Shown in pieces: positions 1 through 41,569 of a stretch of 41,569 bases of DNA. Source of the DNA: a virus. The DNA lies in the IMG/VR virus record IMGVR_UViG_3300048590_000304, positions 1-41,569 of that record; one strand, given 5' to 3'. The position numbers and the translations under genes are program-made. A model generated the notes under the pieces. That model was not told the DNA's origin. It saw only the letters and a program-made list of their open reading frames with translations, and searched no databases. Positions within the stretch are counted from its first letter, which is position 1, and the number at the start of each line of letters is the position of its first letter.

Positions 1-45
1 GGCGGTCGGCCGGGCGCGCGGTGGGGGTGGGGGTCGCGGGGCGGG

Positions 46-348
46 TCATGCTCCAGCGCCATGATGCACGGTCACGCTGCCGATGGTGTCCTGGCTGTCG
101 ACGTCGATCAGGGCCAGCGTCCAGGGGTCGCGGTCGTCGGCCTCGGTGTACACGGCCCGCGTCGGCCAGCGGTCGCCTTCGCTGATGGCGTGGGACCGCA
201 CCAGGGCGGTCAGGTGGTCGTGGTCGATCTGGCCCTGGTCGGGGCCGTACTCGACGGTGCGCACGTCGGTGGTGATGCGGCCGTGGGCGGTGCTGATCGT
301 CACGCGCACGGTCGGGGCGGCGTCGGTGGTGGCGGTGACGTGGTTCAC
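46..348 (-). CDS. Hypothetical protein (100 aa), last gene of the short P1 operon
   Basis: I do not recognise a family. The product is a small acidic protein with alternating hydrophobic positions (for example VRVTISTAHG and WTLALIDVDSQ) that suggest a small beta-rich fold. I chose the GTG start at 348 because it forms a GTGA overlap with the stop of the gene before it, the coupling used across this genome. The open frame continues upstream, but that extension is Arg/Pro-rich shadow of the neighbouring gene. It would be co-transcribed with the 106-aa gene from the promoter at 713-741. No membrane segment or signal peptide is visible. Confidence 0.7.
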   Translation of the reverse strand: MNHVTATTDAAPTVRVTISTAHGRITTDVRTVEYGPDQGQIDHDHLTALVRSHAISEGDRWPTRAVYTEADDRDPWTLALIDVDSQDTIGSVTVHHGAGA

Positions 349-665
349 GCGGCCACCCCCGCAGGGGCGGCCAGGTGACGGTGTTCGGCGATCAGATCGG
401 CCTGCGCGTCGCCGACGACGCGGCGGATGATCGGCAGCAGGTGCCACGCGTTCTGTTCGACCAGCGCACCGGCCAGGGCGAAACGCGCCAGGGCCACGTC
501 CTGTTCGGCCTGCGCGACGACGGGGGCGATGGCGTCGACGTTCGCCAGGTACGCGTCCAGGTTGGCGTACGGGGCGATGTCGGCGTGGTACGCGGCCAGG
601 GCGGCGGTGGCGGCCGCGTCGACGGCGGCGATCAGGGCGGCGATCAGGTGGGGGATGGTGTGCAT
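345..665 (-). CDS. Hypothetical Ala-rich helical protein (106 aa) driven by conserved promoter P1
   Basis: Function unknown. The sequence is strongly helical and alanine-rich (IAALIAAVDAAATAALAAYH near the start), ending in a basic helix around ILPIIRRVVGDAQ-like residues. I chose the ATG at 665 because an AGGAGG ribosome-binding site lies six bases upstream; the frame runs further up only through the leader and promoter. It is the first gene after promoter P1 and the AGCCA leader hairpin at 684-698. Like the other genes behind these promoters it encodes a small protein of about 64-106 residues, so it may be an early host-takeover protein; that is inference from position only. Confidence 0.75.
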   Translation of the reverse strand: MHTIPHLIAALIAAVDAAATAALAAYHADIAPYANLDAYLANVDAIAPVVAQAEQDVALARFALAGALVEQNAWHLLPIIRRVVGDAQADLIAEHRHLAAPAGVAA

Positions 666-683
666 GTCGTACCTCCTGGGGTG

Positions 684-698
684 GCGGGTGGCTCCCGC
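684..698 (-). promoter_or_regulatory. Leader hairpin 1 with AGCCA pentaloop
   Basis: On the minus strand this reads GCGGG-AGCCA-CCCGC, a perfect 5-bp stem with a five-base loop. It lies 14 bases after the -10 of P1 and six bases before the AGGAGG of the next gene. It belongs to a family of five hairpins with identical loops and different but still paired stems, which indicates selection on RNA structure. Confidence 0.75.
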
Positions 699-712
699 TC
701 TGAACTGACATG

Positions 713-741
713 AGTGTACACGGCCGTACACGGTGTGTCAA
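713..741 (-). promoter_or_regulatory. Conserved early promoter P1 with spacer GTAC boxes
   Basis: Minus-strand -35 TTGACA (741-736), exactly 17 bp, then -10 TACACT (718-713). The spacer holds two GTACAC-type boxes ten bases apart on the plus strand, matching paired GTAC boxes in four other promoters here. The -35 contains the TGA stop of the upstream 61-aa gene. The bases after the -10 (CATGTCAGTTCA) are shared with P5. Confidence 0.8.
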
Positions 742-923
742 CTCCCCCAGCGGCGACGCCTCACCGAACGCGCCGCGCTATCAGCCGTCCACCCGTCCAG
801 CACCAGCCGCATGGCCGCGTCGTACCGCCCCGCAGGGATCAGGCCGCTGATCTGCAGCGACACCAGGCGCGCCAGTTCACGCCGCACCGACGCGCTGCGC
901 CCAGGCCGCACGCACGGGGCCAC
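738..923 (-). CDS. Small HTH-like DNA-binding protein (61 aa)
   Basis: A small basic protein. The segment AGRYDAAMRLVLDGWTADSAARSV resembles the helix-turn-helix of TrfB/KorA-type regulators (a helix, then 'L..G.T...AAR.V'); this is a fold-level guess. The tail is very basic (RRRRW). I chose the GTG at 923, two bases after the nuclease stop; another GTG lies at 911. No good ribosome-binding site is visible, so translational coupling is likely. The TGA stop is embedded in the -35 hexamer of promoter P1, an arrangement repeated at the 259-aa multi-HTH gene, which supports this being a real gene. Confidence 0.55.
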   Translation of the reverse strand: MAPCVRPGRSASVRRELARLVSLQISGLIPAGRYDAAMRLVLDGWTADSAARSVRRRRWGS

Positions 924-925
924 GG

Positions 926-1267
926 CTACCGCAGCACCTCGTGCAGCGCGCCGAAGTCGGCAGGCCGCCACACATACACCTCCGCGCCCACCGCGCGCCA
1001 CGCATCCAGCCACGCCCGCTGCTCTGGCCGCGGTCCCGGCGCGCCGTCGGCCTTCAGTTCGGCCACCACGATGCGATCACCACGCAGCATGACCAGATCG
1101 GGCCAGCCGACACCGTCGCCAGCCACCGCTGTCCGCCAGTCGCCACGGGCGTCCTGTGCCGGTCTGAAGTGTGCCGACTTCCAACCACACATGCGACTTA
1201 GGGCAAGCACTTGGCTCGTGAACGCTGCCTCGGGGATTTTCACTGCGGATGCTCTGCGGGCACTCAT
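926..1267 (-). CDS. VRR-NUC domain nuclease
   Basis: A compact PD-(D/E)XK-fold nuclease of the VRR-NUC family, which in phages usually cuts branched or structured DNA. All 113 residues form one domain: an N-terminal helix with Glu13, the motif GWPD (Asp57) and VAELK with Glu70 and Lys72, then a C-terminal helix with Gln83 and the sequence VYVWRP. These match the expected catalytic E...D...ExK pattern. Its ATG overlaps the stop of the HNH gene (ATGA). It lies at the end of the replication operon, so a role in processing replication or packaging intermediates is plausible. The longer upstream frame is a shadow of the HNH gene. Confidence 0.85.
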   Translation of the reverse strand: MSARRASAVKIPEAAFTSQVLALSRMCGWKSAHFRPAQDARGDWRTAVAGDGVGWPDLVMLRGDRIVVAELKADGAPGPRPEQRAWLDAWRAVGAEVYVWRPADFGALHEVLR

Positions 1268-1668
1268 GGCTTCCCTGCCCGTCGCCTTTGCCGCCTGCAC
1301 TCCTTGCAGTAGGCGATCCTTCCGGTTGTCTTGCTCCGGTAGAACATGCTTTCTGGGTGTGCGCACTTTCGGCTCATCGCCTTGCCGCGCCGCACGTTTT
1401 CGGCTTGCGTCACGGCCTCCAAGTGCTGCGGGTTCGCGCACAACGGTGTTCTGCACAGGTGATCCAGCACCAGACCTTCTGGCACCGGGCCATGATGGTG
1501 TTCGTAGACGACTATGTGCGCATGCCGGTATCGTCCGTTCCCAACGTTGATATGGCCGTATCCACCGCTCGTCTGCGCACCACTCCACAACCAGCAGCCG
1601 TGTTCGTTGCGCCGTAGATGCTTCAGGGCGCGTTCATACGGGGTCCCAAACGAGTAGACGCGCTTCAC
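1264..1668 (-). CDS. HNH homing-type endonuclease (134 aa)
   Basis: A free-standing HNH endonuclease of the HNH_3 type common in phages. The core runs from about residue 48 to 95: YEHHHGPVPEG, then VLDH (His70), CANPQHLE (Asn79, His82) and AENVRRG. Zinc-binding cysteines flank the motif (Cys72, Cys77) and a second pair follows (Cys102, Cys121/Cys124, CKEC). I chose the GTG at 1668 because it forms a GTGA overlap with the glycosyltransferase stop. The gene looks less G+C-rich than its neighbours, consistent with arrival as a mobile gene. It fits exactly between two genes without visibly breaking either. Confidence 0.85.
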   Translation of the reverse strand: MKRVYSFGTPYERALKHLRRNEHGCWLWSGAQTSGGYGHINVGNGRYRHAHIVVYEHHHGPVPEGLVLDHLCRTPLCANPQHLEAVTQAENVRRGKAMSRKCAHPESMFYRSKTTGRIAYCKECRRQRRRAGKP

Positions 1669-3290
1669 GCGGCCGCCAGGCGGTCGATCAGCGCCACGTA
1701 CCTGGTGACGGTGTCCACGATGTCGTGGTGCGCCAGCGCGGCCGCGCGGTTGCGCGTCACGACGGCGGGCGTGTACTCGGCGATCCATGCGGCCAGGTCG
1801 TGGTCGGTCGGCTGCAGGCGGTGCGCGCGGCCGCTCCAGTTCGCCATCGCCGCGCGCCAGTACGCGTCGGTGCGGGGGTCCAGCGGGCCGTCGCCGATGG
1901 GGTCCTGGTACCTGCGGTGGTCCCAGGCGATCACGTGCGCGCCGCTGGCCACGCCCTCCAGGGCGGTGCGGCCCAGGCCCACGACCACGTCGGCGGTGGC
2001 CATCGCTGGCGCGGTGTCGGGCGCGTGCCGCAGGACGTCCAGGGTCAGGTTGGGCGCGCGGCCGTCGTCGCGCAGGATGCGCACGGCGGCCGCCAGGCGC
2101 GCCGCGGCGCCCTCGGCGTAGTTGCTCACCAGCAGCAGCCGCGCGGGCGCGCTGGGGTACGCGCTGGGGCGCCTGCGCGGCCGGTACCGCAGCAGGTCCA
2201 CGCCATTCGGGATCAGCGCGGCAGGCTGCACGTCCTGGCGTCGCAGGTGCGCGTGGACCTCGGGGCTGATGGCGACGTGGGCGGTGGCGTCGGGGTGCGG
2301 TCGCTCGGGCGTGAGGATGCCGTGGCAGGTCTGGATCACCACCGGCGCGTGCCGCAGGGCGCCGGGCACCGTGGTGGCGTGGTTGGCCAGCGCGACGTCC
2401 CACCGGCCGCGCAGCGCGGCGGGTGCCCGCAGGCGGGCAGCCAGGGCGCCGGGCTCGGGCGTCCACACGGTGACGTCGGCGCCGCGGCGCTGCAGTTCGG
2501 CGTGCATGCTGATCAGCCAGGACTCGCTGCCGCCGACGCGGTTCAGGCGGCCGTTCGTCAGCAGGATGCGGCGGCCGCGCAGGCGGTCGTCGCCCATGCG
2601 GGCACGGTCGAAGGCGCGCAGGCGCCGCTGCTGCGTGGCGCGGTCGCGCTCGGCGTGCTGGCGGCCGATCTGGTACGTCACGTCGTCCAGGCTGCGGTCG
2701 GCCTGGACGTGCTGGTGGGCGATGATGGCGTGGGGTGCGGCTCTGAAGGCGCCGCGGGATCGGGCGACCGCGACCAGTTCGCCGTCGCAGTAGTTGTGCC
2801 TGTACGCCTCGGCGAACACGGGCCAGCGTCCGTCGGCGGTGGCGCTGCCGTACCGCTGGACGTACGCGCGGACGATCACCGGGTGCGTGGCCGTGACGCC
2901 GTAGATGCTGCGCACGTTGTGCAGGTCGTTCGTGGCGATCACGCCCGCGTCGGGGTGCGCGCGCGCGACCTCCAGCACCGCGTCGTCCCAGCCGCTCCTG
3001 GGGTCGACGTCGTCACCGATCACCAGCACGTACGGCGCGCGCGTCAGGCCCCACGCGTGGTTCACCTTCGACGGGTACGTGGCGCGCGACCAGTCGGCCG
3101 ACGGCGGGCACACGAGCGCGTTCAGGCCCGCGGTGTGGATCGTCTGCCGGGTGTCGTGGTCGTCGGCGTCGACCAGGAACAGCAGCCGGTACGGGTGCGT
3201 CGTCGCCTCGCGCAGGCGGTCGGCCAGCGGCACGATGCGGTGCGGGCGCCACAGGACGGGCACCAGGACGTCGAACGTGGGGCGCGTCAT
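1665..3290 (-). CDS. Two-domain glycosyltransferase (GT2-like plus GT4-like)
   Basis: A 541-residue protein with two glycosyltransferase-like halves. Residues about 5-235 look like a GT-A fold: FDVLVPVLWRP at the start, VDADDHD, and the metal-binding acidic motif GDDVDP at 92-97. Residues about 240-535 look like a GT-B (GT4) fold: RRILLTNGRLNRVGGSESW (the loop binding substrate), IPNGVD at 360-365, and TALEGVASGAHVIAW near 442-456, the usual donor-binding ExxxxxG region. The ATG at 3290 overlaps the stop of a small membrane gene (ATGA); the 67 residues before it are out-of-frame noise. It sits in the replication operon, not the structural one. It could modify DNA bases, cell-surface glycans or virion proteins; the sequence does not say which. 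Confidence 0.85.
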   Translation of the reverse strand: MTRPTFDVLVPVLWRPHRIVPLADRLREATTHPYRLLFLVDADDHDTRQTIHTAGLNALVCPPSADWSRATYPSKVNHAWGLTRAPYVLVIGDDVDPRSGWDDAVLEVARAHPDAGVIATNDLHNVRSIYGVTATHPVIVRAYVQRYGSATADGRWPVFAEAYRHNYCDGELVAVARSRGAFRAAPHAIIAHQHVQADRSLDDVTYQIGRQHAERDRATQQRRLRAFDRARMGDDRLRGRRILLTNGRLNRVGGSESWLISMHAELQRRGADVTVWTPEPGALAARLRAPAALRGRWDVALANHATTVPGALRHAPVVIQTCHGILTPERPHPDATAHVAISPEVHAHLRRQDVQPAALIPNGVDLLRYRPRRRPSAYPSAPARLLLVSNYAEGAAARLAAAVRILRDDGRAPNLTLDVLRHAPDTAPAMATADVVVGLGRTALEGVASGAHVIAWDHRRYQDPIGDGPLDPRTDAYWRAAMANWSGRAHRLQPTDHDLAAWIAEYTPAVVTRNRAAALAHHDIVDTVTRYVALIDRLAAA

Positions 3291-3430
3291 GCGCGCCACC
3301 TGCGCAGGTACTCGGTCTGCGCGCGGTCGTCGTCCACCTGGTCGTCGGAACGGCTGCCGACGACCAGGGCGGCGTACGCCACGATGCTGGCGATCAGGGA
3401 CACGATCAGCAGGGCGACCAGCAGGGCCAT
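3287..3430 (-). CDS. Small single-pass membrane protein (47 aa)
   Basis: Too short for a usual length cut-off but well supported. Residues 1-24 form one clear membrane helix (ALLVALLIVSLIASIVAYAAL), followed by an acidic segment (SDDQVDDD) and a short basic tail. The stop overlaps the glycosyltransferase ATG as ATGA. A type III topology with the tail in the cytoplasm would be expected. No strong ribosome-binding site is visible. The function is unknown; it could anchor the following glycosyltransferase or be an unrelated superinfection protein. Confidence 0.7.
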   Translation of the reverse strand: MALLVALLIVSLIASIVAYAALVVGSRSDDQVDDDRAQTEYLRRWRA

Positions 3431-3447
3431 GCTGCACAGCGTAACGG

Positions 3448-3828
3448 TCAGGCGTCACGGTAGGGGCGGGGCCAGTCGGTGACGGCACCATCCAGCAGGT
3501 CCTGACACCGCTGCAGTTCGGCCTTCAGTTCGTCCGCGCGGGCCTTCAGTTCGCCACGAACGCGTGCCTGCACGCCGTCGCGGATGCGCTGCGCGGCCTC
3601 CACGCTGGCGGTGGCGGCGCGCGCCTCGGCGGCGTCGATCATGCGGCGGGCCTCGGCGCGCAGCCGGTCCAGGTCCTGCGTGCGCCACTCGATCTGATCG
3701 CGCACGGCGTCGGGGCAGCAGGTGACGCCCACCCGGTGATCGGTCAGGCTGTCGGGCGTGTGCGCGCCGCAGTGGCGGCACGTGCGTGGGATGCGCGGCA
3801 GAAACCCGCGCGTGCTGGTGGTCGTCAC
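3448..3828 (-). CDS. Hypothetical zinc-binding coiled-coil protein (126 aa)
   Basis: The first 40 residues hold CRHCGAH and a later CC pair with histidines (GVTCCPD), a probable small zinc-binding element. Residues about 45-115 form a long charged helix (IEWRTQDLDRLRAEARR and VRGELKARADELKAELQ) predicted to be a coiled coil. The start is GTG at 3828, overlapping the replication initiator stop as GTGA. The position right after the initiator suggests an accessory replication or helicase-loading role, but no family is recognised and this is inference. Confidence 0.7.
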   Translation of the reverse strand: MTTTSTRGFLPRIPRTCRHCGAHTPDSLTDHRVGVTCCPDAVRDQIEWRTQDLDRLRAEARRMIDAAEARAATASVEAAQRIRDGVQARVRGELKARADELKAELQRCQDLLDGAVTDWPRPYRDA

Positions 3829-4724
3829 AGCAGTTCGTCCACCAGGTCCCGCACGCTGGCGGTGGCCTGCTGCTGGGCGGCGGCGCGCGACAGCGCGACG
3901 TCCAGGTACCGCATGGGGTACCTGATGGCGTCCAGGTTCTCGCGCACGTCCTGTAGCGCGGTGGCGACGCGTTCGTCGCCGTAGTCGCGGGTGTGCTGCA
4001 GCACGCGGACGGCCACGGCCTGCAGTTGCTCTTGCTTCCAGCCTCGGGCGTTCGACACGGCCGCCAGGTTGCGCCAGACGTTGGGGTGCTGGCTGGCCAG
4101 CACCGCGCGGTCGTGCGTGCTGTGGGCCCTGATCCTGTCCAGGTTGCCCTGTTCCTCTACGACCTCCAGCAGTGCGTCCACGGGCGCGTCGTCGGCGGTG
4201 TCCGCAGGTGCGGGTGTAGTTGGGGGGGGTACCTTCAGGGGGGGAACCTTCAGGGCAGTACCTTTGGCGGCACCTGGTGCCGGGGTGGGCGGCACCTGCT
4301 GCCGGGGTACCCCGGCAGGTGGTGCCGGGGGGGCGGCACCTGGTGCCGGGGTGGCATCCTGTGCCGCCCCACGGTCGTGCTTCGGCCGCGCTGGCGGCAG
4401 GTGCCAGGCGGCCTCGTCCGTGAGGCTGTACAGCGTCGTGCCGCCGCTGCGCGCCTCGCCGATGATCACATGGGCGGCCTCCAGGTCCCGCAGCGCCTGG
4501 CGTGCCCTGCGCTCGCTCATGCCGATGCGCGCGGCCATGTTGCCGACGCTCTCAAACGCCAGGTTTCGGCGGCCCGCGCGACGGCTCAGGGTCAGGTAGA
4601 CGCGGACGGCGTAGACGTCCAGGCCGCAGTCGTCGATCTTGGCGGACATGAACACGGGCGCGTGCGTGCGTGCGTCTACGACCTCCAGCCGGTCGCTGGC
4701 GGTGCTTGCGGTGGTGCGGTCCAT
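3825..4724 (-). CDS. Probable replication initiator, lambda-O-like, with internal iterons
   Basis: A 299-residue protein in three parts. Residues about 34-103 form a winged helix (VYAVRVYLTLSRRAG, NMAARIGMSERRARQALRDLEAAHVI, then a wing GGTTLYSLTD). Residues about 110-180 are a Pro/Ala linker with 5-residue repeats (KVPPL, KVPPP). Residues about 184-285 form a helical C-terminal domain that could recruit the host helicase. The linker DNA (4231-4352) carries short direct and inverted repeats, as the origin does inside lambda O. The ATG at 4724 is preceded by AAGGG; the frame extends to 4853 without good coding character. The assignment as initiator rests on architecture and repeats, not on a clear family match. 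Confidence 0.65.
   Translation of the reverse strand: MDRTTASTASDRLEVVDARTHAPVFMSAKIDDCGLDVYAVRVYLTLSRRAGRRNLAFESVGNMAARIGMSERRARQALRDLEAAHVIIGEARSGGTTLYSLTDEAAWHLPPARPKHDRGAAQDATPAPGAAPPAPPAGVPRQQVPPTPAPGAAKGTALKVPPLKVPPPTTPAPADTADDAPVDALLEVVEEQGNLDRIRAHSTHDRAVLASQHPNVWRNLAAVSNARGWKQEQLQAVAVRVLQHTRDYGDERVATALQDVRENLDAIRYPMRYLDVALSRAAAQQQATASVRDLVDELL
4231..4352 (-). repeat. Iteron-like repeat array, candidate replication origin
   Basis: Two sets lie side by side inside the initiator gene. The first has a 15-bp period (ACCTTCAGGG at 4231 and 4246, plus a degenerate third copy). The second has a 22-bp period: near-identical 21-bp units at 4266-4286, 4288-4308 and 4332-4352, with an inverted unit filling 4309-4329. 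Each unit is itself close to a dyad (GGCACCTGGTGCC). This matches the layout of origins embedded in initiator genes. The 15-bp set is in phase with codons, so protein-level repeats may contribute; the 22-bp period is not a codon multiple. Confidence 0.6.
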
Positions 4725-4788
4725 GCGTTGCCCTTCGCGCGGGCGTTGGGTATGCTCAGGGTGTCCCGCCTCTGAGTGCGCCCGCGTC

Positions 4789-4813
4789 CCGCCCCGGCTA
4801 CCAACCGGGGCGG
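4789..4813 (-). terminator. Strong GC hairpin upstream of the initiator gene
   Basis: CCGCCCCGG and its complement form a 9-bp stem with a 7-base loop in the 115-bp gap before the initiator gene. There is no T-rich tract on either side, so it may be a pause, attenuator or RNA-processing site instead of an intrinsic terminator. No other feature is visible in this gap apart from the AAGGG ribosome-binding site. Confidence 0.45.
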
Positions 4814-4839
4814 TCGTGCTGTGGTTCGACATGCTACCC

Positions 4840-5106
4840 CTACCGGCGGCCACCCCGCAGCAGGCCCTCGCCCTTCGGCGTCAACCGCACGCGCATGTCG
4901 TCGTCGACCAGCGCGTGCCCGTCGCGGATGGCTTCAGCGACGGCGTGCTGCAGGCGTTCGGCCAGGTGCGCGCCGTTCGCATGCACGAACACGCGGCGGG
5001 CGGTCCACTCGCGCACGATCACGTGCGCCCGCACGGTGCGGCGCTGCACGCTGCGCAGCACCGCCCGCCGCTGCCTTGCGTCTGGTGCTATGCTGGCCTC
5101 GGTCAT
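4840..5106 (-). CDS. Hypothetical basic protein (88 aa)
   Basis: Function unknown. The middle of the protein alternates hydrophobic residues in a beta pattern (TVRAHVIVREWTARRVFVH), followed by an amphipathic helix (AERLQHAVAEAIRDGHAL) and a basic C-terminus with LTPKGEGLL, a pattern seen at the end of winged-helix proteins. I chose the ATG at 5106 because a strong AGGAGGG site lies nine bases upstream; the longer frame crosses a 10-bp hairpin and is not coding. It has its own leader with an imperfect copy of the AGCCA hairpin (5136-5150). Confidence 0.7.
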   Translation of the reverse strand: MTEASIAPDARQRRAVLRSVQRRTVRAHVIVREWTARRVFVHANGAHLAERLQHAVAEAIRDGHALVDDDMRVRLTPKGEGLLRGGRR

Positions 5107-5135
5107 GTGATCCCTCCTGTGACCCCGCGGATCAG

Positions 5136-5150
5136 GCTTGTGGCTCAGGC
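5136..5150 (-). promoter_or_regulatory. Imperfect AGCCA leader hairpin
   Basis: On the minus strand GCCTG-AGCCA-CAAGC: the invariant loop is present, but one of five stem pairs (C-A) is broken. It lies in the leader of the 88-aa gene without a recognisable P-type promoter. It may be a decayed member of the leader family or chance. Confidence 0.35.
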
Positions 5151-5157
5151 CCCGCAC

Positions 5158-5183
5158 CCGGCCGCCCCTCCCAGGGCGGCCGG
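5158..5183. terminator. Perfect 10-bp hairpin with a T-rich tail only on the plus strand
   Basis: CCGGCCGCCC and its complement form a perfect 10-bp stem with a 6-base loop. On the plus strand it is followed by TTCTCTTG, so it would stop plus-strand transcription best; on the minus strand, where the genes are, the tail is GTGCGG. It may act as a barrier to antisense transcripts or as a pause site. Confidence 0.45.
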
Positions 5184-5207
5184 TTCTCTTGTGGGCCATG
5201 GCGTCCA

Positions 5208-5372
5208 TCATGGCGCGCCCAGGATGCGACGCAGAGCGATGGTCAACGCCAGGAGCATGCCGCCCAGGATCAGCAGCATGGCGGCCGCGGGGCGGGGCTG
5301 GCCGCGGCGCGGGGGCAGCAGCGCGCCGACGACCACCGCCAGCGCGCCTACCGCTACCAGGGCGTCGATCAC
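5208..5372 (-). CDS. Small two-pass membrane protein (54 aa)
   Basis: Two membrane helices are evident: residues about 2-19 (IDALVAVGALAVVVGALL) and 31-49 (AMLLILGGMLLALTIAL), joined by a short Arg/Pro-rich turn (PPRRGQPRP). I chose the GTG at 5372 because it overlaps the stop of the upstream gene as GTGA; the in-frame extension upstream is Arg-rich noise. Small two-pass proteins in phages can be holins, antiholins or superinfection-exclusion proteins; its place among replication genes argues against lysis, but the role is unknown. Confidence 0.65.
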   Translation of the reverse strand: MIDALVAVGALAVVVGALLPPRRGQPRPAAAMLLILGGMLLALTIALRRILGAP

Positions 5373-5764
5373 GACCCCGCGACCTCGGGCGCGGCGTCGT
5401 ACTCGCCCGCGTGCGCCTGGACGTTCACCAGGGACAGCCGCTGCCCGTAGCCGCGCGCGACCACCGCCAGCCACGCCACCGGCCCAGGCTGCGCGCCCAG
5501 GTAGTCGGCCGACGGGCGCAGCACCACGTGCAGGCCAGGACGCACCGGCCGCATGTCCCAGCGCGTGCGCGTGACCTCCACACGCCCAGGGGCCACGGTG
5601 CGCCGGTGAACGCTGTCGGGCCGCGCCACCACCGCGCGGTCGCCGTCGGCGCGCATCACACGCATGTCGTGCAGGGTGTAGTCGCCACCGTTCGGGGTGA
5701 CGCCGGGCAGGATCACGTCGACCAGTTCGCCGACGGCCAGGGCGCGTGCCTCGGCCGCGCTCAC
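5369..5764 (-). CDS. Hypothetical beta-rich protein (131 aa)
   Basis: No family recognised. The chain has many short beta-like strands (ELVDVILPGVTP, YTLHDMRVMRADGDRAVV, RVEVTRTRWDM, GLHVVLRPS, VAWLAVVARG), so a small all-beta or barrel fold is likely. The GTG at 5764 overlaps the stop of the 72-aa gene (GTGA). It is in a run of five small overlapping genes between the metallo-beta-lactamase gene and the initiator, which would be translated as a coupled unit. There is no membrane segment or known catalytic motif. Confidence 0.65.
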   Translation of the reverse strand: MSAAEARALAVGELVDVILPGVTPNGGDYTLHDMRVMRADGDRAVVARPDSVHRRTVAPGRVEVTRTRWDMRPVRPGLHVVLRPSADYLGAQPGPVAWLAVVARGYGQRLSLVNVQAHAGEYDAAPEVAGS

Positions 5765-5979
5765 CGGCGGGCCTCGGGCAGCCAGCCGCGCACGACGCTG
5801 CCGGGCGGGTGGCAGAACGTGCCGTAACCGTCGGGGCCGGTCGCCCACACCTGCGTCCACGCGCCGGTGGCGTCCTGCCGCATGCTGGTGACGGTGCAGG
5901 CCAGCGGGCCCGCGCTGGTGTGGATCGTGACGCGTTCGCCGATGCTGAACGGCGGCGGGGGCGGCGGGGTCGGGCTCAC
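5761..5979 (-). CDS. Hypothetical SH3-like small protein (72 aa)
   Basis: After a proline-rich start (six consecutive prolines) the chain reads FSIGERVTIHTSAGPLACTVTSM...WTQVWATGPDGYGTFCHPPGSV, a pattern of short strands like a small SH3-type barrel, as found in many phage modulators. That is a fold guess only. The GTG start at 5979 overlaps the upstream stop (GTGA). Function unknown. Confidence 0.6.
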   Translation of the reverse strand: MSPTPPPPPPFSIGERVTIHTSAGPLACTVTSMRQDATGAWTQVWATGPDGYGTFCHPPGSVVRGWLPEARR

Positions 5980-6245
5980 GGCTGGGCCGCCCGGTACCTG
6001 AACGCGTCGCCCTGGTGGTACCCGTCGCCCTCGCGCTGCAGCAGGCCGCGTTCCATCATGCGGTGGACGACGGTGTGCAGTTCCTGGCGGGTGCTGGCGA
6101 TCAGGGCGGCGTCGCGCAGTTCGCTGACGGGGCGCGCGTGGCCGTCGGCCAGGGCGTCCAGGACGGCGCGCATGATGCGTTCGCTGCGGGTCGTGCGCCT
6201 GCGGGCGGTCAGGCGTCGGGATCGGGTGCTGCTGGCTTCAGGCAT
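5976..6245 (-). CDS. Winged-helix protein with Arg-rich N-terminus (89 aa)
   Basis: Residues about 24-85 fit a small winged helix: MRAVLDALADGHARPVSELRDAALIASTRQELHTVVHRMMERGLLQREGDGY, with a typical recognition helix and wing. The first 22 residues are very basic (TRSRRLTARRRTTRSER), similar in composition to arginine-rich RNA-binding motifs. The ATG at 6245 overlaps the metallo-beta-lactamase gene stop by eight bases. It could regulate transcription or bind the structured leaders of this phage; the second idea is speculation. Confidence 0.7.
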   Translation of the reverse strand: MPEASSTRSRRLTARRRTTRSERIMRAVLDALADGHARPVSELRDAALIASTRQELHTVVHRMMERGLLQREGDGYHQGDAFRYRAAQP

Positions 6246-6969
6246 GGGCGTGGCCTCCTGTGTCGCGCGGGGCGACGGTGACGGGGCAGCCGGTGGCCGC
6301 CCTGATGGTGTCGGCGAACCTGCGGGCGTCGCTGTGCCCGTCGGACAGGTGCAGCAGCGTGATCGACTCCACGCGCCGCAGATCGGTGGCCTGCAGCAGC
6401 CGCACCGCGGCGGGCAGGCTCAGGTGCGTGCGCCGCAGGCGTTCGGCCTGCGCCGCGGGCGTGCGACCGCTGGCGACCGCCGCGGCGACCAGGTCGGGGC
6501 ACCAGTTCGCCTCCAGCAGCACGTGCGTCAGGCCGTTGACCCGGTACGCCAGGCGCGGCGCGTCGGTCAGGTACAGCACCTTGGCCCCGTGCCCGCCGAT
6601 CAGGAACGCGCACGGCTCCTGGGCGTCGTGCTGAACGGGCAGCGCCACGACGCGCCACCCGTTCGGCAGTTCCACCCGCGTGAGCGGCTGCAGGTCGTGC
6701 GCGCGGTGGTGCTGGATGCCTAACGCCTTCCACGTGCCGATGGTGGCGTACACGTCCACGCTGGCCTTCAGCAGGTCGGGCACCGCGCGGGCGTGGTCGC
6801 CGTGTTCGTGCGTGATCAGGGCCGCGCTCAGGTCGCTAACGCGGTGCCGCATGGCGGCGCGCAGGCGCGCCCAGGGCAGGCCCGCGTCCAGCAGCAGGCG
6901 GCTGCCGTCGGCCTCCAGCAGGGTGGCGTTCCCTGCGCTGCTGCTGGCGATGGGGCGCACGGTGATCAT
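6238..6969 (-). CDS. Metallo-beta-lactamase-fold hydrolase, YycJ-like, probable nuclease
   Basis: A 243-residue metallo-beta-lactamase-fold protein. The metal-binding motif THEHGDH is at 53-59, and further expected ligands are visible: VQHDAQ, YLTDA (Asp), LEANWCPDL, HLSLPAA and LLHLSDGHSD. Overall order matches the YycJ/WalJ-like branch, some members of which have 5'-exonuclease activity on DNA. It follows recT directly (TGATG overlap) and an SbcC-like ATPase, so it may supply the nuclease of a recombination module. The ATG at 6969 shares one base with the recT stop. Confidence 0.8.
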   Translation of the reverse strand: MITVRPIASSSAGNATLLEADGSRLLLDAGLPWARLRAAMRHRVSDLSAALITHEHGDHARAVPDLLKASVDVYATIGTWKALGIQHHRAHDLQPLTRVELPNGWRVVALPVQHDAQEPCAFLIGGHGAKVLYLTDAPRLAYRVNGLTHVLLEANWCPDLVAAAVASGRTPAAQAERLRRTHLSLPAAVRLLQATDLRRVESITLLHLSDGHSDARRFADTIRAATGCPVTVAPRDTGGHAHA

Positions 6970-7979
6970 CAGAACGGCAGTTCAGCCTGAGCGGCCGCCA
7001 GCGCCGCCTCGGCGTCGTCGTCGGTGGGCAGCAGCCGCTCGGGCGCATGCCGGGCCTGCTGTGACATGACCGCAGCGTACCGCTTGCCCTCGGGCACAGG
7101 CTGCGGGGCCGCGGCCACCCGCGGGGCCTCGGCAGCCTCCACGGGCACCTGGTCGACCACGTCCGCTGGTTCGTCGTCGACGTCCACGGGCAGCGGCAAC
7201 GCGTTGGCCAGTTCGTCCTCGGCGGCGTCGACCAGTTCGGCCTCCACGGTGGCGTCGCGGTTCCACGCGTCCAGCAGCATGGGATCGTCCACGGCGCTGT
7301 TCACCAGGGCCTTCAGGGCGCGGTTCACCACCGTGCGCTTGGCCATTTCGGCGGGGAACTTGGCGTGCGGGCTCCAGTCGCCGCGTTGCTTCGACTGCCC
7401 CCAGGACGCCTTGACCTCGTCCATGGTCATGACGTCGGCGCGGTTCAGGCTGGCATCGTCGAACTCCAGCACCACGTACACGCCGATGATGTTTCCCACC
7501 ATCAGGTTCGACAGGCTGGTGGTGTGCGAGTCGATCACGTACCGGCCGCGGTCGACGTGGAACGCCAGCGCGTCGCCTTCGTACACCACCTGCGCGTCGG
7601 CATGCTTCAGGCCCAGCAGACGGCGCGCCGCGGTGATCGTCCCAAAGTACGACCGTTGGAACGTCAGCAGGCCGCCGTAGGGAATCAGGTACCCCTGCTT
7701 TCGGGCCAGGCTCAGGCCCTGCACCACCATGTCCAGCAGCGCGTTGGCGACGCTGGCCTGCGTGACCACGTTCAGCACCAGTTCGCCCTTGCTCTGGCCG
7801 CTCTGCACGGTCATGCCCTGCAGCATCAGCCACGCGCTGCGCAGTTCGTTCTGCCACGCGTACCCCTTGGGCAGGGTCAGGTCGCCCGCGTTCAGCAGTT
7901 CGCCGACGCGCTGCAGGGTGCGGTCGACCAGTTCGCGCCGTGGCGCGCTGGTCAGTTCGGTGTTCGTCGTGTGGCTCAC
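6969..7979 (-). CDS. recT: RecT-family single-strand annealing protein
   Basis: A 336-residue RecT-type annealase, which pairs complementary single strands during phage recombination and repair. The conserved core is clear: a helical N-terminus, VLNVVTQASVANALLDMVVQGLSLARKQGYLIPYGG, the strand LTFQRSYFGTITAARR, and the C-terminal WSPHAKFPAEMAKRTVVNRALKALVNS. The C-terminal third is acidic and disordered, ending in ELPF, a tail type that often contacts SSB-like proteins or nucleases. I chose the GTG at 7979 with AGGAGGG just upstream and a GTGA overlap with the ATPase gene. A 4-bp stem with an AGCCA loop lies over this start codon. Confidence 0.92.
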   Translation of the reverse strand: MSHTTNTELTSAPRRELVDRTLQRVGELLNAGDLTLPKGYAWQNELRSAWLMLQGMTVQSGQSKGELVLNVVTQASVANALLDMVVQGLSLARKQGYLIPYGGLLTFQRSYFGTITAARRLLGLKHADAQVVYEGDALAFHVDRGRYVIDSHTTSLSNLMVGNIIGVYVVLEFDDASLNRADVMTMDEVKASWGQSKQRGDWSPHAKFPAEMAKRTVVNRALKALVNSAVDDPMLLDAWNRDATVEAELVDAAEDELANALPLPVDVDDEPADVVDQVPVEAAEAPRVAAAPQPVPEGKRYAAVMSQQARHAPERLLPTDDDAEAALAAAQAELPF

Positions 7980-7980
7980 G
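7968..7980 (-). promoter_or_regulatory. Small AGCCA hairpin over the recT start codon
   Basis: On the minus strand CGTG-AGCCA-CACG: a perfect 4-bp stem whose loop is the same AGCCA found in the five leader hairpins. It contains the GTG start codon of recT. This may be chance (the loop reads as codons Ser-His in part), but it is where a translational operator would sit. Confidence 0.3.
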
Positions 7981-9952
7981 TGTTGCCCTCCTGGGCCGCC
8001 ACCGTCAGGGTGGGGTGGTCGGCGCTGACGATCAGGCGCACCTGCTGGCCGGGCGTCGCGCGCAGGCGCGTGACGGCCTCGGCGTTGTCGATCCACACGG
8101 GCGGTGCGAACCCGTGGTGCCGCGACAAGGTGGCGATGATGTCCAGGCCCGCGTTGATCTGCGCGCCGTGGTTCAGGTCCTGCCACAGGACGCCATTCAC
8201 GGTCGTGTCACAGGTTTCTGCCAGGCCGCCGTTGATCTGGTCGGCGAACAGGCGGAACTGCACCGCGCTGAACAGGCCGTTGATCCTCTCTGTGAGCATC
8301 GCCACGCTCAGTCTAGTGTATTCATCAGACAGGGCCAGCAGGCGGTCGCACGCCTCCAGTTCGGTGGCCACCTGCCGCTCCTGGGCCCGCAGTTCGTCCA
8401 CGCGGGCGCGGGCGGCCTCGGATGCGCGCGCGTGCGCCAGCGCCTGGTCGGCGGCCTGCGCGTCGGCGCGGGCTGCAGCGACGGCGGCCTGCGCGTCGGC
8501 GACCGCCTGCGCCTGCGTGCCCTCGGCGTCGTCGATCTGCGACTGCAGCGCCGCCAGCGCCTCGGTGGCCGCCCGCACGCCGGGGTCGGCGTCGACGTCC
8601 AGCGCCGCCAGCGCCTGGCTGGCCACGTTCGCGCGCGCCGTGGCAGCGTCGGCCGCCGCACGCGCCGCGGCCTGCGCCTGCACCGCGCGCATGGCTTCGT
8701 CGCCCGCCTCCTGCAGCACGGCCTCGGCGGCCTTCAGGTCCTCGGCCGCCTGGCGGCCCTGCGCGGCCAGCCGCTCCAGATCGGTGGCCTGCTGCGTCAG
8801 CACCTGGTCGGCGTGCGCCTGGTGGGCGGCGCGCACCTGATCGTCGGGCAGGTGCTGCCCACAGGCGGGGCAGGTGTCCGCCACGGTCGCCTTGGGCAGC
8901 GCCTGCGCCTTGCGTTCGGTCCACCGGCGGCGCAGGTCGGCCACCGTCGCCCGCAGGCGTTCCACGGCCGCCAGCGCCGACGCCTCGGCGCGGTCGGCGG
9001 CCGCGGCGGTCAGGTCGGCCTCACGCGCTGCGCGCGCGGCGGTCCCAGCCTCACCGGACGTGCGCGCCGCGGCGTCCGCCAGATCGGCGCGTGCCGCCCG
9101 CACCGCGTCGTCCACCCCGGCCTTGGCCTCGGTGCGCTGCGCCCGCAGGCCCGCCAGGCTGCCGCCCGCCTGAACCTCGGCCAGCGCACCCTGCGCCGCC
9201 TGCAGCACCCGCGCCTGCGCCTCGGCGTCGGCCACCAGGTCGGCCACCGGCCGCGCGTCGGCGTCGATCTGCCGCGACGCTTCGTCCACCCGCACGGGCA
9301 GCGCCTGCAGGTCCCGGTTCAGGCCCTTGCGCCGCTCGGCCAGCACCTTGCCGAACGCGTCTAGCGTGTGCCGCCCGGCGGCGTCGATCAGTTCCTGCAG
9401 GTCGGGCTGGCGCGCCACCACTTCGTCGTGCGTCACACCAGGCACCAGCGACAGCAGCAGGTCGCGGCGTTCGGTCCAGTGCATGCTGCCGCTGAAGTGC
9501 AGCGGGTCGGTCAGCAGTCGGAACAGGCCCGCGGGGGCGATCTGTTCTACCAGCGCGTCGTATTCGCCCTTCTTCGTGGGCACGCCGTCGATGTGGTACA
9601 GGGTTTCGTGGCCGGTGAACTCGGCCTGGCTGCTGCCGCGCCGCTTCGTCCACTTCTCCCGGTACGTGCGCTTCAGGGTCACGGTGTGGTCGCCGTCGCG
9701 CAGCACCAGTTCCACCGCGTGATCCAGGCCCGACAGCGCGCGGCCGTCGGCGTCCACCGTCTTGATCCCAAAGTCGGCGCGGCCGCGGCCGTCGGTGCCG
9801 AACAGGCACCAGGTGAACGCGTCGTGCAGGGTCGTCTTGCCGGTCGCGTTCTCGCCGTACACGTGCAGGTCGTGGCCGTTGGCGTCGACGACCAGGTGAC
9901 GCGTGCCCTTGACGTTGTCCAGGGTCAGCCGCTCGATCACCAGGCGGCGCAT
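7976..9952 (-). CDS. SbcC/Rad50-like recombination ATPase
   Basis: A 658-residue SMC-type ATPase. Walker A is GENATGKTT at 33-41. A long alanine-rich coiled coil (about 200-540) is broken by a zinc-hook-like CPACG near residue 360, as in Rad50. Near the end, VWIDNAEAV (about 617-626) provides the Walker B region. The usual LSGG signature is replaced by a phage-type segment (GAQINAGLDII). These variants are typical of phage ATPases encoded next to RecT. I see no SbcD/Mre11 partner, but a metallo-beta-lactamase gene follows recT. The ATG at 9952 shares one base with the previous stop (TGATG). Confidence 0.85.
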   Translation of the reverse strand: MRRLVIERLTLDNVKGTRHLVVDANGHDLHVYGENATGKTTLHDAFTWCLFGTDGRGRADFGIKTVDADGRALSGLDHAVELVLRDGDHTVTLKRTYREKWTKRRGSSQAEFTGHETLYHIDGVPTKKGEYDALVEQIAPAGLFRLLTDPLHFSGSMHWTERRDLLLSLVPGVTHDEVVARQPDLQELIDAAGRHTLDAFGKVLAERRKGLNRDLQALPVRVDEASRQIDADARPVADLVADAEAQARVLQAAQGALAEVQAGGSLAGLRAQRTEAKAGVDDAVRAARADLADAAARTSGEAGTAARAAREADLTAAAADRAEASALAAVERLRATVADLRRRWTERKAQALPKATVADTCPACGQHLPDDQVRAAHQAHADQVLTQQATDLERLAAQGRQAAEDLKAAEAVLQEAGDEAMRAVQAQAAARAAADAATARANVASQALAALDVDADPGVRAATEALAALQSQIDDAEGTQAQAVADAQAAVAAARADAQAADQALAHARASEAARARVDELRAQERQVATELEACDRLLALSDEYTRLSVAMLTERINGLFSAVQFRLFADQINGGLAETCDTTVNGVLWQDLNHGAQINAGLDIIATLSRHHGFAPPVWIDNAEAVTRLRATPGQQVRLIVSADHPTLTVAAQEGNT

Positions 9953-10089
9953 CAGCGGGCCGCCGTGCCGGTGCCGCGGCAGTGCGGGCACGTCAGGCCG
10001 GTGCGGCTGCCCTTGGCGTCGCCGACCTGCAGGGTGCGCTTGCCGCGGCAGACGCGGCAGGGCGTGGTGGCGGTGGGGGTGCTGGTCAT
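9952..10089 (-). CDS. Tiny DnaJ-type zinc-finger protein (45 aa)
   Basis: The whole protein is one zinc-binding unit: CRVCRGKRTLQVGD, then LTCPHCRGTGT. Two CxxCxG motifs match half of the DnaJ cysteine-rich domain. It could bind nucleic acid or act as a chaperone-like adaptor; phages often carry such proteins with unknown roles. The ATG at 10089 has AGGAGG upstream. It is the first gene after promoter P6 and a GGCCA-loop leader hairpin, and heads the replication operon. Confidence 0.8.
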   Translation of the reverse strand: MTSTPTATTPCRVCRGKRTLQVGDAKGSRTGLTCPHCRGTGTAAR

Positions 10090-10103
10090 GGTGTGCCTCC
10101 TGT

Positions 10104-10118
10104 GGGCGTGGCCCGCCC
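10104..10118 (-). promoter_or_regulatory. Leader hairpin 6, loop variant GGCCA
   Basis: Minus strand GGGCG-GGCCA-CGCCC: a perfect 5-bp stem with a pentaloop differing by one base from AGCCA. It is seven bases after the -10 of P6 and two bases before AGGAGG, the same architecture as hairpins 1-5, but behind a promoter of different sequence. Confidence 0.6.
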
Positions 10119-10125
10119 GGTCTGT

Positions 10126-10154
10126 AGAATACACAGCGTGGGCGTTCGCGTCTA
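10126..10154 (-). promoter_or_regulatory. Promoter P6 for the replication/recombination operon
   Basis: Minus-strand -35 TAGACG (10154-10149), 17 bp, -10 TATTCT (10131-10126). It lacks the GTAC boxes of P1-P5, so it is probably not under the same operator control. It follows the terminator of the lysis operon and precedes the 45-aa zinc-finger gene. Confidence 0.65.
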
Positions 10155-10173
10155 CCCCAACGCCCAACAGAAC

Positions 10174-10200
10174 CGGGCGGCCGCCCGATGCGACCGCCCG
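10174..10200 (-). terminator. Terminator closing the late/lysis operon
   Basis: On the minus strand CGGGCGG pairs with CCGCCCG over a 13-base loop (part of which can form an alternative palindrome at 10174-10187). The stem is followed by GTTCTGTT, the best T-rich tail near a hairpin on the coding strand in this window. It lies between the last lysis gene and promoter P6. Confidence 0.65.
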
Positions 10201-10234
10201 TGAGGCATACAGCCGCGCAAGCGGCCCCGTCAGC

Positions 10235-10615
10235 CTACCGCGGCACCTGCGCCACCAGCGGCAGCACCTCCGCGATCCTTTGCAGCGTCCACACCAGCGC
10301 CGCACCACCACCCGTCAGGATGATGCCCAACGCCCACGCCGCCACCTTGCCCCACGCCGCCACCTTCGCCACCAGGCGGCGCTCACCCTCCGCCATCGAC
10401 CGCTCGGACGTCTGTTCCTTCAGCAGCGCGTCCAGTTTGGCCTCCACACGCGCCATCGCCTGCCGTCGTTCCTCGGCCTGCTCACGCAGCGCGACGACCT
10501 GCGCCACCAGGCCCAAGTCGTCGCCCCTGCCGCCGCGCAGCACCGTGTCGACCTTGTCCAGGCCGCCCTCCAGCGCCGCCATGCGGCGGCGCACGTCCTC
10601 CAGTTGCGCGTCCAT
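10235..10615 (-). CDS. XhlA-like membrane-anchored coiled-coil protein, lysis cassette
   Basis: A 126-residue protein with a long N-terminal coiled coil (AQLEDVRRRMAALEGGLDKVDTVL and LREQAEERRQAMARVEAKLDALLKEQ) and one C-terminal membrane helix (VAAWALGIILTGGGAALVW). This layout is that of XhlA/hemolysin-type proteins, which help holins or anchor lysis proteins at the membrane. I chose the ATG at 10615 with AGGAGGG closely upstream; an in-frame ATG at 10666 (17 residues more) is the alternative. It is the last gene of the late operon and is followed by a terminator. Confidence 0.7.
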   Translation of the reverse strand: MDAQLEDVRRRMAALEGGLDKVDTVLRGGRGDDLGLVAQVVALREQAEERRQAMARVEAKLDALLKEQTSERSMAEGERRLVAKVAAWGKVAAWALGIILTGGGAALVWTLQRIAEVLPLVAQVPR

Positions 10616-10674
10616 GACCCTCCTACTCGGGATCGTGTGCAGGTCGCCGGGGTCAGGGGCAGGCATCGCAGGCT

Positions 10675-11067
10675 CTACCTGGCGAACGTCTGCAGGACCT
10701 GCGTGCTGCCGGTCCTGCGCCATGTCGCGCTGGCCACCACCTGAAGGCCCGTCAGGCTCACCTGTAGGGGTTCGCTCACGTCGCCCAGCCTGCAGTCGAT
10801 CACGGACGGCGTGGCTGTGCATGTGACTCCTTCGGGGGCGTCCAGCAGCGCCAGGTCAGTGCCGCGGGCGACCAGGACGACCGCCAGGGCGACGGTGTCG
10901 CCTGGATCGTAGCGAAGTCCCGGCAGGGTGTCCGTTGACCTTTGCACGTACGACAGGGTCGCCCCGTCGGTGGTGTCCAGCAGGTCGCGGGCGTACTGCG
11001 CGACGGGCGCGCACGCCGACAGCAGCAGCGCCGCCAGCAGCGCGGCGACGATCAGCGGCCGCCGCAT
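10675..11067 (-). CDS. Lipoprotein (130 aa), candidate outer spanin or lysis accessory
   Basis: A classical lipoprotein signal: basic start MRRPL, a hydrophobic stretch IVAALLAALLL and the lipobox LSAC at about residues 16-19. The mature part is a beta-rich domain with two cysteines (TCTATPSVIDC) and strands such as LQVSLTGLQVVASATWR. It would be secreted and lipid-anchored. In a lysis cassette this suggests a spanin-like or envelope-contact role, but it is longer than typical Rz1 proteins and the match is by context only. The ATG at 11067 shares one base with the upstream stop. Confidence 0.75.
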   Translation of the reverse strand: MRRPLIVAALLAALLLSACAPVAQYARDLLDTTDGATLSYVQRSTDTLPGLRYDPGDTVALAVVLVARGTDLALLDAPEGVTCTATPSVIDCRLGDVSEPLQVSLTGLQVVASATWRRTGSTQVLQTFAR

Positions 11068-11768
11068 CAGACCAGGTCCTGCCCAGCGCCGGGGTCCAGC
11101 GACTGCAGCGCCTTCAGCACCTGGCCCTGGATCGTGGCGCGCAGGTCGTCCGTCAGCACCGCCGGGTGCTGCGCGTACTGCTGGATCAGCGGCAGCAGCG
11201 CCGTCAGCGTCGCGCCCACGGGCGTGCGGCCCAGGATGCGCTCGGCGGTGTCCAGCACGAACGCCACCGGGCTGGACAGCGGCCCAGCAGGCGCAGCAGG
11301 CTGCGACGGCAGCAGGCCCACCACCGCACCCGGCTGCAGGGCCACCTTGCCGTCCTGCCCACGTTGGAACAGGCCCGCGGCGTACTTCGTGATGCTCACC
11401 CCGAACACGGCCTCCACGGCCGCCACGATCCCAGCGGCAGCAGCACCCCACCACCGGCCCAGCACGTCGGCGAACGGCTGCCACGCCAGCAGGCCCACAG
11501 CCTGCAGCGCCACCGTCAGCACCGCCCCGGCGACCATGGCGAACAGCGCCACCGTCAGCACGCCGTCGATCCTCTTTCCCAGCGGGGTCGCGCGGTACCA
11601 GGCGACCGCGCCAGCGATCAGCGCGACCAGTGCCAGGTTGTCCACGCCGTTGGCCAGGTCGGCCAGGTTGACGCCCTCGCCCTGCGCCAGGGCGACGGCC
11701 ACCAGCGACAGCGCGGCCAGCGCGACCTTCAGGCGGCCCAGGGTCCTGCGGGTTCGGTCGGTCATCAT
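11067..11768 (-). CDS. Multi-pass membrane protein (233 aa), holin candidate
   Basis: Four hydrophobic helices are visible in the first 125 residues: about 14-29 (KVALAALSLVAVALA), 44-58 (LALVALIAGAVAWY), 71-94 (VLTVALFAMVAGAVLTVALQAVGLLAW) and 105-122 (WWGAAAAGIVAAVEAVFG). The C-terminal half is soluble and helical. The ATG at 11768 is preceded by GAAGGGG. It sits just after the endolysin gene and before a lipoprotein, where a holin is expected. It is larger than most holins, so it could instead be a minor virion or lysis-control membrane protein. Confidence 0.6.
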   Translation of the reverse strand: MMTDRTRRTLGRLKVALAALSLVAVALAQGEGVNLADLANGVDNLALVALIAGAVAWYRATPLGKRIDGVLTVALFAMVAGAVLTVALQAVGLLAWQPFADVLGRWWGAAAAGIVAAVEAVFGVSITKYAAGLFQRGQDGKVALQPGAVVGLLPSQPAAPAGPLSSPVAFVLDTAERILGRTPVGATLTALLPLIQQYAQHPAVLTDDLRATIQGQVLKALQSLDPGAGQDLV

Positions 11769-11838
11769 GTACCCCTTCCCGATCTGGTGATGCGACGCAT
11801 CACGCGCCGCTGCAGCCACCTTAGTACCCGCCAGCGCC

Positions 11839-12348
11839 TCACGCGGGCAGTTGGATGATCGTGCTATGCGCGAACCGCTGCACGGGCGTCAGGACGATGC
11901 GCGACTGCGCGCGCCGCAGGCTGTGCGGCCGGTACGCCGGGTCGACGTTCTCAGCGACCAGGCCGCCGTACGTGACGACGCCGACGTGGCCGACGTACAC
12001 GCCGTGCCGGTTCAGCGCGGCGCGCCAGTAGAACAGCAGGTGCCCCGGCCTCGGCGTGGTGCCGGTCGGCAGCGCGTGGCCCTGTTCCCGCAGGCTGCGC
12101 TCCAGATCACGCGCCCACCACGCGCCCCCAGCGGGCCCTGGCGCGCGCTCCACGCGGTGCGTGCCGTGCCGCTGGTACAGGCCACCGGCAGGCCACCCCA
12201 GGGCGACCTCCACGACCCGGCGGGCGTACGCCAGGCACCACCCGCTCTCGGTGTGCAGGTCGACGGTGCGCTGCCCGTCGCTCACCAGGACGGGGGCCCC
12301 GGCGGCGGTGCGCAGGGCCTCGTGTGCGATCAGGTCCAGATGCTGCAT
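11839..12348 (-). CDS. Endolysin candidate, NlpC/P60-like cysteine peptidase
   Basis: A 169-residue protein with the layout of NlpC/P60 or CHAP peptidases that cleave peptidoglycan stem peptides. The catalytic Cys is probably Cys38 in GWCLAYARRVVEVALGWP; PGHLLFYW at 101-108 matches the conserved 'GDLLFF' strand; GHVGVVTYGG gives His121, and AEN (134) can be the third residue. There is no signal peptide, so it would need a holin for release. The ATG at 12348 has AAGGGG upstream. It overlaps the 3' end of a small membrane gene. Confidence 0.75.
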   Translation of the reverse strand: MQHLDLIAHEALRTAAGAPVLVSDGQRTVDLHTESGWCLAYARRVVEVALGWPAGGLYQRHGTHRVERAPGPAGGAWWARDLERSLREQGHALPTGTTPRPGHLLFYWRAALNRHGVYVGHVGVVTYGGLVAENVDPAYRPHSLRRAQSRIVLTPVQRFAHSTIIQLPA

Positions 12349-12488
12349 CGTGCCCCTTCCTGCGCTCGTTCGCGCGCTCGGTCGTTCCTGATGGCGGCCA
12401 GGATGATGGTCGTCCACACCCATGCGTGCGTCGTGCCCTGGATCGGCCAGAACAGCAGCGCCACGACGGCCAGGACGGCGTGCTTCAT
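12330..12488 (-). CDS. Small membrane protein (52 aa) overlapping the endolysin gene
   Basis: A short gene: MKHAVLAVVALLFWPIQG, then HAWVWTTIILAAIR, then a basic tail (NDRARERAQEGAR). Residues 3-17 and 22-34 could form a hairpin of two short membrane helices or a signal anchor. The ATG overlaps the stop of the glycine-rich protein gene as ATGA, and the 3' end overlaps the endolysin start by 19 bases in another frame. The position right before the endolysin makes it a second holin or antiholin candidate. Confidence 0.6.
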   Translation of the reverse strand: MKHAVLAVVALLFWPIQGTTHAWVWTTIILAAIRNDRARERAQEGARCSIWT

Positions 12489-13327
12489 GGGCGCAGCCAG
12501 CGAACGATTACGAGCCCGCTGCCTCCCGCGCCGGACGGTCCCGCGTTGCTGCCCGCTCCAGCACCTCCTCCGCCCGTGTTGGCCGTTCCGTTTCCGCCTA
12601 CGTTAGACCCACCGCCTCCAGAACCGCCCGTGGCGGTAGGCGTGAACGACGATCCCGCGCCGCCGCCCCCGACGGCCGATGGCGCACCTTCAGCTACGGC
12701 GTCCCCCCAACCTATGGATGCCAGCGTGACACCGTCGCCGCCCGCACCGTTGCCCGTGCTGCTGGCAACGCCGTTTCCGCCCGATGATCCAGCGCCGCCG
12801 CCGCCGCCTGATGCCCTAGTGCCGTTCGTTGGCCCCCCACGGCCCGTGCCCCCAGAGTTGCCAAGCGCCCCGACGCTGGTGCCAGCTGCTTGCGTAGCGG
12901 TGAAACTGTTTCCCCCGCCGCCGCCGCCCGAACCTCCGTTACCGCCTGCGGCACCGCTGCCGCCGCCCGCACCGCCGCCCTCGGCGCTCATTGCCCCGAA
13001 CGACGACGACCCGCCCGCGGCGCCTGAAGATGCAGACGTCCGCGCTGCGCCGCCCGCCCCAACGGTCACGGTCACGTTCCCCGCGACCGCGACGCTCTCA
13101 ACCGACCGAACGCGCCCAGCGCCGCCCCCACCACCGCGGTTTGCGGATGCGCCGCCGCTACCGCCGCCGCCGACCACGAGCACGTCAACCTCGCTCGGGC
13201 TGCCCGCCGCGGCCCAGTCCCAGGTACCGCTAGCCGTGAACACCTGATATTCGATGGTTGGCTCTGGCGGGGGTGGCGGCTCGACAGCGCGCCCAGCGCT
13301 CACGATGCCATGCCAGGCGTTGATCAC
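12485..13327 (-). CDS. Glycine-rich tail-tip or adhesin protein (280 aa)
   Basis: After a short start and a proline run (VEPPPPPEPT), the chain has the signature YQVFTASGTWDWAAAGSPSEVDVLVVGGGGSGG, then about 190 residues of glycine/serine-rich repeats, and ends in GSGLVIVRWLRP. This is the usual build of glycine-rich tail tip proteins and of gp38-like adhesins, where loops between glycine clusters contact the host. The GTG at 13327 overlaps the previous stop (GTGA). As the last tail gene before lysis it is a strong receptor-binding candidate. Its many Gly-Gly codons create long GC-skewed tracts. Confidence 0.75.
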   Translation of the reverse strand: MINAWHGIVSAGRAVEPPPPPEPTIEYQVFTASGTWDWAAAGSPSEVDVLVVGGGGSGGASANRGGGGGAGRVRSVESVAVAGNVTVTVGAGGAARTSASSGAAGGSSSFGAMSAEGGGAGGGSGAAGGNGGSGGGGGGNSFTATQAAGTSVGALGNSGGTGRGGPTNGTRASGGGGGAGSSGGNGVASSTGNGAGGDGVTLASIGWGDAVAEGAPSAVGGGGAGSSFTPTATGGSGGGGSNVGGNGTANTGGGGAGAGSNAGPSGAGGSGLVIVRWLRP

Positions 13328-14226
13328 GACCCGCTGCCTGTCGGCACGATGAAGTCGCCGTACGCGCGCCACGCGTTGCCGCCCAGCGACACCACGGTGA
13401 TGGCCCCGCGCGGCGTGATGCTCGACGCGCCGCCCTTCACCACCAGCGTCGCGCCACCGCCCGCGGTGATCACCACTGCGGCGTCGTCGGTGTCGTTCAT
13501 GATCACGGCCTGCACGCCGCTACGCACGCCTGATGGCAGCGTCACCAGCGCGTCGTCGGTGGCGCGGATGCCACCGCCCGCGTCGGCCACCGTGACGGTC
13601 GTGTCGGTGTCCACGTCGCGGATGTTCAGGTCCTGCGCGCGCAGGATCGGCGGGGTGCCCGCCGCGGTCAGCGCCGACCACGTGCCGGTCGTCAACACCA
13701 CCGTGGCCACCAGCACGTCGCCATCGGCCAGGGTCGTGCCCTCGATCAGCACCAGCACGCCCAGCGCGGTGCGGGGGCTGTACGTCACGGTTTCGGACGT
13801 GGTCTGGCCTATGACGTTGCCCTGTGCGTCGCGCGCCACGACCTCGGGGGTGGTGAACGCCTCGGCCTCGGTGGTGGCGGTGGCTCGCAGGACGATGCTG
13901 TGCGTGCCGTCGGCGAAGCCACTCCCCAGGGTGGCCAGCGCCAGCGCAACGCCTGCGCCCGCTTGGTCGGCGACGACGGGGGCCAGGCCGTCCAGCGTCA
14001 GGCCGACGACGGGCCCCGTGATGGTCGCCGTGCTGCCGCTCAGGTCCAGGGTGGGGTCGGTGATCAGACCGCCGGTGCGCACCAGCGCCTGCGCCAGCAG
14101 TTCGGCGCGCAGGTCCAGCGCGCGCGCGACGGCGTCGTGCCATTCCTTCACGTACCAGCGGCGTCCTGCTGCGTCCACCGGCTGGTCGGCCAGGTTGGCG
14201 GTGTACCTGTACGTCGGCGTGGCCAT
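13324..14226 (-). CDS. Tail-tip/baseplate protein with GSGS C-terminus (300 aa)
   Basis: A structural protein by position. The N-terminus (YRYTANLADQPVDAAGRRWYVKEWHDAVARAL) resembles tail appendage attachment segments; the rest is beta-rich (STATITGPVVGLTLDG, HSIVLRATATTEAE, GVLVLIEGTT, TTVTVADAGGG), ending in a small beta domain with NAWRAYGDFIVPTGSGS. The final SGS is shared with three other virion proteins. The ATG at 14226 has AGGAGG upstream. A role linking the tail tip to the glycine-rich protein is likely; exact family not recognised. Confidence 0.7.
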   Translation of the reverse strand: MATPTYRYTANLADQPVDAAGRRWYVKEWHDAVARALDLRAELLAQALVRTGGLITDPTLDLSGSTATITGPVVGLTLDGLAPVVADQAGAGVALALATLGSGFADGTHSIVLRATATTEAEAFTTPEVVARDAQGNVIGQTTSETVTYSPRTALGVLVLIEGTTLADGDVLVATVVLTTGTWSALTAAGTPPILRAQDLNIRDVDTDTTVTVADAGGGIRATDDALVTLPSGVRSGVQAVIMNDTDDAAVVITAGGGATLVVKGGASSITPRGAITVVSLGGNAWRAYGDFIVPTGSGS

Positions 14227-14235
14227 GCGTGCCTC

Positions 14236-17200
14236 CTAATCGGCGTCGATCACGTACGACGCGCCTTCGGCACCGTACGCGCTTTCGGTGGCCAGCGCCA
14301 CGTCGGTGGCGGGTGTCGCCAGGCCGGTGATCAGGCCGACGCCGGGGCTGGTGCCGCCACCGCCGGGGCTGGTGCCTGGCGGCGTTTCGACCTCCACGCC
14401 GCTGCCGTCGCCGCTGCTGCCGCTGCCGCCACCGCCGGGGCTGGTGCCGGTGGTGTACAGCACCACCAGGTCGACGGCGCGCTGCACCAGCACGCTATCA
14501 GGCGTCCGCGCGTCGGCGTACCTGTACGCCTCCATCAGGCCCGCCACCCCGAACGGCATCAGCAGCGTGTAGTTCAGGCTGTCGGGCGTCAGGTCGCTCG
14601 CGGGCGTCAGTTGGACGTCCAGGTACCGCCCGCGCGGCAGCAGGTTGTACCGCACGATGCCCTGCACGATCTGCTGCAGGTCGCTCTCGTTGACGGCGAA
14701 CAGGTTGACCTCGATGGGCGGTCCTTCGCGGCGGCCGTACAGCGCCTGCGAGAGCGCCGCGTCGGTGTCGTTCACTTCGTCGTACGTGGCCTGGTAGACC
14801 ACGCCGGTTTCCTGCCACACGCTGCCGTCGGTGTCCCACGACACCACGTGCGCCATCCACGGGCGTGCCGCGGCGGCGTTGTTCGTGCGCAGGCCGACGT
14901 TGGCGAACGTCACCACCAGGCCCTGCTGGCCGTCTGCCTGCTGCCGGTACTGCCACCTGATCGTCAGGATGCGCCCGAACGTCAGCGCCCACTCGCCGTC
15001 CAGCACGATGTCCAGCGTGCGCGACTGCCCAGGGGCGATGCTGAACGACCCGGTGAACGTCAGGCAGGGGCCGGTGCCGAACACGCCCGTCTGCGCGCAC
15101 CCGCCGTCGCTGCTGGCGTCCGCGCTGCTGGCGGTGCGCAGTTCGTACAGCCACGTCACAGTGACCTGCCCACCGACGATCAGCGGCGCGCCTTCGTCGT
15201 CCAGGAACGGCTGGAACTCGCCCAGCGGCACGACGGTGGCCCCGCTGGGCGTGTAGTCGGTCGGGCCGCGGCGCACCGCCAGGGTCGGCAGCAGCGGCGT
15301 GGCGTCCACGAAGTCGACTTCGGCGTGCGTCGCCGTCTGCGCGTTGATCACGCGCGACCCGTCCAGTGCGGGCGCGGGCAGCGGCAGGGCCACTTCGTTG
15401 CCCGCCACCACGATGTTGCGCACGCCAATGGCGGGCTCGCCCGCGCCGTCGACCGTGAGCGCGTGCGTCAGGTCCAGCAGCACGTCGCCCTGGATCAGGG
15501 ACGTGATGGTGCCGCTGGTGGTGGCCTCTAGGACGGTGGCGGTGATGGTGCCGCCCGTCGATCCTGGCCGCGTCCACGTCAGGCGGTAGCGCGCGCGGCC
15601 GACCTGCGTCCACCCGCTGCTGGTCAGCGCCTGCAGGGTCGCCGTGATGTCCTGGGGCACCCCAGGCTCCAGGGTCAGGGTGTACGGCACGCGGCGGCCG
15701 GTCATGACGCCGATGCTCCACCAGGTCGCGCCGCTGGCGCGCCGCGCCTCCTGGATGATCGTCCCGCTGATGACCAGCGCCTCGCCGTCGAAGTCGCCCG
15801 CGACCGCCAGGGTGGTGTCGGTGAAGTCGGTCCTGCTGGCCACCCCAAGTTCGGCGGGCGTCAGCGTGTAGCCGGGCCCCGCGCGGTACCCGCCGGGCGT
15901 CACGGGCACCGTGCCGCCCGCCCACGGCGGCGGCACCAGCACCACGTACCCCTCGGCGTCCACGGTGACGGCGTAGCCGGGGGCCCACTCGCGCAGATCC
16001 TCCAGCAGTTGCGCGATGCTGCGGCGGCGGCCCTCGGGCTGGCGCAGCACGATCCGGTCGGTGGTCAGCGTCCGCGTGTACTGCCCGTCGTCGTCGGTGA
16101 CGAACAGCAGCAGCGGCGGCGCGGGCCGCGCCCTGAACTCGGGGAACTCGACCGCCCACTGGTCGAACAGCCACTGCAGCACTTCCTGGGCGGTCATGGT
16201 GTCCTCGCCTATGGCCTGCTGCGCAGTGACGTACACGCTGCTGGGGAACATGCGGCCCAGCGCCGCCAGCGTGGACTCATACACGGCGGTCTGTTCGTAG
16301 ATCGGCAGGCCACCCGTGTCCTCGATCACGCGCAGCAGCGCGATGGGAACCTCTGGCCGCACGACGGTGGCGTACGACACGGTGGTGCCCACGCTGACGT
16401 CGCCGCGCGGCACCGTTTCCTGCACGCTGATGTCGGCCTGCGGGGTGCCCACCAGCGTGCGACCCAGGGTCGCCTCGTAGGACGACCTGATGCGGCGCGG
16501 CTGTTCCGACAGTCCCGGCGGCGGCGGCGGCGGCGGTTCTGGCGGTGGATACTGCTCGATTTCCGTACTTGTCACCACGAACGACGACACCGTGTATAGG
16601 CGGCCGCGCGTTCCAACGCCGCCAGACACGCCGCCGTTACCGCCATTCGAGAAACCCACCAGTCCGGGGCCAGCGACGTACCGCAGTTGCTCTGTCGGAC
16701 TGCCCTCGCCATCCACCAGTGTGGCCTCTAGGTCCCACGTGGACGGCTCTGCGTCAGATGCGATCCACACACGCACCTGTACCAGCGATGCGCCAGCGGG
16801 CACGCTCTCCGTTACCCGGAACCGCATGGCGTACTCCACGCCCGCGGTGAAGCCACCGAACGTCTTTGTGACGCTCTCGCCTATCCGGTTGCTATCGAAA
16901 GAGCCTGACCCGTACTGGCCCGCCCCGTTGACGACAATCGTCAGATTTCCCGTGGTGCCCTGGACGTTCGCGCTGTAGCCTGGCGCGCCCGCGCCGGGTA
17001 GTCGCCCGTGGATGCTGAATCCTCTAATCGTCGTGCTGTTCAGGGTTCCTTGATTCTCCCAGCGCCACACCACGACAGCGTCGAAGTTCGCCGCCTGTAC
17101 TTCATCCATCACGACCACGTTAGGGTCGTCCGACTGGTCGAACAGTTGATTGTCCGTCAGCGGGTGCGCGAGCGTATACGCGGTGCTGCTGGCTGCGCCA

Positions 17201-17289
17201 GTGAACTGGGCATTTGCCGCCCCCGAACTGCGGTATACGGCAAACTCGGCGGCATCATCGTCAAACGGGGGGAACGTACGGCTGGCCAC
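14236..17289 (-). CDS. Large tail-tip/host-specificity protein with N-terminal lectin-like domain (1017 aa)
   Basis: Residues 1-246 look like a LamG/concanavalin-type carbohydrate-binding domain (VEYAMRFRVTE, VQVRVWIASDAEPSTWDLEATLVDG, then a final strand), followed by a proline linker (247-260, PPPEPPPPPPP). Residues about 265-940 form the conserved tail-hub part (for example EVLQWLFDQWAVEFPEF, VTVDAEGYVVLVPPPWAGG, DFTDTTLAVAGDFDGEALVISG). Near the C-terminus lies a Ser/Gly-rich segment (TGTSPGGGGSGSS and PGTSPGGGG). The start is GTG at 17289 (TAGTG overlap). DNA for the first domain (about 16550-17289) looks less G+C-biased than the rest, suggesting domain capture. Confidence 0.75.
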   Translation of the reverse strand: MASRTFPPFDDDAAEFAVYRSSGAANAQFTGAASSTAYTLAHPLTDNQLFDQSDDPNVVVMDEVQAANFDAVVVWRWENQGTLNSTTIRGFSIHGRLPGAGAPGYSANVQGTTGNLTIVVNGAGQYGSGSFDSNRIGESVTKTFGGFTAGVEYAMRFRVTESVPAGASLVQVRVWIASDAEPSTWDLEATLVDGEGSPTEQLRYVAGPGLVGFSNGGNGGVSGGVGTRGRLYTVSSFVVTSTEIEQYPPPEPPPPPPPGLSEQPRRIRSSYEATLGRTLVGTPQADISVQETVPRGDVSVGTTVSYATVVRPEVPIALLRVIEDTGGLPIYEQTAVYESTLAALGRMFPSSVYVTAQQAIGEDTMTAQEVLQWLFDQWAVEFPEFRARPAPPLLLFVTDDDGQYTRTLTTDRIVLRQPEGRRRSIAQLLEDLREWAPGYAVTVDAEGYVVLVPPPWAGGTVPVTPGGYRAGPGYTLTPAELGVASRTDFTDTTLAVAGDFDGEALVISGTIIQEARRASGATWWSIGVMTGRRVPYTLTLEPGVPQDITATLQALTSSGWTQVGRARYRLTWTRPGSTGGTITATVLEATTSGTITSLIQGDVLLDLTHALTVDGAGEPAIGVRNIVVAGNEVALPLPAPALDGSRVINAQTATHAEVDFVDATPLLPTLAVRRGPTDYTPSGATVVPLGEFQPFLDDEGAPLIVGGQVTVTWLYELRTASSADASSDGGCAQTGVFGTGPCLTFTGSFSIAPGQSRTLDIVLDGEWALTFGRILTIRWQYRQQADGQQGLVVTFANVGLRTNNAAAARPWMAHVVSWDTDGSVWQETGVVYQATYDEVNDTDAALSQALYGRREGPPIEVNLFAVNESDLQQIVQGIVRYNLLPRGRYLDVQLTPASDLTPDSLNYTLLMPFGVAGLMEAYRYADARTPDSVLVQRAVDLVVLYTTGTSPGGGGSGSSGDGSGVEVETPPGTSPGGGGTSPGVGLITGLATPATDVALATESAYGAEGASYVIDAD

Positions 17290-17747
17290 TACGACCCACT
17301 ATCTTCGTCGGGCGCAGTGTCCAGCACCGTCCCACCGGGCCCGTACAGCAGGCTGCCGGGCGGCATGGGGTAGAACACGCACTCGACCTGCTGCACCCCA
17401 GGACCACCCGCGCCCACCGCCGTGCGCACCAGCACCAGCAGGCCCGCGCTCGCCAGCAGGTCGCCGTTATCCCAGTGGCTGATGCGCACCATGCGGCCGG
17501 GCCCGAACGTCTGCGCCAGGCGCGTGCCGTCGAACGCCTGCGCGGGGCCCTCCAGGTCGCTGGCAGCGATCATGACGGCGCGCACGTCGCTGAAGTTCCC
17601 GCGCGCGGCGCTGCCGGTGAACTGGTACCGCACGGGGGCCAGGCTGTCCAGGCGGCCTTCGATGGCCTGCGGCAGTTCCCGCGCATCGGGGCCCCACACC
17701 GCCAGGGGCGCACCGTCCAGGTCGCTGATCGTGAACGTGTTGGCCAT
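17289..17747 (-). CDS. Tail protein after the tape measure, SGS C-terminus (152 aa)
   Basis: By position (directly after the tape measure) this is a distal tail or tail-tip protein. The chain is mostly beta: TFTISDLDGAPLAVWG, VRAVMIAASDLEGPAQ, GRMVRISHWDNGDLLASAGLLVLVRTAVG, VECVFYPMPPGSLLYGPGG. It ends in DEDSGS, again Ser-Gly-Ser. Start ATG at 17747 shares one base with the tape-measure stop (TGATG). No clear family match. Confidence 0.7.
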   Translation of the reverse strand: MANTFTISDLDGAPLAVWGPDARELPQAIEGRLDSLAPVRYQFTGSAARGNFSDVRAVMIAASDLEGPAQAFDGTRLAQTFGPGRMVRISHWDNGDLLASAGLLVLVRTAVGAGGPGVQQVECVFYPMPPGSLLYGPGGTVLDTAPDEDSGS

Positions 17748-20700
17748 CAGGTCGGTGCCCCCAGCGCGGCGCGGCGAATGTCAGCGAACCCGACCTGCCT
17801 CAGGACCTCGCCGACGATGTCGCGCGTCTGCGCGTCCAGCGCCGCGCGCGTGCGCGGGTCCACCAGGTCGGTGCCGAACGTGTTCTGCTGCGTGACGTTC
17901 GCGGTGATCTGGATGCTGGGCGTGCTGCGCTGGCGGCGTTGCGCCTCCTCGGCCTGCCGTTCCTGCTGTTCGGTCTGGCGGCGGCCGCCGAACAGGCCGC
18001 CGAACAGGCTCCCGACGATGGGCAGGATGGCAGCGATCAGGCCCAGCGGGCCCGCGGCGGCGCTGCTGATCAGGCCCGCGGCGGGCCCGAACGACGCCAG
18101 CGCGCCGCCGACGCTGCCAGCAGCGCCCAGGGCCGCTTGGAACGCGCCGCCGACGTCGCCGTTCCTGATGCTGTCCACGAGGCTCACGGTGAACTGCGCG
18201 CCTGCCTGCGCGACGCTCAGAGCGAACGACTGCCCGGCCGCGCGGGTTTCCTCGGCGCTGAACTCGCCCGCATCCACAATCTGGTTCCCGGCCTCATCGA
18301 ACAGGCCGCGGAACTCGGAGCCGGTGGCGGGCCCAAAGATGCCGCGCAGGCTGGTGTCGGGCTCCACCGTCGCAGTGACGCCGGGGATCGGGATGCGCAC
18401 AGCGCTGGCGACCGACCCGGCGGCGGTGGCAGCGTCGAACAGGCTGATGGCTAGGCTGTCGAACTGCCGCGCGGCCTCAGGCGACAGGGCGCGCAACTGC
18501 GCCAGCGCGTCCTGCACTTCTTGCAACGGCGCGCCCGACTCGATCAACGCGGAGATCGTGTTGACGAACACCGCGTTGCGCGCCTCGATCAGGTCGCGCG
18601 CGGCAGCCGTACCGTCCGCCTGCGCCGCCGGATTCCGCGCAATCGCCGGTCGCAGGTCCACCGTCTCAGCCGCGCCAGCCAACTGCGCCGCCAACTGCGC
18701 TTCCGTCCGGTCGATCACCAGGCTCAGGCGGTCCGCTTCGCGTCGCAGGGCGCTGCCGAGCGGGCCCAGGTCGATCTCCTCCGAGATCAACGCGATGTCG
18801 CTGTTCGCGGTCTCGACCTTCGGGCCCAACAGCTCGCCGAGGTTGTCGCCATCGATTAGGCGTCCCAGCTCCAGCGACAGGGCGCGTTGCGCGCGGGTCA
18901 GGGGCGCGTCCAACTGGCCGATGATGGCGACGTCGGACGCAGGTCCGGTCGCGCGTTCGATGTCGATCGACACCCGTGCGATCTCGGCGGCGACGGCGTC
19001 GCGGCGGGCTCGCAGGTTCGCCAACTCGGCGTCGGTCACGGAGTCCGCGAAGTCAGTCAAGACCTCCCGAACCGCACCGTCCAACAGGGCGAACCGGCCC
19101 TCCAGCGCGGCCAGTACCGCCTCGGGCGTGCCCTCAAAGGCCGCAATCCGATTGAGCGCCGTGCCCGCCGCGGCGACCTCATCGAATACGTCGCCGACGG
19201 TACGCAACGCCCCCAAAGACGGCTGCGTTCCGTTCGCCAGCGTCAACTGCGACGGGGGGGGCCTGAGCGCTGGCGGTGGCGTGCGCGCCGGAACCGCCGC
19301 GAACACCGATCGCAGGTCCGCACGGAACGCCTCCAACAGCGTCACCGAACGGTCGTCCAAGCCGAACGACGCCAACTCAATCACGCGGTCCGCCTCGGCC
19401 GCGTCACCGCTGGTGATGGCCGTCAGCAGCGCCGTCAAGGCACTACCGCGACCATCCGTGAACACGGCCGACTCCAACGCGCGACGAATCGGGCCACTGT
19501 CCGTTGCGCGCTGCGCCAGGTCTAGAGCGCCTACGATCTGACCGAACTTCGCACCTGCGTCCTCGGCCTCCTGAACGGTCAGGCGGATTTGATCGCGGCC
19601 AACTTCGAACGCGGTCTTGACGCGCCCCGTGAGCGTCGTCGCCACGCTGTCCAACGCGCCTTCCAGATCGTCGTAGCCCTGCACCTGCGCTGCCGCATCG
19701 TTCGCGGTCGCGAGCGCATCCCGTAGCGACGGACCATCGCTGGTGCTGTCCCCAGCCAACTTGACGGCCAGGCTGCCAACAGCGATCACACCCAGCGCAA
19801 TCCACCCAGCGGGGCCCACCGCGGCTAGACCCGCGGTACGAAGCACAGCGAGGCCCGCCGTGATGCGCGGGATCACGGTCACGATCTGGCCCAGCACCAG
19901 CAGCAGCGGGCCCGCGGCGGCCGCCAGGCCACCGATCACCACCGCGGCCGTCTGAACGCCGGGGTTCAGGTCGGTGAACGCCTGCACGCCCGACCGCAGC
20001 ACCCGCACCACGTCGGTGGCCACCGGCAGGATGCGCTGCCCGATGGTCACACTCAGTTCGTTCAGGTCCTGCCCCAGGCCGCGCGTCTGGTTGGCGAACG
20101 ACTGCGACGTGCGCGCGTAGTCGCCGATGGCGTTCCCGCTCTGCTCTTGCGCAATCGCCAGGGTGGCGTACGCGCGCGCCTGCCGGTCTGTCTCAAACGT
20201 CAGGCCCTGCTGCGTCAACTGCAGCACCTTGGCCTCGACGTCGGACTGCCTGATGGCGATGCCCAGGGACTTCAGGCTCTCGGTTTCGCCCAGTAGCGCC
20301 TTGGTCAGCGCGGCGGACGCGCCCTCTGCGCCGCCGCTGAAGTTCGTGAAGGATGCCAAATCGACGGCCAGTTCGTTGACGCCCACGCTCAGTTCCAACG
20401 CGGCGTCCTGCGCGAACCCGAACCCGGTCAGCAGGTCGCCGGTGTCGCCCAGCAGGCGGCGCGCGTTCGTGCTGCTCAGGCCGAACGACTGCCCCAGGCG
20501 ATCCGCCGCGCGTTCGGCGTCGTCGCCGATGTCTCGGAACACGGTGGCGAACTTGGACGCCGTTTCCTCGGCGTCGCTGGCGGCGCGGATGCTGGCGACA
20601 CCGAACGCCACCAGGGGCGCGGTGACGGCGACGCTCAGTATCTTGCCGGTGCGGGTGAACGACGCGCCGATGCGGGCGAAGTCCCGCTCGGCGCGCGTCG

Positions 20701-20803
20701 CGGTGCTGGTGATCTGCTGCCCGACCTGCTGCAGGCCGGTGCGCAGGCCGCTGGCGTCCAGGCCGGTGCGCAGGACCGCCGTTCCCAGGTTCGTATCAGC
20801 CAC
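17747..20803 (-). CDS. Tail tape measure protein (1018 aa)
   Basis: The longest tail gene, with the N-terminus typical of TP901-type tape measures: LRTGLDASGLRTGLQQVGQQI, GKILSVAVTAPLVAFGVASIRAASDAEETASKFATVF. Hydrophobic segments follow at about 280-350 (TAAVVIGGLAAAAGPLLLVLGQIVTVIP and WIALGVIAVGSLAVKLAG), and another glycine/alanine-rich one near 920-960 (GSVGGALASFGPAAGLISSAAAGPLGLIAAILPIVGSLFGGLFGG). Length suggests a tail of roughly 150 nm by the usual scaling. Residues about 325-790 use TTG leucine codons unusually often. The start is GTG at 20803 with AGGAGG upstream. Confidence 0.92.
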   Translation of the reverse strand: MADTNLGTAVLRTGLDASGLRTGLQQVGQQITSTATRAERDFARIGASFTRTGKILSVAVTAPLVAFGVASIRAASDAEETASKFATVFRDIGDDAERAADRLGQSFGLSSTNARRLLGDTGDLLTGFGFAQDAALELSVGVNELAVDLASFTNFSGGAEGASAALTKALLGETESLKSLGIAIRQSDVEAKVLQLTQQGLTFETDRQARAYATLAIAQEQSGNAIGDYARTSQSFANQTRGLGQDLNELSVTIGQRILPVATDVVRVLRSGVQAFTDLNPGVQTAAVVIGGLAAAAGPLLLVLGQIVTVIPRITAGLAVLRTAGLAAVGPAGWIALGVIAVGSLAVKLAGDSTSDGPSLRDALATANDAAAQVQGYDDLEGALDSVATTLTGRVKTAFEVGRDQIRLTVQEAEDAGAKFGQIVGALDLAQRATDSGPIRRALESAVFTDGRGSALTALLTAITSGDAAEADRVIELASFGLDDRSVTLLEAFRADLRSVFAAVPARTPPPALRPPPSQLTLANGTQPSLGALRTVGDVFDEVAAAGTALNRIAAFEGTPEAVLAALEGRFALLDGAVREVLTDFADSVTDAELANLRARRDAVAAEIARVSIDIERATGPASDVAIIGQLDAPLTRAQRALSLELGRLIDGDNLGELLGPKVETANSDIALISEEIDLGPLGSALRREADRLSLVIDRTEAQLAAQLAGAAETVDLRPAIARNPAAQADGTAAARDLIEARNAVFVNTISALIESGAPLQEVQDALAQLRALSPEAARQFDSLAISLFDAATAAGSVASAVRIPIPGVTATVEPDTSLRGIFGPATGSEFRGLFDEAGNQIVDAGEFSAEETRAAGQSFALSVAQAGAQFTVSLVDSIRNGDVGGAFQAALGAAGSVGGALASFGPAAGLISSAAAGPLGLIAAILPIVGSLFGGLFGGRRQTEQQERQAEEAQRRQRSTPSIQITANVTQQNTFGTDLVDPRTRAALDAQTRDIVGEVLRQVGFADIRRAALGAPT
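18480..19840 (-). other. Compositional island inside the tape measure gene
   Basis: Across this stretch leucine is frequently encoded by TTG (seen as CAA on the plus strand, for example twice in the region around 18680), whereas flanking phage sequence uses CTG almost exclusively. The reading frame is uninterrupted. This points to an internal segment of the tape measure (about residues 325-790) with a separate history. Confidence 0.55.
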
Positions 20804-20824
20804 GCGCCCGACCTCCTGCGCTCA

Positions 20825-21558
20825 TCATGCACCAGCCAGCGCGCGAAGGCGTCCGAAATCCAACCGTGCGAGCGCGACGATGGGCAGGCGGGCCGCGTTG
20901 TCCAGCGCGTCGCGCGCGCTCGCCTGCGTCCAGACGCCTGGTCCGACGTCCAGGCTCGCCCACGGCGGCAGGCACTCCTCGGCCGTCCAAATCAGGTGCG
21001 CCTTCCTTGGCTTCGGGGCGTCGGGGTCGGTCGGGTCAGGCTTGCCGCCGTTGTGGTTGCGCATCGTGGCTTCCAGGCTCGCCTGCGGCCACGCGCGCCT
21101 GGCCTCCAGCAGCGTGATCCACTGCAGGTAGTACACGATCTGCACCTGCGTCAGGCGTTCGATCTGGTCGGGCGTCCAGCCGTACGTGGCGGCCAGGATG
21201 GCGAACTCAGGGCCCGCCGCGTGCGACTGGCCTACCCGTTTCCCTTGGCCTTGCCCTTCGGCGCGGTCGGGTCCTCGCCTCGGAACAGCACCGCCACCAG
21301 CCCGTCCACCGCCTTCATGCTCAGGTGCCGGTCCAGCCACTCGGCCGTGATGGCCTCGGGGTCCTCGGCGCGTTCGCGCAGCAGGTCGGTCAGGATGCCC
21401 AACTGCACCCGCGGCGGCTGACCCTCAAACCGCGCGGCCTGCGCCCACGACGCCTGGTGCCCCTGGAACGTCTGGCCGCCCAGGCTGATGGTCGGCGGGT
21501 CGTCCTGGATCAGCGCGTCCAGGGTGATGATGCGCGTGCTGCTACGGGTGGTCGGCAT
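20825..21558 (-). CDS. Tail assembly chaperone fusion made by -1 frameshift (G-T type)
   Basis: Joining 21558-21238 to 21238-20825 by a -1 shift gives a 244-residue protein. The downstream frame has no credible start codon of its own, but carries clear coding sequence (GPEFAILAATYGWTPDQIERLTQVQIVYYLQWITLLEARRAWPQ), as in G-T chaperones of siphoviruses. The slip site GGGAAAC is directly before the zero-frame stop. After the shift the chain continues KGN-RVGQSH. Its place just before the tape measure is where this pair is always found; the fusion helps the tape measure assemble. Confidence 0.85.
21232..21558 (-). CDS. Tail assembly chaperone, zero-frame product (108 aa)
   Basis: The unshifted product of the chaperone pair. 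Sequence: RIITLDALIQDDPPTISLGGQTFQGHQASW, then a helical part (VQLGILTDLLRERAEDPEAITAEWLDRHLSMKAVDGLVAVLF) and a basic tail GKAKGNG. The TAG stop lies four bases after the slip site. The ATG at 21558 has AGGAGG upstream. Expected excess of this short form over the fusion sets the ratio needed for tail assembly, as in lambda G and G-T. Confidence 0.85.
   Translation of the reverse strand: MPTTRSSTRIITLDALIQDDPPTISLGGQTFQGHQASWAQAARFEGQPPRVQLGILTDLLRERAEDPEAITAEWLDRHLSMKAVDGLVAVLFRGEDPTAPKGKAKGNG
21238..21244 (-). other. Programmed -1 frameshift slip site GGGAAAC
   Basis: In the zero frame this reads G GGA AAC, the canonical X XXY YYZ heptamer, followed by GGG TAG. Slippage gives CGG GTA GGC and enters the long downstream frame. 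The position at the 3' end of a tail chaperone gene is where this signal occurs in siphoviruses. Confidence 0.85.
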
Positions 21559-21823
21559 GGCTTCCTCCTGTGGGGTCGTACGCCTCGGTGGGCATCAGTT
21601 CGCATCCGGTGGTCCACACGCCTGCGTGCAGGTTCACCAGGTCGGCGGGCAGCGGCAGGCTGGCGACGTGCTGCCCTCGGGCGTCCAGCATCGCATACAC
21701 GCCAGCGTCCAGGCCCGCCGACGTCCACAGGGTGTCACACACGACGTCGCCCTGGTCGTCCGTGTGGACGGCCAGGGCGACGATCACGGGATCACCAGCC
21801 ACCTGGTAGCGGCTGGTCAGCAT
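21542..21823 (-). CDS. Small hypothetical tail-region protein (93 aa)
   Basis: Lies between the major tail protein and the tail chaperones. The chain is beta-rich: PVIVALAVHTDDQGDVVCDTLWTSAGLDAGVYAMLDARGQHVASLPL. The ATG at 21823 shares one base with the major tail protein stop (TGATG); the long upstream frame is a shadow. Its 3' end overlaps the chaperone start by 17 bases and covers that gene's ribosome-binding site, which implies coupled translation. Function unknown. Confidence 0.65.
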   Translation of the reverse strand: MLTSRYQVAGDPVIVALAVHTDDQGDVVCDTLWTSAGLDAGVYAMLDARGQHVASLPLPADLVNLHAGVWTTGCELMPTEAYDPTGGSHADHP

Positions 21824-22566
21824 CAGGACCCGCTGGCCAGCAGGTCGGTGCGCTTGGGCGCGCCTTGCCCTTGGAACGTCCAGGACGCGTCCAGCACGCC
21901 GGTGGCGGGGGCGTCGACCTGGTAGGAACGGATGCGGGCGCGGCCTTCGTACACGCGCGCGGGGTCGCCCGCCTCGTCGGCGTACACGACCTTCACCCAC
22001 ACTTCGCGCTCTTGGAACGAACCGGCCTCGACCTGCGCCAGCGCGTGGTCGCCCGCCTTGTAGCGGCCGGTGCGGGGGATGCTCCAGCCTTTCGACGTGG
22101 CTTCGTCCTCGTCCCACACGGCCCCAGCGAACCGCGCCTCATACGACGCGGGCGTGAGGGTGTTCACGTTGTCGTTCACGGCCAGGTTCGCCGACTCGGT
22201 GCCCAGCACCCGGTGCAGTTGATCCCACACCGCGGTGTAGTCGTCGGCGATCCCGGCGGGGATGCCCGGCTGGTCGCCCGCGACGGCGTCGACGGGCACC
22301 GCGCTGGGCGTGCTGGTGATCGTCGTATCGGCCGTGACGCGCACCAGGACCGTGTCGGCCCCGTCGGTGAACGCCAGAATCAGGTTCTTGCGCAGGGTGT
22401 AGGACCCCGACGCCACGGCCAGGTTCAGGCTCAGGGCCCCAGCGGCGGCGGTGGTGCCGACGGTGATGGTGATGTCGGCGGGTTCGGTCGCCAGCGCGCC
22501 GATGGCCACGGCGTCGCTGACGAACACTTCGGTGTTGCGTCCACGGGCGAACGTCAGCAGGCTCAT
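21823..22566 (-). CDS. Major tail (tube) protein, SGS C-terminus (247 aa)
   Basis: Position between the tail-terminator gene and the chaperones, and size, fit the tube subunit. The sequence starts MSLLTFARGRNTEVFVSD; the middle contains an inserted beta domain (ADITITVGTTAAAGALSLNLAVASGSYTLRKNLILAFTDG), and the end has RVYEGRARIRSYQVDAPATGVLDASWTFQGQGAPKRTDLL-ASGS. The phrase 'W.F.GQG.P' near the end is common in tube proteins. ATG at 22566 with AGGAGA upstream. The C-terminal Ser-Gly-Ser matches the capsid protein. Confidence 0.8.
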   Translation of the reverse strand: MSLLTFARGRNTEVFVSDAVAIGALATEPADITITVGTTAAAGALSLNLAVASGSYTLRKNLILAFTDGADTVLVRVTADTTITSTPSAVPVDAVAGDQPGIPAGIADDYTAVWDQLHRVLGTESANLAVNDNVNTLTPASYEARFAGAVWDEDEATSKGWSIPRTGRYKAGDHALAQVEAGSFQEREVWVKVVYADEAGDPARVYEGRARIRSYQVDAPATGVLDASWTFQGQGAPKRTDLLASGS

Positions 22567-22574
22567 GCGTTCTC

Positions 22575-22958
22575 CTATTCGGTGATCGTCAGGATCACCT
22601 GGCGCAGCATGCCCAGCCGGTCGTCCGCCGGTAGGGGCACAGGTGCGGGGGCTCGGAACGTGGCGACGACCCTACCCGTGGCCGATTGTAGCGCCCCGGC
22701 GGGCGTGCCGTCGTGTTCGCTCAGGCGCACCGTCCAGGACCGCCCGATGCCGACCTCGTGCCGGTACGCGGGCAGGACCTCCAGCGTCGGCAGGTCGTCC
22801 ACGTGCGCCTCCAGGCCGGTGCAGGTGATCGACTCGGGCAGGTCGCCGTACCCCACGGCGGGCCGGTCGAACGCGGGGCCCAGGTCGGGGTCGCGGTACG
22901 TGCCGACCAGGTCGGCCAGCAGCACCCGCAGCCGCTGCGCCAGTTCGGGGCCGGTCAT
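22575..22958 (-). CDS. Tail terminator-like protein (127 aa)
   Basis: By order (after the gp10-like protein and before the tube protein) this is the tail terminator or completion protein. It starts with an amphipathic helix (GPELAQRLRVLLADLVGTYRDP) and continues as beta strands (VLPAYRHEVGIGRSWTVRLSEHD, GRVVATFRAPAPVPLP, RQVILTITE), the alpha-beta pattern of that family. ATG at 22958 overlaps the previous stop (ATGA). Confidence 0.65.
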   Translation of the reverse strand: MTGPELAQRLRVLLADLVGTYRDPDLGPAFDRPAVGYGDLPESITCTGLEAHVDDLPTLEVLPAYRHEVGIGRSWTVRLSEHDGTPAGALQSATGRVVATFRAPAPVPLPADDRLGMLRQVILTITE

Positions 22959-23425
22959 GCCTCACCCCGCGGCAGGGCCTGCAGGCGACGCAGGTACGCG
23001 CCGGTGAACACGCGCTGCATGCGGTCGCGCACGGGCACCAGGTAGATGTTCCGTGCCGGGTACGTCTTGATCCCGGCGGCCGTTTTCTGCCGGTACCCCA
23101 GCAGCACGGGCGCGGCGTACGCCACGCTGACGGTGTGCAGCCAGGCGACGTCCAGGCCGCCGGGGGCCTGGGGTTCGGGCTCGGCCGTGATCGACGACCG
23201 CAGGCGGCCGCTGTCGACCACGTCGCGGGTGGTGGGGTCGTTCGGCCAGGGCCACTTCGTCCTGGACGCCTCGGCCTTGGCGGCGCTGTCCACGAACTGG
23301 TTGGCCTCGGCGAACGCTTCTTGCGCGGCGTCCAGCAGCGCGTCGGCGTTGACCTGGATGGTCCACTCGCCACCCGGCCCGGTGATGCGGATGTTCGACT
23401 GGATGCCGCTGCGTCGGATGCTCAC
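22955..23425 (-). CDS. HK97-gp10-like head-tail joining protein (156 aa)
   Basis: The middle carries DALLDAAQEAFAEANQFVDSAAKAEASRTKWPWPNDPTTRDVVDSGRLRSSI, the 'tG.LR.SI' feature of HK97 gp10-like tail-completion proteins, followed by strands VAYAAPVLLGYRQ and a C-terminal basic helix (RMQRVFTGAYLRRLQAL). I chose the GTG at 23425, with GGAGGG upstream and a GTGA overlap; an in-frame ATG lies 15 bases further up. Confidence 0.75.
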   Translation of the reverse strand: MSIRRSGIQSNIRITGPGGEWTIQVNADALLDAAQEAFAEANQFVDSAAKAEASRTKWPWPNDPTTRDVVDSGRLRSSITAEPEPQAPGGLDVAWLHTVSVAYAAPVLLGYRQKTAAGIKTYPARNIYLVPVRDRMQRVFTGAYLRRLQALPRGEA

Positions 23426-23820
23426 GGTGCCGCCCTCCATGCGCCGTACAGCACGCTCCCCAACGCCTCGGCCACGGGCGACAGGGTTTCGGCGGGGCGG
23501 TCCACGATGCGCAGCACGCCGTCCTGGCCTTCGTACGTCATGGCGAACTCGACGCCGGGCACGACGTTGGCGGGCGCGCTCATGGGGTCCACGCAGGTGA
23601 TGGTCAGCAGCGCGCCGACTAGGCTTGCGCCGACCTGTTCGCGCAGGCTGTTGTACTTGCCGACGGGGGCGGGGTCGGCGATCACGACCAGCGCCTGTTC
23701 CTCGGTGGGGTACACGGGCTGGCCCGCGGCGTCGTACTCGATCACGTCGGGCGACACGGGCGGCACCCGCACCTGCCGGGTGATCGTCACCGTGGCGAAC
23801 ACGCCAGCGAACGGGCTCAC
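23422..23820 (-). CDS. Head-closure-like connector protein (132 aa)
   Basis: Order suggests a head-closure or head-tail adaptor. The chain is beta-rich (FATVTITRQVRVPPVSPDVIEYDAAGQ, ALVVIADPAPVG, VGALLTITCVDPM, VEFAMTYEGQDGVLRIVDRPAE), a small barrel pattern usual for stopper proteins. The start is GTG at 23820 with a GTGA overlap; the upstream extension is noise. No specific motif identifies it further. Confidence 0.6.
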   Translation of the reverse strand: MSPFAGVFATVTITRQVRVPPVSPDVIEYDAAGQPVYPTEEQALVVIADPAPVGKYNSLREQVGASLVGALLTITCVDPMSAPANVVPGVEFAMTYEGQDGVLRIVDRPAETLSPVAEALGSVLYGAWRAAP

Positions 23821-24170
23821 CACGTGGCCACCACCGCACCGCCCGCGTCGGCGGGCCACGCGTCGGGCACGTCCAGGCCCAGGCTGGCGTCGACGCGCGC
23901 CTGCTGCTGCAGGTACGCGTTCACCGCGTCGCCAGGGTCGCTGTACTCCAGCGCCGCGCCACTGGCCCCGCGCAGGCTCACGTACGCGTTCCACTGCGTG
24001 CTGAACAGGTGCGCCAGCACCACGTACGGCCGGTACACGTCGTCGCCGTCCGCGTCCGTGCCCTTGCTCAGGTCCAGCAGGGTCTCGGCCTCATCCGCGC
24101 TGGCGAACGGGGCGCGGGCCTGCACCAGCGCCAGCGCGTCGGCGGGGTCGGTCCAGTCGATCAGGGGCAT
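23817..24170 (-). CDS. Head-tail adaptor-like protein (117 aa)
   Basis: An all-helical protein (DPADALALVQARAPFASADEAETLLDLSKG, YRPYVVLAHLFSTQWNAYVSLRGASGA, DAVNAYLQQQARVDASLGLD) in the usual place of the gp6/gp15-type adaptor next to the connector genes. The helical character and the pattern 'RPY...A..L' with a later 'ADA' end fit this family broadly. ATG at 24170 has AGGAGG upstream. Confidence 0.7.
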   Translation of the reverse strand: MPLIDWTDPADALALVQARAPFASADEAETLLDLSKGTDADGDDVYRPYVVLAHLFSTQWNAYVSLRGASGAALEYSDPGDAVNAYLQQQARVDASLGLDVPDAWPADAGGAVVATW

Positions 24171-24179
24171 GCGTTCCTC

Positions 24180-25127
24180 CTACGCGCCGACGGCGGCGAC
24201 GATGGCCTGCGCGGCCCGGTCGGCGGCGTGGCCGTCGACGTGAGCATAGGCCATCGCCACGGCGGCCGCGCGCGCCTGCCTGGCGGCGTACGTGTTCCTG
24301 AGCGCCTGACGCACCCCAGCGCGCACGTCCTCGGGCTGGTCGACGTGCGGCCCCAAGCGGCTGCCCGCCCAGAACCGCAGGCCGTGGTGAACGTCGCGGC
24401 GGTAGATGCGGTGGTTCAGCACCACCACCGGGCGGCCGGTGCTGGCGAACTCGTACATCGTGCTGCTGTTGTCGCACGCGTACACGCTGGCGCGCTGCAG
24501 GACGCTGTCGAAGTCGGGCACGAACTCGATCCCGGCCGCTTCGTACCGCGGTGCCAGCGTCCCGGCGATGCGCGGGTGCGCGTGCCCCAGGATGCGCCAC
24601 CCCTGCCGATGCAGGTCCAGGAACGCGGGCAGGTACCGCGCCCACGCGCTGCGTGTCTCGGGGGCCACCATGCAGTCCCAGTGGAACGACACCGCCACCG
24701 TCGGCGGGTCGGTCAGATTGGGCGTGCGGTCGCCGCGGTGCCACGGGTCCATCTTGGGCACCCCGACCTGCACCTGCGGCACGCGGCTGCCTGCCTCACG
24801 GTACGCGCTGGCGGCGGCGGGGCCGGGCAGCACGTACAGGATCACGCCCGCGCGGTTGCGGCCACCCGCGTACGACGTGTGCCCCAGCAGGCGGCCGTCC
24901 TGGCCGCGGTACGTCTGGCCCGCGCCGTGTTCCATCAGGATGATGGGCCGCGCGTGGCCGCGGGCGGCGTTCAGGTCGCCGAACGATGCGACGACGGTGG
25001 GCCGGTCGCTGATGGTCAGGGCCGCGCGGGTGGTCATGAAGGCGCCCCGGTGGTCGGCCGGTAGGGCCTCCCACACGGGGCGCAGGTGATCAGCGAAGTG
25101 CCGCTCGGTCGCCAGGAAGTCGACCAC
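24180..25127 (-). CDS. CDP-glycerol glycerophosphotransferase-like (GT-B) enzyme in the head operon
   Basis: A 315-residue protein resembling TagB/TagF-type glycerophosphotransferases. Conserved-looking parts: IILMEHGAGQTY (His67, the usual N-terminal HG), then VPDFDSVLQRASVYACDNSSTMYEFASTGRPVVVLNHRIYRR (about 203-243), matching the 'D.SS..ydf...grPvv' donor-site motif. Related enzymes move glycerol-phosphate or sugars from nucleotide carriers. No membrane segment is visible, so it should be cytoplasmic. The GTG at 25127 follows the previous stop by five bases without a clear ribosome-binding site. Being encoded between capsid and connector genes suggests action on virion parts; host wall modification is the alternative. 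Confidence 0.75.
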   Translation of the reverse strand: MVDFLATERHFADHLRPVWEALPADHRGAFMTTRAALTISDRPTVVASFGDLNAARGHARPIILMEHGAGQTYRGQDGRLLGHTSYAGGRNRAGVILYVLPGPAAASAYREAGSRVPQVQVGVPKMDPWHRGDRTPNLTDPPTVAVSFHWDCMVAPETRSAWARYLPAFLDLHRQGWRILGHAHPRIAGTLAPRYEAAGIEFVPDFDSVLQRASVYACDNSSTMYEFASTGRPVVVLNHRIYRRDVHHGLRFWAGSRLGPHVDQPEDVRAGVRQALRNTYAARQARAAAVAMAYAHVDGHAADRAAQAIVAAVGA

Positions 25128-25132
25128 GTCGG

Positions 25133-25489
25133 TCAGGCGGGCGGGTCCTGCGGCGGGTCCTTGGCCGGAGCGACGGCTGCCTGCAGCGCGTCGATCAGGT
25201 CGGCCTTCGTGCCCCGCGGGCCCAAGTCCACGCCATGCTGCGCGGCCAGTTCCCTGATCTGCGGCACGGTGAGCACCGTCAGGTCCTCGGGCAGCGTCGC
25301 CTCCTGGGCGGGCTTGCTCTCGGTGCCTGGCCAGACGCGCCACCCCCGGGCGATCAGGTCGGCGGCCACCGTGTCGTCGGCGACCTCGGCCGCGGCGACC
25401 GTCCGCCCGTCCAGGCGCGCGGGCGCGAACTGCAGGCGCGTGCGCCGGTCGGTCTTGCGTTCGTACTGCGGGTGGTACAGCCGCGGCAT
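25133..25489 (-). CDS. SAP/HeH-like domain protein next to the capsid gene (118 aa)
   Basis: The C-terminal part, LTVPQIRELAAQHGVDLGPRGTKADLIDALQAAV, is a helix-extended-helix (SAP, HeH or Rho-N-like) motif, often found in small proteins after phage capsid genes. The N-terminal half is basic (YERKTDRRTRLQFAPARL). It may be a head accessory protein contacting DNA or the capsid interior. ATG at 25489 with AGGAGG upstream. The C-terminus is Pro-rich (PAKDPPQDPPA). Confidence 0.75.
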   Translation of the reverse strand: MPRLYHPQYERKTDRRTRLQFAPARLDGRTVAAAEVADDTVAADLIARGWRVWPGTESKPAQEATLPEDLTVLTVPQIRELAAQHGVDLGPRGTKADLIDALQAAVAPAKDPPQDPPA

Positions 25490-25503
25490 GCGTCAGCCTC
25501 CTA

Positions 25504-26529
25504 TCAGGACCCGCTGCCCGACGGCAGCGCCAGGCCGGTGATCTTGCCGTGCATCCACTCGGCCCCGTAGTCGATGCCCAACTGGCCGTACACCTGCCAG
25601 TCCATGCTCGACCCGGTGCGCGCCAGCGGCTCGACCAGGATGGTCTCGCCTTCGACGGGCAGGTAGCGGCCGCGGACGGGCGTCGGGTTCACCAGCACCA
25701 GGGTGTCGGTGGGAATGTCGACGTCGTACGCGCCCTGCGCGGGCACGTTCAGCACGCCGAACGGCGTGAAGTACGTGCGGGTCATCAGGCCGCCGATCAT
25801 GCGGTCCTCGCCCTGCCGGAAGTCCGTGGCGTACGCCGCGTTCAGCGCGCGCAACTGCGTGGGGTGGACGCCCACCAGCAGGCCGACCTCGGGCTGCACG
25901 CCGCTGTCCACGATCATGCGCTCGTACAGCCGCTCAATCAGGGTGCTGGACAGGGTCGCACCCGCGGCGTCCAGGACCGCGGTGCTGATGGCGGGGATGA
26001 TGCCGCGCATCTGCAGCGCCGACGCGGTGGGGTTCGCGGGCGCGGCGTACGCGCCGTTCCACGCGCTGTAGTTGTAGTCGCGGGCCACCTTCTTCAGCGC
26101 CAGTTCCAACTGCCGCTGCGGCACCGCGCTGTACTCGAACGGATCGGTGCTGCCCTGCGACAGCACGCCGTCGGCGCTCATGCGCCCCCGCTCGGACGCG
26201 GCCAGCATCGTGACGCTGACCTTCTCGTGGAACAACTGCACCACGTTCTCGTCCTGGTCGGGGGTGTACGTGTTCGCCGTCGGGGCGTTCGCGCCCTCCA
26301 GGATGGCGGGCTGCGTGGGGGTCGGCAGGTCGTAGTCGACCGTCAGGGGGAACTTGGACTGAACCGTGGGGGCCCAGCCGTTCCCAACGATCTGACCCTC
26401 GCCCATGGGCGACGCCTGGTACCCGCCGATCATCTTCAGCAGCAGGTTGGGGCGTTCGCCGAACAGGCGAAGGGTTCCCAGCAGGCCCTCGGCGTTCTGG
26501 GTGGTGGTGCGGGCGGCGGTTACGGGCAT
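25504..26529 (-). CDS. Major capsid protein, SGSGS C-terminus (341 aa)
   Basis: Size and place (after the scaffold gene) identify the HK97-fold capsid subunit, possibly near the SU10-type group. Features: NAEGLLGTLRLFGERPNLLLKMIGGY at the start, VQLFHEKVSVTMLAASERGRMS, a central helix LELALKKVARDYNYSAWNG, LLVGVHPTQLRALNAAYATDFRQGEDRMIGGLMTRTYFTPFGVLNVPA, and DTLVLVNPTPVRGRYLPVEGETILVEPLA. It ends LALPSGSGS. ATG at 26529 with TAGGAG upstream. It should be the most highly expressed late gene. Confidence 0.9.
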   Translation of the reverse strand: MPVTAARTTTQNAEGLLGTLRLFGERPNLLLKMIGGYQASPMGEGQIVGNGWAPTVQSKFPLTVDYDLPTPTQPAILEGANAPTANTYTPDQDENVVQLFHEKVSVTMLAASERGRMSADGVLSQGSTDPFEYSAVPQRQLELALKKVARDYNYSAWNGAYAAPANPTASALQMRGIIPAISTAVLDAAGATLSSTLIERLYERMIVDSGVQPEVGLLVGVHPTQLRALNAAYATDFRQGEDRMIGGLMTRTYFTPFGVLNVPAQGAYDVDIPTDTLVLVNPTPVRGRYLPVEGETILVEPLARTGSSMDWQVYGQLGIDYGAEWMHGKITGLALPSGSGS

Positions 26530-26538
26530 GCTCTACTC

Positions 26539-27186
26539 CTACGGTTTGGCTCGCCGGGCGGCCATGCGGGCTGCCTCGGCGGCGGCGTACGCTCCGACGT
26601 CACCAGATGCCAGGGCCTGTGCGGCCTTGTCCTGGGGGTTCGGGCGTCGTGCCGGGATGCCTGCCGCGCCACTGACGCGGGCGGGCGGTGGTGCCGCGGG
26701 GGCGGCGGCCTGGGGCGCGTACTCGGGGAAGTCCGCGCGGATGCGCTCCAGGTCTGGGGTGTTGCCGTCGAAGTACGCGGTTGGGTCGTCCATCAGGCGC
26801 AGGACGCGGTCGGGGTGGTTCACCTTGCCCGCCAGGGCCACCAGCCGTTCGGCGCGCTGCACGCGGGCCTCGGCGTCGGCTTGCACCTGGGCGGCCTTGC
26901 GTTCGGCCTCCTTGGCGCGTTCCTCGGCGGTCAGGGCGGCCTTCCTGCGTTCCTCTGCCTCTGCCTCCTGCTGTGCCTTCATGGCCTGCAGTTCGGTGCG
27001 CGCCTTGGCGGCCTGGCGGTTCGCGCGGCGGATGGCAGCGCGGACATGCTCGGGCAGGTCGTCGCCACTGGTGCCGTCGTCGTCCGTGCCGTCGTCGTCA
27101 CCGGCGGCCGCGTGGGCCTTCGTCAGCGCGTCGTCGTCTGCGGTGTCGGCCCGCACCTGGCGGGTCGTCGTGGTCATGTCGGGCAT
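26539..27186 (-). CDS. Capsid scaffold protein (215 aa)
   Basis: A highly charged, helical protein of scaffold type. An acidic start (DDDGTDDDGTSGDDLPEHV) leads into a long coiled coil (NRQAAKARTELQAMKAQQEAEAEERRKAALTAEERAKEAERKAAQVQ), then a C-terminal part with RLMDDPTAYFDGNTPDLERIRADFPEYAP and a basic end (ARMAARRAKP) that would bind the capsid subunit. This layout matches DUF4355-type scaffolds. ATG at 27186 with AGGAGG upstream. Confidence 0.85.
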   Translation of the reverse strand: MPDMTTTTRQVRADTADDDALTKAHAAAGDDDGTDDDGTSGDDLPEHVRAAIRRANRQAAKARTELQAMKAQQEAEAEERRKAALTAEERAKEAERKAAQVQADAEARVQRAERLVALAGKVNHPDRVLRLMDDPTAYFDGNTPDLERIRADFPEYAPQAAAPAAPPPARVSGAAGIPARRPNPQDKAAQALASGDVGAYAAAEAARMAARRAKP

Positions 27187-27264
27187 GTTGCGCACCTCCT
27201 GGATGCGTCGGGCGGATGGGGGCGACCGCGTCGCGCCTGGCGATCTGGCCGTGGCCGTCACCGG

Positions 27265-27293
27265 ATGGTACAGCATCGGCGGGCGGGGGCGTA
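27265..27293 (-). promoter_or_regulatory. Possible degenerate promoter before the scaffold gene
   Basis: In the 123-bp gap before the scaffold gene the minus strand has TACCAT (27270-27265) with TACGCC 17 bp upstream. The -10 matches the P2/P3/P5 type but the -35 does not. Nothing else is recognisable in this gap apart from the AGGAGG site of the scaffold gene. Confidence 0.3.
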
Positions 27294-27309
27294 CACGTCA
27301 GGCGGATGA

Positions 27310-28302
27310 TCACGCGGCGGCCGCCAGCCGCTCCAGCGCGTCGCGGCCTTCGTCGGGCGTCCACAGGGGCCGCACGCGTTCGCCGTACGGCTGCCCGGCG
27401 TCGCCCCTGAACCGTCGCTCGAACGGCGCGGGGCCGTCCAGCGGCTTCGTGCCCGCGGCGCGCATGGTGTCCAGGGTTTCGGCGCGCAGGCCCTGCAGTT
27501 CGTCCAGCGGCAGGCCACCGTCCAGCACCCACTCGGGCCTGAAGGGTGCCAGCACGCACCTGCACCGGGGGTGCAGCACTTCGATAGCTCGATCTGCGGG
27601 CAGCACTTCGCCCTGCCGCGGCGCGCACTGCCCGCACGTGCGGTCGTCGTCGGTCACGTACCTGATCACCAGGTCCACGCCCATGCTTGCGTACAACTCG
27701 CGCCTGGCGTCGGCCTGTGCGCTGTGCAGTTCGGTGTGCGTGATCATGTCGGCGCGGTCGGACAGTAGGCCGGTGGTCTGGCGGATGTCGCGGCTGACCT
27801 GCTGCCAGGATCGGCCGCGCGCCAGGCCGTCGACCACGGCCTGTTCGATGTTGCGCACGGTGTCGTCGGCGTACCTGTACAGGCGCAGGTTGGCGTTCCT
27901 GACGACGCCCGCGACGGCGCGGTGGTTCGTGGGGGTCGTCAGTTCGATGGCGTCACCGAACGCGCGCATGACGTCGACCACGACCGCCTGCGCCTGCACG
28001 CGAGCGGCGGCGGCGCGCGCCATCAGGCCCTCGGTGTACTGCGTGGGGTCGCCCAGGCGTCGGATGGCGGCGTCCAGTTCGTCCACCAGCGCCAGGGATC
28101 GGGCCAGCCTGAAGGATGCGCCGGGGTACAGGTCGGTGGGCCGTTGCGCCAGCGCCTGCAGGTACTGCGTCTGCACGTCACGCAGGACGCGCTGCAGGGC
28201 CTCCTGTAGCAGTTCGCGGGTGCGCACCATCTGCGCGGCCGTGAGGCTGTTCAGGCCGCGGTCGGCGCGGCGCATGATCACTTCCAGGTCGCGCAGGGCC
28301 AC
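27310..28302 (-). CDS. Head morphogenesis protein, SPP1 gp7/MuF-like (330 aa)
   Basis: The SPP1 gp7/MuF-type domain is clear: GLARGRSWQQVSRDIRQTTGLLSDRADMITHTELHSAQADARRELYASMGVDLVIRYVTDDDRTCGQCAPRQGEVL...LHPRCRCVLAPF, with the characteristic cysteines (DRTCGQC and HPRCRC) and the 'T.T.L' helix. The N-terminal 130 residues are helical. Such proteins are minor head components that enter with portal or DNA. The start is GTG at 28302, two bases after the portal stop; an in-frame ATG lies nine residues in. Confidence 0.88.
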   Translation of the reverse strand: MALRDLEVIMRRADRGLNSLTAAQMVRTRELLQEALQRVLRDVQTQYLQALAQRPTDLYPGASFRLARSLALVDELDAAIRRLGDPTQYTEGLMARAAAARVQAQAVVVDVMRAFGDAIELTTPTNHRAVAGVVRNANLRLYRYADDTVRNIEQAVVDGLARGRSWQQVSRDIRQTTGLLSDRADMITHTELHSAQADARRELYASMGVDLVIRYVTDDDRTCGQCAPRQGEVLPADRAIEVLHPRCRCVLAPFRPEWVLDGGLPLDELQGLRAETLDTMRAAGTKPLDGPAPFERRFRGDAGQPYGERVRPLWTPDEGRDALERLAAAA

Positions 28303-28304
28303 GA

Positions 28305-29822
28305 TCAGCCGTCAGCGGCCGCGTCGGGGTCGTCGTCCAGGCTGGTGTCCGCCAGCGCCGCGGTGGCCGCGGGGCCGGTGGGGCCTGCGGGCGGCAGCGG
28401 GCGTTCGTCCAGCGCCAGCCACCGCTCCAGTTCGGCGGTGGTGGTGTTCGGGTAGAACTGCTCCAACTCGCCCAGCGCCATGCGCCGACTGGTCGCGCCC
28501 ACGCGGTAGTCCTCGCGCACCTGCATGCTGATCGTGGTGCGCTTCAGTTCCCGGTCGGGCATCACGGTGACGCGCAGGCCGTCGTACTTGGGCAGGGGTC
28601 GCGCGCTGCCATCCTGCAGGCTCAGCAGGCCGCGCACGCCCGCGGTTAGGGCGTCGCCGACCAGGCGCGCCAGTTGGTCGGACGCTGTGGCATATGCCAC
28701 GTTCGCCTGCGTGTACGCCTCACCTGACGGGGCGTCGCCCGCGCCGGTGATCGGCAGCGCCAGCGCCTGCCTGAACCGCTCCAGCAGCGCCTGGCGTTCA
28801 TCGAACAGGGGCTGCAGGTCGCCGCTGCTGATGCGTTCGGCGCGCGCGCTGTCCTCACGGGCGCGCAGCACCGTGTTGGCCCCGATCCTGGACACCGTTT
28901 CCCACTTGCCCGACAGGGCCCAAACGGGGAACGCGTGGGACTGGCTGGTGCGCAGCACACGCATGTCCTGCGCGACGATCTGCCGCAGGGTGGGCATGTT
29001 CGCGCGACCCTCACCGATGGGCAGGCCGTACTGGTCGACATCGGCCCACACGATGGTGGGCATGGCCAGTTCGCCCTGGCCCTCCTGGGGGTACTGGTCG
29101 AACTCGCCACCGTCGGGGTCGTCGTCGCTGACCACGCCCAGGTCCCACGGCTGCAGCCGCTTGCGCCACACGCGCAGGGTGCGGTTCGTGAAGTCCCACA
29201 CCCTGATGTCGTACCTGATGCCGCGGCCCAGGTACGTGTCCACGTTGCCCAGCACCTGCATCAGGCCGACGGGGTCGCCGCCGACGTCGTCCTCAGACCA
29301 CAGCGGCTCCAGGTGGCCGCCCAGCACCTGCAGCGTCGGGGGTGGCTGATCCTCGGGGCGCATGCCGTCGGGCGCGTCGGCGTCGGTGATGGTGCCGCGC
29401 AGGACGGGCCACACGGCGGTGACGCCGTTCACCAGCAGGCCCTTGGCGGCGGCGTTGCTCCAGCGCATCATCGGCAGGTCGTCCAGGCGGGCGTCCAGTT
29501 CGTCGCTGGCGGCCTTGGCGGCGGCCTTCTCGGCGTCGGTGGCGTCGGGGCCGTCGGCCAGGGCCGCGTCCGACCAGGTGATGGTGCCGACGGCGGCCTG
29601 GCGGCGCAGGCGTAGGGCCATCGGGCCCATGTTCTGCACCTGCGCGGCGAACCGCTGGAAGTCGTCGTGCGCGTTCGATCCCTCGGTGAACGGCGGCAGC
29701 AGCCGGTCGGCGATGTATTCGGGGTCGCCTTCGTACCAGGACAGCGCGTCGGTGGTGGTCTGCACGCGCGCCTGCACGTCGCGCAGGAACCCGCGGATGT
29801 ACACAGACTGCAGGTCGATCAT
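28305..29822 (-). CDS. Portal protein (505 aa)
   Basis: Position after the large terminase and the size fit the portal. Recognisable parts: an N-terminal clip-type segment with TDALSWYEGDPEYIADRLLPPF, a beta-rich wing (TAVWPVLRGTITDADAP, LGRGIRYDIRVWDFTNRTLRVWRKRLQPWDL), a central region IVWADVDQYGLPIGEGRANMPTLRQIVAQDMRVLRTSQ, and a helical C-terminus with AYTQANVAYATASDQLARLVGDALTAGVRGLL. The end is acidic and flexible. ATG at 29822 with AGGAGG upstream. Confidence 0.85.
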   Translation of the reverse strand: MIDLQSVYIRGFLRDVQARVQTTTDALSWYEGDPEYIADRLLPPFTEGSNAHDDFQRFAAQVQNMGPMALRLRRQAAVGTITWSDAALADGPDATDAEKAAAKAASDELDARLDDLPMMRWSNAAAKGLLVNGVTAVWPVLRGTITDADAPDGMRPEDQPPPTLQVLGGHLEPLWSEDDVGGDPVGLMQVLGNVDTYLGRGIRYDIRVWDFTNRTLRVWRKRLQPWDLGVVSDDDPDGGEFDQYPQEGQGELAMPTIVWADVDQYGLPIGEGRANMPTLRQIVAQDMRVLRTSQSHAFPVWALSGKWETVSRIGANTVLRAREDSARAERISSGDLQPLFDERQALLERFRQALALPITGAGDAPSGEAYTQANVAYATASDQLARLVGDALTAGVRGLLSLQDGSARPLPKYDGLRVTVMPDRELKRTTISMQVREDYRVGATSRRMALGELEQFYPNTTTAELERWLALDERPLPPAGPTGPAATAALADTSLDDDPDAAADG

Positions 29823-29834
29823 GCGGCGGGCCTC

Positions 29835-31310
29835 CTAGTGGCCGGTCAGGGCCTGCGCGACGCTGTCATGGGGTACGTGGTCCAGCATCTCACGCCACAC
29901 ACTAGCGCATGCGTCCACAGTGTCGTCGTGGGGGTCGTCGTCGCCCGTAAAGGCTTGCACTTCCTGGATCAGCGTCTGCAGGCCGGGGTCCAGTTCGGTG
30001 ATCTTCTGGCCGGGGCGGCGGGGTAGCAGGATCATGCCCGCGTTCCACCCGGCGGCGGCGGGCTGCGCGTACGCGTACTTGTCCAGCACCTGCGTGTCGC
30101 GCACCAGGTATATGCCGCTGCGTTCCTCCAGGGTGTCGCCGACGCCATGCTCTGCGCCGTACAGCCTCCAGCGCACGTAGTCGGCGCGCAGGGTGGCCAG
30201 CATGTCGGCGAACTCGTGCAGGCGCACGCGGGCGTGGATCACGCGGGTGATGTACAGGCGCGGCTGGCCGTCCAGCATGGGGTCGGCCCAGATGATGCCT
30301 TCCACGGCGGCGCTGGCGTCAGATCGTGCCTTGGCGCTGTACGCGGTGTCGATCCCGGCGACGTACCGCACCCCGCTGCGGGCGCGCTGCGCCAGGTCGT
30401 CGGGGTCGTAGAACTGCGCCGATTGGAACAGTTGGCTGCCGCGCGGCCGTGGCCGCTGCTGGTACAGGCTGGCCCACGTGTACGGCCGCTTTTCTTCGAT
30501 GGGCCGCAGTCGCTCGACGGGGTACTGCTCAGGCCACAGGGCGGTGCCCGGCGCGCGGCCCAGGGTGTCGGTGTCGTCCTCGGCGATGGCGGGCAGGTTC
30601 ACCAGTTCCCACCCGCCGTCGTTCAGCAGGCGGCCGGTCAGGTCGTCCTCGTGCCAGCGGGTGGCCTGGACGATCACGCTGCTGCCGGGCTGCAGGCGGG
30701 TCCAGAACACGTCGGCCCACCAGTCCCACACGCGGTCGCGCAGCAGCCTGGACTCGGCGTCCTGGCGGTTCTTGATCGGGTCGTCCACGACGCCCACGCC
30801 GGTGATGCCTTCGCCGGTCAGGGGGCCGCCCACGCCGGTGGCCAGCAGGCCACCTTCGCTGGTCGTCAGCCACTGGTTCACGCTGGCGGACTCGCGGCTG
30901 ATCGGCACGCCCGCGCTGCGGGCGATGCGGCGGGCCTTGCGGCTCTTGGATCGGGCCAGGCGGTCGGCGTACGTGACGAACGCGTGCATCCTGCGGGGGT
31001 CCTGCTGCAGTAGCCACGCCAGGGCGTTCAGGGTCAGGTCGGTCTTGCCGTGCCGCGGGGGTGCCTGGACGATGGCGCGGACTTCCTCACCGTCGGCGAT
31101 GCGGTCGTACAGGTCGACCACGGGGCGCAGCCAGTAGGGGTCGGCGTACCCGCTGTTGTACTGCTGGATGAAGTCGGGCAGGGTGGGGCGGGCGGCCTCG
31201 GCGCGGCGCTGCAGTTCGTCGGCGATCATGCGGCGCTGCAGTTCGCGGCGTATGACCTCGGGCGGCGGCCGCGGCCCGATGGCGCGGCGGGTTACGTGTC
31301 CTGCAGCCAT
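29835..31310 (-). CDS. terL: Terminase large subunit
   Basis: A 491-residue packaging motor. Walker A is APPRHGKT at 83-90; Walker B is GVGVVDDPIKN at 171-181; the motif III region ATRWHEDDLTGR follows at about 216-227. The RNase-H-like nuclease domain begins with VAGIDTAYSAKARSDASAA (Asp321) and ends with DDDPHDDTVDACASVW, the 'HDD..DA' signature. The ATG at 31310 lies inside the small terminase gene (19-base overlap); upstream sequence has no better start. Confidence 0.93.
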   Translation of the reverse strand: MAAGHVTRRAIGPRPPPEVIRRELQRRMIADELQRRAEAARPTLPDFIQQYNSGYADPYWLRPVVDLYDRIADGEEVRAIVQAPPRHGKTDLTLNALAWLLQQDPRRMHAFVTYADRLARSKSRKARRIARSAGVPISRESASVNQWLTTSEGGLLATGVGGPLTGEGITGVGVVDDPIKNRQDAESRLLRDRVWDWWADVFWTRLQPGSSVIVQATRWHEDDLTGRLLNDGGWELVNLPAIAEDDTDTLGRAPGTALWPEQYPVERLRPIEEKRPYTWASLYQQRPRPRGSQLFQSAQFYDPDDLAQRARSGVRYVAGIDTAYSAKARSDASAAVEGIIWADPMLDGQPRLYITRVIHARVRLHEFADMLATLRADYVRWRLYGAEHGVGDTLEERSGIYLVRDTQVLDKYAYAQPAAAGWNAGMILLPRRPGQKITELDPGLQTLIQEVQAFTGDDDPHDDTVDACASVWREMLDHVPHDSVAQALTGH

Positions 31311-31741
31311 GCCTGCAGTTGATCGGTGGGCACCTGCGTCAGGTCGACGCCGCGCAGGTCCAGTTCGCTGCGTTCGACGTACCCGCGGGCCTTGCCCTTG
31401 GTTTTCAGGTAGAACTGCACGGCCCAGGGGTCGCCGCGTTCGATGGCTTGGAACAGGCGATGCTCGGCGACGTCGTTCACGTCCTCGGTGGCGGCGGCCT
31501 TCACTTCGTGCAGTTCGGGCCACCGCTTCAGGGCGCGGTACACGCTGTCACGGTGCGCGCCCAGCACCTTGGCGGCGACGCTCACCAGGCCGTGGCTGTC
31601 GATCAGGGCCTGGGCCACTTCCTTGCGTGTCAGGTGGTTCGTGCGGCGGTTCGTGCGGGCCTTGGCCTTCGCCTTCGCTGGGGCCTTGCCGGGGGCCTTG
31701 GGCGGGGGTGGTTCAGGTGTCGAACTCGTCGTGCGAGGCAT
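31292..31741 (-). CDS. terS: Terminase small subunit
   Basis: A 149-residue DNA-recognition subunit. The start is basic and Pro/Lys/Ala-rich (PPPPKAPGKAPAKAKAKART), followed by a helix-turn-helix at about 38-72 (TRKEVAQALIDSHGLVSVAAKVLGAHRDSVYRALKRW), an oligomerisation helix, and the typical phrase ERGDPWAVQFYLKTKGKARGYVER at about 100-123. ATG at 31741 with AGGAGG upstream. It heads the late operon, next to a non-coding gap where a packaging site is expected. Confidence 0.9.
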   Translation of the reverse strand: MPRTTSSTPEPPPPKAPGKAPAKAKAKARTNRRTNHLTRKEVAQALIDSHGLVSVAAKVLGAHRDSVYRALKRWPELHEVKAAATEDVNDVAEHRLFQAIERGDPWAVQFYLKTKGKARGYVERSELDLRGVDLTQVPTDQLQAWLQDT

Positions 31742-31790
31742 GCTGTGACCTCCTGGGCCGGGGGTGCGCTCCTGGCGCGGTCCTGGCTTG

Positions 31791-31819
31791 ATGGTACACG
31801 CGTGCGCCGCACAAAGAGC
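31791..31819 (-). promoter_or_regulatory. Possible late promoter with TACCAT -10 but no -35 consensus
   Basis: Minus-strand TACCAT at 31796-31791, next to a GTAC box resembling half of the P1-P5 operator. The sequence 17 bp upstream is GCTCTT, not TTGACA. It would need help from an activator or would be weak, as expected for a late promoter. Confidence 0.4.
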
Positions 31820-31845
31820 GACCCCCCGCTGGCGGGCGAGGGGTC
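31820..31845 (-). terminator. Terminator after the methyltransferase gene
   Basis: On the minus strand GACCCC pairs with GGGGTC, with an inner CCGC/GCGG stem and a small bulge; it is followed by GCTCTTTGT, a moderately T-rich tail. It separates the early region and methyltransferase from the late operon. Confidence 0.55.
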
Positions 31846-31973
31846 ACAACATCGGAGAACTCGCGTAGTGCTTGGACGGCGCGGCGCGGTTCCCTCCCGG
31901 AGCACCGGAGGTGCTTGACGTGAGCGTATCACACCAGAATGGCTGGGGTTGCGCCCCGGCCTGGGGTGGGGGG

Positions 31974-33308
31974 TCAGATGTCGGCGAACAGGGGCCCGTG
32001 GGCGCGCATGATCCAGTGCGCGGTGCGGGCGCGGGCGATGTCGGCGTACGTGGGGTCCAGTTCTATGCCGGTGGCGTCGTCCCACCCGGCGAGCAGCGCG
32101 CCGATCACTTCGCTGCCCACTCCGCTGTAGGGCGTGAGGATGCGGCGCGGGGTGGCGTCGGGGCGGGGTGGGGGTAGCAGGAGGGTTGCCAGGTACTGCG
32201 TGAGCGCCAGGGGTTTGACGGTGGGGTGCGGGTTGCGGGCGGTGGTGTCGTGGGGGTTGCCTGCGCCGGTTTGGAGGGTGCCGTCGGCGTCGCCCTTCAT
32301 GGTTCCGACGTGTTCGTGCATGGGCAGGTGGTGCAAGCCTTCCTCCCGTTCGGCGCGGCTGGCTTTAGCGGTGTAGTAGAACCTGGCGGCGCTGCCGGTA
32401 TCGCCCTCGCGCGGGAACGTGCTGATGGCCGGTTGTTTGCCGTACGCGTTCCCTTGGCGCGTTGCCTTTTCGTAGGGATTAACGGTGCCGCTGGTGGTTT
32501 CGGGGAACCCTGCGAGCACTTCGTCGCTGCCGTCGTGGATCACGTTCGCGGGCCAACGGCCAGCCGCGTGCGCCTCGTAGGGCTCGCCACGCATCTCCGG
32601 CGACTTGTTCATGATTCCTCCGACCGACTTGGTCGGCGTGCCGAAAGGCTGCGGAACGTCCACACTGAGCACTCGGCATCCGTCGATGTTGAGCGCGCCG
32701 GTGCCGTGCTGTAGGGCGTTCGCGGCGACGGTGCCCTGGGGTGGTTTGCGTACCAGGGTCCACAGTTCCATGGCGGGTTTCAGGGCAGTGCCGTACCCCT
32801 GCCACCGCTCCGCGTCCGGGGTGGCGGGCGTGGTGATGGGCGCGGACCAGCGATCGCCGTAGCCGTGGCCGCCCTGGATCGCGTGCGGCGCCGCGTGCGA
32901 GCCGTCGACCTGACGGCGCGCGCCGTCGAGCGCTCGATCCGCGGCGACGCCGACCACGGCCCGCTCGGCGCCCGCGGCGCGGTCGATCCCTTTGCTCACG
33001 TCATGGCTCTTGGGGAACCCTGACCCGTACAGCCAGGCGATCACGTCGCGGACCTCAAACCCGGCGGCCTCCAGGTTCGACACCATCCGATGCTGCGTGC
33101 GGGTGCCGCAGGCGACCAGCGCGAACGCGCCAGGCTTCAGGACGCGCAGGGCCTCGGCCCACACGTCGGCGCTGGGCACGCCTCGGTCCCACGCCTTGCC
33201 CATGAAGGCGATGCCGTACGGGGGGTCGGTCAGCATGGCGTCGTACGTGTCAGTGGGGAGGGTCGTGAGGGTGTGCAGGGCGTCGCCGGTCAGGTACGTG
33301 GCGGGCAT
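31974..33308 (-). CDS. DNA N6-adenine/N4-cytosine methyltransferase (444 aa)
   Basis: A beta-class amino-methyltransferase: catalytic DPPY at 28-31 (TDPPYGIAF) comes first and the SAM-binding motif TPYSGVGS at about 393-400 comes last, followed by GIELDPTYADIARAR. Between them are HPTVKPLALTQYLATLL and a long target-recognition region (about 130-330). Part of that region (about 32500-33000) looks less biased in codon use, suggesting an exchanged specificity domain. No partner restriction enzyme is present, so it likely protects phage DNA. ATG at 33308 with AGGAGG upstream. Confidence 0.9.
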   Translation of the reverse strand: MPATYLTGDALHTLTTLPTDTYDAMLTDPPYGIAFMGKAWDRGVPSADVWAEALRVLKPGAFALVACGTRTQHRMVSNLEAAGFEVRDVIAWLYGSGFPKSHDVSKGIDRAAGAERAVVGVAADRALDGARRQVDGSHAAPHAIQGGHGYGDRWSAPITTPATPDAERWQGYGTALKPAMELWTLVRKPPQGTVAANALQHGTGALNIDGCRVLSVDVPQPFGTPTKSVGGIMNKSPEMRGEPYEAHAAGRWPANVIHDGSDEVLAGFPETTSGTVNPYEKATRQGNAYGKQPAISTFPREGDTGSAARFYYTAKASRAEREEGLHHLPMHEHVGTMKGDADGTLQTGAGNPHDTTARNPHPTVKPLALTQYLATLLLPPPRPDATPRRILTPYSGVGSEVIGALLAGWDDATGIELDPTYADIARARTAHWIMRAHGPLFADI

Positions 33309-33322
33309 GTTCCTCCTGTGCA

Positions 33323-33348
33323 CGCCCCGGCTGTGGCGGGCCGGGGCG
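33323..33348 (-). terminator. 9-bp GC hairpin in the methyltransferase leader
   Basis: CGCCCCGGC pairs with GCCGGGGCG over an 8-base loop, just upstream of the AGGAGG of the methyltransferase gene. No T-tract follows, so partial termination, pausing or translational control are all possible. Confidence 0.45.
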
Positions 33349-33369
33349 CGGGGCGGTGCGGGGGTGGGG

Positions 33370-33615
33370 TCAGGCGGTGAAGTCGGCCAGGCCGCGGGTC
33401 AGGTAGTACCGGCGCTCTTGCCAGGTGCTGATGGCGGTGCGGGCGACGTTGCGCATGCGGCGGGCCTTGGCGTGCAGTTCGGCGGCGATCCACGGGGTGG
33501 TTTCGGCATTGGCCTCGGCGGTGATGCGGCGGGCGGCGTTGCGGGCCTTCGTGACGGTGTCGGCGAACTCGGCGCGGGTGGCTTCGATCTTGGCGATGGC
33601 TTCGGTGCGGGTCAT
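33370..33615 (-). CDS. Small helical protein (81 aa) driven by conserved promoter P2
   Basis: Unknown function. Almost entirely helical and basic (EAIAKIEATRAEFADTVTKARNAARRITAEA, then LHAKARRMRNVARTAISTWQERRYYLTRGL), with an Arg-rich middle that could bind nucleic acid. ATG at 33615 with AGGAG upstream. It is the first gene after P2 and leader hairpin 2, and the methyltransferase gene follows, so both may be expressed early together. Confidence 0.75.
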   Translation of the reverse strand: MTRTEAIAKIEATRAEFADTVTKARNAARRITAEANAETTPWIAAELHAKARRMRNVARTAISTWQERRYYLTRGLADFTA

Positions 33616-33632
33616 GTGGTTGGCTCCTGTCT

Positions 33633-33647
33633 GCAGGTGGCTCCTGC
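33633..33647 (-). promoter_or_regulatory. Leader hairpin 2 with AGCCA pentaloop
   Basis: Minus strand GCAGG-AGCCA-CCTGC, a perfect 5-bp stem, 12 bases after the -10 of P2 and four bases before AGGAG. Stem bases differ from the other copies while pairing is kept. Confidence 0.75.
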
Positions 33648-33659
33648 TGATCTGACGTA

Positions 33660-33688
33660 ATGGTACACGCTGGTGTACGTGGTGTCAA
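33660..33688 (-). promoter_or_regulatory. Conserved early promoter P2
   Basis: -35 TTGACA (33688-33683), 17 bp, -10 TACCAT (33665-33660) on the minus strand. The spacer has the inverted boxes GTACAC and GTGTAC separated by four bases. The bases after the -10 (TACGTCAGATCA) are identical to P4. A 12-bp hairpin insulates it from the upstream operon. Confidence 0.85.
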
Positions 33689-33701
33689 GTGCCCGAACGC
33701 C

Positions 33702-33730
33702 GAGCGCCCAGGCTGGTGGCCTGGGCGCTC
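33702..33730 (-). terminator. 12-bp hairpin between the upstream operon and P2
   Basis: GAGCGCCCAGGC pairs perfectly with GCCTGGGCGCTC over a 5-base loop. It follows the 278-aa gene by about 40 bases and precedes P2 by about 14. There is no T-tract, but stability should be very high. It probably ends upstream transcription or blocks read-through into P2. Confidence 0.6.
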
Positions 33731-33770
33731 TGACGGATCACGCGCAGCCGTCGACCGGCTGGCCTGCAGT

Positions 33771-34607
33771 CTACACAGGGGTGCCGTCGTACATGTCGGC
33801 CTTGCGCACCATGTCGCCCCCGTGGGCGTCGATTGACGCGGCCAGCAGCACGCGCACGTGGTCGACCGCGTCGCGCAGCGCGGTGCGCAGACCGTCATGC
33901 ACGGCGGTGACGACGAACTGCGCGGCGCCGTCGTCGGCCTGGCGCACGTCGACCAGCAGGTGGACCACCTGGTACTCGCCGATGGTCTGCTCCAGGTCGA
34001 ACACGGGCACCTGCACCGTGAGGCTGTCGGGCACGTCGGCGCCTGCCTGCTGGCGGATGGTGGCGGCGATCCTGCGGTCCACGCCTTCGCGGCCCTTCGC
34101 CACGACGGTGGCGGTGTCGCCCTCGGTGCTGATGCGCAGGGCGCGGAACTGTTCCACGTCGGCGTCGGGCACGTGGCCGTTCATGGTGCTGCGCAGCCAG
34201 TGGATCAGGTCGCGCTGCGTGAACGCGCGCGGGCGGGTCAGGGCCTGGACCTCGGCGAACACGGGGTGCAGGGGCATGGGCAGGGTGTGCCGCCACGCGT
34301 GCCAGCGGGTGGCCAGGGTGGCGACGATGCCGGTGCTGCTCACGTAGATGCCGCGCAGCCAGGTTTCGTGCATGACGTCGGCCATGTCGGCGGCGATGCG
34401 GCGCACCAGGCTGTCGGTGTGGGCGTGGCGAGTGTCGCCTGGGGGCAGGCCGACGGTGAACAGGTCGCGGTCGGGGCTGATCATGCGCATGTCGCCGTCG
34501 GACTCGCGCACGTAGTACACGCCGGTGCTGGCGTAGTCGGGCGCCAGGACGATGGTCTGCTCGCGGCGTGCCAGGTCGGCGATGTCGCGCACGTGGTTGT
34601 CGTTCAC
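33771..34607 (-). CDS. Hypothetical early protein (278 aa), perhaps DUF2303-like
   Basis: A soluble alpha-beta protein. Recognisable stretches: RDIADLARREQTIVLAPDYASTGVYYV, ALTRPRAFTQRDLIHWLRSTMNGHVPDADVEQFRAL, GREGVDRRIAATIRQQAGADVPDSLTVQVPVFDLEQTIGEYQVVHLLVDV. The order and the 'FTQRDLI' and 'VPVF' features are faintly like DUF2303 (YfdQ-type) phage proteins, but I am not sure. The GTG at 34607 overlaps the previous stop (GTGA). Expressed with the 118-aa gene upstream. Confidence 0.7.
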   Translation of the reverse strand: MNDNHVRDIADLARREQTIVLAPDYASTGVYYVRESDGDMRMISPDRDLFTVGLPPGDTRHAHTDSLVRRIAADMADVMHETWLRGIYVSSTGIVATLATRWHAWRHTLPMPLHPVFAEVQALTRPRAFTQRDLIHWLRSTMNGHVPDADVEQFRALRISTEGDTATVVAKGREGVDRRIAATIRQQAGADVPDSLTVQVPVFDLEQTIGEYQVVHLLVDVRQADDGAAQFVVTAVHDGLRTALRDAVDHVRVLLAASIDAHGGDMVRKADMYDGTPV

Positions 34608-34960
34608 GACGGGGTGCCCTCGGTGAACATGCGCACGGCGGTGTCGGTGGGCAGGGTGGCCACGACGCCGTCGCCCTTCGTGGTGGTGGGCAGGTACTCG
34701 CCGCGGCCTGCGCGGGGCGGCACCTTCGTGGCTACCTTGACGCTGGCCTCCACGCCCTTCATGCCGCCGCGGTCGTTGATCACGGGCTGCAGTTCCGCGG
34801 TGATGGTGACGCGGCGGGCCTTGGGCAGCATGGGGCGGGCGTCGCAGTCGGTCAGGGCCTCGTCCAGGGCGGTGTCGATCAGCAGGCGTACGGTGCCGTC
34901 GTCCAGGTCGCCGATGGTGTCGACGCTGAACTGCTGGGGGGCGGGGGTGGTGGTGGGCAT
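34604..34960 (-). CDS. Hypothetical early protein (118 aa)
   Basis: Function unknown. Helical N-terminus (VDTIGDLDDGTVRLLIDTALDEALTDCDARP) and a beta-rich second half (KARRVTITAELQPVINDRGGMKGVEASVKVATKVPPRAGRGEYL, then TDTAVRMFTEG). Such strand pairs are seen in phage single-strand-binding or inhibitor proteins, but no family is recognised. ATG at 34960 with AGGAGG upstream. Coupled to the 278-aa gene by GTGA. Confidence 0.7.
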   Translation of the reverse strand: MPTTTPAPQQFSVDTIGDLDDGTVRLLIDTALDEALTDCDARPMLPKARRVTITAELQPVINDRGGMKGVEASVKVATKVPPRAGRGEYLPTTTKGDGVVATLPTDTAVRMFTEGTPS

Positions 34961-35028
34961 GGTCTGGCCTCCTGTGGGGTGCGGGCGCGTGGTCGCGGAT
35001 CGGCCGCGCGCGGGTCGCTGGGGTGGGG

Positions 35029-35673
35029 TCATGCGGTGGTCGCATCATGCCAGGCGGCCACGATGCGGTCGACGTCGTCGGGGTGCCAGACGCGCGGTGC
35101 GCCTCGGCGGTGCTTCAGGCGGGTGTGGCGTGCGCCCTTGGCCAGGGTGCGCAGGCGGCCGGGGGTGCGCAGCAGGCGGTCGGCGGTGTGCATGGGGTCG
35201 GTGCCCAGGCGGCGGGCGACCTCGGGGGTGGGCAGCCAGTCGATCACGTCGGCCTCGGGCGTGCCGTCTGGGGTGGGCACGCTGTAGTGCTGCGCCAGCC
35301 ATGCGTCCACCCATGCCTTCGGGGCGATCAGCGGGCGGTGCGTGACGTGGTGCGCCTTGCGTAGGACGCCGTCGGCGCGGGCGGCGCGGACGATGGCGCG
35401 GCTGCTGCTGTAATGCGTGCCGTGGAACTGGTCGTGCGCGTCGACCAGGCGGACGTACCCGTGCGGGATGCGGTCGCCGTTCACGCCCAGGCGCTGCGCC
35501 TCGGATCGGATGCTGCCGGTGGCGCGCAGCACGCCGGTGGCGCGCAGGATGGCGCGTTGGACGGCGTCGGGCGGGTGGCGGTTGTACATGCGTCGGATGA
35601 TGTCGCGCTCCACTTCGGTGTAGCGGATCGGGTGCGCTCGGGTGGACGTGCGGACGGGGGCACGCTCGGGCAC
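35029..35673 (-). CDS. Multi-HTH DNA-binding protein, short paralogue (214 aa)
   Basis: Three DNA-binding-like modules in a row. Residues about 18-64: YTEVERDIIRRMYNRHPPDAVQRAI...SEAQRLGV, a Myb/homeodomain-like unit. Residues about 72-128: GYVRLVDAHDQFHG...SSSRAIVRAARADGVLRKAHH...KAWVDAWLAQH. Residues about 145-210: WLPTPEVARRLGTDPMHTADRLLRTPG...RGAPRVWHPDDVDRIVAAW, like an excisionase/MerR-type winged helix. The module order matches the 259-aa gene at 36911, so they are paralogues. GTG at 35673 shares one base with the upstream TAG. Possible regulator of the phage promoters. Confidence 0.75.
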   Translation of the reverse strand: MPERAPVRTSTRAHPIRYTEVERDIIRRMYNRHPPDAVQRAILRATGVLRATGSIRSEAQRLGVNGDRIPHGYVRLVDAHDQFHGTHYSSSRAIVRAARADGVLRKAHHVTHRPLIAPKAWVDAWLAQHYSVPTPDGTPEADVIDWLPTPEVARRLGTDPMHTADRLLRTPGRLRTLAKGARHTRLKHRRGAPRVWHPDDVDRIVAAWHDATTA

Positions 35674-36164
35674 TACGCGCCGCCCAGGTCGCTGCCGTTC
35701 AGGCGCTCCAGGACGTCGCGGACCTTGCGGCGCAGGCTCGCCTCGGCGTCCTGGCGGCGGCCGTAGGACAGGACGTCGTCGGGCGTGATCGGCATGGGCA
35801 GCAGGTCCGCCAGCAGGCGCCATTCGTCGGGCTCCAGATCGTCGTCCGTCGTCAGCAGGACGCCCGCTACCTCGACAGGCTGCTGCGGGGTGGGCGGCAG
35901 TGGCCGGTCGACCTGGCCGTGCGGGGGCAGGCCCGGCGCGTTGGCCATCATGCTGTGGGCGATCTGCCAGGCGCGGCGCGCCAGTTCCCTGCGGTGGTGA
36001 TCGACCGGGCGCGGGTCGTGTTCGGGGTTCACGTCGGCCGTGGGCCACTCGCCGTCGGCCAGCAGGCCGATCAGGGCGGCGCGGGCGAAGTCGTCGCGGC
36101 GGCGTTCGGTGTGGTCGCGCGCCTGCGCTTCGTGCAGTTCGTCCAGCATGCGGGTGGTGATCAT
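35673..36164 (-). CDS. Hypothetical acidic protein (163 aa)
   Basis: Helical N-terminal half (TTRMLDELHEAQARDHTERRRDDFARAALIGLLADGEWP, then HHRRELARRAWQIAHSMMANAPG) and an acidic C-terminal half with TTDDDLEPDEWRLLADLLPMPITPDDVLSYGRRQDAEASLRRKVRDVLERL. No family is recognised. The ATG at 36164 overlaps the previous stop (ATGA) with GAGG upstream. Its early-operon location among DNA-binding genes suggests a regulatory or host-interaction role. Confidence 0.7.
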   Translation of the reverse strand: MITTRMLDELHEAQARDHTERRRDDFARAALIGLLADGEWPTADVNPEHDPRPVDHHRRELARRAWQIAHSMMANAPGLPPHGQVDRPLPPTPQQPVEVAGVLLTTDDDLEPDEWRLLADLLPMPITPDDVLSYGRRQDAEASLRRKVRDVLERLNGSDLGGA

Positions 36165-36430
36165 GGGCGGGCCTCGGGCTGCACGCCGTTGCGTCGGTTC
36201 GTGTCGCTGCACAGCCGTTCGGCGGCCTCACGATACGCGGCGTCGCTGGCGTCGACCACCGAACGGCGGCCGGGGCGGTACGGCATGTCCTCGGCGCGGA
36301 TGATGGCCCAGCCGCGGCCGGTTGGGGCGGCGGCGCGCGCGTCGCGCAGGCGGGCGCAGGGGGTGACGTCGTGCGAAAGGTGCGTGGGCGTGGGGCCGTG
36401 GTTCAGGAAGTAGGACACGGTGGCCTTCAC
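36161..36430 (-). CDS. Hypothetical protein (89 aa)
   Basis: Begins KATVSYFLNHGPTPTHLSHDVTPCARLRDARAAAP, then GWAIIRAEDMPYRP and a helical, basic end (DAAYREAAERLCSDTNRRNG). Two strands then helices suggest a small alpha-beta fold. The start is GTG at 36430, overlapping the stop of a 47-aa gene (GTGA). Function unknown. Confidence 0.65.
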   Translation of the reverse strand: MKATVSYFLNHGPTPTHLSHDVTPCARLRDARAAAPTGRGWAIIRAEDMPYRPGRRSVVDASDAAYREAAERLCSDTNRRNGVQPEARP

Positions 36431-36570
36431 GCGCGGGCCTCGGGGCGGCGGGTGCGGGCCTGGGCGATCAGGACGACGGCGTGGGCCATCGCGCGCGCGC
36501 CGGTGCGGCGTAGGTCGCGGGCGTACGCCGCGGCGTGGTCGCGGTCCTGCTGGCGAGTGGTGGTGGGCAT
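36427..36570 (-). CDS. Small basic helical protein (47 aa)
   Basis: A short gene supported by AGGAGG upstream of the ATG at 36570 and by a GTGA overlap at its end. The sequence TTRQQDRDHAAAYARDLRRTGARAMAHAVVLIAQ followed by ARTRRPEAR is one long amphipathic helix plus a basic tail. Function unknown. A hairpin with a GCCA loop lies one base before its ribosome-binding site. Confidence 0.7.
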   Translation of the reverse strand: MPTTTRQQDRDHAAAYARDLRRTGARAMAHAVVLIAQARTRRPEARA

Positions 36571-36583
36571 GCTGGGCCTCCTG

Positions 36584-36599
36584 TGCGCGTGGCCGCGCA
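36584..36599 (-). promoter_or_regulatory. Leader hairpin 7, tetraloop variant GCCA
   Basis: Minus strand TGCGCG-GCCA-CGCGCA, a 6-bp stem with a four-base loop equal to the AGCCA loop minus its first base, one base before AGGAGG of the 47-aa gene. No promoter is seen directly upstream, so it lies inside the P3 transcript. Confidence 0.5.
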
Positions 36600-36610
36600 G
36601 TGTGGGGTGA

Positions 36611-36628
36611 GCGGGCCCGTGGGCCCGC
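36611..36628 (-). terminator. GC hairpin after the 64-aa gene
   Basis: GCGGGCCC and GGGCCCGC are adjacent, giving a tight 7-8-bp hairpin between the 64-aa and 47-aa genes. It lacks a T-tract. It may reduce read-through within the P3 operon. Confidence 0.4.
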
Positions 36629-36643
36629 CCGGTTGGGGGTGGA

Positions 36644-36838
36644 TCAGAGGATGCCGCGCCGGTCGCCCTCGCGCACCAGGGCGTCCAGGCGGTCGCCGGT
36701 GTCGCAGACCCAGCGGCGGCGGGCGAACGCGGTGCGCAGGGCTGACTGCGTGTCGGCGATGGCGGTGCGCAGTTGCGTGTCGGTCATGGCGTGCAGGGCG
36801 GCGTTCGTGGGGGTGGTGGCGGTGGTGGGGGTGCGCAT
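36644..36838 (-). CDS. Small protein (64 aa) driven by conserved promoter P3
   Basis: Begins with a Thr/Ala-rich tail (TPTTATTPTNAALHA), then MTDTQLRTAIADTQSALRTAFARRRWVCDTGDRLDALVREGDRRG, an all-helical fold with a basic patch. ATG at 36838 with AGGAGG upstream; an internal ATG at residue 18 is possible. It is the first gene after P3 and leader hairpin 3. Function unknown. Confidence 0.75.
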   Translation of the reverse strand: MRTPTTATTPTNAALHAMTDTQLRTAIADTQSALRTAFARRRWVCDTGDRLDALVREGDRRGIL

Positions 36839-36854
36839 GGTCTGCCTCCTGGTT

Positions 36855-36869
36855 GGCCGTGGCTCGGCC
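36855..36869 (-). promoter_or_regulatory. Leader hairpin 3 with AGCCA pentaloop
   Basis: Minus strand GGCCG-AGCCA-CGGCC, a perfect 5-bp stem, 16 bases after the -10 of P3 and four bases before AGGAGG. It has the most divergent stem of the family, yet all pairs are kept. Confidence 0.75.
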
Positions 36870-36885
36870 GGTCGTTCTGGACATG

Positions 36886-36914
36886 ATGGTACACCGCGTG
36901 TACCAGGGTGTCAA
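36886..36914 (-). promoter_or_regulatory. Conserved early promoter P3
   Basis: -35 TTGACA (36914-36909), 17 bp, -10 TACCAT (36891-36886), minus strand. The spacer and -10 hold a perfect palindrome of GGTACAC, three bases, GTGTACC. The -35 includes the TGA stop of the upstream 259-aa gene. Confidence 0.85.
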
Positions 36915-37690
36915 GCGGGCGGGAGCTTCCGAGGACGACCCCGAGTCTTACCCGGAGTCACACCCGTCCCGAAGCGCTCACGCATCACCTCAGCCACCTC
37001 ACGCGACACGAATGCGCACAACCGACCCCGCACGAACAGCAGCTCACACCCCAACTCACGACCCACTTCCGCTGCGTAGCTCTGACTCACGCCGTGTTCC
37101 ACAGCAAGGCTCTTCGTACTGACCATAGCGCGTGCCTTCTGACGGTCCGAGTCCAGCGCTCGTCGCACGCGCTCGACGTCGTGCGGGTTCAGCAGCCACG
37201 TGCCGCGCTTGCCACGGATCGCGTGCGCGTTCGCCAGGTGCGGCGCTAGGGCGCCCTCGCCATTCAGGCCACGCAGGACCGTCGTGCGGCCGACCCGGAG
37301 GATGACGCGGGCCTGGTCGACCGTGAGGAAGGCGTGCCGTTCGTCTTCGTTCTGCTGCTGCGCGAGCCACGTGCCCGCTTGAGCGTCGGCCCACTTGTTC
37401 GGGACGATGGCGGCGAGAGCTTGGCCGCGGGGGCCGCGGCCGACCCTTCGGAGAACGCCGTCGCGCTTGGCGCGCGTCCACACGTTGCTGGGGTTGACGC
37501 CGACGGCGCGCGCGAGGTCCGTGACGCGCGTCCAGCCGTCAAGGTCCCCGACGCGGATGCCCCGACGGCTCGCCCACGCGTGGATGGCGGCCGGGTGCTT
37601 GCCCAGGCGCTTGGCAACCCAAGCGCGACCCTTGGTCGGCAAGTGCTGGGCGATGAAATCGGCGACCTCGGGCGGGTACGCGGCGGGCAT
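36911..37690 (-). CDS. Multi-HTH regulator with AT-hook-like tail (259 aa)
   Basis: Four consecutive HTH-like modules: about 7-45 (PEVADFIAQHLPTKGRAWVAKRLGKHPAAIHAWASRRG), 53-80 (WTRVTDLARAVGVNPSNVWTRAKRDGVL), 121-145 (FLTVDQARVILRVGRTTVLRG) and 190-215 (STKSLAVEHGVSQSYAAEVGRELG). The C-terminus has RGRPRK, an AT-hook-type minor-groove motif. The first three modules align with the 214-aa gene at 35029. Its stop codon is inside the -35 of P3, so it ends exactly where a promoter it might control begins. ATG at 37690 shares one base with the upstream stop. A regulator of the repeated operators is a fair guess. Confidence 0.8.
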   Translation of the reverse strand: MPAAYPPEVADFIAQHLPTKGRAWVAKRLGKHPAAIHAWASRRGIRVGDLDGWTRVTDLARAVGVNPSNVWTRAKRDGVLRRVGRGPRGQALAAIVPNKWADAQAGTWLAQQQNEDERHAFLTVDQARVILRVGRTTVLRGLNGEGALAPHLANAHAIRGKRGTWLLNPHDVERVRRALDSDRQKARAMVSTKSLAVEHGVSQSYAAEVGRELGCELLFVRGRLCAFVSREVAEVMRERFGTGVTPGKTRGRPRKLPPA

Positions 37691-38262
37691 CAGGAGCCTC
37701 GCAGGCCGTCGGGCGCACGCATGGCGTCGTCCAGATCGAACGCCTGCCCCAGCGCCTGATCGAACGACACCAGCGCGTCGTCGTACCCCTGCAGCACGTT
37801 GTCCAGCAGGTACACGTACTGCGGCACCAACACCCGGCCAGCCAGCCAGTCCACGGCGCGCTGCGTCAGCCTCCACGTGGCGCGCTGGTGCGGGTGCGCC
37901 TCCAGCAGGCCCCAGTGGCGCAACTTGGCGTACTTGCCGCCCAGGCGCATGCCAGCGCTGAACTGGCCGCCGACGGTGCGCAGGTCGATCCACGCGCGGG
38001 CGTCGCGGTACCCGGTGGCGCGTGCGCTGCTGCGGGCCATCGCCACCAGGAACTGTGCCTGTGTGCGGCTGACGCGGTAGCGGTACATGCGCACCAGGCG
38101 GCCGCAGCAGGGGCAGGTGGCCCCGGTGGCTTCGGTGCTGTGCGTCTGGACGTAGTCGCGGGCGGTGCGCAGGCTGGCGGTGGGGCCGGGCATGCGGTCG
38201 TGGTCGCCGCGGGCGGTGGCGGCGACCTCCACGACCTGATCGAACAGCGGGCGCGCGCTCAC
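37690..38262 (-). CDS. Zinc-ribbon plus winged-helix protein (190 aa)
   Basis: Residues about 48-60 form a zinc knuckle (GATCPCCGRLVRMY); then VSRTQAQFLVAMARSSARATGYRDARAWIDLRT and GKYAKLRHWGLLEAHPHQRATWRLTQRAVDWLAG form a winged-helix-like module, with the wing at ATWRLTQRA. The C-terminus (VLLDNVLQGYDDALVSF-like segment and DQALGQAFDLDDAM) is acidic. This type recurs in phages as a hypothetical protein. Start GTG at 38262 with a GTGA overlap. It probably binds DNA. Confidence 0.75.
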   Translation of the reverse strand: MSARPLFDQVVEVAATARGDHDRMPGPTASLRTARDYVQTHSTEATGATCPCCGRLVRMYRYRVSRTQAQFLVAMARSSARATGYRDARAWIDLRTVGGQFSAGMRLGGKYAKLRHWGLLEAHPHQRATWRLTQRAVDWLAGRVLVPQYVYLLDNVLQGYDDALVSFDQALGQAFDLDDAMRAPDGLRGS

Positions 38263-38435
38263 GTCAGGCCCTCGGCGTCGGCGGCCGCGTCGGCGTCGCG
38301 GTCAGCGCGCACGGTGGCCACCACGTCGCGCAGGATGGCCCCACCGATCAGGACGGCCACCGGGGCCACCAGCAGCCACGGGGCGGTGATGAACGCCCAC
38401 GTGACAGCATCGTGCAGCCACTCGGGCGGGGTCAT
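38259..38435 (-). CDS. Small membrane protein (58 aa)
   Basis: One clear membrane helix (AFITAPWLLVAPVAVLIGGAIL, about 14-35) between a short N-terminus (PPEWLHDAVT) and a charged tail (VRADRDADAAADAEG). ATG at 38435 overlaps the next gene's stop (ATGA). Possibly works with the adjacent 86-aa membrane protein. Role unknown. Confidence 0.7.
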   Translation of the reverse strand: MTPPEWLHDAVTWAFITAPWLLVAPVAVLIGGAILRDVVATVRADRDADAAADAEGLT

Positions 38436-38692
38436 GGCAGCACCGCGCGCACGCCGAACTGCACGCCGTCGCAGTCGATCACCAGGTGCGGGCCGACCAG
38501 GTCGGGGTGCGACGCGGGCCCCAGGATCGTGCAGGGGCCGGTCGTGAGGGTGACGCGGTCGCGGGCGTTCACGGTGGCCACGACGGCGACGGCCAGCGCC
38601 AGCCAGGCGATCAGGTGCGTGACGATCACGGCGGGGTCGGGCCGGGGTCGCCGCGGGCGCACGGGGGCCCACGGGTGGCGGGGGCCGGTCAT
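38432..38692 (-). CDS. Single-pass membrane protein (86 aa)
   Basis: An Arg/Pro-rich cytoplasmic start (GPRHPWAPVRPRRPRPD), one membrane helix (VIVTHLIAWLALAVAVVATV, about 22-41), then a beta-rich domain likely outside (RVTLTTGPCTILGP, PHLVIDCDGVQFGVRAV) with two cysteines that could form a disulfide. Could be a superinfection-exclusion protein. ATG at 38692 with an ATGA overlap. Confidence 0.7.
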   Translation of the reverse strand: MTGPRHPWAPVRPRRPRPDPAVIVTHLIAWLALAVAVVATVNARDRVTLTTGPCTILGPASHPDLVGPHLVIDCDGVQFGVRAVLP

Positions 38693-38934
38693 GCGCGGCC
38701 GCCGTCGAACTGCACCAGGGGCGGGCGGCCGACGCCGCGGCGTTCCACGTGCAGGTACCCCTTGGCGTGCAGGGCGTCCAGGTGCTGGCTCAGGGTGGGG
38801 TACGTGATGCCCAGCGCGCGGGCGGCGTCGGTCATGATCGGCAGGCCGCCGTGCTGGTCGGCGTACGTGCGCAGGTACTGGTACGCGCGGCCCTGGGCGG
38901 GTGTCATGCGGGGGCGGGTGGTTGGCTCAGGCAT
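38689..38934 (-). CDS. LexA/MarR-like winged-helix regulator (81 aa)
   Basis: Nearly identical in layout to the LexA DNA-binding domain: TPAQGRAYQYLRTYADQHGGLPIMTDAARALGITYPTLSQHLDALHAKGYLHVERRGVGRPPLVQF, with the recognition helix at about 44-58 and the wing at 63-75. There is no peptidase domain. It may be an early transcriptional regulator; it is the nearest thing to a repressor here, but no link to an operator can be shown. ATG at 38934 overlaps the previous gene by eight bases. Confidence 0.8.
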   Translation of the reverse strand: MPEPTTRPRMTPAQGRAYQYLRTYADQHGGLPIMTDAARALGITYPTLSQHLDALHAKGYLHVERRGVGRPPLVQFDGGRA

Positions 38935-39328
38935 CGGGGGTCCCTTCGGTGGGGGTGCGGGCGTCGCGGTCGGCGATCAGGACGGCCACGGCGACGTCGT
39001 CGGCGCGGGCGTCGGCGCGGCGCATCAGGGCGTCGCGGGTGTCGGGGTCCATCTGGTCGGCCAGGGCGCGGGCCAGGTCGGCCAGGCTGTCGGCGACGGC
39101 GTCGGCCACGCCGTCCTCGGGCCACAGGACGCCCAGCGCCAGGGCCAGGGTGGTGATGGTGTGGCGGGCGCGGGCGGTGCGCTCCAGCAGGTGCAGCCGG
39201 TCCAGATCGGTGGCGTGCAGGGCGGCCTTCAGTGCGTCGACTTCGCCGCTCCATTCCTGCATGGCGTTGGCGAGCATCGCGTACTGGCATTGCACCTGTG
39301 CGGTCGCCAGCAGGCGGCGGACGCTCAC
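38927..39328 (-). CDS. Hypothetical helical protein (133 aa)
   Basis: Almost all helix: LLATAQVQCQYAMLANAMQEWSGEVDALKAALHATDLDRLHLLERTARARHTITTLALALGVLW, then an acidic helix pair (VADAVADSLADLARALADQMD). No known motif. The GTG at 39328 overlaps the previous stop (GTGA). The protein may be a helical-bundle adaptor; function unknown. Confidence 0.65.
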   Translation of the reverse strand: MSVRRLLATAQVQCQYAMLANAMQEWSGEVDALKAALHATDLDRLHLLERTARARHTITTLALALGVLWPEDGVADAVADSLADLARALADQMDPDTRDALMRRADARADDVAVAVLIADRDARTPTEGTPDA

Positions 39329-39762
39329 GTGTTCGCCTCGGGCCGGTGGCGGTACGCGGGCGGGCAGTCGATCAGGGCGGCGTAGCCAGCGGGCGTCAGC
39401 CTGAACAGCAGGCCGCCGATGCCGGGCGGCTGGCCCTTCGGGCTGGCGCGCAGCAGGCCGCGGTCGGCCAGGGCGTACAGGTCGCGGCGCAGGCGGTCGT
39501 ACGTCGGCACGTGCTGCGCGGCCTCGGGGTCGCCGTCGAACTGCGCGCCGACTCGATCAGCGGCCGCGCGCTGCACGTCGGCGACGCTGCACCAGGTGCG
39601 GGCACCGATGGCGCGCTGCAGGTCGTCCAGCAGCATGCACTGGTCGGGCGTCAGGCCCTCGGCGGCGTGCGTCGGCGTGGTGTCCATCTTCTGGGCCTCC
39701 TGACGGGCGCGGCGCGCCGCGGCGATCTGCTGGCGGGCCATGACCTCGGCGTACGTGGCCAT
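39325..39762 (-). CDS. Winged-helix protein with basic N-terminal helix (145 aa)
   Basis: Residues about 36-140 form a winged helix: DQCMLLDDLQRAIGARTWCSVADVQRAAADRVG, YDRLRRDLYALADRGLLRASPKG, FRLTPAGYAALI. The first 25 residues are a basic helix (MARQQIAAARRARQEAQK), similar in composition to arginine-rich antiterminator peptides. The ATG at 39762 forms a TGATG coupling with the upstream gene. A second in-frame ATG at 39687 has a better AGGAGG site and would give a 120-residue form, so two products are possible. Confidence 0.7.
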   Translation of the reverse strand: MATYAEVMARQQIAAARRARQEAQKMDTTPTHAAEGLTPDQCMLLDDLQRAIGARTWCSVADVQRAAADRVGAQFDGDPEAAQHVPTYDRLRRDLYALADRGLLRASPKGQPPGIGGLLFRLTPAGYAALIDCPPAYRHRPEANT

Positions 39763-40082
39763 CAGAACGGCGTCCTGGCGACGTGCTGCGCGACGACGTC
39801 GCGCAGGTACTCGCTCCTGGGCGTGCTGCCGCGCAGGGCGTCGACGGCGTCGACCTGGTGCCGCGCCAGGCGGATGGTCACGGGCTGATCGGCGGCGGCG
39901 TCGCCGGTGGCCTGCGCGGCCTGGCGGGCGTCGGCCAGGCCCGCGTCCTTGCGCAGGTGCGTGTACACGGTTTCGCGGCTGCATCCCAGGTCGCGGGCGG
40001 CGGCGGCGACGCTGCCTCGGTGCCGCTTCAGGGCCTCGGCGATGCGTTCGGGTGTCCAGGTGCTGCTGGCGGGGGTCGTCAT
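39762..40082 (-). CDS. HTH plus ribbon-helix-helix fusion protein (106 aa)
   Basis: Residues about 9-45 are a Fis/resolvase-like helix-turn-helix (WTPERIAEALKRHRGSVAAAARDLGCSRETVYTHLRK). Residues about 66-101 (PVTIRLARHQVDAVDALRGSTPRSEYLRDVVAQHVA) are a ribbon-helix-helix of the Arc/CopG type, which dimerises through the strand. Together they could bind palindromic DNA in two modes. ATG at 40082 with AGGAGG upstream. It could be an early autoregulator. Confidence 0.8.
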   Translation of the reverse strand: MTTPASSTWTPERIAEALKRHRGSVAAAARDLGCSRETVYTHLRKDAGLADARQAAQATGDAAADQPVTIRLARHQVDAVDALRGSTPRSEYLRDVVAQHVARTPF

Positions 40083-40108
40083 GCGGGGGTGCCTCCTGTG
40101 GCGTGGGC

Positions 40109-40130
40109 GGGCCCGCCGGGTGGCGGGCCC
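40109..40130 (-). terminator. 9-bp GC hairpin in the leader of the HTH/RHH gene
   Basis: GGGCCCGCC pairs with GGCGGGCCC over a 4-base loop, between the 75-aa gene and the HTH/RHH gene. No T-tract. It may limit transcription from P4 into the following operon. Confidence 0.5.
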
Positions 40131-40143
40131 TGGTGTGGGGTGA

Positions 40144-40371
40144 TCAGCGGTAGACGACGCCGACCAGTTCGGCGGGGTCGACGCTGGTGGTGAACATGCG
40201 GCACTGGCGGTTCGACAGGTAGCGGATGCCCGCGCGGCCGTTGGCGTGCCACTTCATGATGTCAACCTGGCCGTACTTGGGGTGCGTGGCGGTGGCGGCG
40301 GCAGGCTTCAGGGTGGGGAACAGGTCCTGCCAGGTGCCGGTTTTGCGGGGGGTGGTCGTGGTGGTCGTCAT
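40144..40371 (-). CDS. Small protein (75 aa) driven by conserved promoter P4
   Basis: Begins with six threonines after Met, then KTGTWQDLFPTLKPAAATATHPKYGQVDIMKWHANGRAGIRYLSNRQCRMFTTSVDPAELVGVVY. The centre looks like a small beta sheet (QVDIMKWHANGRAGIRYL). Function unknown. ATG at 40371 with AGGAGG upstream. It is the only gene between P4 and the 40109 hairpin, so it may be a short, strongly expressed early transcript. Confidence 0.75.
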   Translation of the reverse strand: MTTTTTTPRKTGTWQDLFPTLKPAAATATHPKYGQVDIMKWHANGRAGIRYLSNRQCRMFTTSVDPAELVGVVYR

Positions 40372-40385
40372 GGTGTGCCTCCTAT

Positions 40386-40400
40386 GCGCGTGGCTCGCGC
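40386..40400 (-). promoter_or_regulatory. Leader hairpin 4 with AGCCA pentaloop
   Basis: Minus strand GCGCG-AGCCA-CGCGC, a perfect 5-bp stem, 16 bases after the -10 of P4 and two bases before AGGAGG. Identical in sequence to hairpin 5. Confidence 0.75.
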
Positions 40401-40416
40401 GGTGTGATCTGACGTA

Positions 40417-40445
40417 AGTGTACACGCCGTGTACGGTGGTGTCAA
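40417..40445 (-). promoter_or_regulatory. Conserved early promoter P4
   Basis: -35 TTGACA (40445-40440), 17 bp, -10 TACACT (40422-40417), minus strand. Two GTAC boxes 11 bases apart lie across the spacer and -10. A 12-bp hairpin lies five bases upstream of the -35. Confidence 0.85.
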
Positions 40446-40450
40446 CAGGT

Positions 40451-40479
40451 GCGGGGCCCGCCAGATCGGCGGGCCCCGC
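40451..40479 (-). terminator. 12-bp hairpin between the 88-aa gene and P4
   Basis: GCGGGGCCCGCC pairs perfectly with GGCGGGCCCCGC over a 5-base loop. It starts seven bases after the stop of the upstream gene and ends five bases before the -35 of P4. No T-tract follows. It most likely separates the P5 and P4 transcription units. Confidence 0.65.
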
Positions 40480-40486
40480 GGGCCGC

Positions 40487-40753
40487 TCAGACGTGCACGT
40501 AGAACGGGGCCGGGTCGTCCTGGCCGCTTTCGATCCAGGCCACCAGGGCGGCGTCGTCGCGGCGCTCCAGGTCGGTCATGATCCACTGGCGCACCTGGAT
40601 CACGGCCAGGCGGTCGTCCTGCGGCAGCGCGTAGTCGGCCATCAGTTCGTCGGTGTGCATCCACTGTTCGCACACCTGGGCGGTCGTGAGGGTGGCCATG
40701 CGGGCGGCGGCGTCGGCGTGCAGGTCGCGGGCGGGGGTGGCGGGGGTGATCAT
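40487..40753 (-). CDS. Small protein (88 aa) driven by conserved promoter P5
   Basis: Sequence ITPATPARDLHADAAARMATLTTAQVCEQWMHTDELMADYALPQDDRLAVIQVRQWIMTDLERRDDAALVAWIESGQDDPAPF: an acidic, helical protein, perhaps a small inhibitor of a host enzyme by its charge, but nothing identifies it. ATG at 40753 has AGGAGG upstream and lies just after P5 and hairpin 5. The same frame is open upstream through the promoter into another gene (see the 233-residue reading). Confidence 0.75.
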   Translation of the reverse strand: MITPATPARDLHADAAARMATLTTAQVCEQWMHTDELMADYALPQDDRLAVIQVRQWIMTDLERRDDAALVAWIESGQDDPAPFYVHV

Positions 40754-41188
40754 GTCGGGCCTCCTGGTGCGCGTGGCTCGCGCGGTGAACTGACATGATG
40801 GTACACCCCCGTGTACGTGGTGTCGACCCCTGACGCCCGACGCCTCCAGCGGGGCCCACCAGACCGTGCCGCAGTCCAGGCAGCGACCGATCAGGAACGC
40901 CCACGCGTCGCCCAGGGCAGGCTCACGCGGCGGCGCGTTCGCTGGCATGCGCACCCGCTGCAGACGCACCGCCGAACGCAGGTAGCGGTCGACCGGGTGG
41001 ACCTCGTGCCCGTACTCGTCAGGGATCGACCGCGCAGCGCAGCGGCACAGGATGGTGGGCTCAGCCACGTTCATGGGCACCTGCGCAGGCAGCAGCCTGA
41101 TCCACGGCGCGTCCAGCGCCGACGGCTGCCGCAGGTGGTGCAGGGTCAGGTGGTACGCCTGGCCGCTTGTGGGCGGCCCGTAGCGCAT
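40487..41188 (-). CDS. Zinc-binding protein reading through P5 into the 88-aa gene (233 aa as sequenced)
   Basis: From the ATG at 41188 the first ~121 residues look like a real protein: AYHLTLHHLRQPSALDAPWIRLLPAQVPMN, then LCRCAARSIPDEYGHEVHPVDRYLRS and IGRCLDCGTVWWAPL, with paired cysteines (CRC and CLDC) for zinc. At 40825-40823, where a TTGACA -35 would supply TGA, the sequence has CGA, so the frame continues through promoter and leader into the 88-aa gene. Residues after about 121 up to the 88-aa start are leader-derived. Either a true fusion exists or the stop was lost recently. A GTG at 41191 is an alternative start. Confidence 0.5.
   Translation of the reverse strand: MRYGPPTSGQAYHLTLHHLRQPSALDAPWIRLLPAQVPMNVAEPTILCRCAARSIPDEYGHEVHPVDRYLRSAVRLQRVRMPANAPPREPALGDAWAFLIGRCLDCGTVWWAPLEASGVRGRHHVHGGVPSCQFTARATRTRRPDMITPATPARDLHADAAARMATLTTAQVCEQWMHTDELMADYALPQDDRLAVIQVRQWIMTDLERRDDAALVAWIESGQDDPAPFYVHV
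40769..40783 (-). promoter_or_regulatory. Leader hairpin 5 with AGCCA pentaloop
   Basis: Minus strand GCGCG-AGCCA-CGCGC, a perfect 5-bp stem, 14 bases after the -10 of P5 and three bases before AGGAGG. Same sequence as hairpin 4. Confidence 0.75.
40798..40826 (-). promoter_or_regulatory. Conserved promoter P5 with altered -35 (TCGACA)
   Basis: -35 TCGACA (40826-40821), 17 bp, -10 TACCAT (40803-40798), minus strand, with GTACAC and GTGTAC boxes. The second base of the -35 is C where the other four P-type promoters have T. This should weaken the promoter and, in the upstream frame, turns a TGA stop into CGA. Confidence 0.75.
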
Positions 41189-41190
41189 CA

Positions 41191-41460
41191 CTACAGGGCA
41201 GCGCCCAGGATGGCGGCCACCACCGCCGCGGTGGCGATCAGCAGCCACGCGGCCGGTGACTCATCCACGAACCCGCGGTGCCGCGCCTGCAGCACCAGGC
41301 CCAGGACGGCCCAGGCGGCGATCAGCAGCAGCGCCCCGGCGGTGCTGGGGCGCGGGGCCGACAGCAGGGCGATCCAGACGGCGGCGGACAGGGCGAAGGC
41401 GTACGGGGCGACGTTGACGTGGGCGGGGGGCGGGCAGTTCGTGCAGGGTGCGCGGCGCAT
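41191..41460 (-). CDS. Multi-pass membrane protein (89 aa)
   Basis: Three membrane helices: about 19-34 (YAFALSAAVWIALLSA), 41-58 (GALLLIAAWAVLGLVLQA) and 70-88 (AAWLLIATAAVVAAILGAAL). Near the start is CTNCPPP. ATG at 41460 with AGGAGG upstream. The TAG stop is immediately followed by the next gene's start. It is the first gene of the window in transcription order; its promoter would lie in the unreliable poly-G end. Function unknown. Confidence 0.7.
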   Translation of the reverse strand: MRRAPCTNCPPPAHVNVAPYAFALSAAVWIALLSAPRPSTAGALLLIAAWAVLGLVLQARHRGFVDESPAAWLLIATAAVVAAILGAAL

Positions 41461-41477
41461 GCTGGGGCCTCCTGGGG

Positions 41478-41569
<92 letters not shown>

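Follow-up and report, generated by a model that had tools for sequence, protein, structure and literature searches.

Ser-Gly-Ser ends in the late operon

The window, i.e., the whole stretch of DNA that was analysed, is a 41.6-kb virus record (41,569 nt) with a G+C content of 72%, in which no tRNA genes were found; among phages, no megablast match to the region was obtained. Its late operon lies on the minus strand and runs through terminase, portal, a MuF-like protein, a scaffold-like gene, the major capsid protein (MCP), a SAP-domain gene and a glycerophosphotransferase-like gene, followed by head-tail genes, the major tail (tube) protein (MTP), the tape measure, a 152-aa, a 1017-aa and a 300-aa protein and Gly-rich proteins.

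The MCP (25504..26529, minus strand) belongs to the SU10_MCP family (PF17236, E = 1.4e-37) and carries the tail LPSGSGS past its folded domain. The MTP (21823..22566, minus strand; phrog_1407, E = 3.5e-13, and PF06199) carries the tail LLASGS. Further along, the 152-aa protein (17289..17747, minus strand), whose tail role is indicated by its position between the tape measure and the 1017-aa protein, ends in DEDSGS, and the 300-aa protein of the tail operon (13324..14226, minus strand) ends in PTGSGS. No family match was found for the 152-aa and 300-aa proteins in phrog and Pfam profile searches. Thus, SGS forms the last three residues of all four proteins, as the first-pass annotation of this DNA had claimed. 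At the rates at which this phage uses Ser and Gly, chance would give about 0.013 SGS ends among 45 genes, and the probability of four or more is about 1e-9. Moreover, PF17236 spans residues 8–334 of the 341 residues of the MCP, while PF06199 and phrog_1407 span the MTP as far as residue 238–241 of 247. Since the conserved domains of both proteins stop 6–9 residues short of the C-terminus, SGS is an appended tail. The Ser/Gly-rich segment that the same annotation had placed near the end of the 1017-aa protein does exist, but it is internal, the C-terminus being IDAD (FLDAD in the sister phage described below), and this protein therefore falls outside the set.

A sister phage (G046, 40 kb, loci L137 and L215) encodes homologues of all four SGS proteins. 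Its MCP (69% identity to that of the window) ends in STGSGS, its MTP (67%) in SSSGS, its homologue of the 152-aa protein (49%) in TTGSGS, and its homologue of the 300-aa protein (239 aa, 56% identity over the first 207 residues) in GTGSGS, while its homologue of the 1017-aa protein has a non-SGS end. The linkers preceding SGS have diverged between the two phages, and the codons and stops of the SGS ends differ in the MCP, MTP and 152-aa genes, which were those compared. Both enzymes described below are also retained (62% and 53% identity). Given that bodies, linkers, codons and stops have changed and SGS has been kept, selection acts on the protein ends and not on a DNA motif; the sequence comparison indicates that its target is the last residues of exactly these four proteins. 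We also considered the SGS linker as the remnant of a lost C-terminal domain, an idea that is not favoured, as the linker diverges and GS stays.

Candidate transferases of the window

The glycerophosphotransferase-like gene (24180..25127, minus strand; likely start, the GTG at 25127) lies inside the head operon, in agreement with the first-pass annotation, two genes after the MCP. Between them is a SAP-domain-like small head gene (25133..25489, minus strand; PF02037, E = 1.7e-4, just below the cut-off). The only Pfam match of the enzyme is PF04464, in its C-terminal half (E = 5.6e-5), with a score of 22.7 bits, above the gathering cut-off of 22.1; homologues from other viral loci score 36.0 (L048), 21.3 (L024) and 17.5 (L085), the last two being under the cut-off. 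An alignment of four phage homologues showed that the motifs EHGAGQ, GHxHPR and DNSS are kept, and we take these to be similar to the motifs with which TagF binds its donor and performs catalysis.

The structure model of this enzyme (pLDDT 82) has a GT-B fold, and its best Foldseek match is TagF (3l7l, E = 9.9e-11; VIA Z 19.9, rmsd 3.9, 292 aligned). The enzyme is therefore predicted to be a GT-B transferase like TagF/TarL, the CDP-glycerol/CDP-ribitol transferases of PF04464, with which it shares the fold, the position of PF04464 in the C-terminal half and motifs of the His-Gly, HP and D-SS type. It differs from them in its length (about 315 aa), its low identity (12–13%) and its place adjoining capsid genes, without wall-polymer context. 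It should be noted that TagF/TarL and UDP-GlcNAc 2-epimerases are equally close to the model in fold, so that the TagF-like assignment leaves more than one possible donor; the profile match to the UDP-GlcNAc 2-epimerase structure 3beo is weak (E = 0.84).

The two-domain glycosyltransferase that the first-pass annotation had located elsewhere in the window was also recovered (1665..3290, minus strand), on the basis of PF13439, an alignment and homologues. It consists of a GT-A-like N-terminal part, with DD and HxH invariant in the alignment, and a GT4-like C-terminal part. The GT-A-like part is related to glycosyltransferases encoded shortly after Ser-ended MCPs in three other loci (L066, L067 and L068), and the protein has no close homology to gp108–110 of mycobacteriophage Che8. 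Its structure model was left out owing to its low confidence (pLDDT 57).

Serine ends and transferases in other phages

We examined whether tail and transferase occur together in relatives. A search with the MCP as a single sequence retrieved the identical contig only, while an alignment query retrieved relatives, giving a SU10-family set of 45 metagenomic records. Of these, 13 bear a recognised transferase, and the MCP of 11 of them has a [GA]S end, compared with 5 of the 32 others (p = 2.5e-5); one of these five, L043, later turned out to bear a glycosyltransferase. Within the set, PF04464 was detected only where the MCP is GS-ended. Among relatives lacking the enzyme, the nearest (L007 and L009, 44% MCP identity) have an MCP ending in GDLL and a tail-tube candidate ending in GTAY, and the MCP and SAP-like gene are directly followed by the next head gene, the enzyme being absent. 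Ser ends are thus not equally common in relatives lacking transferases, a comparison that the first-pass annotation had proposed as a check.

Moreover, retrieval by the enzyme only (the PF04464-like protein of the window and three homologues) yielded 79 viral loci, many of which have other MCP families. Of ten Ser-ended proteins from enzyme loci, six are major head proteins (phrog_777, phrog_10 and phrog_2263) and two are major tail proteins, the function of the remaining two being unknown. In Rctr41k, the enzyme follows the capsid gene, and the capsid protein (AEGS) and the MTP (LPGS) are the only two among 14 genes with such an end. MCPs of the phrog_10 type have a [GA]S end in 14/14 cases with the enzyme compared with 21/35 others (p = 0.003), and those of the phrog_777 type have a Ser end in 7/7 compared with 2/9 (p = 0.003), these p values weakening to 0.009–0.09 when the sets are de-duplicated. 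Within the phrog_10 set, L229–L235 (57–60% identity to the query) have no recognised transferase and end in PAAP, whereas their transferase-bearing cousins end in AGS or SGS. Overall, every phage with the glycerophosphotransferase-like enzyme in the sets tested has a Ser-ended MCP, without exception, and the association of Ser end and transferase recurs across these comparisons in three unrelated capsid families.

Against GC-matched controls, GS ends were found in 5.6% compared with 1.0% of genes (p = 0.007, a modest enrichment) and any Ser end in 16% compared with 10% (p = 0.05); these figures replace a GC-unmatched test that overstated the effect. A phylogenetic independent-pairs test gave 2.6 pairs for and 0 against (p = 0.25), which agrees in direction but rests on too few pairs, and many records in the association sets are fragments.

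In several loci, further genes accompany the enzyme. In L048, the MCP is followed by a GT4 and a GT-like gene, then by genes for a methyltransferase-like protein, an epimerase and the enzyme; in L085, the enzyme comes first after the MCP, with a methyltransferase and a rhamnosyltransferase-like gene behind it. In L024, the enzyme is followed by a cytidylyltransferase-like gene of the CTP_transf type (PF01467, E = 2.5e-11), as would be expected for making a CDP-linked donor, and by two glycosyltransferases; genes similar to the cytidylyltransferase-like one are present in a few other loci, and none was seen in the window. These cassettes look like small decoration pathways in the head operon.

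We also compared these ends with those of isolated phages. C-terminal O-glycosylation of virion proteins is reported for mycobacteriophages Che8, Corndog and Myrna (Freeman et al. 2023, Cell Host Microbe 31:1216, as cited in PMC12619734 and PMC12363180), and the same two papers, citing Freeman 2023, locate the Che8 glycans on capsid and tail tube at the C-termini. The Che8 MCP ends in KTGS and its MTP in SDGS, with no other GS end among 23 structural genes, and three glycosyltransferase genes (gp108–110) are present. Isolates with Che8-type glycosyltransferases show similar MCP/MTP ends: DES/DES in Jabbawokkie, TAS/DGS in Sbash, VGS/GDS in Wildflower, QGS/GGS in Poise and DPS/EGS in Rabbitrun. 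Bangla1971, which has such a glycosyltransferase and an MCP ending in RKA, is an exception. Neither protein is Ser-ended in the comparison phages TM4 (PAA/ISV), Giles (VTP/TAA) and Bxb1 (SVG/DVV), while the ends of Bernal13 are AAD/TES.

A candidate decoration tag and its alternatives

The Ser-ended tail is present in four proteins of the window, is kept in the sister phage, is found again on MTPs and on MCPs of at least three unrelated families, and goes together with transferase genes. The best-supported account, which is drawn from sequence associations and which we consider probable, is that these tails are tags modified by phage-encoded transferases. The tag would be a short, transplantable [Gly/Ala]-Ser-COOH end, on a flexible linker of virion proteins exposed on the particle. 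Transferases made during infection, namely the TagF-like GT-B enzyme encoded among the head genes and the GT-A/GT4 enzyme (1665–3290), would recognise it and put a sugar or glycerol-phosphate onto a Ser hydroxyl of the tail, so that many capsid and tail copies would carry the group. We infer Ser as the acceptor and these enzymes as the agents, and likewise the donor and the benefit; most probably, the particle would be shielded, or its surface properties changed, once outside the cell. As no animal link is known for this metagenomic phage, evasion of antibodies is no more likely than protection from other environmental factors or a change in adhesion. The proposal of the first-pass annotation that SGS is the acceptor and the enzymes modify it is supported by several independent comparisons, with the qualification that the determinant seems broader than SGS, namely a Ser at the C-terminus that usually follows Gly or Ala.

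The ends might instead be an element acting at the level of DNA or translation (coupled stop-start, reinitiation, programmed frameshift or a recombination site). All four ends of the window share AGY-GGG-TC[C/G]-T, three of them run into, or directly up to, the start codon of the following gene, and GGG, only 16% of Gly codons, is used in every one; for a frameshift there is the precedent of Listeria phage PSA, in which capsid and tail-tube proteins have frameshift extensions. However, G046 uses different codons and stops for its SGS ends (GGT AGC TAA, GGC TCG TGA) and the overlap context is gone, other tight gene junctions of the window lack the shared sequence, and the +1 extensions are mostly 9–31 aa with no common content, the 441-aa one after the MCP beginning with an Arg-rich wrong-frame stretch. 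This reading is largely refuted, and we regard it as highly improbable.

It is unlikely, in our view, that the tails are unmodified flexible linkers or assembly or anti-degradation tails that co-occur with transferases through shared ancestry of the head module. Head modules may indeed carry both traits by common descent, and the independent-pairs test is underpowered, but the association is seen again in each of three unrelated MCP families as well as in Rctr41k, and tag and enzyme differ together in close relatives (L007/L009 compared with the window, and the PAAP compared with the AGS/SGS phages). As for the absence of modification, the cluster X mycobacteriophages Gaia and Nebkiss have a related MCP (34% identity) ending in SSGS, an MTP ending in VGS and a minor tail protein ending in SSGS, and no transferase was recognised in the complete genome despite these tags, so that either a host or unrecognised enzyme acts there or the tag has another role. 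In Che8, however, the tags coincide with the C-terminal glycans as relayed by the two papers above. The transferases might also act elsewhere, on a host wall polymer, on phage DNA or in superinfection exclusion, and be carried for such reasons. PF04464 enzymes normally build teichoic acids, glycosyltransferase genes of temperate phages often alter the host surface, and Bangla1971 has a glycosyltransferase without an MCP tag. Nevertheless, the window, L024, L048 and L085 all have these genes beside the MCP, among the late head genes, and the glycerophosphotransferase-like enzyme is always paired with a Ser-ended MCP in the sets tested; we find action on such other targets quite improbable.

Virion glycosylation has so far been demonstrated for a few mycobacteriophages. 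If modification of the tag is true, a readable C-terminal end would allow phages with decorated particles, and the proteins that bear the decoration, to be predicted from sequence alone; virion decoration would then reach further capsid families and phages known from metagenomes, and the end would provide a testable rule for enzyme substrates. If the TagF-like enzyme acts in this way, phosphodiester chemistry would be added, for which no report on phage particles was found in the literature searched. More tentatively, and with rather less confidence, there may be a general virus-encoded decoration system in which a [Gly/Ala]-Ser-COOH tag has repeatedly evolved on unrelated proteins and serves several transferase chemistries, including TagF-like glycerol-phosphate transfer, in many uncultivated phages.

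Among the closest known systems is that of Che8, with which the window shares Ser-ended tails on both MCP and MTP (SGS/SGS in the window, TGS/DGS in Che8) and a phage-encoded glycosyltransferase. The window differs from Che8 in having four tagged proteins, an MCP of an unrelated family and, within the head operon, a gene for a TagF-like enzyme. What may be new is that the tag has spread to tail proteins and to capsids of other families, together with a possible glycerol-phosphate chemistry.

Possible variant and additional tagged proteins

The phrog_10-type major capsid proteins of five viral loci compared with the window (L256, L262, L270, L279 and L282), which occur alongside a GT4-type enzyme, end in VVGSA or TGSA, so that Ser is their penultimate residue; this is perhaps a variant of the C-terminal Ser tag. 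Moreover, GS ends were observed in transferase-bearing phages for phrog_779 proteins (function unknown) encoded beside the capsid genes (L191, 17590-18477; L205, 10882-11805), possibly one more surface virion protein.

Further genes in the window

A non-structural ORF of the window (5369-5860, minus strand, gene end at 5369) ends in AGS and carries at its stop GGGTCGTGATCGACGCC, DNA almost identical to the end of the 300-aa tail protein gene. Immediately downstream of the latter, with a 4-base overlap, lies a Gly-rich PF21722 gene (12485-13333, minus strand), whose product is probably a tail adhesin. The minus strand also encodes a metallo-beta-lactamase-fold protein (6238-6969) and an N6/N4 DNA methylase (31974-33323).

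Possible donor-related genes near capsid genes

In several phages, cytidylyltransferase-like genes lie near the TagF-like (glycerophosphotransferase-like) enzyme and the capsid genes (L024, 8697-9125; also L150, L166 and L179), hinting that CDP-linked donors are made by the phage. By eye, an ORF of L085 (~14084-14787), downstream of the post-MCP decoration genes, resembles polysaccharide pyruvyl transferases.

Tagged ends in Nebkiss and Gaia

No transferase was found when one was looked for across the complete Nebkiss/Gaia genome. In mycobacteriophage Nebkiss (L003, 5515-6486, 8074-8661 and 18203-19885), as in Gaia, SSGS closes both the major capsid protein and a minor tail protein rich in Gly, and the major tail protein ends in VGS.
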